Below are positions 1-57,791 of a stretch of 57,791 bases of DNA, one piece after another. Every line of letters begins with the position of its first letter. Position 1 is the stretch's first letter. The notes under the pieces were generated by a model that did no database searches, was not told where the DNA came from, and was given only the letters and a program-made list of their open reading frames with translations. The stretch is taken from contig JAPLED010000120.1 in NCBI GenBank assembly GCA_026391475.1, forward strand, positions 1-57,791, read 5' to 3'. The position numbers were made by a program, and so were the translations under genes. The stretch comes from Bacteroidia bacterium (lineage in GTDB: Bacteria; Bacteroidota; Bacteroidia; Bacteroidales; VadinHA17).

Positions 1-117
1 AGGCTTTTTGACAGGTATTGTATCCTGTGCAAATATGTTCTGCTGAATACAAAATATTTGCAGAATTAGTATAATCAGTATTTTTTGAAATGTCTTCAAA
101 ATAAAACAAACCGGCAT
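1..117 (-). CDS. N-terminus of a secreted protein, probably DUF5683 family (cut by window edge)
   Basis: The 39 visible codons run off the window. They begin with ATG at 117 and give a signal peptide: Lys/Thr/Gln-rich start, hydrophobic ILIILIL core, then FAQD, a typical Bacteroidota signal peptidase I site. It sits 44 bp downstream of parB on the same strand. In many Bacteroidota a DUF5683 protein follows parB, which is the basis for the family guess. The mature domain lies outside the window, so the family is inferred from position and the export signal alone. Confidence 0.55.
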   Translation of the reverse strand, partial: MPVCFILKTFQKILIILILQIFCIQQNIFAQDTIPVKKP

Positions 118-161
118 TAATCGCCAGATACCTGTATAACGTGCGATAAAGATAATTATTT

Positions 162-1049
162 TCAGGAGTTCAGGCGGTCAAATACCCCTAAAATGCTCTC
201 CATCTCTTCCGTGCTTTCAAATGGGATAACGATCTTACCCTTCCCCTTTTCGTTTATTCTGAAGCTTACTTTAGCTGAAAATAACTTATTGAGATGGTTT
301 GAAAGCTGAGTGAAATCATCATTGAGCTTCCTCCTCTTTTCAATCTTTCCGGGGTCTTTGATTTTTTCCGATTGAAGTTGCCTTACCAGCTCTTCTACCT
401 GTCGTACAGACAGTTCCCCATCAATTATCTGATAATAAACATTGATTTGCCTTTTGGGATCTTCTATATTGACGAGTGTCCGGGCATGGCCCATCATCAG
501 TTGTTTGTTCTTAAGTCCGAGTTGTATCTCGGCCGGCAGTTTGAGAAGGCGGAGATAGTTTGCTACAGTTGACCGTTGTTTGCCAACCCTGTCGCTCAAC
601 TGCTCCTGGGTAAGCTTGCACTCCTCTATGAGTCGCTGAAAACTTATTGCGACCTCCACTGCATCGAGGTCTTCGCGCTGAATATTCTCTACCAGTGCAA
701 GTTCGAGCATAGCCTGATCATCAGCTGTTCTGATATAAGCAGGTACATGAGTAAGCCCTGCCAGACGTGCAGCCCTGAGTCTCCTTTCACCAGCAATAAG
801 CTGATATTTGCCATTACCGGTCTCACGTACTGTAAGTGGCTGAACAATACCAAGTTCCTTTATTGATGTTGCAAGTTCTTCAAGAGACTGTTCATCAAAA
901 CTCATCCTTGGCTGAAAAGGATTAGCTTCTATCGAATCGACTGATATATCAAGGTTGGCTTCAACTTTCTTTTCAAGAACCTCTTTCTCCACACCATCTA
1001 TCAATGCACCAAGACCTCTTCCCAACGCATTTTTCTTTGTCATATTCAT
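162..1049 (-). CDS. parB: Chromosome partitioning protein ParB
   Basis: ParB binds centromere-like parS sites and spreads as a CTP-dependent clamp, working with ParA to segregate the origin region. The 295-residue protein opens with the ALGRGLGALI box that contacts ParA, has the CTP-binding GERRLRAA motif near residues 87-94, an ENIQRED segment near 120, and a helix-turn-helix around 146-172, followed by a lysine-rich linker and C-terminal dimer region. Length is normal. It lies 28 bp downstream of parA and is surely cotranscribed. I found no parS consensus in the window, which is not unusual because sites can be distant. Confidence 0.95.
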   Translation of the reverse strand: MNMTKKNALGRGLGALIDGVEKEVLEKKVEANLDISVDSIEANPFQPRMSFDEQSLEELATSIKELGIVQPLTVRETGNGKYQLIAGERRLRAARLAGLTHVPAYIRTADDQAMLELALVENIQREDLDAVEVAISFQRLIEECKLTQEQLSDRVGKQRSTVANYLRLLKLPAEIQLGLKNKQLMMGHARTLVNIEDPKRQINVYYQIIDGELSVRQVEELVRQLQSEKIKDPGKIEKRRKLNDDFTQLSNHLNKLFSAKVSFRINEKGKGKIVIPFESTEEMESILGVFDRLNS

Positions 1050-1077
1050 TACTATTTCAGGTAATTAATAAGTTCTG

Positions 1078-1860
1078 TTAACTATTTTTTCCTCTGGTTT
1101 CCTGTTTCTCAATCAGCTCTTTGGCAAGATTAAGATAATTGACCGTACCTCTTGAATCGGCATCATAAAGAATAGCAGGCTGACCAAAGCTTGGTGCTTC
1201 AGAAAGCTTGACATTCCTCTGAATGATTGTTTTAAAAACCATCTGCTGGAAATGCTTATTTACCTCATCAGCAACCTGGTTCGATAACCTGAGCCGGGAA
1301 TCATACATAGTAAGAAGGAATCCCTCGATCTCAAGATCCGGATTAAGATTATTCTGAATTATTTTTATCGTATTAAGCAGCTTGCCGAGTCCCTCCAAAG
1401 CAAAATACTCACACTGAACCGGTATTATTACTGAATGAGATGCTGTAAGTGCATTCACGGTAAGCAGTCCGAGCGACGGAGAACAGTCAATGAGAACGTA
1501 ATCATAGTCTCCTTCAATTTTCGTTAGTACCCCTTTAAGTATTTTTTCTCTCTCTGGTCTGTCAAGCATTTCAATTTCAGCACCTACCAGGTCGATATTT
1601 GAGGGTATAATTGAAAGGTTTTCAACTTCACAGGCCATTAAAGCTTCCCTTGGCTCTTTCCCGTCTATCAGACAATCATATATTGTACATCTTATCTGCC
1701 TTGAATCGATTCCTATCCCTGAAGTTGCATTTGCCTGTGGATCACCATCAACAATCAGCACCTTTTTCTCAAGAGCGGCAAGACTTGCCGCCAGATTTAT
1801 TGCTGTTGTAGTCTTCCCAACACCACCCTTCTGATTCGCTATTGCTATAATCCTTCCCAT
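1078..1860 (-). CDS. parA: Chromosome partitioning ATPase ParA (Soj)
   Basis: ParA-type ATPase that drives segregation of ParB-parS complexes along the nucleoid. The 260-residue protein has the deviant Walker A motif KGGVGKTTT at residues 11-19, the A' motif with DGDPQAN near 39-45, and the switch segment VLIDCSPSLG. The short N-terminus without a DNA-binding extension marks it as the chromosomal Soj type rather than a plasmid type Ia ParA. First gene of the parA-parB-(DUF5683-like) operon; a -7 promoter element and a palindrome lie just upstream. Confidence 0.96.
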   Translation of the reverse strand: MGRIIAIANQKGGVGKTTTAINLAASLAALEKKVLIVDGDPQANATSGIGIDSRQIRCTIYDCLIDGKEPREALMACEVENLSIIPSNIDLVGAEIEMLDRPEREKILKGVLTKIEGDYDYVLIDCSPSLGLLTVNALTASHSVIIPVQCEYFALEGLGKLLNTIKIIQNNLNPDLEIEGFLLTMYDSRLRLSNQVADEVNKHFQQMVFKTIIQRNVKLSEAPSFGQPAILYDADSRGTVNYLNLAKELIEKQETRGKNS

Positions 1861-2185
1861 CTCTTACCTTTAATTATTTGAGTTATATTTTGAGTTTCAA
1901 ATTTACTATTTATGCACTACTGCTACCGGTAGTGAAAGATGTAATTGTAAACATTTTCCCGTGGTTTTCAACATTTTGTTAACACCAGATAGATTACTCG
2001 AAAAGCATAACTTCCTGACTTTGTGAGCCTTTGTGACTTTGTACCTTAGTGGCAATTCTTCATGTCATCATGACTCTAAGGGGTACTGAGCTTCATAAAG
2101 GCATCATTAGTATGATATTAATCTGGTTTTTAGAAAATTATCCGATTTATTTCCATCTTTGTCTGCCATAAAACAAAACCGATAG
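1861..2185. other. Divergent intergenic region parA / lipid kinase
   Basis: This 325-bp spacer separates parA (minus) from the lipid kinase gene (plus). Besides the parA promoter and palindrome, it holds a degenerate run of CTTTGTG units at 2019-2047, of a kind also seen in complementary form (CACAGAG) near 45956-45994. No ORF, RNA gene or parS site is apparent. Confidence 0.5.
1898..1934 (-). promoter_or_regulatory. Probable parAB promoter with palindromic operator
   Basis: On the minus strand TAAATTTG (1905-1898) matches the Bacteroidota -7 consensus TAnnTTTG, about 38 bp before the parA start. No -33 TTTG is seen. In its place lies the perfect palindrome CTACCGGTAG (1923-1932), part of a wider inverted repeat CACTAC (1915-1920) / GTAGTG (1929-1934). 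Its centre, roughly 26 bp upstream of the -7 box, suggests an operator over the -33 region. The regulator is unknown. Confidence 0.4.
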
Positions 2186-3139
2186 ATGAATCAAAATTCC
2201 AACCAGAAAGAATGGCTGGTCATAGTTAACCCTAATGCAGGGAACAAAAAAGGGAAAAAGGACTGGGACACCATTTCGGATCTTCTTAAAAAAGAGAAAT
2301 TATCCTTTTCCGTGAAATTTACAGAAAGAAAAGGTCAGGCCATTGTCTTTACACAGGAGGCAATTACAGCAGGTTTCAGAAAGATAATAACAGTGGGTGG
2401 CGATGGGACTCTCAATGAAGTTGTTAACGGAGTTTTTTTAAACGATGACTGTCCCACTTTAGATATTTCGCTCGCATTGATACCCGTAGGTACCGGGAAT
2501 GATTGGGGGAGAATGTTTGGAATACCTCTTGATTATAAAAAAGCGATTAAGATAATCAGGGATAATAAACAGATGTTACATGATGTCGGACTGGTTAGTT
2601 TTTTCGATGGTCCCGAGAAAAAAGAGAGGCATTTTATAAATATAGCAGGATTGGGATTTGAATCGGTGGTAGTAAGAAGAACCAATATCCAGAAAGACAA
2701 GGGACGCAGTGGCAAATTAATATATTTCTACAACCTGCTAATGAGTCTTCTTTCTTACAAAAACACTAAAGCTGAGATAATTATTGACGGGGTAAAAAGC
2801 ATTGCAGATGTTTTTTCAATCAATGTAGGCAACGGCAGGTATTGCGGTGGCGGCATGAGACAGACACCAGATGCGTTGCCAAATGACGGGCTTCTTGATG
2901 TAACAATCATAAATGGCATGGGTAAGTTTGAGATAATCAGAAACCTTAAAATACTCTACGATGGCACAATCCTCAACCATCCCAAAATTGACGGATATAA
3001 ATGCAAAAACATTAAGGTAAGTTCAGATTCGGTAATTTATACAGAAGCGGATGGAGAATCGCTGGGCCATACTCCGGCAGAATTCAGTATAATACCTGCC
3101 AGTATCAATATAGTTTACGGAACAAAAATTATTCAGTAA
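2186..3139 (+). CDS. Diacylglycerol kinase family lipid kinase (YegS/DgkB type)
   Basis: ATP-dependent lipid kinase of the diacylglycerol kinase catalytic family. The 317-residue protein starts with the family signature VNPNAG near residues 14-19 and has the nucleotide-binding VGGDGTLNEVVNG around 72-84 and PVGTGNDW near 107-114. Such enzymes phosphorylate diacylglycerol or related lipids and recycle phosphatidic acid into the phospholipid pathway whose later steps (cdsA, pssA, psd) also lie in this window. The substrate cannot be read from sequence. The 3' end overlaps the convergent glutaminyl cyclase gene by 11 bp. Confidence 0.88.
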   Translation: MNQNSNQKEWLVIVNPNAGNKKGKKDWDTISDLLKKEKLSFSVKFTERKGQAIVFTQEAITAGFRKIITVGGDGTLNEVVNGVFLNDDCPTLDISLALIPVGTGNDWGRMFGIPLDYKKAIKIIRDNKQMLHDVGLVSFFDGPEKKERHFINIAGLGFESVVVRRTNIQKDKGRSGKLIYFYNLLMSLLSYKNTKAEIIIDGVKSIADVFSINVGNGRYCGGGMRQTPDALPNDGLLDVTIINGMGKFEIIRNLKILYDGTILNHPKIDGYKCKNIKVSSDSVIYTEADGESLGHTPAEFSIIPASINIVYGTKIIQ

Positions 3140-4250
3140 GCCTGATCTCATAAAGCTTTGGCCATTTCTTTCCTGTAACAAATATTCTCTTCCCCTGCGG
3201 ATCGTAAGCAATTCCATTAAGGACATCCGTATCGGGGTTTCGTTCCGATTCCGGCAAAAGACCTTTCAGATTAATATATGCAAGGACTTTGCCTGTTGCA
3301 GGATCAATCCGCGCTATATTATCATTCATCCATATATTGGCCCATATCTCCCCATTAATATATTCAAGTTCATTGAGAGAATCAATCTTCTTCTCGTTGT
3401 CATAAACTTCAATTCTGGAAACAACAGTAAACATCTCCGGTTCAAAGAAATATAGAATATTTGTTCCGTCGCTCATTATAATTTTATCATCAATAGTTGT
3501 TAATCCCCAGCCTTCTGTCGCATAAGAGATCTTATTTATAACGTTAAAAGTTGATTTTTCATACACAAATCCGACTTTATTTTGCCATGTTACCTGATAT
3601 ATACGGTCACGGTAGAGAGCTATACCCTCGCCAAATAATGATGCATCAAGATTATGTTGCCTGATTACCCTGCCCGTTCCCAGTTCCACTTCCCTCAGGC
3701 TTGAGCCGGTTATCTGTCCTGTGCCTTCGAATAACACACCTTTATCGTAAACAAGCCCCTGGGTAAATGCCTCCCTGTCATGAGGATATGCATTAATCAC
3801 TCTGTAACTGTTCCTTTTGGGAACTATATCCGAATAGATTATCATAAAACGGGTAATGGTATTCTGTGATCTGCCTCCCTTATAAGCAACCGCTTTTAAT
3901 GATTTCCTCCCTGTTGTAACGGTATAAGCCGCTGGAATAGAGCATTCCCAGGGTTCTGATTTAAGCGTTGTTACGGCTTTACTATTAAAAAATATCAACA
4001 CCGAGTCGGGTAATCTGTTTTTATCTTCCAGTGCCAGAACCACATTGATCGGGTCGTTGAGCTTAAATCCGGTATTCTCTTCAGGTGAAATCATTTTTAC
4101 AAGTTTAACAACAGTTTCTTCGCCGGTAACTATTGCAGGAGCAACTCCTGTTTCTGTTTTTTTACCAGGCCGTCCCGAACATGAAATAGTCCATGATATA
4201 AGGAGCATTACTATAACGAAAATTATGTATTTTGTATAATCAGTTCTCAT
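3129..4250 (-). CDS. Glutaminyl-peptide cyclotransferase, lipoprotein
   Basis: Plant-type glutaminyl cyclase, which converts N-terminal Gln of exported proteins to pyroglutamate. The C-terminal ~230 residues form a beta-propeller with the family's repeated signatures: FTQGLVYD, EGTGQ, TEGWGLT, SDGTN, NELEYINGEIWANIW and LNGIAYDP. I chose the ATG at 4250, giving MRTDYTKY, a hydrophobic segment and a lipobox ending ISC; an in-frame ATG at 4322 would add 24 residues ahead of the signal peptide and seems less likely. The ~90 residues between lipobox and propeller look like an Ig-like domain. Probably anchored in the envelope. It ends inside the convergent lipid kinase gene. Confidence 0.88.
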   Translation of the reverse strand: MRTDYTKYIIFVIVMLLISWTISCSGRPGKKTETGVAPAIVTGEETVVKLVKMISPEENTGFKLNDPINVVLALEDKNRLPDSVLIFFNSKAVTTLKSEPWECSIPAAYTVTTGRKSLKAVAYKGGRSQNTITRFMIIYSDIVPKRNSYRVINAYPHDREAFTQGLVYDKGVLFEGTGQITGSSLREVELGTGRVIRQHNLDASLFGEGIALYRDRIYQVTWQNKVGFVYEKSTFNVINKISYATEGWGLTTIDDKIIMSDGTNILYFFEPEMFTVVSRIEVYDNEKKIDSLNELEYINGEIWANIWMNDNIARIDPATGKVLAYINLKGLLPESERNPDTDVLNGIAYDPQGKRIFVTGKKWPKLYEIRLTE

Positions 4251-4448
4251 TTGTCCTGGTTTTCCTGCTGAATAAAGTTTAAAAATATTTTTTCGTACAT
4301 CTTTTCGGATACTCATGATCAACTATTGTTCCATCAAAATTGATTGCAATCTTTATATCGGTGAATTCAATCATCTGATCCGGGTTTATTAATACAAATT
4401 TAAGAAAAAAGAGAGAAGAATTTCTTAATTTTACTCCCCTTCTGAATT

Positions 4449-5186
4449 ATGATATCCAATTTCAAGATGAAACATATTCCAAACTTTATTACTTCGCTAA
4501 ACCTGGCAGCAGGTTTTTTTGCAATAATTTTTGCAGCCAGAGGAGACGTGGTAACTGCTTCATGGCTGATACTTGCAGCAATGATATTCGATTTCCTCGA
4601 TGGTTTTTCGGCCCGGTTACTTAAAGCATATTCCGCAATAGGGAGAGAACTAGACAGCCTTGCCGATGTTGTAAGTTTTGGTGTTGCTCCCGGGTTTATT
4701 ATCTATCAGTTGCTAAATGATTCTCTCTCAATATATGGACCAATGATCGCTGATTCTAATAGTGTAAAAGCCACACTTATCCTGTCAACTACTGTTTTAA
4801 TGCCTGTTTGTGCAGCTTTGCGGCTGGCAATATTCAATATCGATACAACTCAGGCAACAACGTTTAAAGGTTTACCCACTCCGGCGAATGCACTTGCAGT
4901 GATCTCTGTTGTTATTGCCGGGCATTACTCTCATTCTGCAATTTTCAGTTCATTTACCGGTTCACCAATATTATTGATTGCTTTTACAGTCATATTATCA
5001 TTGATGATGGTCAGCAGGATCCCGTTACTATCTCTGAAGGTTTCAAATCTTAAGGTTAAAGGAAATGAGGGAAGATTAATTCTTGCCGGATTGGTTGTGG
5101 TCTCTTTTGCAATTTTCGGGATCAATGCAGCTCCCCTGATCATACCGTTTTATATTATAGCATCCTTACTTTCACTGCTCTTATGA
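4449..5186 (+). CDS. pssA: CDP-diacylglycerol--serine O-phosphatidyltransferase
   Basis: Makes phosphatidylserine from CDP-diacylglycerol and serine, the step before Psd in phosphatidylethanolamine synthesis. The CDP-alcohol phosphatidyltransferase signature DGxxARxxxxxxxxGxxxDxxxD is complete (DGFSAR ... GRELDSLAD, about residues 51-72), and the remainder is a multi-pass membrane protein. The usual N-terminus of Bacteroidota PssA, KHIPNFITSLNL, begins at residue 8, so the ATG at 4467 is a plausible alternative start. All the other enzymes of the route (cdsA, psd) lie 6-8 kb away on the opposite strand. Confidence 0.93.
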   Translation: MISNFKMKHIPNFITSLNLAAGFFAIIFAARGDVVTASWLILAAMIFDFLDGFSARLLKAYSAIGRELDSLADVVSFGVAPGFIIYQLLNDSLSIYGPMIADSNSVKATLILSTTVLMPVCAALRLAIFNIDTTQATTFKGLPTPANALAVISVVIAGHYSHSAIFSSFTGSPILLIAFTVILSLMMVSRIPLLSLKVSNLKVKGNEGRLILAGLVVVSFAIFGINAAPLIIPFYIIASLLSLLL

Positions 5187-5290
5187 CCAATGACTATTCC
5201 TTTTCGGGGAATTTCTTTTCGTATATAGTTAAAGAATATTTTATAACAAACCAGCATAATATTATAAAGCCTGGCCATATTAAGTATTGA
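5183..5290 (+). CDS. Possible 35-residue protein coupled to pssA
   Basis: An ATG at 5183 overlaps the pssA stop codon (ATGA) and opens a 35-codon frame ending TGA at 5290. The product is rich in Tyr, Phe, Ile and Asn and has no recognisable domain. The 4-base overlap is the classic arrangement for translational coupling. In other Bacteroidota a small membrane protein (DUF4834) can follow pssA, but this sequence does not resemble it clearly. It could be a remnant or chance. Confidence 0.3.
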   Translation: MTNDYSFSGNFFSYIVKEYFITNQHNIIKPGHIKY

Positions 5291-5350
5291 AGAATTTCAC
5301 TTATGTACATGTCTGATTGTCTTAATGTCTAATTGTCTAAATGTCAGGCG

Positions 5351-5415
5351 ACAGGCAACTGGCATCAGGCGACAGGGGTCTTCCTGTAGCCTGTAGCCTG
5401 AAGCCAGTTGCCTGT
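5351..5415. repeat. Inverted repeat in a CCTGTAGCC-type repeat tract
   Basis: Between the convergent pssA and cydB genes the sequence becomes a tract of short related words (GTCTAA, GGCGACAGG, CCTGTAGCC). ACAGGCAACTGGC at 5351-5363 is repeated exactly as its reverse complement at 5403-5415, with 39 bases between. It may act as a bidirectional terminator or be one member of a dispersed intergenic repeat family. Confidence 0.6.
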
Positions 5416-5419
5416 TGCC

Positions 5420-6550
5420 TTAATATACATGTCCATCTGATTTCATTTCGTTTTCTGTTATTTTCGTATTATTAATTGCTTTCCATGCATACCATATATA
5501 TGCAAAAACAAATGGGATAATAAATGAAACGTACATCATAGTTTTCAGGGTAAAGAGGCTCGAAGATGCATTCCTTATGGTTAATGAGCTCTGCAAATCG
5601 TATGAAGAGGGATAAAATGAAGTCCCGTTAAAGCCGGCTACCAGAAACAATGAGAATACTGCAAGCACAGTACCTGCTCCGGAAAACCAGATTCCTTTCT
5701 CACTGTTCCTTAATACTGATATACCAATACCATATAAAACCCCAACCACTCCGGTCAGAAATATGATCAATACAAGCGGCATCTGAACAAAATTATGGAG
5801 ATATTTAAACTTTTCCACCGTTACAATACCGGTTGCAGGATCGGCAGCAAACCCTTTTGAAAAGAGTAGTGAAATAACAAAAAACAGGAAGAAGAGAAGA
5901 AAAGGGATAGAGTTCAATATCAATTTTTTACCTGATTCTTTTATAAGATCCTCATCATCAATAGTGTTGATAATATATAACAGCCCATTTATTCTGGCAA
6001 GAAACAATACAGTAAAACCAAGTGCAAGGTTTCGTATATTCAATAAAGCTTCAAGTCCGTACCATGCAGTTGCCCATTGTACCTGATTCATCCTGTTCAG
6101 ACTGAACTGTGAGCCGGTGAAAAAGGTGGCAACTGCTGCTCCGATAAGAAACGGGCCGAGTGAACCATTCAGGAAAAGAAACACATCGAATGTCTTCTGC
6201 CCGAAAATATTATCCGGTTTTGACCTGAATTCATAAGCAATTGCCTGAATGGTAAAACTGAACAATATTGCGATCCATACCCAGTAAGCACCTCCAAAAC
6301 TTGTCGCATAAAAAAGCGGAAATGAGGCAAAAAAGGCACCTCCAAAAGTGACAAGAGTGGTGAAGGTGAACTCCCACTTTCTCCCCATTGCATTAACTAT
6401 CATCGTTTTCTGAAGATCGCTTTTCGGAAGTGAATAGATCATTGATTGTCCTCCCTGTACAAACATCAGGAAAACGAGCAGGCTCCCCAGCAGTGAAACT
6501 ATTATCCACCAATAGTGTTGCAGGAACAGATGTAAAATCATTGTTGTCAT
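5420..6550 (-). CDS. cydB: Cytochrome bd quinol oxidase subunit II
   Basis: Integral membrane subunit of the high-affinity cytochrome bd terminal oxidase, which reduces O2 with quinol at low oxygen tension. The 376-residue protein has about eight to nine hydrophobic segments and the typical N-terminal pattern (WWIIVSLLGSLLVFLMFVQGGQ) of the Bacteroidota CydB group. It follows cydA with 12 bp between them, so the two are cotranscribed. It gives the organism a way to respire or scavenge oxygen despite an otherwise anaerobic-looking gene set. Confidence 0.92.
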   Translation of the reverse strand: MTTMILHLFLQHYWWIIVSLLGSLLVFLMFVQGGQSMIYSLPKSDLQKTMIVNAMGRKWEFTFTTLVTFGGAFFASFPLFYATSFGGAYWVWIAILFSFTIQAIAYEFRSKPDNIFGQKTFDVFLFLNGSLGPFLIGAAVATFFTGSQFSLNRMNQVQWATAWYGLEALLNIRNLALGFTVLFLARINGLLYIINTIDDEDLIKESGKKLILNSIPFLLFFLFFVISLLFSKGFAADPATGIVTVEKFKYLHNFVQMPLVLIIFLTGVVGVLYGIGISVLRNSEKGIWFSGAGTVLAVFSLFLVAGFNGTSFYPSSYDLQSSLTIRNASSSLFTLKTMMYVSFIIPFVFAYIWYAWKAINNTKITENEMKSDGHVY

Positions 6551-6562
6551 AGTGTTTTCTTT

Positions 6563-8119
6563 CTAATGTCTGGGTCCTGTTTTTACCTGTTTAACCATGA
6601 TTGATATCTCCGAAATAAGCAATGCCGTGAAAAGAACCGCAAAGAGAATGAAAGTTGTGATCACCGACCCTGAGTTGATTTGTGAGACAGCTGCTGACAC
6701 AGGCATCAGATCCTGAATAATCCAGGGCTGCCGGCCCATTTCGGTAAGTATCCAACCCAGCTCACTGGCGACGTAAGGCAGAGGTATTGACAGAAGTGCT
6801 ATCCATAAAAACCATCTGTTATCAGAAAGTGACCCTTTGAACAGGAAGTACAGAGCTGTAGCAAAGATCATAATAAAGAGAAAACCGAGTATTACCATCA
6901 GGTGAAAAGAATAAAATGATACCGGCACATTCGGGATCACATCTTCAGGTTTATCAATAGAAGAATAACCAAAATATCTGAAATATTTGTCATGGAATTC
7001 CTTGTCGCGGAAAATACCTTTAATACTCTTAAGTTGTTCCTTGTCATTAATCATCCTGGCTCGTTTGTAATCCATAAGAACATCCTTTGCAAACTGACCC
7101 TTCTGCATTTTTTCCGATACTGACATTATCCCCCTTTTCTCATTTCCAAGTACATGATCAGTAATTCCCTGAACATATGCATCTTTGTCGCCTCCCGTAA
7201 GTACCGAAAGTAAACCCGGAATCTCTATCTTAAATGCAAATTCCTTAACAACCCGTTCTCCGATCTTTTTATCAGTATCTTTCAGTACCCCGACTGCTAC
7301 CAACCCGGCATTGCTTTTACCTTCAAACAAGGCTTCCATTGATGCAAATTTAACAGGTTGCACTTTTGATATTGTTCTGGTAGATGCATCGCCTGTATAT
7401 GCAACCATCAATGAAGATAAAAGTCCGAATACCCCTGCTATAAGGATGCTTCGCCTTGCCATAAGTTCCTCTCTTTTCCTTATGAGGAACCATGAGCTTA
7501 TACCCAGCACAAACATTGATCCCAGCAGGAAACCTGATGATATAGTATGCAGAAATTTATCGACTGCAACAGGATTAAAGAGAACAGCCCAGAAACTAAC
7601 CATTTCATTTCGTGCTGTTTCAGGATTAAAAATCATCCCGACAGGATTTTGCATCCAGGCGTTGGCTACCAGGATCCAGAGGGCGGACAGACTGGCTCCG
7701 ATGGCAACCAGCCAGGTTGATGTAAGATGAAACTTTTTACTTACTTTATTCCAGCCGAAAAACATCACCGCAACAAAAGTCGATTCGAGGAAGAAAGCCA
7801 GAATACCTTCAACTGCAAGAGGGGCTCCGAAGATATCGCCTACAAACCATGAATAATTCGACCAGTTAGTACCGAACTCAAATTCAAGGATAATGCCGGT
7901 TGCAATACCAATTGCGAAGTTAATTCCGAAAAGAGTCATCCAGAACCGGGTAAGACGTTTCCATTCCTCATTACCAGTCCTGACATATATGGTCTCCATT
8001 ATGGCAAGTATGAAGGATAAACCAAGCGTAAGAGGTACAAAAAGCCAGTGATACATAGCAGTCAGGGCAAATTGCGCCCTTGACCAGTTCACAAGGACCA
8101 AATCTACATTTTCAATCAT
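6563..8119 (-). CDS. cydA: Cytochrome bd quinol oxidase subunit I
   Basis: Heme-carrying subunit of cytochrome bd. Visible landmarks: the first conserved His in MYHWLFVPL (residue 24), the second in KFLHTISSGF, and GWILTEMGRQPW near the C-terminus, which belongs to the heme/quinol face. The quinol-binding loop between helices 6 and 7 (region with SEKMQKGQF to KPEDVIPNVP) is present. At 518 residues it is the usual Bacteroidota length. The start overlaps the end of the DUF4492 gene by 8 bp, so the order is DUF4492-cydA-cydB in one transcript. Confidence 0.94.
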   Translation of the reverse strand: MIENVDLVLVNWSRAQFALTAMYHWLFVPLTLGLSFILAIMETIYVRTGNEEWKRLTRFWMTLFGINFAIGIATGIILEFEFGTNWSNYSWFVGDIFGAPLAVEGILAFFLESTFVAVMFFGWNKVSKKFHLTSTWLVAIGASLSALWILVANAWMQNPVGMIFNPETARNEMVSFWAVLFNPVAVDKFLHTISSGFLLGSMFVLGISSWFLIRKREELMARRSILIAGVFGLLSSLMVAYTGDASTRTISKVQPVKFASMEALFEGKSNAGLVAVGVLKDTDKKIGERVVKEFAFKIEIPGLLSVLTGGDKDAYVQGITDHVLGNEKRGIMSVSEKMQKGQFAKDVLMDYKRARMINDKEQLKSIKGIFRDKEFHDKYFRYFGYSSIDKPEDVIPNVPVSFYSFHLMVILGFLFIMIFATALYFLFKGSLSDNRWFLWIALLSIPLPYVASELGWILTEMGRQPWIIQDLMPVSAAVSQINSGSVITTFILFAVLFTALLISEISIMVKQVKTGPRH

Positions 8120-8351
8120 GGTTAGCTGGTGAATTAATTAATTGATCCAAAACATATTCACTTCTCTGTTTATCGTTATCATATTTGGTCTTAAGAAAAT
8201 CCGGGAAAAAGAAGATCTTCAATATAGCAAACATAATAAAAAGCTTAATGATGATTATTATCCACACCTTTCTTCCCCAGTTTGACATATTCCTGAAGCC
8301 ATCATAATAAAAACGTAAAAGTTGGCTTAAAACAGAGAATATCAGGATCAT
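8112..8351 (-). CDS. DUF4492 protein preceding cydAB
   Basis: Small membrane protein of the DUF4492 family: FYYDGFRNMSNWGRKVW, a single hydrophobic helix (IIIIIKLFIMFAILKIFFF) and a charged tail with KYDNDKQRSEYV. In Bacteroidota this family precedes cydA almost invariably, which suggests a role in assembly or stability of cytochrome bd; the function has not been assigned from sequence. It overlaps cydA by 8 bp, consistent with coupling. Confidence 0.85.
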   Translation of the reverse strand: MILIFSVLSQLLRFYYDGFRNMSNWGRKVWIIIIIKLFIMFAILKIFFFPDFLKTKYDNDKQRSEYVLDQLINSPANHD

Positions 8352-8405
8352 TTATTCAATAGTTAATGTAAATTACCATACTCAGGCAAATTCCTGATAG
8401 CAAGA

Positions 8406-9572
8406 TTAAGAATCGGTTTCATTGCCCGTCTCCTCATTTTCCCTGGCAGGAATTTGAGTTTTTCTACCCATATTTTCAGATGACAGGCTGGAAGTGATCT
8501 TCTGTACTGCCTTAAAATTATAAAAAAACTCCTTTGCAAAAACTCTCATAACCGTATAGGCAGGTATCCCTAAAATCATTCCCGGAATCCCTGCTGCAAA
8601 TCCTGAAGCAAGTACAACAACGAATATTTCGAGAGGGTGAGCCTTGACGCTATTGGAGAAAATAACAGGCTGAAATACAATATTATCAATCAGATGTGTA
8701 ATTGCCTCAACTATTATCATATATGTAACGAGAGGTCCAAAATCCTGATTAATGTGTGAAGCAACTCCCATTATAATCGCTATAAACAAACCAATCCATG
8801 GACCAACATATGGAATAACATTTAAAATTCCGAGGATAAGCCCCATAACAAGAGCCTGTTGAAAATCGATACCTGCAATAGTCATTCCTATTGTAATAAG
8901 TATCATTATGCAGGTGCTTTGTATCACAATTCCTATAAAATATCTTGTAAGAAGTCTTTTTATTGAATACAAAGCCCGTATTACATTATCAACATATTTA
9001 TCCGGCACCCACATTAATATTGATTCAAAGAACAAACGTTGGTCCTTAAGGAAGAAAAATGTGATAAATGTAATTGAGAATATTGCAACCAGAATGTTTC
9101 CAAGGATACCCATAATTGAACCCAGAAAATTCTGTATCATGTTAACATTTAATACTTCTGATACTTTAGCCGCAATATAATCCTGAATAGAAAGTTCATC
9201 TGTGATATCTTTGTTAAAAGCTCTGAAAAGATTCTCAACCCTATTAATAGGATCTTCAATATACTGAACAATTTTTTCGCTTGGGATGGACGAAAAATAG
9301 TGAATCTGCGTAGTCACAAGAGGGACGAAAATAACAAAAAACAGTATGATAATTCCCCAGATAATAGCGAGGGTGAGCAGAGCACTGAGCGGCCGGGGAA
9401 AAAACCATTTCTTTATCCGGATTCTGCAAAACAGATCTACAAGAGGGCGCCCCATTATAGATAAAACCCCTGACACTAATATGTACACAACAATATTCCG
9501 GAAATACCAGACACAAGCCAAAAGCAGCAAAATTCCAAAAAAGATAAGAATGTTTCTTAACGTTGCTTTCAT
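8406..9572 (-). CDS. AI-2E family transporter / permease
   Basis: Multi-pass membrane protein of the AI-2 exporter superfamily (PerM/TqsA-like). About eight hydrophobic segments are seen, with the family signature region GLILGILNVIPYVGPWIGLF near residues 245-264 and the C-terminal LASGFAAGIPGMILGIPAYTVMRV. The tail is hydrophilic. Substrates of this family vary and include autoinducer-2, indole and Na+/H+ exchange, so no cargo is assigned. It lies 54 bp upstream of the DUF4492-cydAB genes on the same strand and might share a transcript. Confidence 0.86.
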   Translation of the reverse strand: MKATLRNILIFFGILLLLACVWYFRNIVVYILVSGVLSIMGRPLVDLFCRIRIKKWFFPRPLSALLTLAIIWGIIILFFVIFVPLVTTQIHYFSSIPSEKIVQYIEDPINRVENLFRAFNKDITDELSIQDYIAAKVSEVLNVNMIQNFLGSIMGILGNILVAIFSITFITFFFLKDQRLFFESILMWVPDKYVDNVIRALYSIKRLLTRYFIGIVIQSTCIMILITIGMTIAGIDFQQALVMGLILGILNVIPYVGPWIGLFIAIIMGVASHINQDFGPLVTYMIIVEAITHLIDNIVFQPVIFSNSVKAHPLEIFVVVLASGFAAGIPGMILGIPAYTVMRVFAKEFFYNFKAVQKITSSLSSENMGRKTQIPARENEETGNETDS

Positions 9573-9801
9573 TGTAAAAGAAATTTCTTTCTACAAACCT
9601 AATCCAAATTTTTTAAATTCCCCAAAAATATGTTTTGCGAACATGAAATCTCCTCTAAGTCCCGGAAATTAATTAATTTACAAAATGCCATATTGTCCGT
9701 ATATATTTTAATTATTCGGCCATTATGTCTGTTTTTGTTATTTGGAACAGAGTTTGAAAATATTCATTCGCAACAAATAAATTATGTTAAACTTAAAAAA
9801 T

Positions 9802-9807
9802 AGGAGG
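9802..9807 (+). promoter_or_regulatory. Strong Shine-Dalgarno site (AGGAGG) for the Hsp20 gene
   Basis: AGGAGG stands 8 bases before the ATG at 9816. Strong Shine-Dalgarno sites are rare in Bacteroidia, whose ribosomes hide the 16S anti-SD, and most genes in this window lack one. It fixes the start of this gene. Confidence 0.75.
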
Positions 9808-9815
9808 ACAAAGCC

Positions 9816-10241
9816 ATGTTACCAACAATTACCAAAAGAAGTTTCAGGCCATTTTACATGCCGAATCTTTTTGATGACGATTTTTTCCCTGCTTTCCAGA
9901 ATAGGACCAGCTCAATGCCGGCTGTAAACATCAGGGAAGATGAAAAGAATTACATTCTTGAACTTGCTGTTCCGGGGATTGATAAGAAAGATCTGAAAAT
10001 AGATATAAATGAGGATGTTCTTACAATCTCTTCTGAAACCAAAATTGAAACAGAGGAAAACAAAGATGGGTACAAGAGAAAAGAGTTCAGCTATTCATCT
10101 TTCTGCAGAAGTTTTTACATTCCTGAAAATGTGAACAGGGATAATATTGAAGCAAATTACAAAGATGGAATTCTAACTATAGGACTTCCCAAACAGGAGG
10201 TAGAAAAGAATAATATCACAAGACAGGTTAAAATTTCATAA
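9816..10241 (+). CDS. Small heat-shock protein, Hsp20/alpha-crystallin family
   Basis: ATP-independent chaperone that holds unfolding proteins for refolding by DnaK/ClpB. The 141-residue protein has a short N-terminal arm (FRPFYMPNLFDDDFF), an alpha-crystallin domain from about residue 38 (VNIREDEKNYILELAVPG) to 135, the conserved YKDGILTIGLPK ending with the core G-I-L motif, and a short tail with an I-x-I-like end. It is a single-gene unit: a strong SD upstream and an intrinsic terminator right after the stop. Confidence 0.93.
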   Translation: MLPTITKRSFRPFYMPNLFDDDFFPAFQNRTSSMPAVNIREDEKNYILELAVPGIDKKDLKIDINEDVLTISSETKIETEENKDGYKRKEFSYSSFCRSFYIPENVNRDNIEANYKDGILTIGLPKQEVEKNNITRQVKIS

Positions 10242-10251
10242 TTTTTCTACA

Positions 10252-10280
10252 AAAAATCCCGGTTAATTACCGGGATTTTT
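10252..10280. terminator. Bidirectional terminator between hsp20 and flavodiiron gene
   Basis: AAAAATCCCGG (10252-10262) pairs exactly with CCGGGATTTTT (10270-10280) across a 7-base loop. Both strands end in a T run, so it can stop both convergent genes. The stop codon of the flavodiiron gene (10263-10265) lies in the loop itself. Confidence 0.88.
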
Positions 10281-11507
10281 TATCTGACTACATTCTTCAA
10301 TGAATTTCCTGGAAAATTTTCTTCCGAAATCTTTTAAAAATTCCTTTTTGGAGCCACCGGGAAAAAATTTAAAGGCTGCAGTTTCTTCAAATACCTTAAA
10401 TTTAAGGAGACGCAGGTTTTCGAGTATTATCTTTGGCGCTTCGCCGCTCCAACCGTACGATCCGAAAGCACCACCGGATTTACCCTTGTCTCGTAGTGGA
10501 TTTATTAAAGCAAATAACTTATATACCGGGAGTAATGTATTCTGATTAATGGTCGGAGAACCAATAAGTATAGCGTCAGCAGCGATTATTTTTGATTCCA
10601 ACTCTTCAGAAGTAATATTTTCGATATCTGCAATATCTACATTCATACCATCAGTCTCAAGGATTCCGGAAGCAATATACTCTGCTGCTTCCTTAGTATA
10701 ACCATAAGCCGATATATAAGTTATCAGTATTTTCCTATGATCCTTCTCCGTTACAAGCTTCAAATATTCATTCGCATATTTTTCTGATAACTCTATTGCT
10801 TTTCTGCTGTTGTTACTATGGATTGGACCATGACCGGGACAAATAAAATCAAAATCAAGAGGTTTTATCTTATCAATAGCTTTCAGCATAAACCTGCTGA
10901 ATGGTTTCATGATAACGTTAAAGTAGTATTTAAATGTTTCTGCGTATATTTCAGAGAAATCACTAAACATTTCAGATGAGCAATAATGTGCCCCAAAAGA
11001 ATCGCAAGTAAACAAAATCTTATCCTCCACAAGCAGAGTAAATATCGAATCGGGCCAATGAAGGTTCGGAGCCGAAATGAATCTCAGGGTTTTATTCCCG
11101 AGGTCCAGGATGTCACCATCTTTTACTACTACCGATTTAAAGGGTTCATTAACAATATCTTCCAGATACCTGATTGCATTCCCACTACCAACAATAGTAG
11201 CTGAAGGTACCAGATCAAGAAGAAGCCTGAGACTTCCGGAATGATCTGGTTCGGTATGATCAAGAATAATATACTGAATCTCTTCTAGTTTTGTAACTGA
11301 CCTTAGTTTTTTCAGATAAGTTTCACTGAATTTTTCTTTTGCAACCTCAATAATTGCCTTCTTTTCAGCATTTATAAAATAAGAATTATAAGTTGTTCCA
11401 TAATTAGTATTCATCACTATATCAAAAGTCCTGATGTCATAATCAAGTACCCCGATCCATTTAACATCACTTGTAACATCTATTATTTTATCATCTACCC
11501 TGCTCAT
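10263..11507 (-). CDS. fprA: Flavodiiron protein (A-type flavoprotein, FprA family)
   Basis: Reduces O2 to water or NO to N2O, protecting anaerobic enzymes. The N-terminal metallo-beta-lactamase-like domain carries the diiron ligands: HTEPDH (H-x-E-x-D-H), a His in NLHWPD, the Asp in FTCDSFG and the His in CPGHGPIH. From about residue 255 a flavodoxin domain begins (ILITYISAYGYTKEAAEYIA, the FMN phosphate loop, then GSPTINQNTLLP and GSYGWSGEA). At 414 residues it is the basic two-domain form without a rubredoxin extension. It lies 14 bp downstream of psd on the same strand. Confidence 0.93.
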   Translation of the reverse strand: MSRVDDKIIDVTSDVKWIGVLDYDIRTFDIVMNTNYGTTYNSYFINAEKKAIIEVAKEKFSETYLKKLRSVTKLEEIQYIILDHTEPDHSGSLRLLLDLVPSATIVGSGNAIRYLEDIVNEPFKSVVVKDGDILDLGNKTLRFISAPNLHWPDSIFTLLVEDKILFTCDSFGAHYCSSEMFSDFSEIYAETFKYYFNVIMKPFSRFMLKAIDKIKPLDFDFICPGHGPIHSNNSRKAIELSEKYANEYLKLVTEKDHRKILITYISAYGYTKEAAEYIASGILETDGMNVDIADIENITSEELESKIIAADAILIGSPTINQNTLLPVYKLFALINPLRDKGKSGGAFGSYGWSGEAPKIILENLRLLKFKVFEETAAFKFFPGGSKKEFLKDFGRKFSRKFIEECSQIKNPGN

Positions 11508-11521
11508 ATTATCAATAATTT

Positions 11522-12184
11522 TCAGATTTTAGCTATTATACTCTTATTTGCCTTCACCTGTTGAAGGATTGGGATCTCAACTTCAGTTCCAAGCGGTAAA
11601 AAAACATCTACCCTCGATCCGAATTTAATGAATCCCAGTTCATCACCCTGCATAACATTCTGATTTTCTTTTGCATAAGTTACTATTCTCCGGGCAACTG
11701 CTCCGGCAATCTGCCTTAAAAGTATCTCCGTTCCTTCTTTTGTTTCAATAACGATTGTACTCCTTTCATTCAGCTCAGACGATTTCGGATGCCATGCAAC
11801 CATATTTTGTCCGGGATGATAACCAACATATTTAATCCTTCCCGATACCGGGTATCTGTTACTATGCATATTGAAAGGAGACATAAAAATTGAAATCTGC
11901 AAGCGCATATCCTTGAAATACTCGTTTTCCATTGTCTCTTCAATTACAACAACTTTCCCATCGGCAGGAGCATAAATAAGTCCCGGATCAGGTTGCATTG
12001 TTCTTGCCGGCAGCCGGAAGAAAAAGAGTACAAAAATATAAAACATTAATGAGCAGATAATAAATGCCCATCGTACAAGTTCCAGATCTACCCAGATGAC
12101 ATTAACGATGACATTCAGAATCAGCAATGCCATAAAGCCGAAAAATAAAATCTTATATCCTTCCTTATGAATATGAATCCTCAT
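11522..12184 (-). CDS. psd: Phosphatidylserine decarboxylase (short form)
   Basis: Pyruvoyl-dependent decarboxylase that makes phosphatidylethanolamine. The 220-residue protein is the short Psd type. Two membrane segments open it, followed by YAPADGKVVVIEE, the conserved SPFNMHSNRYPVSG, and the C-terminal FIKFGSRVDVFLP, where Gly-Ser is the self-cleavage site and the Ser becomes the pyruvoyl group. It lies between cdsA and the flavodiiron gene on the same strand and acts downstream of the PssA encoded at 4.4 kb. Confidence 0.93.
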   Translation of the reverse strand: MRIHIHKEGYKILFFGFMALLILNVIVNVIWVDLELVRWAFIICSLMFYIFVLFFFRLPARTMQPDPGLIYAPADGKVVVIEETMENEYFKDMRLQISIFMSPFNMHSNRYPVSGRIKYVGYHPGQNMVAWHPKSSELNERSTIVIETKEGTEILLRQIAGAVARRIVTYAKENQNVMQGDELGFIKFGSRVDVFLPLGTEVEIPILQQVKANKSIIAKI

Positions 12185-12223
12185 TTCTATGAAATTTGCA
12201 CAAAACTAATCAAGTCCTGCCAA

Positions 12224-13066
12224 TCATCCAAAAACTGATATAAAAAGATATACCAGCGGGAAAGATATTATTGCACTGTCGAACCGATCGAGAAATCCAC
12301 CATGACCAGGCATGATCGTTCCGGAATCCTTAACGCCAATGCTTCTTTTCAGCATTGATTCTGCCAGATCTCCATACGTACCTGCTACCGAAACAATTAC
12401 AGCAATAATTACCCAGTGAGTTTTATCAACTACACCCAGCCAACCCGAAAGCAACCAGGCAATCAGAGCAGCTATTATTAAACCTCCAAAAAAACCTTCC
12501 CATGTTTTCTTAGGAGAGATCCGCTCCATCAACTTGTGTCGACCGAAAGACACACCCGTCAGGTACGCTCCGGTATCATTTGCCCATATAAGAATAAAGA
12601 ACCCGATAATAATTCCGGGTGAAAATGAGATGCTTTCATGAGGAAGTAATGAATTGAGACCTGTTCGGGAAAATGCTGAAAATGGGAACATTGAAAACGG
12701 TATTGCAGTATAAAGCACTGAAAAAAAGGTATGCGCCAGTGAGTCAAATGGTTTCTCCTGTTTCCTGTAGAGCTCCATAACTATAATTATTAACATCATT
12801 GGTATCAGAACCAGAAAGGAGTTTTTTGGTATCACTCCGAAAGCGATCAGTGTTGATATGACATAGGCTGTAACCCCCGTAACAATTCCCGGAACCATTT
12901 GTGGCCTGACGCCGGTGTTCCTGATCAAAGAGTAATACTCATACTGGGTACCGATGAGCATAACGAGGCCGGTCAGAAAAAAGGAGACGGGATGAAGCCA
13001 GAACCCTCCCATTACGAATATCACTATCCATGCTCCGGTTAAGGTTCGTCTGAAAAAATTATTCAA
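12224..13066 (-). CDS. cdsA: Phosphatidate cytidylyltransferase
   Basis: Makes CDP-diacylglycerol from phosphatidic acid and CTP, the shared precursor of phospholipids. The 280-residue membrane protein has about eight hydrophobic helices and the CdsA signature near the C-terminus: SMLKRSIGVKDSG then MPGHGGFLDRFDS. It follows ftsH by 12 bp and precedes psd by 39 bp, so rsfS-ftsH-cdsA-psd looks like one transcription unit. Confidence 0.94.
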   Translation of the reverse strand: MNNFFRRTLTGAWIVIFVMGGFWLHPVSFFLTGLVMLIGTQYEYYSLIRNTGVRPQMVPGIVTGVTAYVISTLIAFGVIPKNSFLVLIPMMLIIIVMELYRKQEKPFDSLAHTFFSVLYTAIPFSMFPFSAFSRTGLNSLLPHESISFSPGIIIGFFILIWANDTGAYLTGVSFGRHKLMERISPKKTWEGFFGGLIIAALIAWLLSGWLGVVDKTHWVIIAVIVSVAGTYGDLAESMLKRSIGVKDSGTIMPGHGGFLDRFDSAIISFPLVYLFISVFG

Positions 13067-13078
13067 AATTTCAGTTTA

Positions 13079-15136
13079 TTATTCTTTACCTTTTATTTTT
13101 GCCTTTTTCACAGTTTTTTCAGGAGTCGCAGCTTCTGTGACAGCTTCTGTCTGCTTTGATTTGGCTTCAGCTTCTCTCTCTTCCTTCAACACATCAGCTT
13201 TTCTCTTTCCAAAAATTCTTTCAAGATCTTCGCTGAATATTACCTCTTTCTCAAGAAGAAGCTCTGCAAGCTCCGTAAGTCCTTTCATATTATTTTTGAG
13301 AACTTCCTTTGCCCTTATATACGACTCTGCAATTATCAGGTTAACCTCCTGGTCGATAAGCTCTGCTGTCTTCTCACTATATGGCTTTGTAAATCCGAAA
13401 TCAGATTGCCCCGATGAATCATAAAAACTTATATTACCAATCTTTTCGCTCATTCCGAAAAAGGAGACCATGGCATAAGCCTGTTTAGTAATTTTCTCGA
13501 GGTCGCTCAGCGCACCTGTTGAAATTTTTCCGAAGATAAGTTCTTCAGAAGCTCTGCCTCCAAGGGCATACGCCATTTCATCGAGAATCTGTTCGCGTGT
13601 GGTAAGTTGCCGTTCTTCAGGAAGGTACCATGCGGCACCAAGTGTTTTTCCGCGCGGGATAATGGTTACTTTAAAAAGAGGGCTTGCATGTTCAAGATGC
13701 CAGCTTACAGTAGCGTGTCCAGCTTCATGATACGCTATTGTCTTTTTCTCAACCATTGAAATGATCTTGCTTTTCCTTTCCAGACCACCAACAATACGGT
13801 CGATAGCATCAAGGAAATCCTGCTTTTCAACAACAGTTTTGTTTTTCCTTGCTGCGATAAGGGCCGATTCGTTACAAACATTAGCAATATCAGCGCCTGA
13901 AAAACCTGGTGTCTGCTTGGCCATGAAGCCTATATCAAAACCTTTTTCAAGTTTTATTGGACGAAGGTGAACTTTAAATATAGCTTCCCTTTCGGTAAGA
14001 TCAGGCAGTTCAACATGGATCTGACGGTCAAACCGGCCTGCACGCAGCAGAGCCCTGTCAAGGATATCAGCCCTGTTAGTGGCAGCAAGAATAATCACGC
14101 CCATATTCGTCCCGAAACCGTCCATCTCAGTAAGGAGCTGGTTAAGAGTGTTTTCGCGCTCATCGTTTGATCCGAAATTTGCATTACGCCCTCTTGCACG
14201 ACCCACTGCATCTATCTCATCAATAAAGACAATACATGGGGCTTTTTCTTTTGCCTGTTTGAAAAGGTCCCTGACCCTCGATGCACCCACACCGACAAAC
14301 ATTTCAACGAAATCGGATCCGGAAATGGAAAAGAAAGGCACATTTGCTTCACCGGCAACAGCTTTGGCAAGCATCGTTTTGCCTGTTCCGGGAGGGCCTA
14401 TTAACAGAGCACCTTTTGGAATTTTACCTCCAAGGCTGGTATATTTCTTAGGATTCTTAAGAAAATCAACGATTTCCATAACCTCTGTTTTGGCCTCTTC
14501 GAGACCGGCAACATCGTTGAAGGTTAACTTAACATTTGTATCTTTATCAAAAATTTGTGCACGTGATTTACCAACACTGAAAATACCTCCTGCTCCACCA
14601 GCTCCACCTCCTGACATACGTTTCATGAGAAACAGCCACAAAATAATAAGTAATGCAGGAAACAGCAGCCATGAGAGTGCGTCAAGTAAATAATTTTTAC
14701 GGTTTATAAATTCAGGATCAGGGGGTTCTTTATCGGCATAACCTGCACTCTTCTTAGTCTCTGTGATGAAAGGTTCAAAACTGCTGATATCCCCTATATT
14801 ATATGTAAAATTTGGTTTGGGTACTGACATCCCGAAACCAGTACCGGGTTTTGGTAGTTTGGCATATTTTTCCGATTCCAGGGCCTTCTTGTTAAGGTAA
14901 AACTCAGCATATTCCTTATTAACCACAATTATTTTTTCAATTTCGTGATTAGCGATCATATCCTTGATTTCGCTTTTAGTTGTTTTCTGAGCTGGTTTCC
15001 CACCGTTGAGTAATGAAAAAAGAATAAGAGATACAGCGAGGACTGCAAAAATCCAGTTGGTATTAAAACGGGGTTTAATAGTTTTATCAGGTTTTTTCTC
15101 TGTTCCCTGATTATTATTAGTCGTATTTTCTGTCAT
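13079..15136 (-). CDS. ftsH: ATP-dependent zinc metalloprotease FtsH
   Basis: Membrane-anchored AAA+ protease for membrane protein quality control and regulated turnover. Two transmembrane helices (about residues 28-43 and 153-171) flank a periplasmic domain. The AAA module has Walker A GPPGTGKT at 247-254, Walker B IVFIDEID, and the second region of homology [21 protein letters not shown]. The protease domain has the zinc site HEAGH. The Lys/Glu-rich C-terminal tail is typical. At 685 residues it is close to family length. Genes upstream (rsfS) and downstream (cdsA) are on the same strand with 11-12 bp gaps. Confidence 0.97.
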
Positions 15137-15147
15137 AATTATTTAGC

Positions 15148-15525
15148 TTACTGTAGTTTATCTTCCATAGCTTCAATAGTGGCATCAGCCCAAAGCGACT
15201 CAAGACTATAAAAATTCCTGTATTCCTCAAGGAAAACATGAACAATTACATTACTATAATCCAGAAGTACCCAGAAACAATTGTCGAGCCCTTCAACGTG
15301 TAATGGTTTCTCACCTGATTCTTTTCGTACAGTGTCATCTACTGAATCGTAAATTGCACTGACCTGTGTTCCGGAAGGGGCACTACAAATAACAAAATAA
15401 TCCGTAATTCTGTTTTCAAGTTTCCTTAAATCAATTTTCAGAACATTCTGTCCTTTCTTTTCAAAAATTCCCTTTATAACGCTACTTAAAAGGACTTCAG
15501 CCCCGTCAGATCTTTTCTTCATCAA
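15148..15525 (-). CDS. rsfS: Ribosomal silencing factor RsfS
   Basis: RsfS binds ribosomal protein L14 and blocks subunit joining when nutrients are low. The 125-residue protein carries the Iojap/DUF143 fold, with DLRKLENRITDYFVICSAPSGTQVSAI in the first half, HVEGLDNCFWVLLDYSNVIVHVF in the second, and the YSLESLWADA end. Length is normal. First gene of the run into ftsH, cdsA and psd. Confidence 0.92.
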   Translation of the reverse strand: MMKKRSDGAEVLLSSVIKGIFEKKGQNVLKIDLRKLENRITDYFVICSAPSGTQVSAIYDSVDDTVRKESGEKPLHVEGLDNCFWVLLDYSNVIVHVFLEEYRNFYSLESLWADATIEAMEDKLQ

Positions 15526-15550
15526 TATTTATCAGTTTGATTTTAAGTCG

Positions 15551-15579
15551 CAAAAGTACCACTTTTATCTGTATTTTTG
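15551..15579. promoter_or_regulatory. Divergent -7 elements for rsfS and birA
   Basis: On the minus strand TACTTTTG (15558-15551) stands about 26 bases before rsfS, and on the plus strand TATTTTTG (15572-15579) about 100 bases before birA. Both fit the Bacteroidota TAnnTTTG consensus. No -33 TTTG at 19-21 bases was found for either, so they are supported by the -7 match and position only. Confidence 0.4.
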
Positions 15580-15678
15580 TAACAGTAAACCTCTTTTTGC
15601 AATTTCAATGCCAATATCCACCACAAAGTAGGGCCACAGGGTTAAAAAGACCTTAAATTAATTAACTATCTGATAATC

Positions 15679-16419
15679 ATGATAATAGGATCAAAACTAT
15701 TTTTTTTTGATAATCTGCCATCGACAAATACTCATACTGCTCACCTTTTAAAAAGTAATGACCTTCCGGAAGGAGCTATCGTTTATACCAATTATCAATC
15801 AGCAGGCAGGGGACAGATGGGCAATAAATGGGAAAGCGAAGATGGTAAAAACTTATTAATCAGCATAGTACTATTCCCTTCAATGATAAATCCGGCCGAT
15901 CAGTTCTTTATTTCGATGACAGTCTCGCTTGGGATTTGTGATTTTTTGAAGAGATATATTTCTGTTTGTGCAATAAAATGGCCGAATGACATTTATGTAA
16001 ACAATGACAAAATAGCAGGTATTTTAATTGAGAACTCCATTATGGACGATCAGATTGAAAACACAATTTCAGGAATCGGGCTTAATATTAATCAGGAGAA
16101 ATTTTTAAGTAACGCTCCCAATCCTGTTTCTTTGAGTTTATTAACAGGATCCAGCTACGATCTTGCTACATGTCTCAACCAGCTGGCTTCCGATCTTGAT
16201 AAAAGATATAAACAACTTATATCAGAACACTTTGCCGAAATTAAACATGAGTATGTTTCGCGACTTTACCGTTTGAATGAATTGAGTAAATACCGGGATC
16301 GATCTGGCTTATTTACCGGACGTATAATAACTGTTACTGACAATGGCAGGTTACAGATTGAAAGAGAACCCGGTAATATAAGCGAGTATTCTTTTAAAGA
16401 GGTCGATTTTATTCTTTAG
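15679..16419 (+). CDS. birA: Biotin--[acetyl-CoA carboxylase] ligase (BirA, no HTH domain)
   Basis: Activates biotin as biotinyl-AMP and attaches it to biotin carboxyl carrier proteins. The 246-residue protein has the ligase core: STNTH near residue 16, SAGRGQMGNKWES around 45-57 (the GRGR-like adenylate loop, here GRGQ), KWPNDIYVNNDKIAGILIE near 104-122 with the catalytic Lys, and GIGLNIN. The N-terminal winged-helix repressor domain of the E. coli protein is absent, so it should not regulate transcription. It overlaps the convergent SRPBCC gene by 11 bp. Confidence 0.92.
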   Translation: MIIGSKLFFFDNLPSTNTHTAHLLKSNDLPEGAIVYTNYQSAGRGQMGNKWESEDGKNLLISIVLFPSMINPADQFFISMTVSLGICDFLKRYISVCAIKWPNDIYVNNDKIAGILIENSIMDDQIENTISGIGLNINQEKFLSNAPNPVSLSLLTGSSYDLATCLNQLASDLDKRYKQLISEHFAEIKHEYVSRLYRLNELSKYRDRSGLFTGRIITVTDNGRLQIEREPGNISEYSFKEVDFIL

Positions 16420-16840
16420 TATCCTTCCAACCTCTGAAAACTTCCATTTCATATATAAGTTTTTCCATGAACTGTCCGATAGGTTTAGCTGCCATCATCT
16501 TCAGCATCGGGTTAAGATCTGCGTTCAGAGAAACTTTTACTTCAGCAGGGGTTTTTTTATTATCGGAGATATGCAAAACCAATGAAATGTCATTTTTTTT
16601 CAGGGCATTCCCGGTATAAACTACTTTAGTATACATCTCCTTTTCAGCAAGCCGGAAGCTTACAATTCCAAGCATTGGTATGCTTAAACAGACCGATTCT
16701 CTTTCAGCCTGCCAGTTTTTGACTGTCTCCTGAGGTATGAATTGTTCAAAGTTCCTGATATCTGTAACAAAATTAAATACCTCTTCTGCAGTGCATGATA
16801 ATTTGCCGGGTCTGCTTTCAAAATAAGACATATCATCCAT
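16409..16840 (-). CDS. SRPBCC-fold protein (START-like)
   Basis: A 143-residue protein with the polyketide cyclase / START-like pattern: FESRPGKLSCTAEEVFNFVTDIRNFEQFIP at the start, a beta-rich middle, and a C-terminal helix (MAAKPIGQFMEKLIYEMEVFRGW). These proteins bind hydrophobic ligands in a helix-grip cavity; the ligand is unknown. It lies 9 bp downstream of pyrE on the same strand, a common neighbour in Bacteroidota, but a role in pyrimidine metabolism does not follow from the sequence. Confidence 0.78.
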   Translation of the reverse strand: MDDMSYFESRPGKLSCTAEEVFNFVTDIRNFEQFIPQETVKNWQAERESVCLSIPMLGIVSFRLAEKEMYTKVVYTGNALKKNDISLVLHISDNKKTPAEVKVSLNADLNPMLKMMAAKPIGQFMEKLIYEMEVFRGWKDTKE

Positions 16841-16849
16841 AATTAGTTA

Positions 16850-17485
16850 CTATTTCGTTCCCCAGACTGAAGGATTGACTCTCCATTTTTTCAATGTTTC
16901 AACTTCAACCTGCCCAATATAGCCTGTTTCAACAGCAGTATCAACAAGTACTGAGTAGTTGCTCAGTGTATACAAAGCACAATTTTCAGCAGCAAATCCA
17001 TCTGATGCTTTTTTAAATTCGTAAGTAAATATTGCAACCATGCCCATAACATCACATCCGGCTTCCCTGAGGGCTCTGACTGCACTCAGGCTGCTGCCGC
17101 CGGTAGATATCAGATCCTCAACTACTACCACCTTCTGCCCAGGTTCATAATAACCTTCAATCTGGTTACCCAGACCATGTTCCTTTGCTCCTGACCTGAC
17201 ATAGATAAATGGCAACCCAAGTTTATCGGCGGCAAGGGCACCATGGGCTATTGCTCCTGTTGCAACGCCGGCTATCATTTCTGCCTCAGGGTAGAGTTCC
17301 CTGACAAGTACAGCAAAAGAATCGCGGATATATGACCTCACCTCAGGAAATGAGAGTGTTTTGCGATTATCGCAATAAATTGGGGACTTCCATCCCGAAG
17401 CCCATGTAAAAGGATTTGATGGTTGCAATTTAATTGCTTTTATTTGTAAAAGATATTCAGCTGTTTTTTTTGCGCTATTCTCCAT
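16850..17485 (-). CDS. pyrE: Orotate phosphoribosyltransferase
   Basis: Forms OMP from orotate and PRPP in pyrimidine synthesis. Landmarks are the N-terminal KLQPSNPFTWASGWKSPIYCDNR typical of Bacteroidota PyrE and the PRPP loop VVVVEDLISTGGSSLSAV near residues 113-130. I chose the ATG at 17485 (MENSAKKTAEYLL). An ATG at 17506 would add seven residues and overlap the divergent Nudix gene. With 17485 only six bases separate the two start codons, so the promoter of each must lie inside the other gene. Confidence 0.93.
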   Translation of the reverse strand: MENSAKKTAEYLLQIKAIKLQPSNPFTWASGWKSPIYCDNRKTLSFPEVRSYIRDSFAVLVRELYPEAEMIAGVATGAIAHGALAADKLGLPFIYVRSGAKEHGLGNQIEGYYEPGQKVVVVEDLISTGGSSLSAVRALREAGCDVMGMVAIFTYEFKKASDGFAAENCALYTLSNYSVLVDTAVETGYIGQVEVETLKKWRVNPSVWGTK

Positions 17486-17491
17486 AAGAAT

Positions 17492-18103
17492 ATGTATAAA
17501 GTTCATTTCGAAAACAGATTCATAATGATAAGCCCTGAACCTGACCGGTTACAAAAATACGGCTTATTCCATAAATTCTATGATACGAATGAACTTTATA
17601 AGATAATAGCAGATTTTCAGTCAGATAAGAGCATCTCCTCCATCAATATTTACGGACCCGACATCAAGCATCTTTGGAAGATCTTCAGGATCTATTTTAC
17701 AGAAGTGGGTGCTGCAGGCGGATTGGTAAGGCACACATCAGGCAGATACCTCTTTATTGAAAAGAAAGGAAAACTCGATCTTCCCAAGGGTCATATTGAA
17801 CCAGGCGAAGAACCGGAAACATGTGCTTTAAGGGAGGTACGTGAAGAGTGCGGGATCGTAGGCCATAATATCGTCAAACCAATATGCCCCAGTTATCATA
17901 CATATAGCTGGGAAGGAATTTCATACCTCAAGAAAACAAGCTGGTTTCTGATGCAATATGATGGGGAAATGATTACTGAACCTCAGATTGATGAGGGTAT
18001 TACGAAAGTTGAATGGCTTTTTCCTGACGAATTAAATAAGATTAAAAGCAGTGCATGGTTGTCGTTGATGGAACTCATAAACTCATCGGTTCTCAGGACC
18101 TGA
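17492..18103 (+). CDS. Nudix hydrolase
   Basis: Hydrolase of nucleoside diphosphates linked to another group. The Nudix box is complete: GHIEPGEEPETCALREVREECGI (G-x5-E-x7-REVxEExGI), about residues 103-125, preceded by GKLDLPK. The ~70 residues before the domain, starting MYKVHFENRF, form an extension common in Bacteroidota homologues and support the ATG at 17492. Substrate unknown. Divergent from pyrE with only six bases between starts. Confidence 0.88.
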   Translation: MYKVHFENRFIMISPEPDRLQKYGLFHKFYDTNELYKIIADFQSDKSISSINIYGPDIKHLWKIFRIYFTEVGAAGGLVRHTSGRYLFIEKKGKLDLPKGHIEPGEEPETCALREVREECGIVGHNIVKPICPSYHTYSWEGISYLKKTSWFLMQYDGEMITEPQIDEGITKVEWLFPDELNKIKSSAWLSLMELINSSVLRT

Positions 18104-18107
18104 TGTT

Positions 18108-18590
18108 TCAATCCTCTTCCCCTTTGTAATCTTTAAGATTAATTGCTCCGGGAACAAACATGGTAGCATCCCCGCCGTTTCTTATAATATCACGTACAAT
18201 AGTTGAATTAATATGTGTATGTTCGGGGACTGTAAGCAGAAAAACTGTTTCGATGCCGGGAGCCATCACTTTGTTTACCTGGGCAATAGCTCTTTCAAAT
18301 TCAAAATCAGCAGCAGTTCTGAGTCCCCTAAGGATATAACCTGCGCCATTCCCCCCACAATAATCAACAGTAAGCCCTTCATAATGATCAACTCTCACTT
18401 TTGGTTCATTCCGAAAGACTTTTGTTATCATCTCTTTCCTTGTTGCAAGGGGATAGAAGCTTTTTTTCAAAGTATTGGCGCCTACGGCAATAATTATCTC
18501 ATCAAACAGGCTCAACGCTCTTCTTACAATAGCTTCATGTCCGATTGTTATGGGATCGAAAGATCCGGGAAAAACTGCTATTTTCTTCAT
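18108..18590 (-). CDS. coaD: Phosphopantetheine adenylyltransferase
   Basis: Penultimate enzyme of coenzyme A synthesis (4'-phosphopantetheine + ATP to dephospho-CoA). The 160-residue protein has the nucleotidyltransferase motif PGSFDPITIGHE at residues 8-19, LRGLRTAADFEFE in the middle, and the INSTIVRDI motif near the end. Length matches the family. Its ATG overlaps the lon stop codon (TAATG), so it is translationally coupled to lon. Confidence 0.95.
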   Translation of the reverse strand: MKKIAVFPGSFDPITIGHEAIVRRALSLFDEIIIAVGANTLKKSFYPLATRKEMITKVFRNEPKVRVDHYEGLTVDYCGGNGAGYILRGLRTAADFEFERAIAQVNKVMAPGIETVFLLTVPEHTHINSTIVRDIIRNGGDATMFVPGAINLKDYKGEED

Positions 18591-21049
18591 TAGAATGATA
18601 TTTTTTTCGGGTTCTTCACTTTTTGTTTCAGCAACGAAAGTTCAAGCACACCCATGATTGTTTCTACATAATGGAATTTCAATCCCCTGATATATATTTC
18701 CTTAATGTTTTCCACATCTTTTCTATTCTCTTCCGAAATGATTATCTCCTTAATACTTGCCCGTTTAGCAGCAAGAATTTTTTCCTTGATACCACCAACA
18801 GGAAGAACTTTTCCTCTCAGAGTAATTTCACCTGTCATTGCAAGGTATTTCTTTACTTTCCTTTGTGTGAATGCCGAGGCAATGGAAGTTGCCATGGTTA
18901 TACCGGCAGAGGGTCCGTCTTTCGGAATCGCACCTTCGGGAACATGAATATGTATATTCCAGTTTTCGGAGAAATTATCAGGTAAATCGAGCATTGATGC
19001 ATTCGATTTCAGGTATTCAAGGGCGATAATGGCCGATTCTTTCATCACCTCTCCAAGGTTGCCTGTAAGAGTCAACTTGCCGGTACCTTTGCTAATACTG
19101 GTTTCCACAAACAATATCTCTCCTCCTGCAGCTGTCCATGCAAGGCCTGTAACAACACCTGCCTGGTCATTTCCGGAATAAAGGTCCCGGGTATATTTTG
19201 GTGGGCCCAACATTTCACTCAGAGTTGCCTGCGAAAGAGCCGGATCATATTCTGTTTCAGAAGCAATATTCTTTGCTGTAACCCTTACTATTTTTGCCAG
19301 ACGTTTATCAAGTTCCCTGACACCGGATTCTCTTGTATATTTTTCGATAAGTGTTTCCATCACCTTTTTATCGATGGTGATCTGGTCCTGTCTGACGCCG
19401 TGATTTTCGAGTTGTTTTGGGAACAGATGCCGCTTTGCTATCTCAAGCTTTTCTTCAACAAGATAACCTGTTATTTCAATCAGTTCCATTCTGTCCCTGA
19501 GCGCAGGACTAATAGTTCCAAGATTATTAGCAGTAGCAATAAACAACACTTTTGACAGATCGTATTCCATTTCAAGGAAGTTGTCGTAAAAAGTACTATT
19601 CTGCTCCGGATCAAGAACTTCCAGCAAAGAAGATGAAGGGTCGCCCCTGAAATCCTGTCCCACTTTGTCGATCTCATCCAGAATAAAAACGGGGTTTGAG
19701 GAGCCGGCTCTTTTGATATTATGGATTATTCTTCCTGGCATTGCACCAATATATGTTTTTCTATGACCTCTGATTTCTGCCTCATCGTGCAATCCACCAA
19801 GTGACATTCTGACATACTTTCTGTCAAGGGCCTTGGCAACTGACCTGCCAAGAGAAGTTTTTCCTACCCCGGGAGGGCCATAAAGGCAGAGGATAGGAGA
19901 TTTGAGATCGCCTTTAAGCTTAAGAACCGCAAGGTGTTCGAGTATTCTTTCCTTTACCTCATCGAGGCCAAAGTGATCCCCGTCGAGGACTCGTCGTGCA
20001 TTATTAAGATCCAGGTTATCCGTTGTATATAAGTTCCAGGGCAGGTCCAGAAGGGTTTGAATATAGTTTACCTGAACAGAATACTCAGCAGCAGCAGGGT
20101 TGAGCCTATGGAGTTTATCAAGTTCCTTCCCGAATACCTTTTTGACATCATCATTCCATTTTTTTGTTTCAGCCTTTTTTTGATACTCTTCAATCTCCTT
20201 TTCAATCGGATTTCCTCCCAACTCATTCTGAATGGTCCTCATCTGCTGATGGAGAAGGAATTCCCGTTGTTGCTGATCGAGGTCGCTTTTAACCTTTGAC
20301 TGCAATTCATTTTTGAGTTCCAGAACCTGAATCTCCTGGACAAGGAACTCGAGCAGCATAAACCCCCTGTCGCGCAAGCTGCTCATTTTCAATAGCTTTT
20401 GTTTATCCTGAACCTTAATATCAGTATTGGAGCAGATGAAATTTATCAGGTATGTATTATTCTCTATATTTTTTATAGCAAAAGAGGCTTCGGGGCTGAT
20501 ATTCGGATTAATCTTAATAATCTTAAGCGACAAATCTTTCAGAGAGCCCACTATAGCATCAAAATCCTTACTTAAGATCTCCGGTTTTATTTCAGGTATT
20601 GTTCTGACTTTTGCCATGAAATAGGGATCATCGGAGACAAGTTCATGTAACACCATTCTTTTACGCCCCTGGATAATGGCTGTTGTGGATCCGTCGGGCA
20701 TCTCAAGAAGCTTAACTATCTGACCAATAGTGCCAACAGAATGAAGGTCCTGGAAATTCGGGTTTTCAATATCCGGATCTTTTTGCGCAACAGTACCTAC
20801 TATTTTATCGTTGCGGTATGCATCTTTTATCAGTTGAATTGACTTGGGACGACCAATTGAAATCGGAAGAACCACACCCGGGAAAAGCACTGTATTTCTG
20901 AGTGATAGTATTGGAATAGTCTCCGGAACCTCAACATCTTCAAGTTCACCGTCATCACCGTCGGCAATAATAGGAATTATATCTCCCTCTCCATCAAGAA
21001 TATCCGGAAGTAATATCTCACTGACAGGTTTCCTGAATTTCTTTTCCAT
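18590..21049 (-). CDS. lon: ATP-dependent protease Lon
   Basis: Cytosolic AAA+ serine protease that degrades misfolded and regulatory proteins. The 819-residue protein contains the N-terminal LON substrate domain ([19 protein letters not shown]), a coiled-coil linker, Walker [10 protein letters not shown], Walker [10 protein letters not shown], and a C-terminal protease domain with the catalytic Ser in [13 protein letters not shown] and the Lys in [14 protein letters not shown]. Length is typical. Its TAATG junction with coaD indicates a lon-coaD operon; a -7 element lies about 60 bases upstream. Confidence 0.96.
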
Positions 21050-21109
21050 CTGGTATTTACTCCTTACTTTTTACTTTTGTCTTTCCCCTTTTGTCTTCAA
21101 AGGGTGCGC

Positions 21110-21117
21110 CAAAATTA
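21110..21117 (-). promoter_or_regulatory. -7 promoter element of lon
   Basis: On the minus strand TAATTTTG (21117-21110) fits TAnnTTTG, about 60 bases before the lon start and after the rpmE terminator. No -33 TTTG at the usual distance was found. Confidence 0.4.
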
Positions 21118-21186
21118 CATAATATTTTTACATCTGACCCGAAAGAGGGCTATGCAATGATTGTGCCATAGAACAGATAAAAAACA

Positions 21187-21211
21187 AAAAGCCCCCGGAT
21201 GGAGGGCTTTT
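21187..21211 (-). terminator. Intrinsic terminator after rpmE
   Basis: AAAAGCCC (21187-21194) and GGGCTTTT (21204-21211) form a stem. Read on the minus strand it is followed by a T-rich run, 20 bases after the rpmE stop codon, and separates rpmE from lon. Confidence 0.88.
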
Positions 21212-21230
21212 ATCTGTTCTGCTTTAACAG

Positions 21231-21494
21231 TTATTTCTTTTTCCCAATATGATCTTTATAGCGGTTCATATATTTATCAACCCTGCCGGCAGTATCTACA
21301 AGTTTCATTTTACCGGTATAGAATGGATGAGATGTGTTTGAAATCTCAATCTTGATAAGCGGATATTCATTCCCATCTTCCCATTTAATGTTCTCTTTAG
21401 AAGGTGCGGTTGACTTACTTATAAAAGAAGTTCCATTTGACATGTCCTGAAATACCACAAACCTGTAATTGCCCGGATGAATTCCATTTTTCAT
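21231..21494 (-). CDS. rpmE2: 50S ribosomal protein L31 type B
   Basis: Large-subunit ribosomal protein bL31. The 87-residue sequence starts [21 protein letters not shown] and includes [24 protein letters not shown]. It lacks the Cys residues that bind zinc in type A L31, so it is the zinc-independent B form, the usual one in Bacteroidota. Single-gene unit with its own -7 element (21558-21551) and terminator. Confidence 0.95.
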
Positions 21495-21550
21495 TGCTCA
21501 ATATTTTTTGTCCTTAATAATCCAGATAAATTCTCCTCAATTAGGGTTTG

Positions 21551-21558
21551 CAAAATTA
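21551..21558 (-). promoter_or_regulatory. -7 promoter element of rpmE2
   Basis: TAATTTTG on the minus strand, 57 bases before the L31 start codon, fits TAnnTTTG. No clear -33 element was seen. Confidence 0.4.
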
Positions 21559-21593
21559 ATTAACATTATTTAAAATACAAAGGAATTTTGAAA

Positions 21594-22820
21594 TTATTGA
21601 TCTTGCTGTGAAATATCATGTTTAACCCTGTGTTTATCAGCCATTTCGTCCTTATATCTTATAAAAGTCAGTTTATCATTTATAAAGTATCGGTAGGTAA
21701 TGTGTGTTTTTGCTTTTTTTGCGCCAAGGGCTTCATAAATTGCAATCATTTTGGGATTAAAATCACCTACCCATGACAATTCCAATTCTTTAAACCAGGG
21801 TTTCTTTTTAAATACTTTGTAAAGTTGCAGAAAGATAGCAGATTCTACTCCACTATTTTGATACGATGGATGAACTCCTCCGACGACACCTCTCATTCTG
21901 GTCATTTTATGGGTTACCTTGTAGTATGCAACCCGGATTAGATTCCAAAGATGAAGTTTCCCGTTCAGATGTTTAAGAATCTGGTTCAGATCGGGGAACA
22001 GGATGAAGAATGCAATTGGTTTATCATTAAAATAAGCAAACCATATAAGTTCTTCATCAAGGATTCCTTTTGCCTTTTTAAGAGATCCTTTAAGAAATGC
22101 CGGATCAAGGGGTGTAAAATCTTCTTTAAACACCGACCATGTTGAGTTATAAATCTCAACAATATCATTTACATACTTTTCTTTGTTTCTGATCTCAAAA
22201 TGTTGAAATGAATAGCCTGGCCTTTTAGAGAGCCATCCGGCAATTTTCATGATCCGTTCCGGAAATTGTACTATCTCATTATCTTTTCCACGCACATCTC
22301 TGTGGTAAGAATATTGCTCAAAATAGTTTTTAAAACCGTACTCCTCAAAGAAGGCCCTGTAGTACCTTTTATGGTATGGCATACCAAATCCCTGTTGCAC
22401 GAATCCTTCTACAAGCAATCCCCAGTTATTATCATTTTCACCGAAGTTTACCGGGCCATCCATGGCATCCATTCCCCGTGCAGCAAGCCAATCCCTGGCT
22501 GTATTAAAGAGGGTAAAGGCAGCTTCTCTGCTCTCAATAACCTCATAAAAGCCAATGCCTCCGGTAGGCTGGTTGTTGGCGGCTGATCTTACACGATCGA
22601 TAAAAGCTGCTATCCTGCCAATAGTATTATCATTATCATCTTTCAGTATCCATCGGATTGCTTCGCCATGTTCAAAAGTATGGTTCTTTGCAGGGTCAAA
22701 CACAGAATCGATACCTGAATCAAGCTGGCAGACCCAATATGGATCTTCTCTGTATAATCCTTTTGGGAAATTAATAAATTCCTTTTTATCGTGGTTTGTT
22801 ATAACCTCAATTACATGCAT
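21594..22820 (-). CDS. GNAT-like acetyltransferase (YghO-like)
   Basis: About 408 residues. The N-terminal part (FPKGLYREDPYWVCQL, then NTIGRIAAFIDRV and GGIGFYEVIESREAAFTLFNTARDWLAARG) and the C-terminal part (GVHPSYQNSGVESAIFLQLYKVFK, ELSWVGDFNPKMIAIYEALGAKKAKTHITYRY) look like GNAT-fold domains of the YghO type. The acetyl-CoA loop is represented by the NSGVES segment but is not a textbook RxxGxG/A. Substrate unknown. I chose the ATG at 22820 (MHVIEVIT); one at 22847 would add nine residues. Confidence 0.72.
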   Translation of the reverse strand: MHVIEVITNHDKKEFINFPKGLYREDPYWVCQLDSGIDSVFDPAKNHTFEHGEAIRWILKDDNDNTIGRIAAFIDRVRSAANNQPTGGIGFYEVIESREAAFTLFNTARDWLAARGMDAMDGPVNFGENDNNWGLLVEGFVQQGFGMPYHKRYYRAFFEEYGFKNYFEQYSYHRDVRGKDNEIVQFPERIMKIAGWLSKRPGYSFQHFEIRNKEKYVNDIVEIYNSTWSVFKEDFTPLDPAFLKGSLKKAKGILDEELIWFAYFNDKPIAFFILFPDLNQILKHLNGKLHLWNLIRVAYYKVTHKMTRMRGVVGGVHPSYQNSGVESAIFLQLYKVFKKKPWFKELELSWVGDFNPKMIAIYEALGAKKAKTHITYRYFINDKLTFIRYKDEMADKHRVKHDISQQDQ

Positions 22821-22920
22821 AATATTAGTTGCCTGTAAATCAATCACTTGTTGATTTATTCAATTAGTTCTTCGGGTTTTCGTTGCAAATATAGTCAGAT
22901 TTTTAAAACATAAAGAGGGA

Positions 22921-23052
22921 AGTCGGAAGTCCGAAGCCGGAAGACTATTGCCTATATAGCTCGTAGCTCGTAGCTCATAGAAATGCAATAATATCAGCCA
23001 TCAACTATCAGCTATCAGCTACCAGCTATGAGCTATCAGCTATCAGCCATCA
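22921..23052. repeat. Intergenic tract of short degenerate repeats
   Basis: Three kinds of short word follow each other: a GAAGTC/GAAGCC block (22921-22943), AGCTCGT units (22959-22981) and CAGCTATC units (22994-23048). The first block differs by one base in 23 from 32981-33003, ten kilobases away, so it belongs to a dispersed family. No coding potential. Confidence 0.75.
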
Positions 23053-23073
23053 TCCTGACACTTGTCGCCTTTA

Positions 23074-24432
23074 TTAGTGTATATCGATAACTCTGTGGTC
23101 GATCAGAATGAAAAGAATTGCGATGAGAACAGAATAAAAAGCATACAGTTTGACAGGGATGTATTCAGATGGTTTAATATTCATTTTGATCCACAAGTAT
23201 CCTGCAAGGAAGATTTTTTCTATTGTATAAACAATAAATGTTGAAAGTGCTACTCCTATAATTCCATAACCCCATTTTATCATCAAAAGGCTTAAAGGGA
23301 TGTTCAATGCCAGTATCAGGACTGCGGCAATAAGGGTAATGTGAGTTTTTTTTCTGCCTACAATTACTGTCTGTGGAAAAACAAGTCTTGGAATTATAAG
23401 CAAAGAATAGATAAGAAATATGTCGGCACTTTTTTGAAATTCGGGGTTGAATATACGTGGGTAGATCCATCTTGCAAAAAGCATCATAACCATAGTGGCG
23501 GGGAACAGAATGTGCATGATCTGCTTTGACTTAACCCTGATTTTTACAAGAGACTCTTTCATTCTCTCGCGGGTAGAAAATTCAGGAAGCATTGCGTTGC
23601 TGAGTCCGTTTGCCAGCATAAGTACAAGTGGAAATTCTTTAGCACCGTAGCGGAACCAGGCAAATATTGCCGGATCCCTGTAAACAGCCGAAACAATGAC
23701 ACCATCGATATATTGAGGCGAACCACTGATAAGTGAGGTTAAAATTAAAGGTATACCCAGATAGAGATGTTCCTTCATGAACTCAACCGATATCTTCATT
23801 TCGGTATAACGTCTTAACAATACTATCAACCAGACCCATCTGATACCGGATATAGCAAGCAACCCGTAAATTGACCAGATTATGTCTTTGCCAAATAATA
23901 AAGGTGTAATAATAAAGGTCAGTTGTGCTGCAAAGGTATAGAGGCCATATTGAAAGATACGATATGACCTGTTGTTAAGGAGATAAATATATTCAATAAG
24001 GCATACCGGACTGCTGAGTAATATGTACAGCAATAACAGGTTAATATATGGAACATTCCCAGATAAATGGAAAACCGAAAAATTGTTTTTAAGTGAATGT
24101 CCGAGTGCAAAAAACAGAAGACTGAAAAAGCATAATAAAAGAAAAGCATTAAATATTTCGGGCGATTTGGATAATCCATTATCCCCCATTTTACGGTAGG
24201 TTTTATTCCTGTTGTAAAGAGGAAGAAGAGACTGGATGATTCCTGTTACCCAGAAAAAGGTCATTATTCCTGCAATGAACATGAACATCTCCCAATGTCC
24301 GATCTCGATCCTGGTAAGATGGGTAAGTTTGCTTTTAGTAAAAACTATGCTAATAATAAGGAAGACAACAGGTTTCATCAACTGGAAGAGTTGCATCCCC
24401 GATATATTGTCTATAAACTTTAATCTTCTCAA
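23074..24432 (-). CDS. Polysaccharide/oligosaccharide flippase (Wzx/MATE-like)
   Basis: A 452-residue membrane protein with about 12-14 hydrophobic helices spread evenly, as in the polysaccharide biosynthesis (RfbX/Wzx) branch of the MOP exporter superfamily. Features such as the conserved mid-protein Arg/Tyr stretch (FAWFRYGAKEFPLVLMLANGLSNAMLPEF) and a C-terminal block of paired helices fit lipid-linked glycan flippases. No sugar-biosynthesis genes adjoin it, so the cargo is unknown. Long intergenic repeats follow it. Confidence 0.72.
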   Translation of the reverse strand: MRRLKFIDNISGMQLFQLMKPVVFLIISIVFTKSKLTHLTRIEIGHWEMFMFIAGIMTFFWVTGIIQSLLPLYNRNKTYRKMGDNGLSKSPEIFNAFLLLCFFSLLFFALGHSLKNNFSVFHLSGNVPYINLLLLYILLSSPVCLIEYIYLLNNRSYRIFQYGLYTFAAQLTFIITPLLFGKDIIWSIYGLLAISGIRWVWLIVLLRRYTEMKISVEFMKEHLYLGIPLILTSLISGSPQYIDGVIVSAVYRDPAIFAWFRYGAKEFPLVLMLANGLSNAMLPEFSTRERMKESLVKIRVKSKQIMHILFPATMVMMLFARWIYPRIFNPEFQKSADIFLIYSLLIIPRLVFPQTVIVGRKKTHITLIAAVLILALNIPLSLLMIKWGYGIIGVALSTFIVYTIEKIFLAGYLWIKMNIKPSEYIPVKLYAFYSVLIAILFILIDHRVIDIH

Positions 24433-24495
24433 AACAGAATATTTACTTATTAAATTCTTTCAGATAACACCTCTTGGGTTAAAAAATTGTGCAGG

Positions 24496-24519
24496 AAGGT
24501 TCATTTTTTTATGAACCTT
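24496..24519. repeat. Hairpin upstream of the flippase gene
   Basis: AAGGTTCAT (24496-24504) and ATGAACCTT (24511-24519) form a perfect 9-bp stem with a T6 loop, 64 bases ahead of the flippase start on the minus strand and 90 bases before tRNA-His. It may be a leader hairpin or a weak terminator. Confidence 0.45.
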
Positions 24520-24565
24520 TCAAAGATAGTAATTGACTGCAGTATGAGAAAATAAAATTTAAAAT

Positions 24566-24596
24566 TTTGTGAAATAGAAATTTTGACCTTATTTTG
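24566..24596 (+). promoter_or_regulatory. Promoter of tRNA-His
   Basis: TTTG at 24566-24569, a 19-base spacer, then TTATTTTG at 24589-24596, one mismatch from TAnnTTTG, ending 12 bases before the tRNA. Spacing fits the Bacteroidota -33/-7 arrangement. Confidence 0.6.
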
Positions 24597-24609
24597 CACT
24601 CCGTATACG

Positions 24610-24683
24610 GTGGATGTAGTTCAGTCGGTTAGAACGTCGGATTGTGGTTCCGAAGGTCGTGGGTTCGAGCCCCATCTTCCACC
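24610..24683 (+). tRNA. tRNA-His (anticodon GTG)
   Basis: A 74-base cloverleaf can be folded by eye: acceptor strand GTGGATG with CTTCCAC, D stem GTTC/GAAC, anticodon stem TCGGA/TCCGA around loop TTGTGGT (anticodon GTG), variable AGGTC, and T arm GTGGG/CCCAT around TTCGAGC. The extra G-1 typical of tRNA-His is encoded at 24609 opposite discriminator C at 24683. No CCA is encoded. The acceptor stem has one T-T mismatch (positions 6/67). The 3' end is the integration site of the downstream element. Confidence 0.96.
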
Positions 24684-24684
24684 C
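24670..24684 (+). repeat. Attachment site, left end (tRNA-His 3' end)
   Basis: CCCCATCTTCCACCC, the last T-arm bases and acceptor strand of tRNA-His plus the next base, recurs exactly at 30044-30058. This is the expected direct repeat for an element integrated by a tyrosine recombinase. Confidence 0.85.
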
Positions 24685-24738
24685 TAAGTCATCGCAAGTA
24701 GCTCATTATCAGCAACTTGGAAAACATTTTATTAGCTC

Positions 24739-24769
24739 TGCGCCAAATTTTGGCGCAATTTGCGCCAAG
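24739..24769. repeat. TGCGCCAA motif cluster, left end (candidate integrase arm sites)
   Basis: TGCGCCAAA at 24739-24747, the same motif inverted at 24749-24757, and TGCGCCAAG at 24761-24769. Three more copies lie inside the right end. Clustering at both ends of the element and only between att site and cargo suggests arm-type binding sites for the integrase or an excisionase. Confidence 0.6.
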
Positions 24770-24802
24770 ATCGGTCTCAAAAAGCTTCAACCCACTGAAG
24801 AC

Positions 24803-25951
24803 ATGTATCCGTTTAAAAAAGCAAGACTCAATGATTGTGCAGGAAATCTCTCTGGCAGATGGTATGTTGAGTTTTCTGTATGGGATACCCAAAAATCAAA
24901 GCTGGTCCGGAAACGTTACTATGAAGTGAACAATATTGCTTCTGAGCAGGACCGAAGGGTGTATGCAAACCGGATCATACAACAGTTAAATAAACTGCTC
25001 AAGGAAGGATATCATTTTGATGTGAACAAAGTCCCCTCCCCCTCACAGTCTGAGAACCAGGAGAAACGGACCTATACCACCAGTGATGCTGCAACTTATG
25101 CCCTGGAGATTAAGAAGGCTTCACTTCGCTCCACCTCTTACCCCTCATACAAGAGTACTGTGAAGATTTTTAAGAAGTGGGTTTCCGAAAACCACTTGCA
25201 GGAATTGGACGTTACCTATTTTGATAAGCTGCGCGCCGTGTATTTTGATGATTATCTTCTTGTGGAATGTGGCTTTGCTGCCAAGACTGTTAACGGTCAC
25301 GTCTCATACCTGAAATCGCTTTTCCAGGTGCTTGTCGAGCATGAGGTCATTCGAAACAACCCTTTTAAGAACTTAAAAAAACATAAAGAAGGGGAATCAC
25401 GGAGAAACATGGCTTTCAATGAAAAGCAGATGGCCGCTATTAAAAAGATCCTACAGAAGAAAGATCCTGGTCTGTGGTTATTTATCCAGTTTATCTATTA
25501 TTGTTATTTAAGGCCAAATGAAGTGCGGCAGCTTAAGCACAGTTTTTTGCGATTGGATAAAAACCAGATTTATGTACCAGGGCATATCAGTAAAAACGGG
25601 AAAGAAGGTTATGTAACAATGCCGGAGTCTTTCCATAATGTGCTGGTTGAATCAAAGGAATTTAACTCTGGGCAGGAATATGTCTTTCAAAGTCGTAGTG
25701 AAGTAAAACCGATATCAAAAAATGTGATGGGAGAAAGATATCGTAATCTAACGAAAGATCTTAACCTCAGTAGTGACTACACCCTTTATTCCTGGAAACA
25801 TTCAGGAGTAGTAGCGGCCTACAGAGCCGGGATTGATATAAAAACCATACAAAGCCAGTGCAGGCATCATAGTCTGGAACAAACAGATATTTATTTAAAA
25901 TCATTAGGTTTAAATGTTAACCTGGCCGTTAATAAAATGCCGGAATTATAA
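24803..25951 (+). CDS. int: Tyrosine site-specific integrase
   Basis: Integrase of the phage-integrase superfamily that carries out integration and excision at tRNA-His. I chose ATG 24803 (MYPFKKARLND); the open frame extends back into the tRNA, which cannot be coding. An Arm-DNA-like N-terminal domain (about 1-90), a SAM-like core-binding domain (about 100-200) and the catalytic domain follow. Catalytic residues: Arg in YLRPNEVRQL, a Lys/His in LYSWKHSG in place of the usual H-x-x-R, then CRHHSLEQTDIY with the final Tyr as nucleophile. The YSWKH variant is common in a Bacteroidota integrase group, so it is not evidence of inactivity. The product is about 382 residues. Confidence 0.92.
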   Translation: MYPFKKARLNDCAGNLSGRWYVEFSVWDTQKSKLVRKRYYEVNNIASEQDRRVYANRIIQQLNKLLKEGYHFDVNKVPSPSQSENQEKRTYTTSDAATYALEIKKASLRSTSYPSYKSTVKIFKKWVSENHLQELDVTYFDKLRAVYFDDYLLVECGFAAKTVNGHVSYLKSLFQVLVEHEVIRNNPFKNLKKHKEGESRRNMAFNEKQMAAIKKILQKKDPGLWLFIQFIYYCYLRPNEVRQLKHSFLRLDKNQIYVPGHISKNGKEGYVTMPESFHNVLVESKEFNSGQEYVFQSRSEVKPISKNVMGERYRNLTKDLNLSSDYTLYSWKHSGVVAAYRAGIDIKTIQSQCRHHSLEQTDIYLKSLGLNVNLAVNKMPEL

Positions 25952-26144
25952 TTGGTATGCGCTTCGGTACAAAAGCCGGGCAATATGACAACCTTTGGCT
26001 ACTTTTCCAAGCAATCACATAATTCTTTTTATGCAAGAATATTGCCAAATTCCCTTTCCTGCATAAACAATTTTGGATGGAGTGCAAGTGGTCGTCCGTT
26101 CGAGTCGGATCACCCCGACAGCGTTTGCGACGTTTAAAAAAGTT

Positions 26145-26198
26145 AAGTGTACAGTTTTGTGTACAGTCCTTTCTCCAGGGAAATTCGACTGTACACTT
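26145..26198. terminator. Inverted repeat with T run (terminator or operator)
   Basis: AAGTGTACAGT (26145-26155) and its exact complement ACTGTACACTT (26188-26198) bracket 32 bases, and a run of Ts follows directly on the plus strand. A further TGTACAGT copy lies in the loop. It could end integrase transcription or be a regulator site with three half-sites. Confidence 0.5.
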
Positions 26199-26217
26199 TT
26201 TTTTTCAACCAAATCAA

Positions 26218-26254
26218 TTTGATTTTTTAAGTAATAAAACATATTCGTAATCAC
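26218..26254. repeat. Direct repeat, left copy, flanking ATPase gene
   Basis: This 37-base sequence (TTTGATTTTTTAAGTAATAA and onwards to GTAATCAC) recurs with one-base indels at 27648-27684, on the far side of the ATPase gene. The two copies bracket a 1.4 kb segment. Confidence 0.75.
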
Positions 26255-26407
26255 GAATACAACGAACACTAATAGAGCAGGCAGACCTGATTCCCTTTTT
26301 CGGAAAATACTGGTCGGATTGAAAAAATGTATTTTTATTACATTTGTAAGTTATGCCTTATAAAATAACTATATTTGTATTCTTTATAATTCATAACTTG
26401 TAAGAAT

Positions 26408-27625
26408 ATGCAATTAATTGACCGGCCACTTTATACCAAAAAGATCAGACCATTTATCGGAAAGGGTATCATAAAAGTTCTTACCGGACAACGAAGAGTC
26501 GGTAAAAGTTGTATCCTGCAGCAACTGATGAAAGTGATAAAAGAGGAAGATCCTTCAGCCAATATCATATATATTAATATGGAGTTTGAGGAATTCAGGA
26601 TGATCCGGAATGATAAGGATCTGTTTGATTTTCTTAAAGGGAGGTTCCTTCCAAAGGTTGAGAATTACCTGTTTATAGATGAAATCCAGGATATTGAGGG
26701 TTTCGAGAATGTATTGAGAAGCCTTCAGGCCAAAGAGAGTTGCGATATTTTTTGCACAGGAAGCAATGCAAAAATATTATCGGGAGAGCTTTCTACCTAC
26801 CTCTCTGGAAGATTTATAGAGTTTCATATTCATAGTCTGAGTTATCCGGAATTTCTTCAGTTTCATCAGTTGGAAAGTAATAATCAGAGTCTTATGCTCT
26901 ATCTCACTTATGGAGGAATGCCATATTTATCTCGCCTCAGCTTAACTGATGAAATGGTTTTCGAATACCTTCGTAACATCTATTCCACCATACTGCTGAA
27001 AGATGTGGTGAAGAGAGAGGGAATCCGAAATGTTGATTTTCTGGAAACACTTGCTCTTTACGCAGCTGACAACGTAGGTAGTCTTTTTTCGGCAAACAAT
27101 ATCAGCAAATTCCTGAAATCGCAGCGGACTGATATTTCAACTACTCAGGTAATCAGTTATCTGAAAGCATTATGCAATGCATATTTAATAAATAAAGTCG
27201 GGAGAATCGGAATCAACGGTATTAAAAAGTTTGAGGTTGGTGACAAATATTTTTTTGAAGATCTTGGACTAAGAAACTGTTTCCTGGGCTTCAATTTACA
27301 GAGAGACATTCATAAGCTTATGGAGAATGCCGTCTATCTTCACATTTCATTGCTTCAATATGAAGTTTTTGTCGGGAAGCATGATACACAGGAAGTTGAT
27401 TTTATCGGGATAAAACAGGGACAAAAGGTATATATTCAGGTTACATATCTTATGACCGACGAAAAAACCAGGGACCGTGAATTCGGGAACCTGCTGAACA
27501 TAAAGGATAATTACCCGAAGTATGTTGTGAGCCTGGATGATTTTAACAAAGGAAGTGATGTGCAGGGAATCAGGCACGTACACCTGTCAGATTTTCTTAA
27601 ACTTGAGAAGTTACAGGTTGAATAG
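26408..27625 (+). CDS. ATP-binding protein, AAA_14 + DUF4143
   Basis: A 405-residue protein of the widespread AAA_14/DUF4143 type. Walker A is GQRRVGKS near residues 28-35, Walker B YLFIDEIQDIEGF, and the sensor region FCTGSNAKIL follows. The DUF4143 half begins after SYPEFLQF and GGMPYL, has a winged-helix-like middle and ends in a segment with EVDFIGIKQGQKVYIQVTY that resembles a PD-(D/E)xK nuclease core. The cellular role of the family is not established. It is common in mobile and repeat-rich regions. Here it lies between direct repeats of 37 bases and one copy ends inside a disrupted HEPN gene, suggesting it arrived as a unit. Confidence 0.85.
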   Translation: MQLIDRPLYTKKIRPFIGKGIIKVLTGQRRVGKSCILQQLMKVIKEEDPSANIIYINMEFEEFRMIRNDKDLFDFLKGRFLPKVENYLFIDEIQDIEGFENVLRSLQAKESCDIFCTGSNAKILSGELSTYLSGRFIEFHIHSLSYPEFLQFHQLESNNQSLMLYLTYGGMPYLSRLSLTDEMVFEYLRNIYSTILLKDVVKREGIRNVDFLETLALYAADNVGSLFSANNISKFLKSQRTDISTTQVISYLKALCNAYLINKVGRIGINGIKKFEVGDKYFFEDLGLRNCFLGFNLQRDIHKLMENAVYLHISLLQYEVFVGKHDTQEVDFIGIKQGQKVYIQVTYLMTDEKTRDREFGNLLNIKDNYPKYVVSLDDFNKGSDVQGIRHVHLSDFLKLEKLQVE

Positions 27626-27647
27626 TTACTGTTTGTGTTTTGTACTG

Positions 27648-27684
27648 TTTGATTTTTAAGTAATAAAACATAATCAGTAATCAC
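27648..27684. repeat. Direct repeat, right copy, flanking ATPase gene
   Basis: Second copy of the repeat at 26218-26254, with one base shorter T run and one extra base near GTAATCAC. The last codons and stop of the truncated HEPN frame fall in this copy. Confidence 0.75.
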
Positions 27685-27814
27685 ATGAGTAATATAATCT
27701 GTTAATGGCGGTATTCCACTTTTTGTTTTCTATCAGGATTAAAGCATCATCAAATGATTCTTCAGCTCTCTGGAATCTATATTTGATATACTCATCTTTA
27801 TTTTCAATCTTCAT
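27674..27814 (-). pseudogene. HEPN-domain toxin, truncated to 46 residues
   Basis: The frame starts at an ATG overlapping the MNT stop codon (ATGA) and reads MKIENKDEYIKYRFQRAEES through NRLYYSCDY before a stop. This is the first helix pair of a HEPN protein (Y/KYRxxRAxEsxxDA...NxAxNRLYYS), normally about 110-140 residues. The RNase motif (R-x4-6-H) lies in the missing C-terminal part. The frame is lost within the direct repeat next to the ATPase segment, and I see no continuation on the other side, so the 3' part was deleted or replaced. Confidence 0.72.
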
Positions 27815-28125
27815 AGCCGGATACCTTCCTTTTTAACATTTTTATAAAGAGGGGAAAAGATCAGCCTGTTTTGCCAGTAATCTTTTGAATAGATAAATGT
27901 TGAAATAATCTGACCTGACTCAAGTTCCAAATTATAAAGATCGTCTCTGAATTTGTCTTCAATTTCGTTAGTAATGTCCAGATTATCAATAAGGATAAGT
28001 ATATCCCAATCTGAATCAGGCCGGTTATCTCCTCTGGCTCGTGATCCGAAAAGAAAAGCCTCCGCGTCTGGATCTTTTCCATGAATAGCCTTTGAAATAT
28101 TATCAAGAATTGAAGCCCGTTTCAT
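27811..28125 (-). CDS. MNT-type nucleotidyltransferase (HEPN antitoxin)
   Basis: Minimal nucleotidyltransferase with the motif GSRARGDNRPDSDWDILI (G-S-x-R-G ... D-x-D), which in MNT-HEPN systems AMPylates and silences the HEPN toxin. I chose the ATG at 28125 (MKRASILDNISKAIHG), matching the usual family start; upstream ATGs at 28170 and 28212 would add an unlikely hydrophobic leader. Length is about 104 residues. The antitoxin appears intact while its partner is cut short, so the pair can no longer act as a normal toxin-antitoxin system. Confidence 0.82.
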   Translation of the reverse strand: MKRASILDNISKAIHGKDPDAEAFLFGSRARGDNRPDSDWDILILIDNLDITNEIEDKFRDDLYNLELESGQIISTFIYSKDYWQNRLIFSPLYKNVKKEGIRL

Positions 28126-28257
28126 ATCGACAAATTGTTTAGCCAAAGATACGAATTTTTGTTTTATCATAATTTGCAGGAAATTTACCACGTACCATAA
28201 ACAATATAACAATGTTTGTATGGCACAGTTCAGACTAAAATATCAATGAAAATTTGT

Positions 28258-28297
28258 TTATAAATCAGGAATATTCCGGAATATTCCTGATTTATAA
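28258..28297. repeat. Perfect 40-bp palindrome
   Basis: Twenty bases on each side of 28277/28278 are exact complements with no spacer. The core is a tandem duplication of the 10-base palindrome GGAATATTCC. It lies between the small membrane protein gene and the MNT gene. Possible roles are a cruciform-forming transcript end, an operator with two sites, or a recombination or replication site of the element. Confidence 0.9.
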
Positions 28298-28342
28298 GCC
28301 ATTTTATGGACTTTTCCGAATTATCCTGCGATTAAATAGATT

Positions 28343-28522
28343 TTAGGATTCCTCAACTTTAGTTTGAGTAGGGATCTGGCTTTTCATGACTGCATAACAA
28401 ATTATAAAGCCTAAGCCAAATGCAATACAATACCAAATAAAGCTGTTTTTCTTACGTTGAATTTCATGCTTTTGTAAATGCTCCAGCAGAGGATTTGTCG
28501 AATTATTAAAGATCTGATTCAT
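28343..28522 (-). CDS. Small single-pass membrane protein (59 residues), unknown
   Basis: An ATG at 28522 opens a 59-codon frame: a polar N-terminus (MNQIFNNSTNPLLEHLQKHE), a basic stretch QRKKN, one hydrophobic helix (FIWYCIAFGLGFIICYAVM) and a short polar tail. The start lies 17 bases inside the end of the upstream Cys/His-rich gene, which suggests coupled translation. The positive-inside rule places the N-terminus in the cytoplasm. No family recognised. Confidence 0.62.
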   Translation of the reverse strand: MNQIFNNSTNPLLEHLQKHEIQRKKNSFIWYCIAFGLGFIICYAVMKSQIPTQTKVEES

Positions 28523-28901
28523 GACAAATAAATATTAAATGTTCATCATTGACTATTTCAATAGTATAGCCATATTTATCAAAAAAAAATATTTTCTTAT
28601 TAAAACGTTCACGTATGATTGAAGGACAGTCAAATTTTAATCCTTGCTCTAATGCCACCAAATATGAAATACCACGTTTTTGTGGGTCAAGCTTATACAA
28701 ATATGCAGCTACAGTCTCATTTTTTTGAATCAGAAGTTTAGCCGTATTCCCGACTTTATATTTTTCTTTTTGGTGTTGTTTTTTATATCTACTTTCACAA
28801 TCGGGATGCGATTTTCTGTTTCCGTGAGCTTCTTCTTCCAGTGGCTTTTTGCATCTATTGCATAACCTTTTCGCTATTAGATGTTCCTGATCTTTTTCCA
28901 T
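28506..28901 (-). CDS. Cys/His-rich small protein, unknown
   Basis: A 131-residue protein. The N-terminal 40 residues hold CNRCKKP and SHPDCE, a C-x2-C ... H-x2-C arrangement that could bind zinc, followed by a basic stretch (ESRYKKQHQKEKYK). The C-terminal 70 residues are alpha/beta with no known motif (GYTIEIVNDEHLIFICH). Similar CxxC starts occur in accessory proteins of Bacteroidota elements. The downstream membrane protein gene overlaps its end. Function unknown. Confidence 0.68.
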   Translation of the reverse strand: MEKDQEHLIAKRLCNRCKKPLEEEAHGNRKSHPDCESRYKKQHQKEKYKVGNTAKLLIQKNETVAAYLYKLDPQKRGISYLVALEQGLKFDCPSIIRERFNKKIFFFDKYGYTIEIVNDEHLIFICHESDL

Positions 28902-28956
28902 TTTTTATTTTTATTTTAATCTTTTAAAATATATCTGATTTCTATTATCTTTTTCA

Positions 28957-29268
28957 TTACATAACTAGTTTAAATTTTTGTAGTAGGTCTGAATTGTCTT
29001 TAATTTTAAGTCTTTTTGTAGAAAGCGGAGCCGGCTCGTAATTTAACAGGTCTTCAATTCGACAATTGAAAAACCGGGCCAACCGTGCCAGGTCATCTAC
29101 TGGCATACTGTAGTTTTCATTCACCCTTGTATACATATATCGGAAGAATGTTCTGGAGCTTATTTTCAATGCTGTTGGTAAAATTTTTATTGCTAACTTG
29201 TACTCTTCGTGAGTAAGTAACTCCAACCTCTCTTTAATTTTATATTTTAAATCAATTTTGGATCTCAC
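28957..29268 (-). CDS. Putative HTH (Cro/CI-like) regulator
   Basis: A 103-residue basic protein. The segment from about 32 to 75 (LKISSRTFFRYMYTRVNENYSMPVDDLARLARFFNCRIEDLL) reads as the second half of an XRE helix-turn-helix, with the usual LARLARFF-N-C-RIEDLL closing helices. The C-terminus is Lys-rich. It is divergent from the XRE gene at 29396 with a strong inverted repeat between them, the arrangement of a lysogeny-type switch. Confidence 0.68.
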   Translation of the reverse strand: MRSKIDLKYKIKERLELLTHEEYKLAIKILPTALKISSRTFFRYMYTRVNENYSMPVDDLARLARFFNCRIEDLLNYEPAPLSTKRLKIKDNSDLLQKFKLVM

Positions 29269-29293
29269 AGATTAGGATTTTGTAAATTTTTTC

Positions 29294-29357
29294 ATATCTT
29301 TGTAAAGACATTGCAGTATCTTATCTTATTAACTTGTATTTATCTTTACAAAGATAT
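29294..29357. promoter_or_regulatory. Paired inverted operator between divergent HTH genes
   Basis: ATATCTTTGTAAAGA (29294-29308) and its exact complement TCTTTACAAAGATAT (29343-29357) lie 34 bases apart in the 127-bp space. Each copy is itself nearly palindromic (TCTTT-2-AAAGA), so each may hold a repressor dimer. Each copy also contains TATCTTTG, which fits the -7 consensus TAnnTTTG, reading rightward in the left copy and leftward in the right copy. Any such promoters would face each other and interfere. Confidence 0.7.
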
Positions 29358-29395
29358 GTATTTTAATTTACACAAGCAAATAAATAATAATTATT

Positions 29396-29851
29396 ATGAG
29401 TATTGGGTCAAGAATAAAGGTAATAGCTAAATCAAAAAAAGTTTCTCCTCAGCAACTTGGAAACATAATAGGTAAAACCAGGCAGGCAGTTTATGACATT
29501 TATAATGATCGTGTTTCAATTAGCATAGATACTGTTGTAAAAATAGCCAAAGAACTGAATGTACCACTTATTACATTATTAATTGAGAATCCAGATGCAT
29601 ATTATGATTTGATGCCAAAAGCCATCCCCATCGAAGAAATTCTGAAACTGCTGACATACATTCATGAAAATACAAAGGAGGGATTGGGTCTGGTGAATCT
29701 TCGAATTACCAAATCAAGTGAAGGAATGTTTATCTTGGAATCAGTATTTAATGAACTAAAAAATGAAATTACCGAGGAGGAAATTAATAAATTTGGAAAT
29801 TACGTATATGAAAGTTACCTGGTTACTTCACCTGAGTTGTTAAAAAAATAA
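29396..29851 (+). CDS. XRE-family transcriptional regulator
   Basis: A 151-residue protein with an N-terminal Cro/CI helix-turn-helix: GSRIKVIAKSKKVSPQQLGNIIGKTRQAVYDIYNDRVSISIDTVVKIAKELNVPLITLL (about residues 4-62). The C-terminal ~85 residues are mainly helical and acidic and probably mediate dimerisation or sensing. Divergent from the putative HTH gene at 28957, likely controlling the element's switch with it. Last gene before the right end of the element. Confidence 0.86.
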   Translation: MSIGSRIKVIAKSKKVSPQQLGNIIGKTRQAVYDIYNDRVSISIDTVVKIAKELNVPLITLLIENPDAYYDLMPKAIPIEEILKLLTYIHENTKEGLGLVNLRITKSSEGMFILESVFNELKNEITEEEINKFGNYVYESYLVTSPELLKK

Positions 29852-29924
29852 TTGAATGCTTTTAAATTATTACTACAAAATTACCACTCTTAAATAAATG
29901 TTTTAACCAGGTAAAAAGACATTC

Positions 29925-29990
29925 TGCGCCAAATGTTATAACTTTGCAAAAAAACAGGTCTGCGCCAAAAAAAAAGCCTTTTGCGCCAAA
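29925..29990 (+). repeat. TGCGCCAAA motif cluster, right end (candidate integrase arm sites)
   Basis: Three direct copies of TGCGCCAAA at 29925-29933, 29961-29969 and 29982-29990, 54-120 bases inside the right att site. They match the three copies inside the left end. Confidence 0.6.
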
Positions 29991-30043
29991 ATGATGAGTT
30001 TAACAAATTAATATTCAACTATATACAAAATGAAGAGATTCAA

Positions 30044-30058
30044 CCCCATCTTCCACCC
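30044..30058 (+). repeat. Attachment site, right end
   Basis: Exact copy of the 15-base tRNA-His 3' end (24670-24684). The next host sequence is a terminator hairpin that would originally have followed the tRNA gene. Confidence 0.85.
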
Positions 30059-30059
30059 G

Positions 30060-30102
30060 AAAAAAAGTAGAGACAGGTCTCAGACCTGTCTCTACTTTTT
30101 TT
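30060..30102. terminator. Bidirectional terminator (ccsBA and, before insertion, tRNA-His)
   Basis: A 21-bp perfect stem centred on 30081 (arms AAGTAGAGACAGGTCT and AGACCTGTCTCTACTT within A/T runs) with T runs on both strands. It follows the ccsBA stop codon on the minus strand by 30 bases. Removing the element would place it directly after tRNA-His on the plus strand. Confidence 0.88.
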
Positions 30103-30132
30103 AAAATGATTTCCGACATACTGTATCAGTTT

Positions 30133-32931
30133 TCAGTTTTTCTTCTGTTTTGTGGCCTTTGTATCCTCAATCTTTCTAAATCTATAATATTTTGTATATG
30201 CCAGGAATGAGAGTGCCGTCAAAACGATAACAGCGATATAAACAAACGATGGCACCGGAACCGGATCTCCTGATGCATAGGAATGCAGGCCCGATAAATA
30301 ATAGTTCACACCAAAATAGGTCATCAGAACTGATGAGAAGGCAAAAAGGGATATCAGGTTGAAGGTAAAGATATCCTTCATACCCGGAATCATCCGTGAA
30401 TGAATCACAATACTATATATAATTATAGTTATGAGCGACCATGTCTCCTTTGGATCCCATCCCCAGTACCGGCCCCATGATTCATTTGCCCATACAGCTC
30501 CTAGAAATGTCCCAATTGTAAGAAAATAGAGCCCCAGTGTAAGTGTCTTGTAGTTGATAACGGTCAGCTCATCAATGGTATTTGCTATCTTCTCCTTGTT
30601 CTTATTGTTCGATAATGCTAGCAGTATCATTGTGATTAGCCCAAGAATTGCACCTAGTCCAAGGAACCCATAGCTGCCTGTAATGACCGACACATGAAGT
30701 GTCAGCCAGTATGACTTAAGAACAGGTACAAGGTTGGTTATCTCAGGGTCCATAAAACTGAGATGAGCAACCATAAGAGTCATTGAAGCCAGTACAGCTG
30801 TCGCTGAAAGAGCAAAAGCCGATTTGCGAATGAAAATAAATCCTGCCAGTATTGTAACCCATGAAATAAAGATCATTGATTCATATCCGTTGCTCATTGG
30901 AGAACGACCTGCGATATACCATCTGAGACCAAGTCCGAGAGTATGAAACAGAAATCCTGCAAAAAGCAATATGCCAAGAACCCTTACAAATAAAGAGGTC
31001 TCTTTTTTACCCCTGATCACCATGGTAATCAGTCCTATAAGCATGATCAATCCAATAGTTGCATAAAACGGGAAGAGACGTTCAAAGATGCTGAGTTTAT
31101 AATACAGCAATTCAGCATTGGTTTTTGATTTTGAAGGAAGATCATATCCTGCAAACCTGGTCTGATATTCACTTATCGATCCGGTAACCTGCCGGGTGGC
31201 TGCAATATTATTAGTTTGAAGAGCATCTGTAAAAACAGGAATAATATTCTTCAGATAAAGCGAATCTTCTTTACTCACAGCTTTTCCGAGAGCTTCCTCC
31301 GATGATCCCCAGTTATATGTTCCGTCCTTCAGAGGGAATAACTTTAAAAAATCACCTTTATAAATCATAAAGACGATATTTACCCGTTCGTCGATTTTCA
31401 TCACCTCCTTATCCATCTTGCTTCTATCGCCGGGAGCTTTAGAATAAGCAGTATTAACCTCTTCAGAAATCTTATAAGTTCCGCTGCCATCAAGGTTGAC
31501 AAGATCGGAAAATGCAGCAAATTTCCCACTGATACCCAGTTTGCTCTGGAGATCCTTATTTGAAACCCTGATTAAAGGAACATCCTTCCAGTTATTAAAA
31601 TCGAGATACAGACCCAGGAAGACCTGCATTGAATTTAGCCCTTCAAACTCATTCTCCCTTGTCACCTTCCGGAGAATATCGTAACTCAATGTTAAGAGAG
31701 GTTTGGTCCTTCCCTTCTGATCCTGAACGAGTACTTTGCCAAACTCCTCAGATACAGCCTTATCCGGAACCAGTTTCTGGGCATTTACACTTGTAAGTCC
31801 CGATAGAAACAGAATCAAAATAATTGCAGGAATAAATTTCCTTATGTTTGATTGCCAGTATCCGGCGTTGACATTGCGAAATACCGTGTCTTTGCTGAGC
31901 AATGTTATAATGATAAATATAAAAAGTAGTCCATACCCCGTATAAGTAACCAACATACCGGCTACATCGTGGCTAACAGACAAAATTGTACCTTTTTCAT
32001 CCTGGTCGTACGATGACTGGTAAAACCGGTACCCTTTATATTTGAGAATATTATTCATGAAGATCATGAAAGGTTTTTCAACATTTGCGGTATTGTCAAT
32101 AAGGACAACATCACTCTTATAGCCCGACGGACTGGTAGAACCAGGGTATCTTTCGAGAACAAAATCATTAAGCTTAATGCTGAAAGGAAGTATTGTGCTC
32201 TTTGAGCCGTAAGTGATCTCAACCGTTTTCCCATCCGTCAGGCAGGAGCCGGAGGCAACTTTTTCTGACTCCCTGTCCCACAAATAGATTGTTGTTGATT
32301 CAGTTCCCCTGAACAGATGAAATATAAAGGCATTTTGCCCTGTATTCTGTTCCCCGGGGTTAACAGCTACTGCTTTCTTATCACCGGTATTTGTGATTTC
32401 CTCAGCGGCATTGGGGATAATCTTTGCCAGAACCAGTTCATAATCCTTATCATTGATGTTTAGAGTCTTATTATAATCATCGGCTGATACAGAGGTCATT
32501 GAGTATTTTTCCGAGTGGCTGTCAATAATATTCCCGCTGACATCTTTAATGGAATACCCAATATACTTTTCATTTGAAAAACAGGTATTCTGTTCCTCCC
32601 CTTCACGTATATGTATTGCCCCTTCCCATCCGAAATACCGTGTAATACCGGCTCCGGCAATCATAAGAATAAATGAGAGATGAAACAGGAAAACAGGAAG
32701 TTTTTCTCTTTTGTATAGTTTTAAAACAACTAACCGTCCAACCAGGTTTGCAGCAAGAAGTAACAAAATCAATTCGAACCACTTCGCATTATAAACCATG
32801 CTGTAAGCAGCAGACGACCCAAAGTCATTTTCTATGAAGGTGGCTGCTGCCATTGAAACAGCAAATAAAACAAATAAGACACCCATCAAAACCGGAGAAA
32901 AAAGAAATTTAATGTACTTCATAATCATCAA
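30133..32931 (-). CDS. ccsBA: Fused cytochrome c biogenesis protein CcsBA
   Basis: System II (Ccs) heme export and ligation to c-type cytochromes. The 932-residue protein joins a ResB/CcsB-like N-terminus (first helices, then the large periplasmic region from about 110 to 330 and a mid helix near 340) to a CcsA C-terminus. The C-terminal half has eight or so helices and the tryptophan-rich heme motif WGRYWGWDPKETWSLI with external His residues nearby. It provides the maturation needed by all the CxxCH proteins encoded in the next 12 kb. The start could be the ATG at residue 1 or residue 4 (MKYIKFLF). Confidence 0.93.
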   Translation of the reverse strand: MMIMKYIKFLFSPVLMGVLFVLFAVSMAAATFIENDFGSSAAYSMVYNAKWFELILLLLAANLVGRLVVLKLYKREKLPVFLFHLSFILMIAGAGITRYFGWEGAIHIREGEEQNTCFSNEKYIGYSIKDVSGNIIDSHSEKYSMTSVSADDYNKTLNINDKDYELVLAKIIPNAAEEITNTGDKKAVAVNPGEQNTGQNAFIFHLFRGTESTTIYLWDRESEKVASGSCLTDGKTVEITYGSKSTILPFSIKLNDFVLERYPGSTSPSGYKSDVVLIDNTANVEKPFMIFMNNILKYKGYRFYQSSYDQDEKGTILSVSHDVAGMLVTYTGYGLLFIFIIITLLSKDTVFRNVNAGYWQSNIRKFIPAIILILFLSGLTSVNAQKLVPDKAVSEEFGKVLVQDQKGRTKPLLTLSYDILRKVTRENEFEGLNSMQVFLGLYLDFNNWKDVPLIRVSNKDLQSKLGISGKFAAFSDLVNLDGSGTYKISEEVNTAYSKAPGDRSKMDKEVMKIDERVNIVFMIYKGDFLKLFPLKDGTYNWGSSEEALGKAVSKEDSLYLKNIIPVFTDALQTNNIAATRQVTGSISEYQTRFAGYDLPSKSKTNAELLYYKLSIFERLFPFYATIGLIMLIGLITMVIRGKKETSLFVRVLGILLFAGFLFHTLGLGLRWYIAGRSPMSNGYESMIFISWVTILAGFIFIRKSAFALSATAVLASMTLMVAHLSFMDPEITNLVPVLKSYWLTLHVSVITGSYGFLGLGAILGLITMILLALSNNKNKEKIANTIDELTVINYKTLTLGLYFLTIGTFLGAVWANESWGRYWGWDPKETWSLITIIIYSIVIHSRMIPGMKDIFTFNLISLFAFSSVLMTYFGVNYYLSGLHSYASGDPVPVPSFVYIAVIVLTALSFLAYTKYYRFRKIEDTKATKQKKN

Positions 32932-32971
32932 AATAATTTGTTAAATATTTTATCTAATAAGTCTGGAGACA

Positions 32972-33044
32972 GAAGTCGGAAGTCGGAAGTCGGAAGCCGG
33001 AAGTAAAAAATTCTTCGGACTCCGGGCTTCTGACTTCGGACTTC
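32972..33044. repeat. GAAGTCG repeat tract with inverted half
   Basis: Four GAAGTCG-type units (32972-33004) face a complementary tract (33012-33044) that ends at the Crp/Fnr stop codon. Together they can fold into an imperfect hairpin that might terminate the Crp/Fnr transcript. The left half matches 22921-22943 at 22 of 23 positions. Confidence 0.75.
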
Positions 33045-33740
33045 CTACCCTTTTTCCGATATCTGAATAAGTTTTTTCCTGTCAAGGATCTTAATCTTTG
33101 ACAAATCAGAATAAATCACTCCGGAATCTTCAAGTTCTTTTAATATCCTCACAACACATTCTTTGGCCATACTTGTCATTTCACCAAGTTCCTGACGTGA
33201 AAGGATCATTTCATATTCGTCGTTATGGAACACTTCATCTGAAAAATATAATAAAACTTCCGCAAGCCTGCCAGACATTCTCTTTTGCGACAGGTTGACC
33301 ATCCGGATATGTGATCTCAGCGATTTTGCACTGATATCTTCGATGAGACTCTCGGCGAATGCTCCGTTAACCCTGACAAGTTGTTTGAAGATATCGAAAC
33401 CGATGAAACAGGCCTGAACAGAGGTAATTGCAGCCACTGAATAGGTATGGCGCGAATTTACGTATGCTCCCGGGCCCATAATTAACATGCCTGGCAAAGC
33501 AATATTCATGATGAAGTTCTTCCCGTTAATACCTTCAATGTATGTCTTAGCCATTCCATTTGCCATAAACAATGCATTGGATGTTGGTGATCCCTGCTTT
33601 AGCATTATCTCACCTGGTTTGAAGGTTGCTTCGTACCTGTTCTCATTTATCAGTTGCAGTTCACTTTTTGTCAGATGCTGAAAATTCTTCCATTTTCTGG
33701 TGCACTTTTCACAACTAACGATTAAATTTCCGCTTGACAT
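33045..33740 (-). CDS. Crp/Fnr family transcriptional regulator
   Basis: A 231-residue regulator with a cyclic-nucleotide-binding-like beta-roll (about 25-135), a dimer helix, and a winged HTH: MILSRQELGEMTSMAKECVVRILKELEDSGVI near 178-209. The N-terminus has CEKC (Cys 10 and 13) and Cys 111 lies in the roll. FNR uses four Cys for its cluster, so a redox cofactor is possible but not shown. Divergent from the hexaheme cytochrome gene, with TGAT/ATCA half-sites between, so it is the obvious candidate to control the cytochrome genes and itself. Confidence 0.9.
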   Translation of the reverse strand: MSSGNLIVSCEKCTRKWKNFQHLTKSELQLINENRYEATFKPGEIMLKQGSPTSNALFMANGMAKTYIEGINGKNFIMNIALPGMLIMGPGAYVNSRHTYSVAAITSVQACFIGFDIFKQLVRVNGAFAESLIEDISAKSLRSHIRMVNLSQKRMSGRLAEVLLYFSDEVFHNDEYEMILSRQELGEMTSMAKECVVRILKELEDSGVIYSDLSKIKILDRKKLIQISEKG

Positions 33741-33792
33741 ATTTTCGTTTTTAAGGGGTTCAAAAATAGGTTTTTAATCACACAAGAAACTA

Positions 33793-33833
33793 CAAAGCTA
33801 ATATATATCACTCTATTAATTGATATTTATCAT
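33793..33833. promoter_or_regulatory. Crp/Fnr-type operator and crp/fnr promoter
   Basis: TTGATATTTATCAT (33820-33833) is one base from the FNR consensus TTGAT-N4-ATCAA. A further ATCA at 33807-33810 lies 10 bases before its TGAT half, giving ATCA-N10-TGAT-N4-ATCA. The same composite element lies before the operon starting at 42178, with the same orientation to its gene. On the minus strand TAGCTTTG (33800-33793) is a -7 element for the Crp/Fnr gene; the operator covers its upstream region, which suggests autoregulation. Confidence 0.68.
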
Positions 33834-33948
33834 GAACAGGCCCTATATCTATCAACTATACATATCGCAAATAGCATAAGAACTGTTAAAAAGATAACAG
33901 AGGTTTTTACTACATTGCAGAACGAAATTCTAACTAATTAACCCTAAT

Positions 33949-35268
33949 ATGAAAAACCTAATCAAATTTTTATTACTGTTAACTGTTACAGGTTTCATTC
34001 TCACATCCTGTGAAGGTCCTATGGGCCCTGCCGGGAAAGATGGCCTTGATGGTCTGGCAGGAATAGATGCGAATGAAACTTGTAAGCTATGCCATAATTC
34101 TACGACTGTTGATTTAATATCAGTACAGTACGAGTTATCGAAACATGGTTATGGTGAAGCTGCTTTTACAGAAGCCGGAAGTACAAGTTGTGCTCCATGT
34201 CACTTATCAGAAGCTTTTAAGTATGTGGTTAAGAATAATACTCCTGTTGCTTTTGTTAATACAGCTGGTGTATACTCGAATCCTTACGCTTCATCAGCGT
34301 CTACAGCATACGGAGAAATTGGATGCTCAACCTGCCACAGTAGCTTACATACTACTTTTGCCGGTACTGAGTTTTTACCTTTAACAACTACCGCTGCTGT
34401 ACCTATGACCTTCTTTGGTGGTGCAAAAACCATTAACCTTACACAAAAAGGTGGTGAAAGTAACTTATGCGTAAAATGTCACCAACCGCGTCCTTTTACA
34501 AAATCAAATACTACTGATAAGAATGTTCTTGATTACGCCGGGTTGGTTAGCGCTCCAACTGCTGTGTTCTATGATGCTGCACAATCCAATAGTTTAAATG
34601 TTCTTAAACCCAGTTACAGAACTCATACCCATTATGGCACTGTTGGTGCAGTTTATGCCGGACAAGGCGGTGTTGAATTTGGAACAGGTTATGCTAATTC
34701 ATGGCATACCACCGGAGCTTCATGCCAGGATTGTCACATGGCACCAATTACCGGAAAAGCTGGTGGACACACATTTGTAGCTAAAGGAAATTTTAACGGT
34801 TGTAACGTTACAGGTTGCCACTCGGCAACACCAATTACTTCAGCAACTACAACAAAATACTGGAAACTAACCAGAGATGCTGTTAAGTTAAAACTTGACC
34901 AACTTGCTGCAAAACTAACGATTGGTGGTGTTGATATTCTGAATAGAAACGGAGATGCTGAAACAAACCTTTGGGCTGGTCTAACCACAAATAACTATGA
35001 TGGATACTTAAATATATACGATCCAGCTACTAATCCAACAGTTGAAACATATAATGCAAAAAGTTTCCAATATATTGGAACTCCTCCAACAACATGGTCA
35101 GCGGCACAAATTGCTTATAATGCAACGTTACCAAAGATTACTTTAACAAATGCACAAATGGGAGCTCTTATCAACTTCCAGTTATGCCTGAGAGATTATA
35201 GTTTAGGTATTCATAATACCACCTACACTACAACTTTATTAACTAACTCAATAGCTGCATTACCATAG
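33949..35268 (+). CDS. Hexaheme c-type cytochrome lipoprotein with collagen-like stalk
   Basis: A 439-residue lipoprotein: signal peptide with lipobox TSC (Cys 21), then six Gly-X-Y triplets (residues 23-40, GPMGPAGKDGLDGLAGID), then heme sites CKLCH (45-49), CAPCH, CSTCH, CVKCH and CQDCH, plus CNVTGCH, a less usual C-x4-CH site. The C-terminal 150 residues carry no heme. The stalk would lift the heme domain off the membrane. No catalytic motif of nitrite or hydroxylamine reductases was recognised, so it is probably an electron carrier. It has its own terminator and shares a regulatory site with the operon at 42178. Confidence 0.85.
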   Translation: MKNLIKFLLLLTVTGFILTSCEGPMGPAGKDGLDGLAGIDANETCKLCHNSTTVDLISVQYELSKHGYGEAAFTEAGSTSCAPCHLSEAFKYVVKNNTPVAFVNTAGVYSNPYASSASTAYGEIGCSTCHSSLHTTFAGTEFLPLTTTAAVPMTFFGGAKTINLTQKGGESNLCVKCHQPRPFTKSNTTDKNVLDYAGLVSAPTAVFYDAAQSNSLNVLKPSYRTHTHYGTVGAVYAGQGGVEFGTGYANSWHTTGASCQDCHMAPITGKAGGHTFVAKGNFNGCNVTGCHSATPITSATTTKYWKLTRDAVKLKLDQLAAKLTIGGVDILNRNGDAETNLWAGLTTNNYDGYLNIYDPATNPTVETYNAKSFQYIGTPPTTWSAAQIAYNATLPKITLTNAQMGALINFQLCLRDYSLGIHNTTYTTTLLTNSIAALP

Positions 35269-35305
35269 GCTTACCAGAGTTAAATAAAGAATAATTTATT
35301 CCAGG

Positions 35306-35331
35306 AAAGGCTGACAGAAATGACAGCCTTT
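35306..35331 (+). terminator. Terminator of the hexaheme cytochrome gene
   Basis: AAAGGCTG (35306-35313) pairs with CAGCCTTT (35324-35331), followed by a T run, 38 bases after the stop codon. Confidence 0.88.
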
Positions 35332-35354
35332 TTTTATGGACTCTAATTTTTTCA

Positions 35355-35480
35355 CAGTTGCAAAAAACAACCCGACACGGATTGCAACCGGGCAGAACGC
35401 CGGGTACGGATTGCAAACCTAGCCAGCTAAGAGATTCCGAGCGCCAGCGAGGAATCTCCATCTACCAACCCGTGCATTCA
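35355..35480. repeat. Intergenic hairpin repeat
   Basis: The space between the convergent hexaheme gene and the cytochrome operon (35269-35594) holds, after the terminator, a repeat-like block: two CGGATTGCAA words (35376-35385 and 35407-35416) and a hairpin GAGATTCC / GGAATCTC. No gene is seen. Confidence 0.55.
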
Positions 35481-35594
35481 GAGAATATCAGAGGAAATAG
35501 ATTCATTAATACTATTTGGGTGTTGCAACCCAGTGGAAAAAAAAGATACAGATCGTAACTGTCTCTACAATGATTTTATAAAAATTCTGGAAAT

Positions 35595-35990
35595 TTATTT
35601 TTTAAATGTTCTCATGAAGTTAACAGTGTTCCAGATATCATCATCTGATAATTTCCCTTCATATTTTGGCATCTCTCCTCTTCCGGATTTGGTCTTGTAG
35701 AAATGATCGCCATCACTCTGTCCCTGGAAATCAGCTTTTGAAAAATCTCCCGGAAATTCTTTAAGTGCTCTTGCTTTTACGCCGTCTCCAAGACCTGCTT
35801 TACCATGGCAGGATGAACAGTTTTTTGTATAGATCGTCAGCCCTGCTTTAGTACTTGCATCGCCTTTTGCAACCGGGTTTTTCATTGATTTGAAATTTGC
35901 CGGAACAACCCATGGTTTAGGCTGAGCTACCAATGTTGCACTCAGCATTAAAACTGCAGCGCCAACAAAGAAAAGTTTCATAGTTTTCAT
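35595..35990 (-). CDS. Periplasmic monoheme cytochrome c (class I)
   Basis: A 131-residue exported cytochrome. Signal peptide ends near VAQ (about residue 23). Heme motif CSSCH at 58-62, then GKAGLGDGVKA, and the axial Met in GRGEMPKYEGKLSDDDIWNTVNFMRTF, the standard class I C-terminal helix. Small soluble electron carrier; last gene of the eight-gene operon, 54 bp after the preceding gene. Confidence 0.9.
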   Translation of the reverse strand: MKTMKLFFVGAAVLMLSATLVAQPKPWVVPANFKSMKNPVAKGDASTKAGLTIYTKNCSSCHGKAGLGDGVKARALKEFPGDFSKADFQGQSDGDHFYKTKSGRGEMPKYEGKLSDDDIWNTVNFMRTFKK

Positions 35991-36044
35991 AATAACTTCG
36001 TTTTAATTAATGAGTATAATACAATTATCGTGCAAAAGTCTATT

Positions 36045-36941
36045 TTAAATTCTGTATTCATCCTTAGCCTCCTGCTTTTTAGCATCAATCCTTATCCTTA
36101 TAAGACTGATTAAGGCAAAGAGGTAGTGCCCCCAAACGCCGGCAAGCAGAACTGACAATGTATAAATCATCCATTTGGGTGCGGTCTTTGTCCACAGAGC
36201 CCTGTGAGTTACAGGCACAGAATAATCAGTAGGTAAACCCCACGTAAGGGTTTCTCTTTTTTCGACATTTCCAAAAATCTGATTCTCTTCAAATTTTGCT
36301 ATAATGGTTACATTACCATCTTTATCTCCCGGTAAATCGGAAGGAAATTCAACGCTTGCAGTTCCAGCATCATCAAGTGTCAGTTCGCTGACCTGCAAAA
36401 GACTGAACATTCTTGGAACATAAACTTTAACCACTTCTCCCGAAACCGGCTTTTCTGTTCCGTTTTCCTTTATGAATGCATTTACAGTGATAGTCTTAAT
36501 GCTGTCAATCTGGGTCAGTACCATCTCAAGTCTTACATCCTTTACAGTGATTTCAGATGCACCAGCCTCAATAGTATCATTCCCTTTGAATTCTGAACTG
36601 AAAGCCCACATTCCATCCTTGCCAGCCTTAAGTCTCGTATCACTTTTGAGTTCAAACCTGGCAACACCCTTATTATCTGTAAGAGCAGTGGCAACTAATT
36701 CCTTTTGATCTCCGACAGTAAAAAAGGATATCTCCATTCCCGGGAGAGGCAATTCCATCCTGTTCTTTGAATAGGTCAGTGTTGTCTGCAAAATACGCTG
36801 ATCATCAGTATTTTTGAAATACTGCAGCTGAATATAGGGACTTATTACAGTTATTTCCTGTGAGAATAAATACACAGAAAAAACAGGAAGCAATATTAAA
36901 AGCAGAATTGTATATATTATCTTTTTCTTCATGACAATCAT
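36045..36941 (-). CDS. Exported membrane-anchored protein with Ig-like domains, unknown
   Basis: A 298-residue protein with a signal peptide (MKKKIIYTILLLILLPVFSVYLFSQ), two beta-rich Ig-like domains (LPGMEISFFTVGD...ARFELKSD and ITVNAFIKENGTEKPVSGEVVKVYVP), then a C-terminal helix (WMIYTLSVLLAGVWGHYLFALI) and a basic tail. It contains no Cys-based cofactor site. Position directly after the NrfD-like gene (11 bp) argues for a structural or docking role in the redox complex. Confidence 0.7.
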   Translation of the reverse strand: MIVMKKKIIYTILLLILLPVFSVYLFSQEITVISPYIQLQYFKNTDDQRILQTTLTYSKNRMELPLPGMEISFFTVGDQKELVATALTDNKGVARFELKSDTRLKAGKDGMWAFSSEFKGNDTIEAGASEITVKDVRLEMVLTQIDSIKTITVNAFIKENGTEKPVSGEVVKVYVPRMFSLLQVSELTLDDAGTASVEFPSDLPGDKDGNVTIIAKFEENQIFGNVEKRETLTWGLPTDYSVPVTHRALWTKTAPKWMIYTLSVLLAGVWGHYLFALISLIRIRIDAKKQEAKDEYRI

Positions 36942-36952
36942 TGATTTATCTG

Positions 36953-38260
36953 TTACTTCAATATTTCAATTTTGTCCTTTTCCTGCATTTCGGAAATCGA
37001 AATGATAGGAGCTATTTTCGATACCAGCATGAACAGCATCGCAAATACCGAAACTCCTGCCAGTGTCAGCGACCATTCGATCCATGTAGGAGAATAGTTT
37101 ATCCAGTCGGGACGGGTATCCTGAATAGGAAGAAATGGCGTTTCAAGCGTGGGTATAACAATTATATACCGGTTTACCCATAGTGCAGTAACAGCAATAA
37201 CCGCCGCAACAGTTATACTGGGAATTGTTCTGAACTTTGGAAAGGCGATAATAATACAAGGGAGGAGAATTCCGATGTAGTTCGCAAAGATAAAAAGTGA
37301 ATAATAATCTGTGAACAGCTTATCAATCAGGATCGAGTCCATTTTTATTGATCCGTACCACTTTGTAAGGTAATCGCTGAAGGTGAAATACCCGTAGAAG
37401 GCGGCAATTATAGTAAGTAGTACCCCAACGTTAACAAAATGACGCTTGGTGATATATTCCTCAAGGTGATAGATTTTCCTGAAGATCCACATTAGGATAA
37501 TCAATAATCCTGTGCCTGAGAATACTGCGGCAATAACGAAATAAGGGCCGAAAATTGTTGAATGCCATCCGGGCTGGAGAGTTACGCCAAAGATCCATGC
37601 CAGCACAGAGTAAACGATAATTGCGATTGCAATAATCATTGCTGCCATGATCATTCTGGCATTGGAGAGTATCTTTCTTTGTTTCTCAGTTCCGGTAAAA
37701 CCCAGTGAAAGTGTTTTATACAGTTTCTTTTTCCATGGTGGCACATTCAGTTCAGTATAATCGCGGAGTATCGCAAAATCTTCAATGAATGAAAGGTAGA
37801 GATATATAAAACATCCGAAAAGGTCTGTACAGATTGCTATCACGTCCCAGGTAATTGGTGATTGTATACGCGGGTGGATAAAAAGGAAATACAACCTGTC
37901 GAGACGTCCGATACAAAAGAAAATAAAGAAAGGGCCGATTATAAGTGAAATAATTGTAATTAATTCGGCCATCCTTATCACCGGTTTTCTCCATCCGGTA
38001 TGAAAAAGATGCAGAACGCCGGAAATCAAGGCTCCGGAATAGCTTAATCCCATAAAAAAAATAAAGTTCACTATATAAAAGCCCCATACAACATTATCAC
38101 GCATGCCGGTAACAATATGGCCTTTGTCGATTTGTAGTATAAGTCCATAAATTCCAATTGCAAAAAAAGCAAAGAATATAAAAAAGGTTATATACCATTT
38201 TATACTTGTCTTCTCAATTTCCGGAGTAAGATCTCTGATTAACTTCTTATCTGCTTCCAT
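36953..38260 (-). CDS. nrfD: NrfD/PsrC-like membrane quinone-binding subunit
   Basis: A 435-residue membrane protein with about ten hydrophobic helices, of the NrfD/PsrC family that exchanges electrons between quinone and an Fe-S subunit. Typical features: MRDNVVWGFYIVNFIFFMGLSYSGALISGVLHL in the first helices and helices with acidic residues later. It follows the four-cluster Fe-S gene by 27 bp. The symbol is a family label; the partner catalytic subunit of Nrf, Psr or Ttr systems is absent here. Confidence 0.87.
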   Translation of the reverse strand: MEADKKLIRDLTPEIEKTSIKWYITFFIFFAFFAIGIYGLILQIDKGHIVTGMRDNVVWGFYIVNFIFFMGLSYSGALISGVLHLFHTGWRKPVIRMAELITIISLIIGPFFIFFCIGRLDRLYFLFIHPRIQSPITWDVIAICTDLFGCFIYLYLSFIEDFAILRDYTELNVPPWKKKLYKTLSLGFTGTEKQRKILSNARMIMAAMIIAIAIIVYSVLAWIFGVTLQPGWHSTIFGPYFVIAAVFSGTGLLIILMWIFRKIYHLEEYITKRHFVNVGVLLTIIAAFYGYFTFSDYLTKWYGSIKMDSILIDKLFTDYYSLFIFANYIGILLPCIIIAFPKFRTIPSITVAAVIAVTALWVNRYIIVIPTLETPFLPIQDTRPDWINYSPTWIEWSLTLAGVSVFAMLFMLVSKIAPIISISEMQEKDKIEILK

Positions 38261-38287
38261 TTTCTTTCCATATTACAATAAAATGTA

Positions 38288-39250
38288 TTACCGGGGACCG
38301 GCATTTTTATACCTGCCCTTTATAGATTCATCAGAATCCTCCAAACCACTTTCCACGGGAAACATTCTTTGTGTCGGAGGCAGATAATAAACACTCGGAA
38401 GGGTACCCAGTTCCTCACGATACCTATAGCCAGCCCTGTCGAGCATCAGTTTGCTAAATCTTTCGGTCTCAATCCCATTGGTAACAGTATCTTCAAGAAT
38501 ATCACCAAAATAGATCACTCCCATGGGGCAGGCTGTAACGCAACGGGGCAGCTCATTTTTCCGGAGATTATCTGCACAGAATATACATTTGCCAACAGTT
38601 CCTTCAACCGCCGGTATGTTTGTTTCAGGATCATAAACATGTCCTTCAGGAACCTTAACCTCCGGATCTTTCCAATTGAAAACCCTTGCTGAATACGGAC
38701 AGCCGGTCATGCAGAATTTGCAACCAATACAACGCTGGTTATCAATAAGAACAATACCATCCGGCCGTTTATAGGTTGCACCAACCGGACAAACGCTTAC
38801 ACACATAGGCTTGTCGCAATGAAAACATGGCCTGGGGAACCAGTACTTTGCTGTGTGATTATCATCCTGCAGCAGATATAGTCTCATCCACTCATGGTCT
38901 TTGGGCAGCAAATGCCCTTCCTGGCATGCTTCAACACATTTTCTTGCATTCTTGCACCGTGCCAGGTCAATTACCATACAGAATTTCCTGTTAGGGAGAC
39001 CCGCTCTTGCCTCTTCCTTAAGTTCATTAAGTATTTCTTTTACAGGTTTTATGTCATCTTTATCAACTTCAACCAGGGTACCGTCAGGAGACAAAAGCTT
39101 TATCTTTTCCCCTGATTTTGATTTATTTCCGGCAAAAACTGAAGTGCCGGCAACACCAGCAATAGAGACAGCCCCAACACCAACACCTACTTTTTTAAGA
39201 AAATTACGCCTCGATGATCTTTCGCTCTCATTTTCCTCTTTCTCTTTCAT
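38288..39250 (-). CDS. Tat-exported four-cluster ferredoxin subunit (NrfC/PsrB-like)
   Basis: A 320-residue Fe-S protein with a twin-arginine signal (SSRRNFLKK, residues 12-20) and four Cys groups: C99-x5-C105-x3-C109, CFHCDKPMCVSVCP, CIGCKFCMTGCP and CIFCADN...RCVTACP. The last three are regular 4Fe-4S motifs. The first lacks the usual second Cys (Ala 102 instead), so that cluster may be 3Fe-4S or use another ligand such as Cys 91. It should carry electrons between the NrfD-like protein and the heptaheme cytochrome. Confidence 0.9.
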   Translation of the reverse strand: MKEKEENESERSSRRNFLKKVGVGVGAVSIAGVAGTSVFAGNKSKSGEKIKLLSPDGTLVEVDKDDIKPVKEILNELKEEARAGLPNRKFCMVIDLARCKNARKCVEACQEGHLLPKDHEWMRLYLLQDDNHTAKYWFPRPCFHCDKPMCVSVCPVGATYKRPDGIVLIDNQRCIGCKFCMTGCPYSARVFNWKDPEVKVPEGHVYDPETNIPAVEGTVGKCIFCADNLRKNELPRCVTACPMGVIYFGDILEDTVTNGIETERFSKLMLDRAGYRYREELGTLPSVYYLPPTQRMFPVESGLEDSDESIKGRYKNAGPR

Positions 39251-39273
39251 ACTATTTTTATCTTATAGTTTTG

Positions 39274-39885
39274 CTATTCTGATCGATGATATCCGGAGAT
39301 CATCCCCCAGAAGAGAGATGTAGGTTTGGCTCCGAGAGTACACGTATATATATGAATCACCATGAAGATTGAAAGGAAGAAACCCATTGTTATATGTAAA
39401 ATGTCGGTCAGGATAAGACCACTCACTCCAAAAAACCTGGTTATGGTTATTTCAGGGAAAAGCAAACCAATACCCGATATAATGAGGAGAGGAACAGCCA
39501 CATACATGGAAAGCACATAGGTTAATTTTTGCAAGGGATTAAACTTACGTTCTTCAGTTACAGGAAATGGATGTTTTTCTCCTTTGAACATTCCCCAGGA
39601 ATAATATTTTAATTGCTTACCAAGATCTGACAGAAAATCCTTTTTGCCGATTCTGTAATACCTTCCGTTTTTTGTCAGGAGATTCCCGGTAACAAATAAT
39701 ATATAGCTTATAATCAGCACAATAGCTGCAAAATTATGCCATTTTACTGCTATTGCAAATCCTACAACATATGAAGCATTCTCTTTATCGGTATATTGCA
39801 TACTTAATCCGGTCACAATAAGTATAAGAAACATTACTGCGTTTATAATATGCCAGGCCCTTATCCATTTTGGGTAAAGATACAT
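39274..39885 (-). CDS. Cytochrome b subunit (thiosulfate reductase / Ni-hydrogenase type)
   Basis: A 203-residue membrane protein with four helices. Candidate heme-b His residues lie in IRAWHIIN (residue 12), AVKWHNFAA (about 50), DILHITMGF and MVIHIYTCTLG near the end. A loop between helices 2 and 3 (KKDFLSDLGKQLKYYSWGMF) resembles hydrogenase or formate dehydrogenase cytochrome b. With the NrfD-like protein it gives the operon two separate membrane quinone-linked subunits. Confidence 0.85.
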   Translation of the reverse strand: MYLYPKWIRAWHIINAVMFLILIVTGLSMQYTDKENASYVVGFAIAVKWHNFAAIVLIISYILFVTGNLLTKNGRYYRIGKKDFLSDLGKQLKYYSWGMFKGEKHPFPVTEERKFNPLQKLTYVLSMYVAVPLLIISGIGLLFPEITITRFFGVSGLILTDILHITMGFFLSIFMVIHIYTCTLGAKPTSLFWGMISGYHRSE

Positions 39886-39896
39886 CTTAGTCTTCT

Positions 39897-40901
39897 TTAA
39901 TAGTTTTTGTTATTCTTACTTATCCTGAATACTATATGAATGCCAATAATACCGATTACACCAATAAAAATAATCAGACTAAAAAGATTCAGGTATTCAT
40001 TTCTGTTTGCACCAATTACATATGATTCATTTAAAATTATTCCGTTAAAGAATCCATCACGACGTTGCGCTTTAGATTCAAATTTATAAAGTGAGGCCAT
40101 CAGGATTGAATTTTTCGAATGGCATTCATTGCAAAGTTTGACTGCTTCTCCCTTAGGTTTAATCAAATGAGCTACAGGAATATTATTATTAATTTTTGTA
40201 TGACACTCAATGCACCGGACATTTGCAAAGTGTGCTTTCTGGTTTGGGAGCCAGTCGTGCTTTTGAATAATATTTATCTCCTCCCTGTCAGTCAGAAGCT
40301 GAAAGTGGTTGAAGTCGGAGTGGCAATTAAGACAGATAGCGTTATCGTATGATATCGTCTCTTTAAGATTATCTTTGTTTCTTATATTTATCTTGTAGCT
40401 GTGAGGATTATGGCATTTCCAACATGTAAATCCATCTTCCTCAAGCTTGAAATGAGTACTCTGCTGATATTCAGTTTCTATCTCCTCAAAATGATACTGT
40501 GCAAATTTCTCATCGCCCCCATGACAATCAATACAGTTATATTTCTGCTCCATTCTCAGCTCACCGGCATGAGGAAAGTTTACATACTCTGAGGAATGGC
40601 AGTCTGTGCAACTAAAACTTTTATGGTTAGATCTGTAAAAATCTTCTCTGTTAACGATTCTTTCTGAACACATCAGAGCCTTAACCTGACGTCCTAAAGT
40701 TTCATTAGTATATTCATATTTACCCTGACCATGACATTTAAGACACCGTTCATTATCGTCATGAAACGGAGATACAAATGTTGTAGTATCTGAAGTAATC
40801 TGATTATCCCGTTTAAAACTGAATACTCCCGCATGAGAAGCATAAGTATTACAGATTAAAAACAAAAGAGATACAATCAGGAATCTGAAAATCTTCATCA
40901 A
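39897..40901 (-). CDS. Heptaheme c-type cytochrome, membrane anchored
   Basis: A 334-residue cytochrome. After a signal peptide (ending near SHA), seven CxxCH sites are seen: CLKCH, CTDCH, CIDCH, CWKCH, CLNCH, CIECH and CNECH. A C-terminal helix (LNLFSLIIFIGVIGIIGIHIVF) anchors it in the inner membrane with a short basic tail. Fits the cytochrome c3/NapC-related multiheme proteins that partner with NrfC/NrfD-like and cytochrome b subunits. Overlaps neither neighbour, with 11-16 bp gaps. Confidence 0.88.
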   Translation of the reverse strand: MMKIFRFLIVSLLFLICNTYASHAGVFSFKRDNQITSDTTTFVSPFHDDNERCLKCHGQGKYEYTNETLGRQVKALMCSERIVNREDFYRSNHKSFSCTDCHSSEYVNFPHAGELRMEQKYNCIDCHGGDEKFAQYHFEEIETEYQQSTHFKLEEDGFTCWKCHNPHSYKINIRNKDNLKETISYDNAICLNCHSDFNHFQLLTDREEINIIQKHDWLPNQKAHFANVRCIECHTKINNNIPVAHLIKPKGEAVKLCNECHSKNSILMASLYKFESKAQRRDGFFNGIILNESYVIGANRNEYLNLFSLIIFIGVIGIIGIHIVFRISKNNKNY

Positions 40902-40917
40902 TGATTCCGGTTATTGT

Positions 40918-41772
40918 TTAGAACCTTACAGTAATGTTAAACCCTACAAGATATTTGTCATTTGTATTGAAAACAAGATTCCGCTGATTGATAATCTGAT
41001 TATAGTTGGCTACAAATATCTGGAAAGTATGAGTTGCAGTATTTATTTCCCAACCCAGTGAAAGATTTGGTTTTGTCTGTTCGTCAGGATCCTGCTTTGT
41101 AAGTAATTGGTCATATTCAAGTAATAATGAATGGGAACCGAATAAATTTGCACGGGCACCTGCTGACAAACCTAAGTTCAGGTTCTTATAACCTGCTGTA
41201 GTATCGCTATTTAGAGGTACAGAATTGAAATAAGCCAGTGATGGAGCTACCTGTACTGAGAACTTTTCATTAATCTTACGGGCCACAATTAGTTGTGTGA
41301 AATAGGATAATCTGTGCATTTCTTTGAAACTGGCGGCTGGTCCGAATTCCTCTTCCTTACGTAAGTCAGCTACAATATTACCATAGTATGAAAGGGAAAC
41401 AGGCATACTGTTATCTTCCGTCTGCTGAAGAATAAGATACTTCCACTGAATATCCTGTAGTTTATAATCTTTTGTTGTTCCGGCGCCAATCATTAACCTG
41501 TCGGTTATACCATAATTCAGGCCTATACGTGTATTGGCAGAGCCATAAATACCAAAAAGATTATGATAATTTTCAATCAGGCTGAATCTGTGATGAATTT
41601 CCAGTTCCAGACCACCTTTGTAAGGTGTGGCGACGGTATGATTATCAATAAGTATGGTTGTTCCAAAAGTGAACCGGACCGGTTTGGATTTTTCCTGTGT
41701 CTGAGTTTCTTCCTTTGCGAATAAAGGAGAAATGAATAACGATAAAATTAAAACTATAAAAATCTTTTTCAT
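40918..41772 (-). CDS. Outer-membrane beta-barrel protein (DUF5777-like)
   Basis: A 284-residue protein with a signal peptide (ending SPLFA) and alternating beta-strand pattern throughout, closing with a Phe-terminated strand (KYLVGFNITVRF), the usual signal for outer-membrane barrel insertion. Resembles the Bacteroidota DUF5777 family, which occurs next to cytochrome genes. It could form a pore or a sheath for a cytochrome. It carries no heme motif. Confidence 0.78.
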   Translation of the reverse strand: MKKIFIVLILSLFISPLFAKEETQTQEKSKPVRFTFGTTILIDNHTVATPYKGGLELEIHHRFSLIENYHNLFGIYGSANTRIGLNYGITDRLMIGAGTTKDYKLQDIQWKYLILQQTEDNSMPVSLSYYGNIVADLRKEEEFGPAASFKEMHRLSYFTQLIVARKINEKFSVQVAPSLAYFNSVPLNSDTTAGYKNLNLGLSAGARANLFGSHSLLLEYDQLLTKQDPDEQTKPNLSLGWEINTATHTFQIFVANYNQIINQRNLVFNTNDKYLVGFNITVRF

Positions 41773-41803
41773 GTTAATTAGGTTTTATCAGGTTTGATTA
41801 ATT

Positions 41804-42178
41804 TTAATTATTGAGGGCTCCCTGGTTAATCCATCCGAGAATTTTTGATCTTTCGGTGTCAGTAGCTCTTGAAAGATGTGATCCGGTCAATTTAGTATAT
41901 AACTTGCTGGTCTCACCCGGAGTGTTAACAAACGCACCATTTGTAAGTGACAGGTAAGATTTACCATCCCGGAGGTCAGGTGCTTTTGCACCACCATGAC
42001 ACGATGTACAATTGGCATTGAATATTGGTTGAATATCCACCTGAAAATGCCATGTAGTTCCCGGGTCAACAACCGGTAGGATAAATGAATTCTTTTCACA
42101 TGAAGAGATTCCTGTGACTGCTGCAAGAAGAACAAATGCAACCAGAATCTGTCTGATCTTATTTAATTTATGATTCAT
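41804..42178 (-). CDS. Monoheme cytochrome c lipoprotein
   Basis: A 124-residue lipoprotein with lipobox ISSC (Cys 27) and a single heme site CTSCH (57-61). The sequence around it (QVDIQPIFNANCTSCHGGAKAPDL, then SKILGWINQGA) is typical of small Bacteroidota cytochromes of the outer or periplasmic membrane face. First gene of the eight-gene operon, with the composite operator 110 bases upstream. Confidence 0.85.
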   Translation of the reverse strand: MNHKLNKIRQILVAFVLLAAVTGISSCEKNSFILPVVDPGTTWHFQVDIQPIFNANCTSCHGGAKAPDLRDGKSYLSLTNGAFVNTPGETSKLYTKLTGSHLSRATDTERSKILGWINQGALNN

Positions 42179-42203
42179 GTTATAATTATTGTTAATTAAT
42201 TCA

Positions 42204-42314
42204 CAAAGATATCTGATTATACTGATTAATAGTTTTTTATAAGCATGAAATTTGGTGCTTCAGCAATGCTGTTTATCATATAGAAAATTGATCTATATCA
42301 CTTTAATTAATGAT
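42204..42314 (-). promoter_or_regulatory. Promoter and composite operator of the cytochrome operon
   Basis: On the minus strand TATCTTTG (42211-42204) is an exact TAnnTTTG -7 element, 26 bases before the start codon. Upstream, TTGATCTATATCAC (42288-42301) is an FNR-like site and, 10 bases on, TGAT at 42311-42314 completes TGAT-N4-ATCA-N10-TGAT on the plus strand. In the direction of transcription it reads ATCA-N10-TGAT-N4-ATCA, as ahead of the hexaheme gene; the last half-site is 110 bases from the start here and 116 there. The rest of the spacer to 42427 shows no gene. Confidence 0.7.
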
Positions 42315-42427
42315 ATATATTTATTATCTGAAAGTAAGAATTTTGATTGCCCACGCACACTCGTGTCGCGAGAAAGGGAAGAATCCAAACTGTTGCAGTA
42401 TATTATTCCAAGTGAACCTGAAGCAAG

Positions 42428-43228
42428 CTACTTTTTGTAATATTGCATTACTTCCGGCATAGCCGCTTTAATTTTACTTATTCTCTTTGCATCGGTTGGA
42501 TGTGTACTCAGGAATTCCAGTTGATTATTTCCTCCGATTTTACTCATGCGGTCCCAAAATACAACAGCACTCTGAGGGTCGTATCCTGCCAAAGCCATAA
42601 AGATCAGTCCAAGCTTATCTGCTTCGTATTCAAATTCCCTTGAATAGGGTAACAGCACTCCCACTTCTGAACCTATTCCATAAATTGCATTATATATATT
42701 TTTAGTCTCTACAGGCTTATTTTTAACAGCTTCGCTCAGGGCTATACCGCCAAACTGGAGAAGAAGCTGCTGACTCATTATTTCACCGCCATGCCGGGCA
42801 ATCGCATGACCTATCTCGTGACTGATAACCACGGCTAACCCGTTTTTGTCTACTGTATAGGGGAGTATCCCACTATAAATGACAACTTTCCCACCGGGTA
42901 TACAAAAAGCATTTGGCACGGTGCTTTCAACAAGAGAATATTCCCAGTTGTACCCATCCAGCCTGGCTCCCAGGTTGTTTGCGGCAAAGTAAAATTCAAC
43001 AGCTGTGGATAGCCTGGTGCCGACCTCCTTTACAATATTACCGTTGATTTTATCCGGGGAGGCCGGATTCTCTTTCATGAATTCCTGGTAACTGACAAGT
43101 CCCATTGCAATCATCTCTGATTCAGGCACAAGGCTGAGCTGCTTACGACCGGTAAATGGTACTATGGAGCAACTGAAGACTACTCCTGCAATCAGTAGAA
43201 TAAAAAGAAAAGAACGCTTTTTCATCAT
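42428..43228 (-). CDS. M48 family metalloprotease, lipoprotein
   Basis: Zinc endopeptidase of the Oma1/LoiP type, likely for envelope quality control. I chose the ATG at 43228 (MMKKRSFLF), giving a signal peptide with lipobox VFSC; an open frame to 43288 has no signal sense. The zinc site HEIGHAIARHGGE is followed by a Glu in YSREFEYEADKLG. About 267 residues. Alone in its transcription unit. Confidence 0.9.
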   Translation of the reverse strand: MMKKRSFLFILLIAGVVFSCSIVPFTGRKQLSLVPESEMIAMGLVSYQEFMKENPASPDKINGNIVKEVGTRLSTAVEFYFAANNLGARLDGYNWEYSLVESTVPNAFCIPGGKVVIYSGILPYTVDKNGLAVVISHEIGHAIARHGGEIMSQQLLLQFGGIALSEAVKNKPVETKNIYNAIYGIGSEVGVLLPYSREFEYEADKLGLIFMALAGYDPQSAVVFWDRMSKIGGNNQLEFLSTHPTDAKRISKIKAAMPEVMQYYKK

Positions 43229-43330
43229 AATAAAATTGATTTTAATGGCATGATGGAACTCGCCCCGACACGTTGGGGCTCGGTTCATTATAGTATTTTA
43301 TGCAAAGATCGTCAAAATATTGCAATACTA

Positions 43331-45109
43331 TCAGAATTTATAGGCATTATCTTCAATCAGTTTATCAGCGACCCGCCGTCTGGCATCTTTTACATTTACA
43401 CATTCCACTCTTGAAAGATTTTCAATTGCCAAAATCAGTATAGGGCAGGATTCGGGTGAAGAGAATGAGCCGATTGCCTCAAGAGCAGATTTTCTGACAA
43501 TACCGGCAGTGTCGAAAATATTAACATCAAGCATATCTTTATAAAGGGATACATTTCCCTTAAGCGATTCCATCTTCCGGACTCTTAATGCCAGTGATTC
43601 CGAAACATAAGTCTCCATCATCATTTCGGCAATATTGTTGAGAACTTCCTGTTCGTTAATAAGGTTCTTCGCGAATCGCTTTGTTGCACCATGAATACAA
43701 ATTAAAATAACCTTTTTGAAGTTTTTGATATTTCTTGTTTTTTCCTGGTAATAGCTTTCACCTGCTGTTTTGCCATCGGTGATGTTATCCAAACCGGAAT
43801 AAAGTTTTTCAGCTTCCCCGAAGAGGTCAAATTCGCCTTTCATAGCCCGTTTCATTGCTGTGTCAACAACGAGAAGACGGTTTATTTCATTTGTGCCTTC
43901 GAAAATCCTGTTTATCCTCGAATCGCGATAACCTCTTTCAACAGCCATCTCTGCTGAATAACCCATACCTCCGTGTATCTGCACTGCCTCATCAGAAACA
44001 TAATCAAGCATTTCGGAGCCTACAACTTTCAAAATGGCAGCCTCAACTGCGTAGTGGCTGATAGCTTCAATCGAAGCTCTTCCATAATCTCCACAGTCAA
44101 CTGTCAGTTTCCCCATCAGTATGTCAATATCTTTACTTACTCTGTAGACAGCTGATTCTGAAGCAAAAAGACGAATAACCTGTTCAGCCATTTTATGTTT
44201 TAACGCACCAAAGGTTGAAATAAGCACCCCAAACTGTTTTCTCTCGTTGGCATATTTAACCGTATCGTTAATAGCTTTTTTAGCAGCTCCGATAACGTTA
44301 GCTCCAAGCTTAAGACGTCCCATGTGAAGTATACTCAGTGCAATCCTGAAACCTTCTCCTCTTTTACCAAGCAGGTTTTCGACCGGTACTTTAACATCAT
44401 TGAAATATATCTGTGCTGTAGATGATCCTTTGATCCCCATTTTATGCTCATCGGGGCCGATAACCACACCAGGGTATTTGGTCTCGACAATAAACGCGCT
44501 GAGAACCCTGTCGGTATCAATTTTTGCAAATACCACCAGTGTATCGGCAAATCCGGCGTTTGTGATCCACATCTTCTGTCCGTTAAGGATATAATGGTTG
44601 CCGTCTTCGCTTAGTTTTGCGTTGGTTTTTCCCGAGTTTGCATCACTTCCGGCACCCGGCTCGGTGAGACAGTAAGCTCCGATAAACTCACCGGATGCCA
44701 GTTTTGTTACATAACGTTCCCTTTGATCTTTATTTCCATAATACATTATCGGTAAGGTGCCAATACCGCAATGTGCCATATATGCAACTGAAAATGAATA
44801 TCCTGCCCCTGTAGTTTCGGCTGCAAGCATTTGTGTCACAAATGACAGTCCGAATCCACCAAACTCTTCTGGAATTGAAATACCCATTAATCCAAGTTCC
44901 CCCGACTTTTTCAGGATACTTTTCATCAGTTCCCTGTCACCTTTTTCGACTTGTTCGATGTTGGGATAAACTTCTGCTTCAAGGAAATCGCTGCATGTCT
45001 GGGCTATCATTCTCTGTTCCTCGTTGAATTCCTCAGGAATGAAAATATCTTTCGATTCGACTTCGCTTACAAGAAATTCACCGCTTTTCAATATTTTACT
45101 ATTTTCCAT
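43331..45109 (-). CDS. Acyl-CoA dehydrogenase
   Basis: Flavoenzyme that oxidises acyl-CoA to trans-2-enoyl-CoA and passes electrons to ETF. The 592-residue protein has the N-terminal helical domain, the signature AYCLTEPGAGSDANSGKT, the FAD segment MWITNAGFADTLVVFAKI, and the C-terminal RINRIFEGTNEINRL with the catalytic Glu of EGT. The extra ~180 residues after the core resemble the very-long-chain type. Followed upstream by two Fe-S redox genes and etfAB, so electrons have a full route to the quinone pool. Confidence 0.92.
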   Translation of the reverse strand: MENSKILKSGEFLVSEVESKDIFIPEEFNEEQRMIAQTCSDFLEAEVYPNIEQVEKGDRELMKSILKKSGELGLMGISIPEEFGGFGLSFVTQMLAAETTGAGYSFSVAYMAHCGIGTLPIMYYGNKDQRERYVTKLASGEFIGAYCLTEPGAGSDANSGKTNAKLSEDGNHYILNGQKMWITNAGFADTLVVFAKIDTDRVLSAFIVETKYPGVVIGPDEHKMGIKGSSTAQIYFNDVKVPVENLLGKRGEGFRIALSILHMGRLKLGANVIGAAKKAINDTVKYANERKQFGVLISTFGALKHKMAEQVIRLFASESAVYRVSKDIDILMGKLTVDCGDYGRASIEAISHYAVEAAILKVVGSEMLDYVSDEAVQIHGGMGYSAEMAVERGYRDSRINRIFEGTNEINRLLVVDTAMKRAMKGEFDLFGEAEKLYSGLDNITDGKTAGESYYQEKTRNIKNFKKVILICIHGATKRFAKNLINEQEVLNNIAEMMMETYVSESLALRVRKMESLKGNVSLYKDMLDVNIFDTAGIVRKSALEAIGSFSSPESCPILILAIENLSRVECVNVKDARRRVADKLIEDNAYKF

Positions 45110-45135
45110 TGTGTCAGTTCATTATTTGGATTAAT

Positions 45136-45930
45136 CTATAATTCAAGTGATTGTGCAATAAGCTCGGCAATATCAAGGTTCCTGATCTCCTCCTCTTTGT
45201 TTTTGTATTTCAGGCCATCAGTAAGCATGGTCATACAAAAAGGACAAGCTGTTGCAATTACTTTAGCTTCAGTTTTAAGGGCATCCTCTGTTCTTTCAAT
45301 AAAAATTTCCTTATCGCCTTTCTCAGCCTCTTTAAACATTTGTGTACCTCCTGCGCCACAACATAATGCAAAGCTTTTATTCCGGTGCATCTCAATCAGA
45401 TTGCCAGTCAGTTTTTTTAGAATAAGACGTGGTTCGTCATATATGTCATTTGCCCTTCCTAGATAGCAGGGATCGTGATATGTAACTGAAACATTTTTCA
45501 ATGATGCTGAATCTAACTTTAATTTACCCTCTTCAATATTTCTGTTTAAAAACTGAAGGTAGTTGATAACTTCATACTTACCACCGAGATCGGGATATTC
45601 GTTTTTGAAGATGTTAAAACAATGCGGACAAATGGTTATGATCTTTTTCACTTCATACATCTTGAATATCTCAATAACCTGTAGCGCCTGCATCTGATAG
45701 AGCATTTCGTTTCCTGCGCGTCTGGCCGGATCACCTGTGCAGGTCTCTTCCTTGCCAAGAACAGCATAGCTCACATTAAGATGGCTGAGGATTTTTGCAA
45801 ATGCCCTGACAACTTTTTTATACCTGTCGTCAAAAGCTCCGGCACAACCTACCCAGAACAGGTATTCAGGCTTTTCTCCCCTAGCAAAAAGGTCTGCCAT
45901 TACAGGTACTTCTATTTTCCGGATTTCCAT
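45136..45930 (-). CDS. CCG-domain Fe-S protein (HdrB-like, ETF:quinone oxidoreductase part)
   Basis: A 264-residue protein with two cysteine-rich (CCG-type) domains: ETCTGDPARR with CPHC, and VTYHDPCYLGRANDIYDEPR...FALCCGAGGTQMF, which matches heterodisulfide reductase subunit B. Together with the next gene it forms a two-piece version of the membrane ETF:menaquinone oxidoreductase (EtfD type). Hdr-like heterodisulfide chemistry is not indicated because the neighbours are EtfBA and an acyl-CoA dehydrogenase. Confidence 0.87.
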   Translation of the reverse strand: MEIRKIEVPVMADLFARGEKPEYLFWVGCAGAFDDRYKKVVRAFAKILSHLNVSYAVLGKEETCTGDPARRAGNEMLYQMQALQVIEIFKMYEVKKIITICPHCFNIFKNEYPDLGGKYEVINYLQFLNRNIEEGKLKLDSASLKNVSVTYHDPCYLGRANDIYDEPRLILKKLTGNLIEMHRNKSFALCCGAGGTQMFKEAEKGDKEIFIERTEDALKTEAKVIATACPFCMTMLTDGLKYKNKEEEIRNLDIAELIAQSLEL

Positions 45931-45955
45931 TTTCTATCTTTTATCTTTTTTGTTA

Positions 45956-45994
45956 CACAGAGGGTCACAGAGGATACACAGAGAGACACAGAGG
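45956..45994. repeat. CACAGAG repeat tract
   Basis: Four near-identical CACAGAG units in 39 bases between the two Fe-S genes, directly after the stop codon of one. A complementary CTTTGTG tract lies at 2019-2047. Confidence 0.7.
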
Positions 45995-47314
45995 TTAATG
46001 TACATTAATTTCCAGATCCTTTGCCCAGAGCAGTCTGTCCTCTGCAGAATATTGCCATGGAGCGCCGTTGTTTTCGATATTATTGAAAACGGCTTTGAGT
46101 TCCCCCGGAGCAGAAGCTTCCTCCATTACGAGGTATCTTCGCATATCAATTATCAGTGTCGGATGGTTTATATTGATCGGACACTCTTTTGCACAGGCGT
46201 TGCATGTTGTACATGCCCAGAGCTCTTCCTCAGAAATATAATCTCTTAAAAGAGAACGGTTATCGTTGAAATCCCTTCCGTTTTTAACCATCAGAGGACC
46301 TTTCTCTTTCATCCTTGCTCTGAGGTCCATCATTATTTTTCTGGGTGACAGTTTCTTACCGGTAATATTTGCCGGGCAGACAGATGTGCACCGGCCACAT
46401 TGAGTACATGACAATGAATCAAAATAGTTTTTCCAGGAAGCATCTTCCGCATCTTTTACACCAAACCGTTCAACGGGAACATCGGTAGCCGCTGCAGCAA
46501 AAGCTGTATCAGGGTTCAGCATAAGCTTTACTTCCCTGGTAATACTGCCCATATTCGGAAGTTTTCCCAGGGGGTCAAGTCTCGAAAGAAAGACATTTGG
46601 CACTGACATGAAAACATGGAAATGTTTTGAGTATGGCAGTATGTTGGCAAAGACAAAAATCAGAAGGATATGTGTCCACCATGAGGCTTCGTACATAAGC
46701 CAGAAACTTTCTGCCGGTCCACTTGTAAATAATCCTGTAAAAAGAGTACTGATGGGATATAAACCAATTATTTCTTCTCCCATAAGTGACTTATATTCAA
46801 TATATCCGATATTCATTGTCAGAAGCGAAATCATCAGAAGGAGGATGATAGAAAGGGCAATATTGGCATCGATATGAGATATTTTTTTCATCTCGATGCC
46901 CTCGAATCTTTTAATGTGGAAGAAAAGCCGGCGGCTCAGAAAAATAACAATTGCAATGGCAACAAGAAGTGCAAAAATATCGCCGGAAGCAATTACAATG
47001 TTATAAACCGGTCCGAGGAATTGTAACGCTCTATCGGTTCCGGTAAGTCCGTCAATAACCATTTCGAGGCTTCCTAAAATAATAACGCAAAAGCCCCAGA
47101 AGACCAAAGCGTGAAAGAATCCGATTATCGGTTTACGAAATATTTTTGTCTGGCCAAAGGCAACAGATAGCATTACATTGATTCTCTTTCCAAAATCCTT
47201 TACAGGGAAGGCAGGCCTGGTAAACTTGAAAAAACTGACAATTCTGTTAATGGTATAAGAGAATACTCCAATTGTTATCAGTAGTGCAATTGAAAATACA
47301 ATTTGTTTTGTCAT
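45995..47314 (-). CDS. Membrane Fe-S protein (NarI-like + 2x4Fe-4S, HdrC-like)
   Basis: A 439-residue protein. The first ~240 residues hold five to six helices of the NarI type, with His residues for heme b. The C-terminal part has two 4Fe-4S motifs: CTQCGRCTSVCP and CTTCNACAKECP, as in GlpC/HdrC. This is the membrane half of the ETF:menaquinone oxidoreductase, receiving electrons from EtfAB. It precedes the CCG protein on the same strand. Confidence 0.87.
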   Translation of the reverse strand: MTKQIVFSIALLITIGVFSYTINRIVSFFKFTRPAFPVKDFGKRINVMLSVAFGQTKIFRKPIIGFFHALVFWGFCVIILGSLEMVIDGLTGTDRALQFLGPVYNIVIASGDIFALLVAIAIVIFLSRRLFFHIKRFEGIEMKKISHIDANIALSIILLLMISLLTMNIGYIEYKSLMGEEIIGLYPISTLFTGLFTSGPAESFWLMYEASWWTHILLIFVFANILPYSKHFHVFMSVPNVFLSRLDPLGKLPNMGSITREVKLMLNPDTAFAAAATDVPVERFGVKDAEDASWKNYFDSLSCTQCGRCTSVCPANITGKKLSPRKIMMDLRARMKEKGPLMVKNGRDFNDNRSLLRDYISEEELWACTTCNACAKECPININHPTLIIDMRRYLVMEEASAPGELKAVFNNIENNGAPWQYSAEDRLLWAKDLEINVH

Positions 47315-47422
47315 GGTTGTAACTTTAGCCTTTTGACTTTTTTTATTTTTTTGTCACGAAGACTCAAAGGTCTACTTAATATTTTTATTGAGAATGTCTC
47401 AAAAATGTTATCAACTACCCCT

Positions 47423-47537
47423 TCATGAACTTTCGTTCATGACACCCCTCCTTTAAAAAGGAGGGGAAAATACTGAAATACATTATTATAACTTTCTCCT
47501 CCTCTTCAGAGGAGGAGTACCCCCGACTTGTCGGGGG
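47423..47537. repeat. Multi-hairpin intergenic repeat
   Basis: Four perfect inverted repeats in a row: TCATGAAC/GTTCATGA (47423-47442), CCCCTCCTTT/AAAGGAGGGG (47445-47466), CTCCTCCTCT/AGAGGAGGAG (47496-47517) and CCCCCGAC/GTCGGGGG (47520-47537). It fills the 254-bp gap between etfA and the membrane Fe-S gene. This looks like a dispersed, MITE-like intergenic repeat. Confidence 0.82.
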
Positions 47538-47568
47538 TGAGGTGGTGATATTTTGAGTCAACCTCATA

Positions 47569-48534
47569 TTATTTAATCTCTTTTACAGCTGCAACAAGTT
47601 TTGGAAGAACCTTCATTGCATCGCCGACTATTCCATATTGAGATGCTTCAAAAATCGGAGCATCCTTGTCGGTATTGATTGCAACAATATATTTTGATGA
47701 ACTGATACCTGCAAGATGCTGTGTTGCACCTGAAATACCGACAGCAATATAGAGGTTGGGTGCAATGATCTTACCAGTTTGGCCGGTATGTTCATCGTTG
47801 GGTCTCCATCCTTCATCAGAAACGGGACGTGAACAGGCTGTTGCAGCACCTAGCAATGTGGCAAGCTCAACCAATGAAGGCCAGTTATCGGGAGACTTCA
47901 TTCCTCTTCCGCCTGAAACAACTATATCAGCATCGGTCAAAACTATTTTTCCTGTCTGCTTCTGAACATCCTTAACCACAGTTTTCAGTAATGACCCATC
48001 AATTGGAACATTCAGATTCTCAATAGTGGCATTATTGGCTATTTCAATCAAATCAAAAGAGTTTTGTGCCAGGGTGATAATTTTAACATCAGATTTGATA
48101 ACAACGTGTGCAAAAGCATTTCCTGAATATGTTCTTTTATAAACTGTGAAAGGATTCAGATTTAGCGGAAGTTTACTGACTCCGGAACCAACTCCGGCTT
48201 TCAACCGAACTGATAATCGGGGAGCAATAGCTTTACCTGTATTATTATTTGAAATTATAATGACAGTTGCATTTTCTTTCTGTGAAATTTCTGAAATGAC
48301 ACTTGTATAAGCCTGACTGTCAAGTGCGATAAGTTGGTCATTACTAACGCTAATGATTTTATCAGCACCATAATTCCCAAGCTTTTTTAACTCGCTCTCA
48401 TCCACCTTTCCGATCGACACTGCTGTTACAGAAGTACTAAGCATTTTAGCAACTCCTGTTGCATAAGAGACCAGTTCAAAGGAAAGTTTCTTGAATTTTC
48501 CGTCCCAATTCTCGGTATATACTAATACTGACAT
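47569..48534 (-). CDS. etfA: Electron transfer flavoprotein subunit alpha
   Basis: Binds FAD and, with EtfB, carries electrons from acyl-CoA dehydrogenases. The 321-residue protein has the C-terminal FAD domain: VVSGGRGMKSPDNW, SRPVSDEGWRPNDEHTGQTGKIIAPNLYIAVGISGATQHLAG and KDAPIFEASQYGIVGD. Length is normal. It follows etfB by 32 bp. Confidence 0.95.
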   Translation of the reverse strand: MSVLVYTENWDGKFKKLSFELVSYATGVAKMLSTSVTAVSIGKVDESELKKLGNYGADKIISVSNDQLIALDSQAYTSVISEISQKENATVIIISNNNTGKAIAPRLSVRLKAGVGSGVSKLPLNLNPFTVYKRTYSGNAFAHVVIKSDVKIITLAQNSFDLIEIANNATIENLNVPIDGSLLKTVVKDVQKQTGKIVLTDADIVVSGGRGMKSPDNWPSLVELATLLGAATACSRPVSDEGWRPNDEHTGQTGKIIAPNLYIAVGISGATQHLAGISSSKYIVAINTDKDAPIFEASQYGIVGDAMKVLPKLVAAVKEIK

Positions 48535-48566
48535 ATCGTAGTGATTTACTGTTTTTTAACTATTTA

Positions 48567-49316
48567 TCAGATGACTTTTGCTTCGTTCTGCAGAAGATCA
48601 ATCAGTTGTGCAGGATTATCCGCATCAATAAATTTACATGCTGCACGCGGTGCCGGTTTTTCAAATACCACGATCTGGGTAAGTGGTTCAACTGCGACAG
48701 ACTCAACCAGCTTGACAGGTTTTGACCTGGCCATCATAATACCTCGCATCGCCGCGATTCGTGGCTCTTTGGCTATACCTTTCTGAACAATCGCTACAAA
48801 TGGGGCAGGTACTATAACAACCTCTTTCCCTCCGTCTATTTCGCGGGTCATAACAGGTTGACCGTTTTCTATTTTAATACCAGAAACGGCCGAAACTGAA
48901 GGAATCCCCAGAAATTCAGAGATCATCCCTCCTACTACAGATCCATTATAATCGCTCGATTCAATACCACACATGATTATATCAAACTGTTCTTTTTTAA
49001 CCACTTCGGCAATCTGGAATGCAACAAACCATGCCTCAGACGATTCAGCATTTACCCTTATAGCATCATCGGCTCCGATAGCCAGAGCTTTACGGATTGT
49101 TGGTTCGGAGGTTGAAGGGCCAACATGTACGACTGTGACTGATTTTATTCCACTTGCTGCATCATCCTTAAGTTCAAGTGCGCGGGTAAGAGACAATTCG
49201 TCCCATGGGTTAATAACCCACTGGATACCGGTAGTGTCAATTGAAGTATTTCCTTCAGCAAATTTAATTTTTGTCGTTGTGTCGGGAACATTACTGATAC
49301 AAACCAGAATTTTCAT
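48567..49316 (-). CDS. etfB: Electron transfer flavoprotein subunit beta
   Basis: AMP-binding subunit of ETF. The 249-residue protein begins MKILVCISNVPDTTTKI and has INPWDELSLTRALELKD and the EtfB signature near DGGKEVVIVPAPFVAIVQKGIAKEPRIAAMRGIMMARSKP, close to residues 165-205. First gene of the etfB-etfA unit, apparently continued by the membrane Fe-S, CCG and acyl-CoA dehydrogenase genes. Confidence 0.95.
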   Translation of the reverse strand: MKILVCISNVPDTTTKIKFAEGNTSIDTTGIQWVINPWDELSLTRALELKDDAASGIKSVTVVHVGPSTSEPTIRKALAIGADDAIRVNAESSEAWFVAFQIAEVVKKEQFDIIMCGIESSDYNGSVVGGMISEFLGIPSVSAVSGIKIENGQPVMTREIDGGKEVVIVPAPFVAIVQKGIAKEPRIAAMRGIMMARSKPVKLVESVAVEPLTQIVVFEKPAPRAACKFIDADNPAQLIDLLQNEAKVI

Positions 49317-49652
49317 TTAAACTTTGATATTAGTTATATAACTTTCCCTAAATATTAAAAGAATCAATATTGTGTTTTTCAACCTTTAAGGCGGCAAATA
49401 TAATAATTTATGCATCACAATCAAATCTGAAAAATATCAATCATATTGCGTATTCGAAATCATTTTATCAGCTAACTATTTATTTAACTGATCTTTATTT
49501 AAATTACATAATAAATATTAAAAGGATGGTCGAAATATTCCTGAATAGATGATTTAAACTAATTAAGTTTTTTTCACAACTGCACTAAAATCAGGAATAT
49601 TAAAATTAAATTCGCCCTTCTGCAAATAGCAATAAAATCAAAAGTTAAAACA
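49317..49652. other. Divergent intergenic region etfB / EamA transporter
   Basis: A 336-bp AT-rich spacer between divergent genes. It must hold both promoters, but I found no full TTTG / TAnnTTTG pair for either. A 60-codon plus-strand frame inside it has no start context, composition or motif suggesting a gene. Confidence 0.5.
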
Positions 49653-50576
49653 TTGAATAGCAAAGTAAAGACATATGGTGCGGTAATGTTGTCAATGATC
49701 TTCTGGTCCTTTTCATTCATATGGTTCAAGGCTGCAAACGAAACATTCCACCCAATCACAATAGTCTTCATAAGGCTTCTGTTTGCATCAATTTTCATGA
49801 CAATTTATCTGATCATTACAAAAAACTATATGAAGATAAAGAAGGGAGACTGGAAGCTATTTCTGATGCTGGCCCTGTTTGAACCTTTCTTTTATTTTCT
49901 GGGTGAGAGTTTCGGACTTACTTATGTTTCGGCAACAGTATGCTCAGTACTGATATCAACAATACCTGTTTTCGTTACCCTCGGCGCATGGTTAATTTTC
50001 AAAGAGAAACTGAAGGTGATAAATTATGCAGGGATTATCTTCTCATTTATTGGAGTTCTGGTGTTCATACTTAATAAAGATGGAAGTATTTCCTTCAACA
50101 CTAAAGGTTTGGGCCTTCTGCTAATTGCGGTTCTTTCAGCTGTCGGATATAACCTGACCCTCAGCCGACTTGTTGAAAATTATAGTCCGGTTTACATCGT
50201 AAATGTTCAGAACATCATCGGCGCTGTACTTTTTTTCCCCCTCTTTTTAATACTCGATTTCAACGATTTCATTAATACTCCGTTCACCTTTAATATGTTT
50301 AAACCGATAATAGAACTTGCCGTTTTTGCATCGTGCGGCGCCTTCATACTTTTTGCTTATTCTGTTAAAAATATGGGAATAACAAAAGCAAATGTTTTTT
50401 CAAATTGCATTCCTGTTTTCACAGCACTCTTTTCTTTCATTTTACTTGGTGATAAACTAACTGTACAGAATATTATCGGGATGGTCATTGTAATTGCCGG
50501 CCTGTTGATGTCGCAGATGGATGGCAGGAAAAAGAATTTTGACGAAGCGCTTGCTCTAACGGGTAAAACTGCCTGA
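49653..50576 (+). CDS. EamA/DMT family transporter
   Basis: A 307-residue inner-membrane protein with ten hydrophobic helices formed by two EamA repeats. The first repeat begins YGAVMLSMIFWSFSFIWFKAA and the second GLGLLLIAVLSAVGYNLTLSRL. Such proteins export metabolites or amino acids; the cargo cannot be predicted. The frame begins with TTG; an ATG 11 codons on (49686) is an alternative. No operon partner is evident. Confidence 0.86.
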   Translation: MNSKVKTYGAVMLSMIFWSFSFIWFKAANETFHPITIVFIRLLFASIFMTIYLIITKNYMKIKKGDWKLFLMLALFEPFFYFLGESFGLTYVSATVCSVLISTIPVFVTLGAWLIFKEKLKVINYAGIIFSFIGVLVFILNKDGSISFNTKGLGLLLIAVLSAVGYNLTLSRLVENYSPVYIVNVQNIIGAVLFFPLFLILDFNDFINTPFTFNMFKPIIELAVFASCGAFILFAYSVKNMGITKANVFSNCIPVFTALFSFILLGDKLTVQNIIGMVIVIAGLLMSQMDGRKKNFDEALALTGKTA

Positions 50577-50647
50577 TTTGCACCAATTGCTTATATTCTA
50601 TTCATTAATACTAATTTACATAGCTGATCCGTTTAAATAAATCATAC

Positions 50648-50655
50648 TATATTTG
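50648..50655 (+). promoter_or_regulatory. -7 element of porQ
   Basis: TATATTTG fits TAnnTTTG and ends 16 bases before the porQ start codon, leaving a very short leader. No -33 TTTG at the right distance. Confidence 0.4.
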
Positions 50656-50671
50656 GCATGGATTAACAGCT

Positions 50672-51706
50672 ATGGGAAAAAAGGTTCTGATTGTTTTCTT
50701 CTTCAGCATTATAATGTCATCTTCTTTTTCACAAACCGGGGGCGATAATATCTATGAATTCTTAAACCTGACTCATTCCGGGCTTGTTTCCTCTCTTGGT
50801 GGTTCGAATGTTTCCTTACAGGGGAATAACCTGAACCTTGCATATCATAATCCGGCTCTGCTCAATTCCGGAATGAATAAAACTCTGGCGTTAAATTATG
50901 TAAACTATTTTGCCGATATCAATTATGGACTGGTCATGTACTCGCGATCATACCAGAGGACAGGAAATTTTGCAGTCGGTCTGACCTACCTGAATTATGG
51001 TTCGTTTACCGAGACTGATGCTTCGGGGATCATAACCGGCAACTTCAGTGCTGCGGAATATGCCTTTTCAATGATATATTCACATGAGATTGATTCACTT
51101 TTCACAATAGGTGTGAACTTTAAACCAGTACTGTCACATCTTGAGAAATATACCTCATTCGGATTCGCTTTTGATATCGGAGCATCATGGCACAATCGCA
51201 GTAATCTTTTTTCAGCCGGTTTGGTGATTAAAAATGCAGGTTACCAGGTTACAACCTATGCCGGAGAACCACATCAGAAACTGCCTTTTGAGATACAGGC
51301 AGGCGTATCGCAGAGGTTGGCCTATGCACCTCTGCGTTTCTCCTTAACCCTGAAACATCTGGAAAAATTTGACCTTACTCATCAATACACGGAGCCTGCC
51401 TCAACCGGAAATAGCGTTCCTGTTTCATCAGAATTCGTTGAGAACCTCATGAGACATATTATTCTGGGGGCTGAATTGATCCCACATAAGAATTTTTATT
51501 TCTGTGGTGGATACAACTATCAGAGGAGAAGAGAGTTACAGGTGGACTCGAAAGTGTCAACAATTGGATTTTCGTGGGGATTCGGTATTAACACCTCGTG
51601 GCTGGATATTGAGTTTGGCAGGGCAACCTACCATCTTGCAGGATCATCGAACCATGTATCATTGATAATAAGACCAGATAAAATTTATAAAAAATACCGT
51701 AATTAA
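50672..51706 (+). CDS. porQ: Type IX secretion system protein PorQ
   Basis: Outer-membrane barrel protein linked to the Bacteroidota type IX secretion system. The 344-residue protein has a signal peptide, then the family pattern GGDNIYEFLNLTHSGLVSSLGG, LNLAYHNPALLNSGMNKTLALNYVNYFADINYGLVMYSR and beta-strand repeats. PorQ followed by cmk is a conserved pair in this phylum. No T9SS core genes or sorting-domain cargo are in the window. Confidence 0.88.
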   Translation: MGKKVLIVFFFSIIMSSSFSQTGGDNIYEFLNLTHSGLVSSLGGSNVSLQGNNLNLAYHNPALLNSGMNKTLALNYVNYFADINYGLVMYSRSYQRTGNFAVGLTYLNYGSFTETDASGIITGNFSAAEYAFSMIYSHEIDSLFTIGVNFKPVLSHLEKYTSFGFAFDIGASWHNRSNLFSAGLVIKNAGYQVTTYAGEPHQKLPFEIQAGVSQRLAYAPLRFSLTLKHLEKFDLTHQYTEPASTGNSVPVSSEFVENLMRHIILGAELIPHKNFYFCGGYNYQRRRELQVDSKVSTIGFSWGFGINTSWLDIEFGRATYHLAGSSNHVSLIIRPDKIYKKYRN

Positions 51707-51744
51707 ACTTTAAACTTTTGAATTTGTTTCAATAATATTCAGGC

Positions 51745-52440
51745 ATGGAGAAACGACTAATAATAGCAATTGACGGGTATTCATCGTGTGGAAAGAGCAC
51801 TTTTGCAAGATCTATTGCAAAAGAGTTGAACTATATATTTATCGACAGTGGTGCGATGTACCGTGCAGTTACGCTCTATTGCATGAGGAAAGGATTTATT
51901 GGGAAAGGTGGATTGAATATCGGGGGTGTTCTATCGGAGCTAAAAAATATTAAAATTGATTTTATTTATAATCCTTATATTAACGAATATGAGACATTCC
52001 TTAACTCTGAAAATGTTGAGACGGAGATAAGAAGTATTGAAGTATCGGCTCATGTAAGCAGGATAAGCCAGATACAGGAAGTACGTGCACGAATGGTTGA
52101 GTTACAAAGGCAGATAGGTGTTAATAAGGGAATTGTAATGGATGGGAGGGATATTGGAACGGTGGTATTCCCTGATGCTGATATTAAGATTTTCATGACA
52201 GCCTCCGTGGATATCAGGGCCAAAAGAAGGCACGATGAGATGACGGGAAGAGGCATAGTTATTGACTTTGAAGAGATTAAAAGAAATATAATTGCACGCG
52301 ATATTGCTGATGAAAACAGGGATATAAGTCCATTAAGAAGAGCAGATGACGCGATAATCCTCGATAACAGCAGAAAGAGTATTGAAGACCAGATGTTATG
52401 GGTAAAACAGATCATTCAGAAGAAAAAAGATGGAAGTTGA
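51745..52440 (+). CDS. cmk: Cytidylate kinase
   Basis: Phosphorylates CMP and dCMP. The 231-residue protein has the P-loop GYSSCGKST (residues 10-18), SGAMYRAVTLY near 36-46, DGRDIGTVVFPDADIKIFMTAS near 134-155, and the lid with Arg in KRRHDEMTGRG. It overlaps ispH by 11 bp and follows porQ. Confidence 0.95.
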   Translation: MEKRLIIAIDGYSSCGKSTFARSIAKELNYIFIDSGAMYRAVTLYCMRKGFIGKGGLNIGGVLSELKNIKIDFIYNPYINEYETFLNSENVETEIRSIEVSAHVSRISQIQEVRARMVELQRQIGVNKGIVMDGRDIGTVVFPDADIKIFMTASVDIRAKRRHDEMTGRGIVIDFEEIKRNIIARDIADENRDISPLRRADDAIILDNSRKSIEDQMLWVKQIIQKKKDGS

Positions 52441-53305
52441 AATTGATAAACAGTCCGGTTTCTGTTTTGGTGTGCAAAATGCAGTTGAGATTGCAGAAAA
52501 AGCTCTTTTAAGGGGGGAGAAGATCTTTTCACTCGGCCCTATCGTTCATAATGATAAGGAAGTAGAGAGACTTTCAACATTGGGACTTGCCTCCATTGAT
52601 CATGATGAGTTCAGAAAGCTTAAGAATTGCAAAGTGCTTATCAGGGCTCACGGGGAACCGCCTGAAACATATATCACAGCCGAGAAAAATAATATTACGA
52701 TAATTGAGGCTACCTGTCCGATTGTAAAAAGGTTACAGTCAAAAATTAAAGAGACCTGGCTTAAAACAAAAGAGGGCAACGGGCAGGTTGTAATATTCGG
52801 CAAACCTGGTCATGCGGAGGTGGTTGGTTTGCTTGGCCAGATAAATAATGAAGGTATCCTCGTTTCCGGGCCTGACGATTTCCAGAAGATTGATATTACC
52901 AGGCCTGTATATCTTTTTGCTCAAACAACAATGAGTGTTAAAGAGTACAGTAATTTTACAGACATCCTACGTTTTAAGATGGAAGAAAATGGGATATCGG
53001 ACCCTGATATGAATCTGATTATCAATAAAACGATATGTGGTCAGGTCTCAAACAGGGAGCCTCATCTTAAGGCATTCGCCCGAAAACACGACACCATAAT
53101 TTTCGTCAGCGGAAGGGAAAGTTCCAATGGTAAAATGCTCTTTTCTGTTTGCAAAAATATCAATCCTGATACACATTTTGTCTCATCACCTGAAGAGATT
53201 GACAAATCATGGTTTAAAGGGAAAAGATCGGTAGGGATCTGCGGAGCTACTTCCACACCAAAATGGCTTATCGAAAATATACGGGATATCATTTCAAATA
53301 TCTGA
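52430..53305 (+). CDS. ispH: 4-hydroxy-3-methylbut-2-enyl diphosphate reductase
   Basis: Last enzyme of the MEP isoprenoid route, making IPP and DMAPP. The 4Fe-4S cysteines are visible in SGFCFGV (residue 12), IEATCPIV and NKTICGQV. The catalytic EATCP and the AHGEPP motif are also seen. The 291-residue length is normal. Overlap with cmk (11 bp) indicates coupling; a promoter for pfkA lies shortly after the end. Confidence 0.94.
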   Translation: MEVEIDKQSGFCFGVQNAVEIAEKALLRGEKIFSLGPIVHNDKEVERLSTLGLASIDHDEFRKLKNCKVLIRAHGEPPETYITAEKNNITIIEATCPIVKRLQSKIKETWLKTKEGNGQVVIFGKPGHAEVVGLLGQINNEGILVSGPDDFQKIDITRPVYLFAQTTMSVKEYSNFTDILRFKMEENGISDPDMNLIINKTICGQVSNREPHLKAFARKHDTIIFVSGRESSNGKMLFSVCKNINPDTHFVSSPEEIDKSWFKGKRSVGICGATSTPKWLIENIRDIISNI

Positions 53306-53324
53306 CTATAGCAAAGTTCCATCA

Positions 53325-53355
53325 TTTGTAAGGCAAAAAAAATACATTACCTTTG
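53325..53355 (+). promoter_or_regulatory. Promoter of pfkA
   Basis: TTTG (53325-53328), 19-base spacer, TACCTTTG (53348-53355): an exact match to the Bacteroidota -33/-7 consensus, with the start codon 25 bases on. The best promoter in the window. Confidence 0.85.
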
Positions 53356-53380
53356 TGGGCTTATTTTACAATTATTATTT

Positions 53381-54361
53381 ATGGGAAAAGTTAAGAGAAT
53401 CGGGGTGCTGACATCAGGAGGAGATGCCCCCGGCATGAATGCAGCTATACGTGCAGTTGTGCGTACAGCAGTTTATAATGGACTGGAAGTTATTGGCATT
53501 TGCCAGGGATATCAGGGGATGATTGATGCAAACTTCAAACCGCTTCAGTCACAGAGTGTAAGCGATATTATCCAGAAAGGCGGAACAATACTGAAGACTG
53601 CCAGATGTGAGGAGTTTAAGACAACGGAAGGAAGACTTAAAGCTTATAATAATCTTAAGGAAGCCCAAATTGACGGAGTTGTGGTAATTGGGGGAGATGG
53701 ATCATTTACCGGTGCAAGAATATTCAACGAAGAGTATGAAATTCCTTTTGTCGGGATACCCGGAACAATTGATAATGACATATACGGCACTGATTACACA
53801 ATTGGATATGACACAGCTCTTAACACTGTTGTAGAAGCTGTTGATAAGATCAGGGACACAGCCAGCGCTCATAACAGGATGTTTTTTGTTGAAGTGATGG
53901 GTGCAGAGGCAGGGTTCATAGCCCTTTACAGCGGAATAGCTACAGGCGCCGAAGCAATTATCATTCCCGAAATCAAGGGAGAAGCCCGAAACCTGAAAGC
54001 GATGATTGAGTCAGGTAACACACGCAGGAAATCAAGCAATATAATCATTGTTGCAGAAGGTGATGAAGAAGGAGGGGCTTTCGCAATAGCGGAAAAAGTT
54101 AAAGGTGATTTTAAGGATTATGACGTCAGAGTTACAGTACTGGGGCATCTTCAGCGCGGAGGATCTCCATCGGCAATCGACAGGGTTAATGCAAGCCGTC
54201 TTGGACATGCTGCTGTTGAAGCCCTTATAGATGACCAGAAGAGTGTTATGGTTGGAATAATGAATGGTGAGATAACTCTGGTTCCTTTCCGCAGAGCTGT
54301 TAAACTTCATAAAGATGTTAATCACGACCTTGTGGAATTAGCGAAAATATTATCAGTATAG
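53381..54361 (+). CDS. pfkA: 6-phosphofructokinase
   Basis: Commits fructose-6-phosphate to glycolysis using ATP. The 326-residue protein has GVLTSGGDAPGMNAAIRA near residues 8-25, IGGDGSFTGA (ATP/PPi site, with GGDGS favouring ATP use), PGTIDNDIYGTDYTIGYDTA (catalytic Asp), and the allosteric/effector region near GHLQRGGSPSAIDR. Length fits the bacterial ATP-dependent type. Confidence 0.96.
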   Translation: MGKVKRIGVLTSGGDAPGMNAAIRAVVRTAVYNGLEVIGICQGYQGMIDANFKPLQSQSVSDIIQKGGTILKTARCEEFKTTEGRLKAYNNLKEAQIDGVVVIGGDGSFTGARIFNEEYEIPFVGIPGTIDNDIYGTDYTIGYDTALNTVVEAVDKIRDTASAHNRMFFVEVMGAEAGFIALYSGIATGAEAIIIPEIKGEARNLKAMIESGNTRRKSSNIIIVAEGDEEGGAFAIAEKVKGDFKDYDVRVTVLGHLQRGGSPSAIDRVNASRLGHAAVEALIDDQKSVMVGIMNGEITLVPFRRAVKLHKDVNHDLVELAKILSV

Positions 54362-54374
54362 AAAAACACAGGAT

Positions 54375-55496
54375 ATGTCTGCATCAAAAGTCTATTTTAC
54401 CAACCTCAGGGCAAAACCATCACAAAATCTATTAAAAAAGCTTGAAGCACTTGTTGTTAAAGCAGGAATCGATAAAATTGATTTTCAAAGAAAAATAGTA
54501 GCAATTAAAATACATTTCGGAGAACCCGGAAACCTGGCCTACCTGAGGCCTAACTATGCTGCCTGCATTGTAAAATTATTAAAAGCAAGAGAAGCAATCC
54601 CATTCCTAACCGATTGCAATACCCTTTATTATGGCAGGCGCTCCAATGCCCCATCCCATCTGGAGGCTGCTTTTGAAAATGGATATAACCCTCTGGCAAC
54701 AGATTGCCCTGTTATTATCGGTGACGGAATAAAGGGAACCGACTACCGTGAAATTGAATTAAACCTGGAGTATTGCAACTCAGCTAAGATAGGCAGTGCA
54801 ATTGCCGATTCCGATATAATCATTTCAATGAGCCATTTCAAAGGGCACGAGATGACCGGATTTGGCGGGGCGCTGAAAAACCTTGGTATGGGATGTGCAT
54901 CGGTAGGCGGTAAGTTGTTTCTGCATTCCGGCTCTTCACCTGAAATATTTGAAGAGAACTGCACAGGTTGCAGGATATGCCAGAAATATTGCGCCCATGA
55001 TGCTATTGAGGTCGGAAAAGATAAGATAGCACATATTGATTATGTTAAGTGTGTTGGTTGCGGACAATGTGTTGCAGTTTGTCAATATGATTCCGCAAGA
55101 GTTGTATGGCAGAATTCTTCTGAAACAGTCTGTAAGAGAGTTGCGGAATATTCATTGGCCGTTGTAAAAGACAAACCCTCTTTTCATATTAATTTTATAA
55201 TGAATGTCTCGCCCAATTGCGACTGTTGGGGTTATAATGATTATCCCCTGGTTCCTGACCTTGGAATAGCAGCATCATTCGATCCGGTTGCCCTTGACCA
55301 GGCTTGTGCTGACCTGGTTAAAGCAGCTCCTGCACTGCCGGGAAGCAGGATCTGTGATGACCATAAGCATAGTGACATGAAGGGAGAAGACAAATTCAAG
55401 AAGGCACATCCTGATACTTTCTGGCAGGCCGGGCTTGAACATGGAGCAAAAATTGGGTTAGGCAAAACTGAATATGAATTGATAAATGTATCCTGA
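54375..55496 (+). CDS. DUF362 protein with two 4Fe-4S clusters
   Basis: A 373-residue protein: DUF362 domain in the first half (VAIKIHFGEPGNLAYLRPNY and ISMSHFKGHEMTGFGGALKNLGMGCASVGGK) joined to a ferredoxin module, CTGCRICQKYC and CVGCGQCVAVC near residues 195-240, and a C-terminal CDCWGYNDYPLVPDLGIAASFDPVALDQA. The physiological substrate is not established. It is 13 bp after pfkA and overlaps the cation efflux gene by 11 bp. Confidence 0.9.
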   Translation: MSASKVYFTNLRAKPSQNLLKKLEALVVKAGIDKIDFQRKIVAIKIHFGEPGNLAYLRPNYAACIVKLLKAREAIPFLTDCNTLYYGRRSNAPSHLEAAFENGYNPLATDCPVIIGDGIKGTDYREIELNLEYCNSAKIGSAIADSDIIISMSHFKGHEMTGFGGALKNLGMGCASVGGKLFLHSGSSPEIFEENCTGCRICQKYCAHDAIEVGKDKIAHIDYVKCVGCGQCVAVCQYDSARVVWQNSSETVCKRVAEYSLAVVKDKPSFHINFIMNVSPNCDCWGYNDYPLVPDLGIAASFDPVALDQACADLVKAAPALPGSRICDDHKHSDMKGEDKFKKAHPDTFWQAGLEHGAKIGLGKTEYELINVS

Positions 55497-56352
55497 AAAG
55501 CTCATGAATGCTAAAGTTAGTATTGCCCGCCTTTCAATAATCTCCAACACTTTATTGATTATAATGAAGTTAGCTGTTGGGCTTATCAGCGGGTCGGTCA
55601 GTATAATTTCTGAAGCTATTCATTCTTCGATGGACCTTATTGCAGCCATTATTGCATTCCTGTCGGTAATGGTTTCTGATAATCCACCCGATTCGAGGCA
55701 TCCCTACGGACATGGGAAGATTGAAAATATTTCGGGGGTGATTGAAGCCCTGCTTATTTTTGTTGCTGCTATCTGGATTATAATTGAAGCTGTTAAAAAA
55801 CTGTTTGGAGAGAAGATTGAACTGGATTCAATCGCCTTAGGTTCTGTTATAATGCTCGTTTCAGCAATTGTCAATATTATTGTTTCTAGAAGATTATATA
55901 AGGTAGCCCGTGAGACAAATTCTGTAGCTCTGGAAGCTGATGCTCTTCATCTTAAAACTGATGTTTACACTTCGCTCGGAGTGGCTGTGGGTCTGGGTCT
56001 TATAATGGTAACAGGAATTAACTGGTTAGATCCCATTATCGCAATTTTTGTTGCTTTATTTATTATTCGGGAGTCATATCATCTTTTGAAGAGGGCTTTC
56101 ACTCCTCTGCTCGACACAGCTTGGGGAGTTGATGAAATTGAGGAGCTTGAGAAGACATTAAACCGGATGGAAGTGAGCTATCATGATCTACGGACACGTG
56201 TAGCCGGAAACTACCGGTTTATAGATCTGCATATTCAGATACCCGGAGATGTGTCGGTTGGAAATGCTCATAAATATTGCGACAAAATAGAGAATAAACT
56301 CACCAGTAATTATGAGAATCTTGTTGTGACGATTCATGTGGAACCCAGCTAA
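55486..56352 (+). CDS. Cation diffusion facilitator (metal/H+ antiporter)
   Basis: A 288-residue CDF-family protein with six transmembrane helices. Metal site residues are in helix 2 (ISEAIHSSMDLIAA) and helix 5 (LEADALHLKTDVYTS), the classic HxxxD arrangements. The cytoplasmic domain follows from about residue 205 (WGVDEIEELEKTL...). Likely exports Zn2+, Fe2+ or a similar metal; which one is not evident. It overlaps the DUF362 gene and, by 4 bp, the convergent HlyD gene. Confidence 0.92.
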   Translation: MYPEKLMNAKVSIARLSIISNTLLIIMKLAVGLISGSVSIISEAIHSSMDLIAAIIAFLSVMVSDNPPDSRHPYGHGKIENISGVIEALLIFVAAIWIIIEAVKKLFGEKIELDSIALGSVIMLVSAIVNIIVSRRLYKVARETNSVALEADALHLKTDVYTSLGVAVGLGLIMVTGINWLDPIIAIFVALFIIRESYHLLKRAFTPLLDTAWGVDEIEELEKTLNRMEVSYHDLRTRVAGNYRFIDLHIQIPGDVSVGNAHKYCDKIENKLTSNYENLVVTIHVEPS

Positions 56353-57677
56353 AGAATAACTTCAGCTTTTTTCCTGTATCTTTCATACTCAACTTTCTTT
56401 ACTTTTTCACGCTCTTTCAGAACAGGAATAAGATCTTCCCCGGCCAACTTGAATTTTTCAGGTTTTTCAGGGTTATTAAGGTAAAGCATAGTGCCAGGTT
56501 CAAGTCCCTTTTCAATTATTATATTTTTTTCGTTCGACTCTCCAAGGAGAACAACCTGTTTAGTGCCATTTTTTGTAAAGACAAATGGTATACTGTCAAC
56601 TCCTGCCTGAACACATTCAATAGGGATATAAACAGCAGTAGCAAAGGTTTTGATAACTATTTTGTTCCCTGTTGTCATTGAAGGTCTGAATAAAGGATCA
56701 GAACCTTCGATTTTTATCTGCACTTCAAAAACCTTATCATTGGTATTTGGCAGTTTTTCACCAATGTTGGCAACAAAGGATACAAAACCGTTAAAAGCTT
56801 TCCCGGGAAAAGCATCTATGGTTACGTTAACTTTTTGCCCGGCTTTGATTTTACTTACATCAATCTCGTTAACATAGGTCTTGGAGAGCATTGATGAGAG
56901 ATCAGGAAGAGTTGCAACAACCCGGTCCATCGGATTGATAGATGATCCAACCTTTCTTTTATTTCCTCTCCTCTCTCTTTTATAGATAACCATTCCGGAA
57001 GCAGGTGCTGTTACAGTAAACCCGGATAACACCTCTTCAAGATCATTAACTCTCCGGGTTACTCTGGAAATGAAATAATTCTGGTTGTATATATCCGTCC
57101 TGTTCTGTGCTAATCTACGGGTATAGTTCCTTTCTCTCTGTTCGAGTACCCGTTGTGATTTATCGAGTTCAATCTCTGCCTGCCGGATTGTAGTAGGTGG
57201 TTCATATTTTGAATTGCGAAATGTCATTGCAGCTTCTTCAACAATGAATCTCTGGTTTTTAATCTCATCTCTGATATCATTTTGGACTATTGAAGTGTCA
57301 AGTAATCTCATATTCAGGTTTTCCTGAAGTCTTGCAAGTAATTCCTGAACATCCTTTAAGTTATTGTTAAGCTCTGTTCTGTCAAGTGTTGCAACATAGT
57401 CGCCCTCGTTAACTATTGTACCCTCCGGGATAAGGTCTTGTATCCTGATATTAGTCGAACGTATATCTCTACCCTGAGCAAACTCGGGTCCTTTAATGTC
57501 AACTGATTTTTCGGCTATTAATTCGCCTGCTTCCGTTATAGCTATTTCAAATTCCTCGTTTTTAACCTCTGTATATAAAACTGAGGTGTCAGTCTTTGAG
57601 GTAAGTTTGTTGAAAATAAATAATAATGCAAATGTGGCAGCAACAATAATACCTGTAATAATAAATGTTTTTCTCAT
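56349..57677 (-). CDS. HlyD/MacA-like periplasmic adaptor (membrane fusion protein)
   Basis: A 442-residue protein with an N-terminal signal/anchor helix (MRKTFIITGIIVAATFALLFIFN), a lipoyl-like hairpin split by a long coiled coil (about residues 105-215, rich in Gln, Asn, Arg and Glu), then the second lipoyl half FTVTAPASGMVIYKRERRGNKRKVG and a beta-barrel domain (INAGQ-type KAGQKVNVTIDAFPGKAF). It bridges an inner-membrane pump to an outer-membrane channel. The partner genes are not within the window; they may lie downstream or upstream beyond the edge. Confidence 0.88.
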   Translation of the reverse strand: MRKTFIITGIIVAATFALLFIFNKLTSKTDTSVLYTEVKNEEFEIAITEAGELIAEKSVDIKGPEFAQGRDIRSTNIRIQDLIPEGTIVNEGDYVATLDRTELNNNLKDVQELLARLQENLNMRLLDTSIVQNDIRDEIKNQRFIVEEAAMTFRNSKYEPPTTIRQAEIELDKSQRVLEQRERNYTRRLAQNRTDIYNQNYFISRVTRRVNDLEEVLSGFTVTAPASGMVIYKRERRGNKRKVGSSINPMDRVVATLPDLSSMLSKTYVNEIDVSKIKAGQKVNVTIDAFPGKAFNGFVSFVANIGEKLPNTNDKVFEVQIKIEGSDPLFRPSMTTGNKIVIKTFATAVYIPIECVQAGVDSIPFVFTKNGTKQVVLLGESNEKNIIIEKGLEPGTMLYLNNPEKPEKFKLAGEDLIPVLKEREKVKKVEYERYRKKAEVIL

Positions 57678-57791
57678 TTTCTAAACCCTAATCTAAACTC
57701 AGCATATACTAAAATTATTCCGACGCGAAATTATTAAAAATAAAACCATGACATATCCGCTAATTAATATTTAACAACTATTAACATCTGG

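Follow-up and report, generated by a model that had tools for sequence, protein, structure and literature searches.

A modular Bacteroidota operon that could encode a menaquinol:cytochrome c oxidoreductase feeding an outer-membrane-anchored cytochrome

NetBCD is a set made up of a cytochrome, an iron-sulfur protein, and an NrfD protein. As a quinol dehydrogenase of the inner membrane that works together with MtrCAB, it is a precedent for the type of system considered here (PMC8805035). CbcA and CbcB of Geobacter have been described as a pair consisting of a membrane-bound heptahaem cytochrome c (PF09699) and a cytochrome b561 (PF01292) (PMC7726332), and OcwA is a cell-surface terminal reductase with a fold that can serve both nitrite/hydroxylamine-type and extracellular roles (PMC6703420). 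Bacteroidetes are enriched on anodes, and their electron-export genes have been called uncharacterised, as has the anode-enriched 'Bacteroidetes_1' cluster of six cytochrome genes and one beta-barrel (PMC8258643). A listing for the phylum held only five CbcL-type homologues and one ImcH homologue (PMC6295460).

The locus studied here is in a window (the whole stretch of DNA that was analysed) of 57,791 nucleotides from a Bacteroidia bacterium of the order Bacteroidales. All eight ORFs of the original prediction were recovered at 35595-42178, on the minus strand and with intergenic gaps of 11-54 bp (Table 1). Just outside this interval, divergent from the operon and absent from the earlier gene count, was a further cytochrome gene, mhcX. 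Within the operon, A had one CXXCH and cytochrome c Pfam matches that were all below cut-off, while the lipobox was absent from 75/80 H sequences. The G model had strands in residues 35-134 and 136-232 and a C-terminal helix at 254-297; its Ig-like Pfam match was sub-cut-off only (Big_1, 28.4 vs 34.9), its Foldseek matches were generic Ig-like folds with low TM-score, and a profile search against PDB sequences reached a best E of only 0.74.

Table 1. Coordinates of the operon genes, of the two codons discussed in the text, and of adjoining genes.
Feature	Assignment	Coordinates	Strand	Evidence
A	c-type lipoprotein with one haem, probably anchored in the outer membrane	41804..42178	-	lipobox in 69/72 and haem motif in 71/72 family members
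B	DUF5777 outer-membrane beta-barrel	40918..41772	-	PF19089, 224 bits (cut-off 23.1); AlphaFold2, 12 strands
C	heptahaem cytochrome c with a membrane anchor, resembling CbcA as described	39897..40901	-	PF09699; 7 CXXCH
D	cytochrome b561, CbcB/PhsC-like	39274..39885	-	PF01292, 84.7 bits (cut-off 30.1)
E	Tat-exported NrfC/DsrO-type iron-sulfur subunit, 4Fe-4S	38288..39250	-	Tat motif 32/34; 15 invariant cluster cysteines
E codon 102	Ala in the first cluster motif, in place of its second cysteine	38945..38947	-	
F	NrfD-type integral membrane subunit, ActC-like	36953..38260	-	NrfD, 98.6 bits (cut-off 25.8)
F codon 116	Cys where ActC has His139	37913..37915	-	
G	membrane protein, two Ig-like beta-sandwich domains	36045..36941	-	AlphaFold2 model, mean pLDDT 87.0
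H	monohaem cytochrome c, c552-like	35595..35990	-	PF13442/PF00034; PDB cytochrome c552, E 3e-14
mhcX	lipoprotein, collagen-like linker, candidate terminal reductase	33949..35268	+	PF02335, 29.4 bits (cut-off 24.1)
Crp/Fnr	Crp/Fnr-family regulator	33045..33740	-	PF13545/PF00027; near C in 49/80 loci (best 80 of 311)
ResB/CcsA	fused ResB/CcsA cytochrome c maturation protein	30133..32931	-	PF01578 + PF05140; near cassette in many loci

The C-D pair had the domain make-up described for Geobacter Cbc5/CbcBA, a PF09699 heptahaem cytochrome c beside a PF01292 b561, in agreement with the likeness to Cbc complexes originally proposed, although the match is one of description. The same description has no DUF5777 barrel, ActC-like NrfD, or Ig-like protein. 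Seven CXXCH motifs were present in 79/79 C sequences and H12, H50, H164, and H178 were invariant in 73/73 D sequences (family members, window included in both), and C carried a C-terminal hydrophobic stretch, as judged by eye. D scored 178.8 bits on the thiosulfate reductase cytochrome b model, under the cut-off of 204, and its best E against PDB was only 0.96. NetBCD is an inner-membrane quinol dehydrogenase that operates with an outer-membrane conduit, but against the NetB model C scored no more than 11.2 bits, where the cut-off is 380.

Comparison across relatives showed that the operon is built of swappable modules and is not one invariant unit. Locus counts were restricted to 80 named loci, the best 80 of 311 relatives and thus leaning to close kin, because loci L034-L073 share organisms with L074-L153. 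Many of the 80 end at contig ends (at least three genes to the left and at least six to the right of C were present in 51/80), and 76, 69, and 70 loci were testable for D, A-B, and E-F-G, respectively, as neighbours of C. Among these, C was followed by D in 76/76 and preceded by A-B in 63/69. The full eight-gene set was found in 23/80 of the best loci, and A-B-C-D-H without the iron-sulfur/NrfD/Ig trio E-F-G in 24/80; on the C tree (76 rows) the presence of E-F-G switched at least eight times. In the stretches read from six non-Bacteroidales Bacteroidota genomes, A-B-E-F-G-H occurred without C-D nearby, and A, B, and H therefore go with either quinone module. Conservation of all eight genes as a unit, proposed originally as a check, thus did not hold up: Bacteroidales can have the operon without E-F-G, and the homologous operon of the six other Bacteroidota genomes lacks C-D. 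A tblastn search of C against plasmids gave no match.

With respect to E-F-G, the best PDB matches of F were 6f0k_C (E 1.6e-52) and 6btm_C, 'Alternative Complex III subunit C' (E 1.9e-49). F aligned with ActC over almost its full length and kept the equivalents of ActC Ser164, Asp169, and Arg395, a Ser/Asp/Arg set given as quinone site and gate residues in PMC8076601. At the position of ActC His139, Cys was present in 30/30 Bacteroidales F and Asp in 7/7 other F, whereas His was present in 20/22 ActC rows, the remaining two (L208, L209) being badly aligned. In the final tree, which excluded these two rows together with L198 and L199 (wrong reading frames), the 37 F rows were placed on one side (SH-aLRT 95.7) and the 20 ActC rows formed their own group (100). 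An AU test of F with a Mo-linked row, on an earlier tree in which two of 14 'ActC' rows were wrong frames, was not decisive (p 0.10). A search of the window's own genome with PF14589, a guessed NrfD family, returned no match and is uninformative.

The E protein, a stand-alone product of 320 aa, was originally called a four-cluster ferredoxin, a description that has to be amended in that it has 15 conserved cluster cysteines and not 16. Position 102 was non-Cys in 41/41 sequences (34/34 from Bacteroidales, window included, and 7/7 from six other genomes), and its equivalent was Cys in all six comparison proteins. The three ActB rows read have Thr at a position where E keeps Cys, and E loses a different cysteine. 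Alternative complex III also differs in its large, fused ActB, which has no counterpart in the operon, and in its pentahaem ActA and second NrfD protein, ActF, where the operon has heptahaem C and one NrfD; a monohaem cytochrome is present in this operon too. The likeness to DsrMKJOP was more limited: E scored 184.1 on DsrO (cut-off 200) and F 82.3 on DsrP (cut-off 350), neither reaching its cut-off, and no counterpart of DsrM, DsrK, or DsrJ was recognised among the eight ORFs. Because the Bacteroidales F proteins, encoded alongside C-D, have Cys instead of the usual His/Asp at the quinone-protonation position, and the first cluster of E is remodelled, one reading, which we hold to be unlikely, is that F serves mainly to translocate ions, as does ActF, a subunit that binds no quinone, and that quinol oxidation falls to D.

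The Mo-dependent NrfD complexes Psr, Dms, Ttr, and Phs have a linked molybdopterin subunit, and this operon does not. Searches of ORFs of at least 150 aa with two Mo-enzyme queries, across the 80 named loci (best 80 of 311) and the six A-B-E-F-G-H loci, found none with the operon, the sole match being in L214, a locus without A-B. This result supports the original prediction of a quinone-linked NrfC/NrfD-type pair without a Mo subunit. The additional statement that no catalytic subunit is visible stands for Mo enzymes but not more widely, since mhcX, a lipoprotein cytochrome of the NrfA/OcwA superfamily, adjoins the operon and is often linked to it. The single PF00384 protein of the genome (G000:C61) is on another contig, beside an iron-sulfur gene; its identity as NuoG was ruled out, and it is an Fdh/DMSO-family enzyme based on the iron-sulfur gene and on a family match starting from residue 2-7.

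Sequence comparisons placed the mhcX profile closest to OcwA, with 6i5b as the best match (E 9.4e-17). The gene, or its shorter homologue mhc6, was near C in 48/80 loci, and in 44/80 the copy had a length of 300 aa or more and at least four CXXCH (best 80 of 311). Among 98 relatives, mhcX was present in 39/46 genomes with C vs 5/52 without, and ImcH-like genes in 34/46 vs 4/52, as raw counts that ignore kinship. Points against the scheme favoured below are that mhcX was missing from 7/46 genomes with C and C from 5/44 genomes with mhcX, and that mhcX/mhc6 was near C in only 44-48 of the 80 loci, although just 51 of these had the three genes to the left and six to the right of C noted above. 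Weak or fragmentary matches were counted as absent in these comparisons, namely C in G096, ImcH-like in G014, G023, G052, and G095, and mhcX in G025, G047, G055, G076, and G078. ImcH-like genes were near the cassette in 16/80 of the best loci of the 311 (three of them fragments only), and cytochromes with 14-19 haems were near C in 5/80 (four with 19 CXXCH, one with 14) plus one fragment; Pfam confirmed fusion of a 19-haem cytochrome to b561 in L048 only. We consider mhcX the likely terminal reductase, as a candidate from the NrfA/OcwA superfamily.

For the outer-membrane pair, the B model (mean pLDDT 87.6) gave Foldseek matches to small and general porins, which indicate no function. DUF5777 was present phylum-wide, in 115/296 sampled Bacteroidota genomes, and is named in no paper of the literature searched. 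Given its 12 predicted strands and this broad distribution, B probably does not form the sheath of a haem wire; by barrel geometry, 12 strands are too narrow for an Mtr-like wire. The MtrAB/Pcc conduits also combine an outer-membrane barrel with a cytochrome partner, but there a large barrel sheaths a multihaem wire, whereas here a 12-strand barrel is accompanied by a separate monohaem lipoprotein. A monohaem cytochrome with a barrel resembles Cyc2, which is a point for electrons flowing inward, although in Cyc2 the monohaem domain is fused to the barrel and A and B are separate genes. DUF5777 barrels beside A-like monohaem proteins also occurred outside the operon in other Bacteroidota, the two tested cases being with YceI genes. 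The concern that barrel and lipoprotein form an unrelated pair was thereby partly borne out, but A-B is linked to E-F-G-H even where C-D is lacking. A route to the periplasm or outer membrane was supported, but with 12 strands the barrel is not a good candidate for a conduit of the Mtr type.

We tentatively favour a modular menaquinol:cytochrome c oxidoreductase feeding an outer-membrane-anchored cytochrome. In this scheme, two quinone modules, C-D (a b561 and an anchored heptahaem cytochrome, per the CbcBA description) and E-F-G (a Tat-exported iron-sulfur subunit, an ActC-like NrfD, and an Ig-type accessory protein), would both pass electrons to the monohaem carrier H, from there to the outer-membrane lipoprotein A with its barrel B, and mhcX would act as the terminal reductase at or outside the outer membrane. 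The gene set, its modularity, the conserved cofactor residues, the lack of any Mo enzyme linked to it within the searched loci, and the co-occurrence with mhcX and ImcH-like genes are computed observations; the direction of flow, carrier order, surface location, and acceptor are inferred.

A somewhat unlikely alternative is that electrons go no further than the periplasmic side of the outer membrane, with mhcX a Nrf-like nitrite/hydroxylamine reductase, the barrel passing a small substrate, and nothing extracellular. As in NrfABCD, an NrfC-type E and an NrfD-type F have an NrfA-superfamily lipoprotein next door; mhcX is the sole protein in the genome passing the PF02335 (NrfA) cut-off, its profile also matched octahaem nitrite reductase and NrfA structures, and a small-solute channel fits a 12-strand barrel. 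However, mhcX is divergently encoded and has five CXXCH and one CX4CH but no CXXCK, the catalytic haem motif of most NrfA; C-D, A-B, and G are extra here, and E scored 109.7 on NrfC, not reaching the cut-off of 377.6. Moreover, the ImcH-like genes that co-occur with the cassette and are linked to it in some loci have a Geobacter namesake that serves extracellular electron transfer.

Distinctly unlikely, in our estimation, is a substitute for bc1 or alternative complex III in which electrons pass via H to a terminal oxidase and the A-B pair is merely along. The likeness of F to ActC and of H to c552 is in keeping with this, as is the existence of A-B-like pairs alone. In addition, cytochrome bd was identified by Pfam in the window (5420-6550) and a haem-copper oxidase in the genome, observations counting against the scheme favoured above, and in L215, which belongs to the six A-B-E-F-G-H loci, genes for a monohaem protein and a COX1-family protein were located ~2.5 kb downstream of H, such that H could feed an oxidase instead. 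Yet two oxidase queries hit 0/80 named loci (best 80 of 311) and L215 only among the six others, the operon has no counterpart of ActB, pentahaem ActA, or ActF, and A-B accompanies either quinone module in the loci counted above. Inward flow, with outer-membrane donors (e.g., Fe(II) or a syntrophic partner) oxidised via mhcX/A-B and menaquinone reduced, is very improbable. In its favour, CbcBA is predicted to be reversed in Seep-SRB2 (PMC10553843); against it, CbcBA is described as quinol-oxidising in Geobacter, and no result here favours the inward direction.

Returning to the menaquinol-oxidising scheme, a cassette that is conserved and easily recognised, has exchangeable quinone modules, and comes with a candidate terminal reductase would make electron export by Bacteroidetes testable, would show gain and loss of NrfD-type ion-translocating subunits on haem-based quinol oxidases, and would give DUF5777 a redox context. 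The 'Bacteroidetes_1' cluster likewise combines Bacteroidetes cytochromes with one barrel, a comparison made by description only. A more specific, and unlikely, version is that the ActC-like NrfD/iron-sulfur/Ig module is an energy-conserving add-on to a CbcBA-type quinol oxidase, with electrons passing on to the barrel and its monohaem lipoprotein and to a surface cytochrome resembling OcwA; if true, it would give uncultured Bacteroidales their own route of extracellular respiration. Finally, a separate tetrahaem/iron-sulfur/NrfD set was present in this genome (L053), and such a set was beside the cassette in 6/80 loci (best 80 of 311).

The eight ORFs all lay on the minus strand, running from 42178 to 35595 with intergenic gaps of 11-54 bp, in a 2.8 Mb genome (133 contigs, 97.9% complete). 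This operon, hereafter the cassette, with genes lettered A to H in transcription order, most likely encodes a menaquinol:cytochrome c oxidoreductase built from two quinone modules. Specifically, the two modules would oxidize menaquinol, H would carry the electrons to the outer membrane, and there mhcX, a divergent multihaem lipoprotein, would receive them. The C-D pair, compared by description, fits the Geobacter quinol oxidoreductase pair CbcA/CbcB (PMC7726332), which takes part in very-low-potential respiration (PMC12307469).

Genes of the cassette, its neighbors, and other regions discussed
Feature	Description	Position	Strand
A	monohaem lipoprotein	1st in operon	(-)
B	DUF5777 barrel	2nd	(-)
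C	heptahaem cytochrome, hydrophobic stretch at C-terminus	3rd	(-)
D	cytochrome b561	4th	(-)
E	iron-sulfur subunit with Tat signal	5th	(-)
F	NrfD-type membrane protein	6th	(-)
G	two Ig-like domains and C-terminal helix	7th	(-)
H	monohaem cytochrome c	8th	(-)
mhcX	divergent multihaem lipoprotein	33949-35268, adjoins operon	(+)
Regulator	Crp/Fnr	adjoins operon	
Maturation protein	fused ResB/CcsA, cytochrome c maturation	adjoins operon	
Neighboring stretch	acyl-CoA dehydrogenase, cysteine-rich CCG protein, FeS/nitrate-reductase-gamma-like protein, EtfA/EtfB (named by eye)	43331-49316	
NetBCD-like set (contig C93)	tetrahaem, FeS, NrfD, 548-aa protein	L053:8130-12203	
Fusion (contig C9)	NapC/NrfH-type tetrahaem and FGE-sulfatase domains	L238:9479-11011	
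Fusion (contig C12)	NapC/NrfH-type tetrahaem and FGE-sulfatase domains	L240:8675-10222	
Small ORF before E (example)	Tat signal	L216:8539-8802	
Tandem duplication	E-F-G-H block	L218:9315-16489	

At E <= 0.001, C had a match in 47 of the 98 related genomes, with one match being weak. A profile search over public genomes returned 311 relatives. The best 80 of these were retained together with their flanking regions; by title, two were Chlorobiota and the rest carried Bacteroidales or other Bacteroidota names. Among these 80, D followed C in 76/76 testable loci, A-B lay at most three genes upstream in 63/69 (the exceptions being L106, L109, L134, L137, L139, and L153; in L134 A-B were nearby on the opposite strand), and E, F, and G were found in 30, 31, and 28 of 70, respectively. 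Contiguous E-F-G stood directly 3′ of C-D in 27/27 cases, while H came after G, after D, or between B and C. The original reading of an eight-gene unit held in part: all eight genes occurred near C on one strand in 23/80 loci, but 24/80 had A, B, C, D, and H and lacked E-F-G, and in six other genomes no C-D was seen in the stretch read around A-B-E-F-G-H. On the tree of 76 C proteins, E-F-G presence (35 rows) required 13 changes, at least eight forced by well-supported branches. The F proteins of C-D loci formed a single fully supported group of 30, and pairwise distances correlated across the eight proteins (Spearman 0.48 to 0.85, 24 sets). This group and these correlations fit co-inheritance with repeated E-F-G loss, although species kinship alone would also produce such correlations.

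A search with F over 198 Bacteroidota genomes gave matches in 179, some weak; nearly all those listed were 27-33% identical, and the three such loci read (L221-L223) resembled alternative complex III in gene order. Six genomes with F 35-39% identical (L215-L220) had A, B, E, F, G, and H as a group, and neither C nor D was seen in the stretch of about 20 kb that was read around them. In five (L215, L216, L217, L219, and L220), E was preceded by a Tat-signal ORF of 87-100 aa resembling the E N-terminus, a segment that lies within E in Bacteroidales. An EB_dh haem-b-type gene was upstream of A in three of the six, and a YceI gene was present in one. Because of the gene content of the C-D loci and L215-L220, A, B, and H emerge as constant companions, with C-D, E-F-G, ImcH-like (for Geobacter ImcH), and 14-19-haem genes variable. 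ImcH-like genes were near the cassette in 16/80 loci (three as fragments) and 14-19-haem cytochromes in 5/80, plus one fragment.

The operon was first read as lacking a molybdopterin subunit, and this was borne out. Two Mo enzymes served as queries against the ORFs of 150 aa or longer in L034-L153 and L214-L220, and no linked Mo enzyme was found in L034-L153 or L215-L220; the sole match was L214, where F (44% identical) adjoins the Mo enzyme and A-B are absent. The cassette's own genome had a single PF00384 match, an enzyme of the Fdh/DMSO family whose gene lies on a different contig next to an FeS gene. The wider statement that no catalytic subunit is visible stood for linked Mo enzymes but not beyond them, as mhcX, a candidate terminal reductase, adjoins the operon. 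This lipoprotein, its lipid cysteine invariant in the alignment, has a GPxGPxG linker and carries five CXXCH along with one CX4CH; its score exceeds the Pfam threshold for NrfA, and it is the genome's only PF02335 match. Its profile best matched 6i5b (E 9.4e-17), followed by octahaem nitrite reductase and NrfA. The OcwA paper bears the code 6I5B; in it, OcwA is an NrfA-related cell-surface terminal reductase of Thermincola, with active-site haems lacking the usual CXXCK (PMC6703420).

By label, mhcX or a shorter homolog was near C in 48/80 loci, and 44/80 had a copy with a minimum of 300 aa and of four CXXCH. Of the 98 relatives, 39 had strong matches to both C and mhcX, 7 to C alone, 5 to mhcX alone, and 47 to neither; for C and ImcH-like the numbers were 34, 12, 4, and 48, all raw counts ignoring kinship, with a pattern that holds inside and outside the genus. 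The genome's own ImcH-like protein shares 54% identity along its length with the one next to the cassette in L045. A terminal oxidase is a possible end point instead: the genome has a haem-copper oxidase, and one oxidase was found in the six A-B-E-F-G-H loci (L215 has a COX1-family gene downstream), but none in the 80 C loci. For the route through mhcX, the final acceptor may lie outside the cell or may be a small nitrogen compound reduced at the outer membrane, and the sequence is compatible with both.

Family-specific residues marked both E and F. The first cluster motif of E, C-x5-C-x3-C, has its second cysteine replaced in 34/34 Bacteroidales E and 7/7 E from the six other genomes; this cysteine was kept in the comparison proteins (three ActB, one NetC-like, one DsrO-like, and one PsrB-like). 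The three ActB, in contrast, have Thr where E has Cys177. By analogy with formate dehydrogenase-N, the first cluster would presumably be nearest the missing catalytic subunit. ActC numbering follows 6f0k_C, which we take to be R. marinus ActC. The equivalents of ActC Ser164, Asp169, and Arg395 were invariant, and the Asp253 position was Ile or Leu. Residue numbers of 6f0k_C agree with PMC8076601, in which His139 is described as the quinone protonation site; this position was Cys in 30/30 Bacteroidales F and Asp in 7/7 F without C-D. The difference at F position 116 tracks C-D presence, but equally tracks clade.

DUF5777, the family of B, occurred in 115/296 sampled Bacteroidota genomes and was not named in the literature searched. 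Of the 30 best DUF5777 loci, 25 encoded an A-like protein within the 4-kb stretch (profile E < 1e-3), a few of these proteins lacking a haem motif. An ORF of 170-200 aa was often present as well, and the two such ORFs tested were YceI. The B model has 12 strands, and its best structural matches include NanC, OmpG, FapF, and general porins. This speaks against an Mtr-like haem sheath and in favor of a role with small solutes, in anchoring, or in display.

No description of the cassette was identified in the literature searched, mostly at listing level, on Bacteroidetes/Bacteroidales electron export. An anode-enriched Bacteroidetes genome contains seven clustered genes for cytochromes and a barrel (PMC8258643), and this cluster may belong to the same family.

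Finally, several other arrangements were observed. The acyl-CoA dehydrogenase, CCG, FeS, and Etf genes of the stretch at 43331-49316 flank the cassette in many loci and are perhaps an electron entry to menaquinone. The 14-19-haem cytochromes adjoin the cassette in L129, L139, L144, L148, and L150, and also in L048, L049, and L051; the 19-haem protein of L048 carries a b561 domain, a fusion verified in that locus only. The second G of the duplicated block in L218, from a non-Bacteroidales genome, was shorter. NetBCD is listed in PMC8805035 as a quinol dehydrogenase of the inner membrane that occurs together with MtrCAB. The separate NetBCD-like set in the cassette's genome adjoins methylmalonyl-CoA mutase genes, and its 548-aa protein had no family match at the thresholds used. 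The same genome twice joins a tetrahaem domain to a formylglycine-generating enzyme-like domain, an odd pairing.
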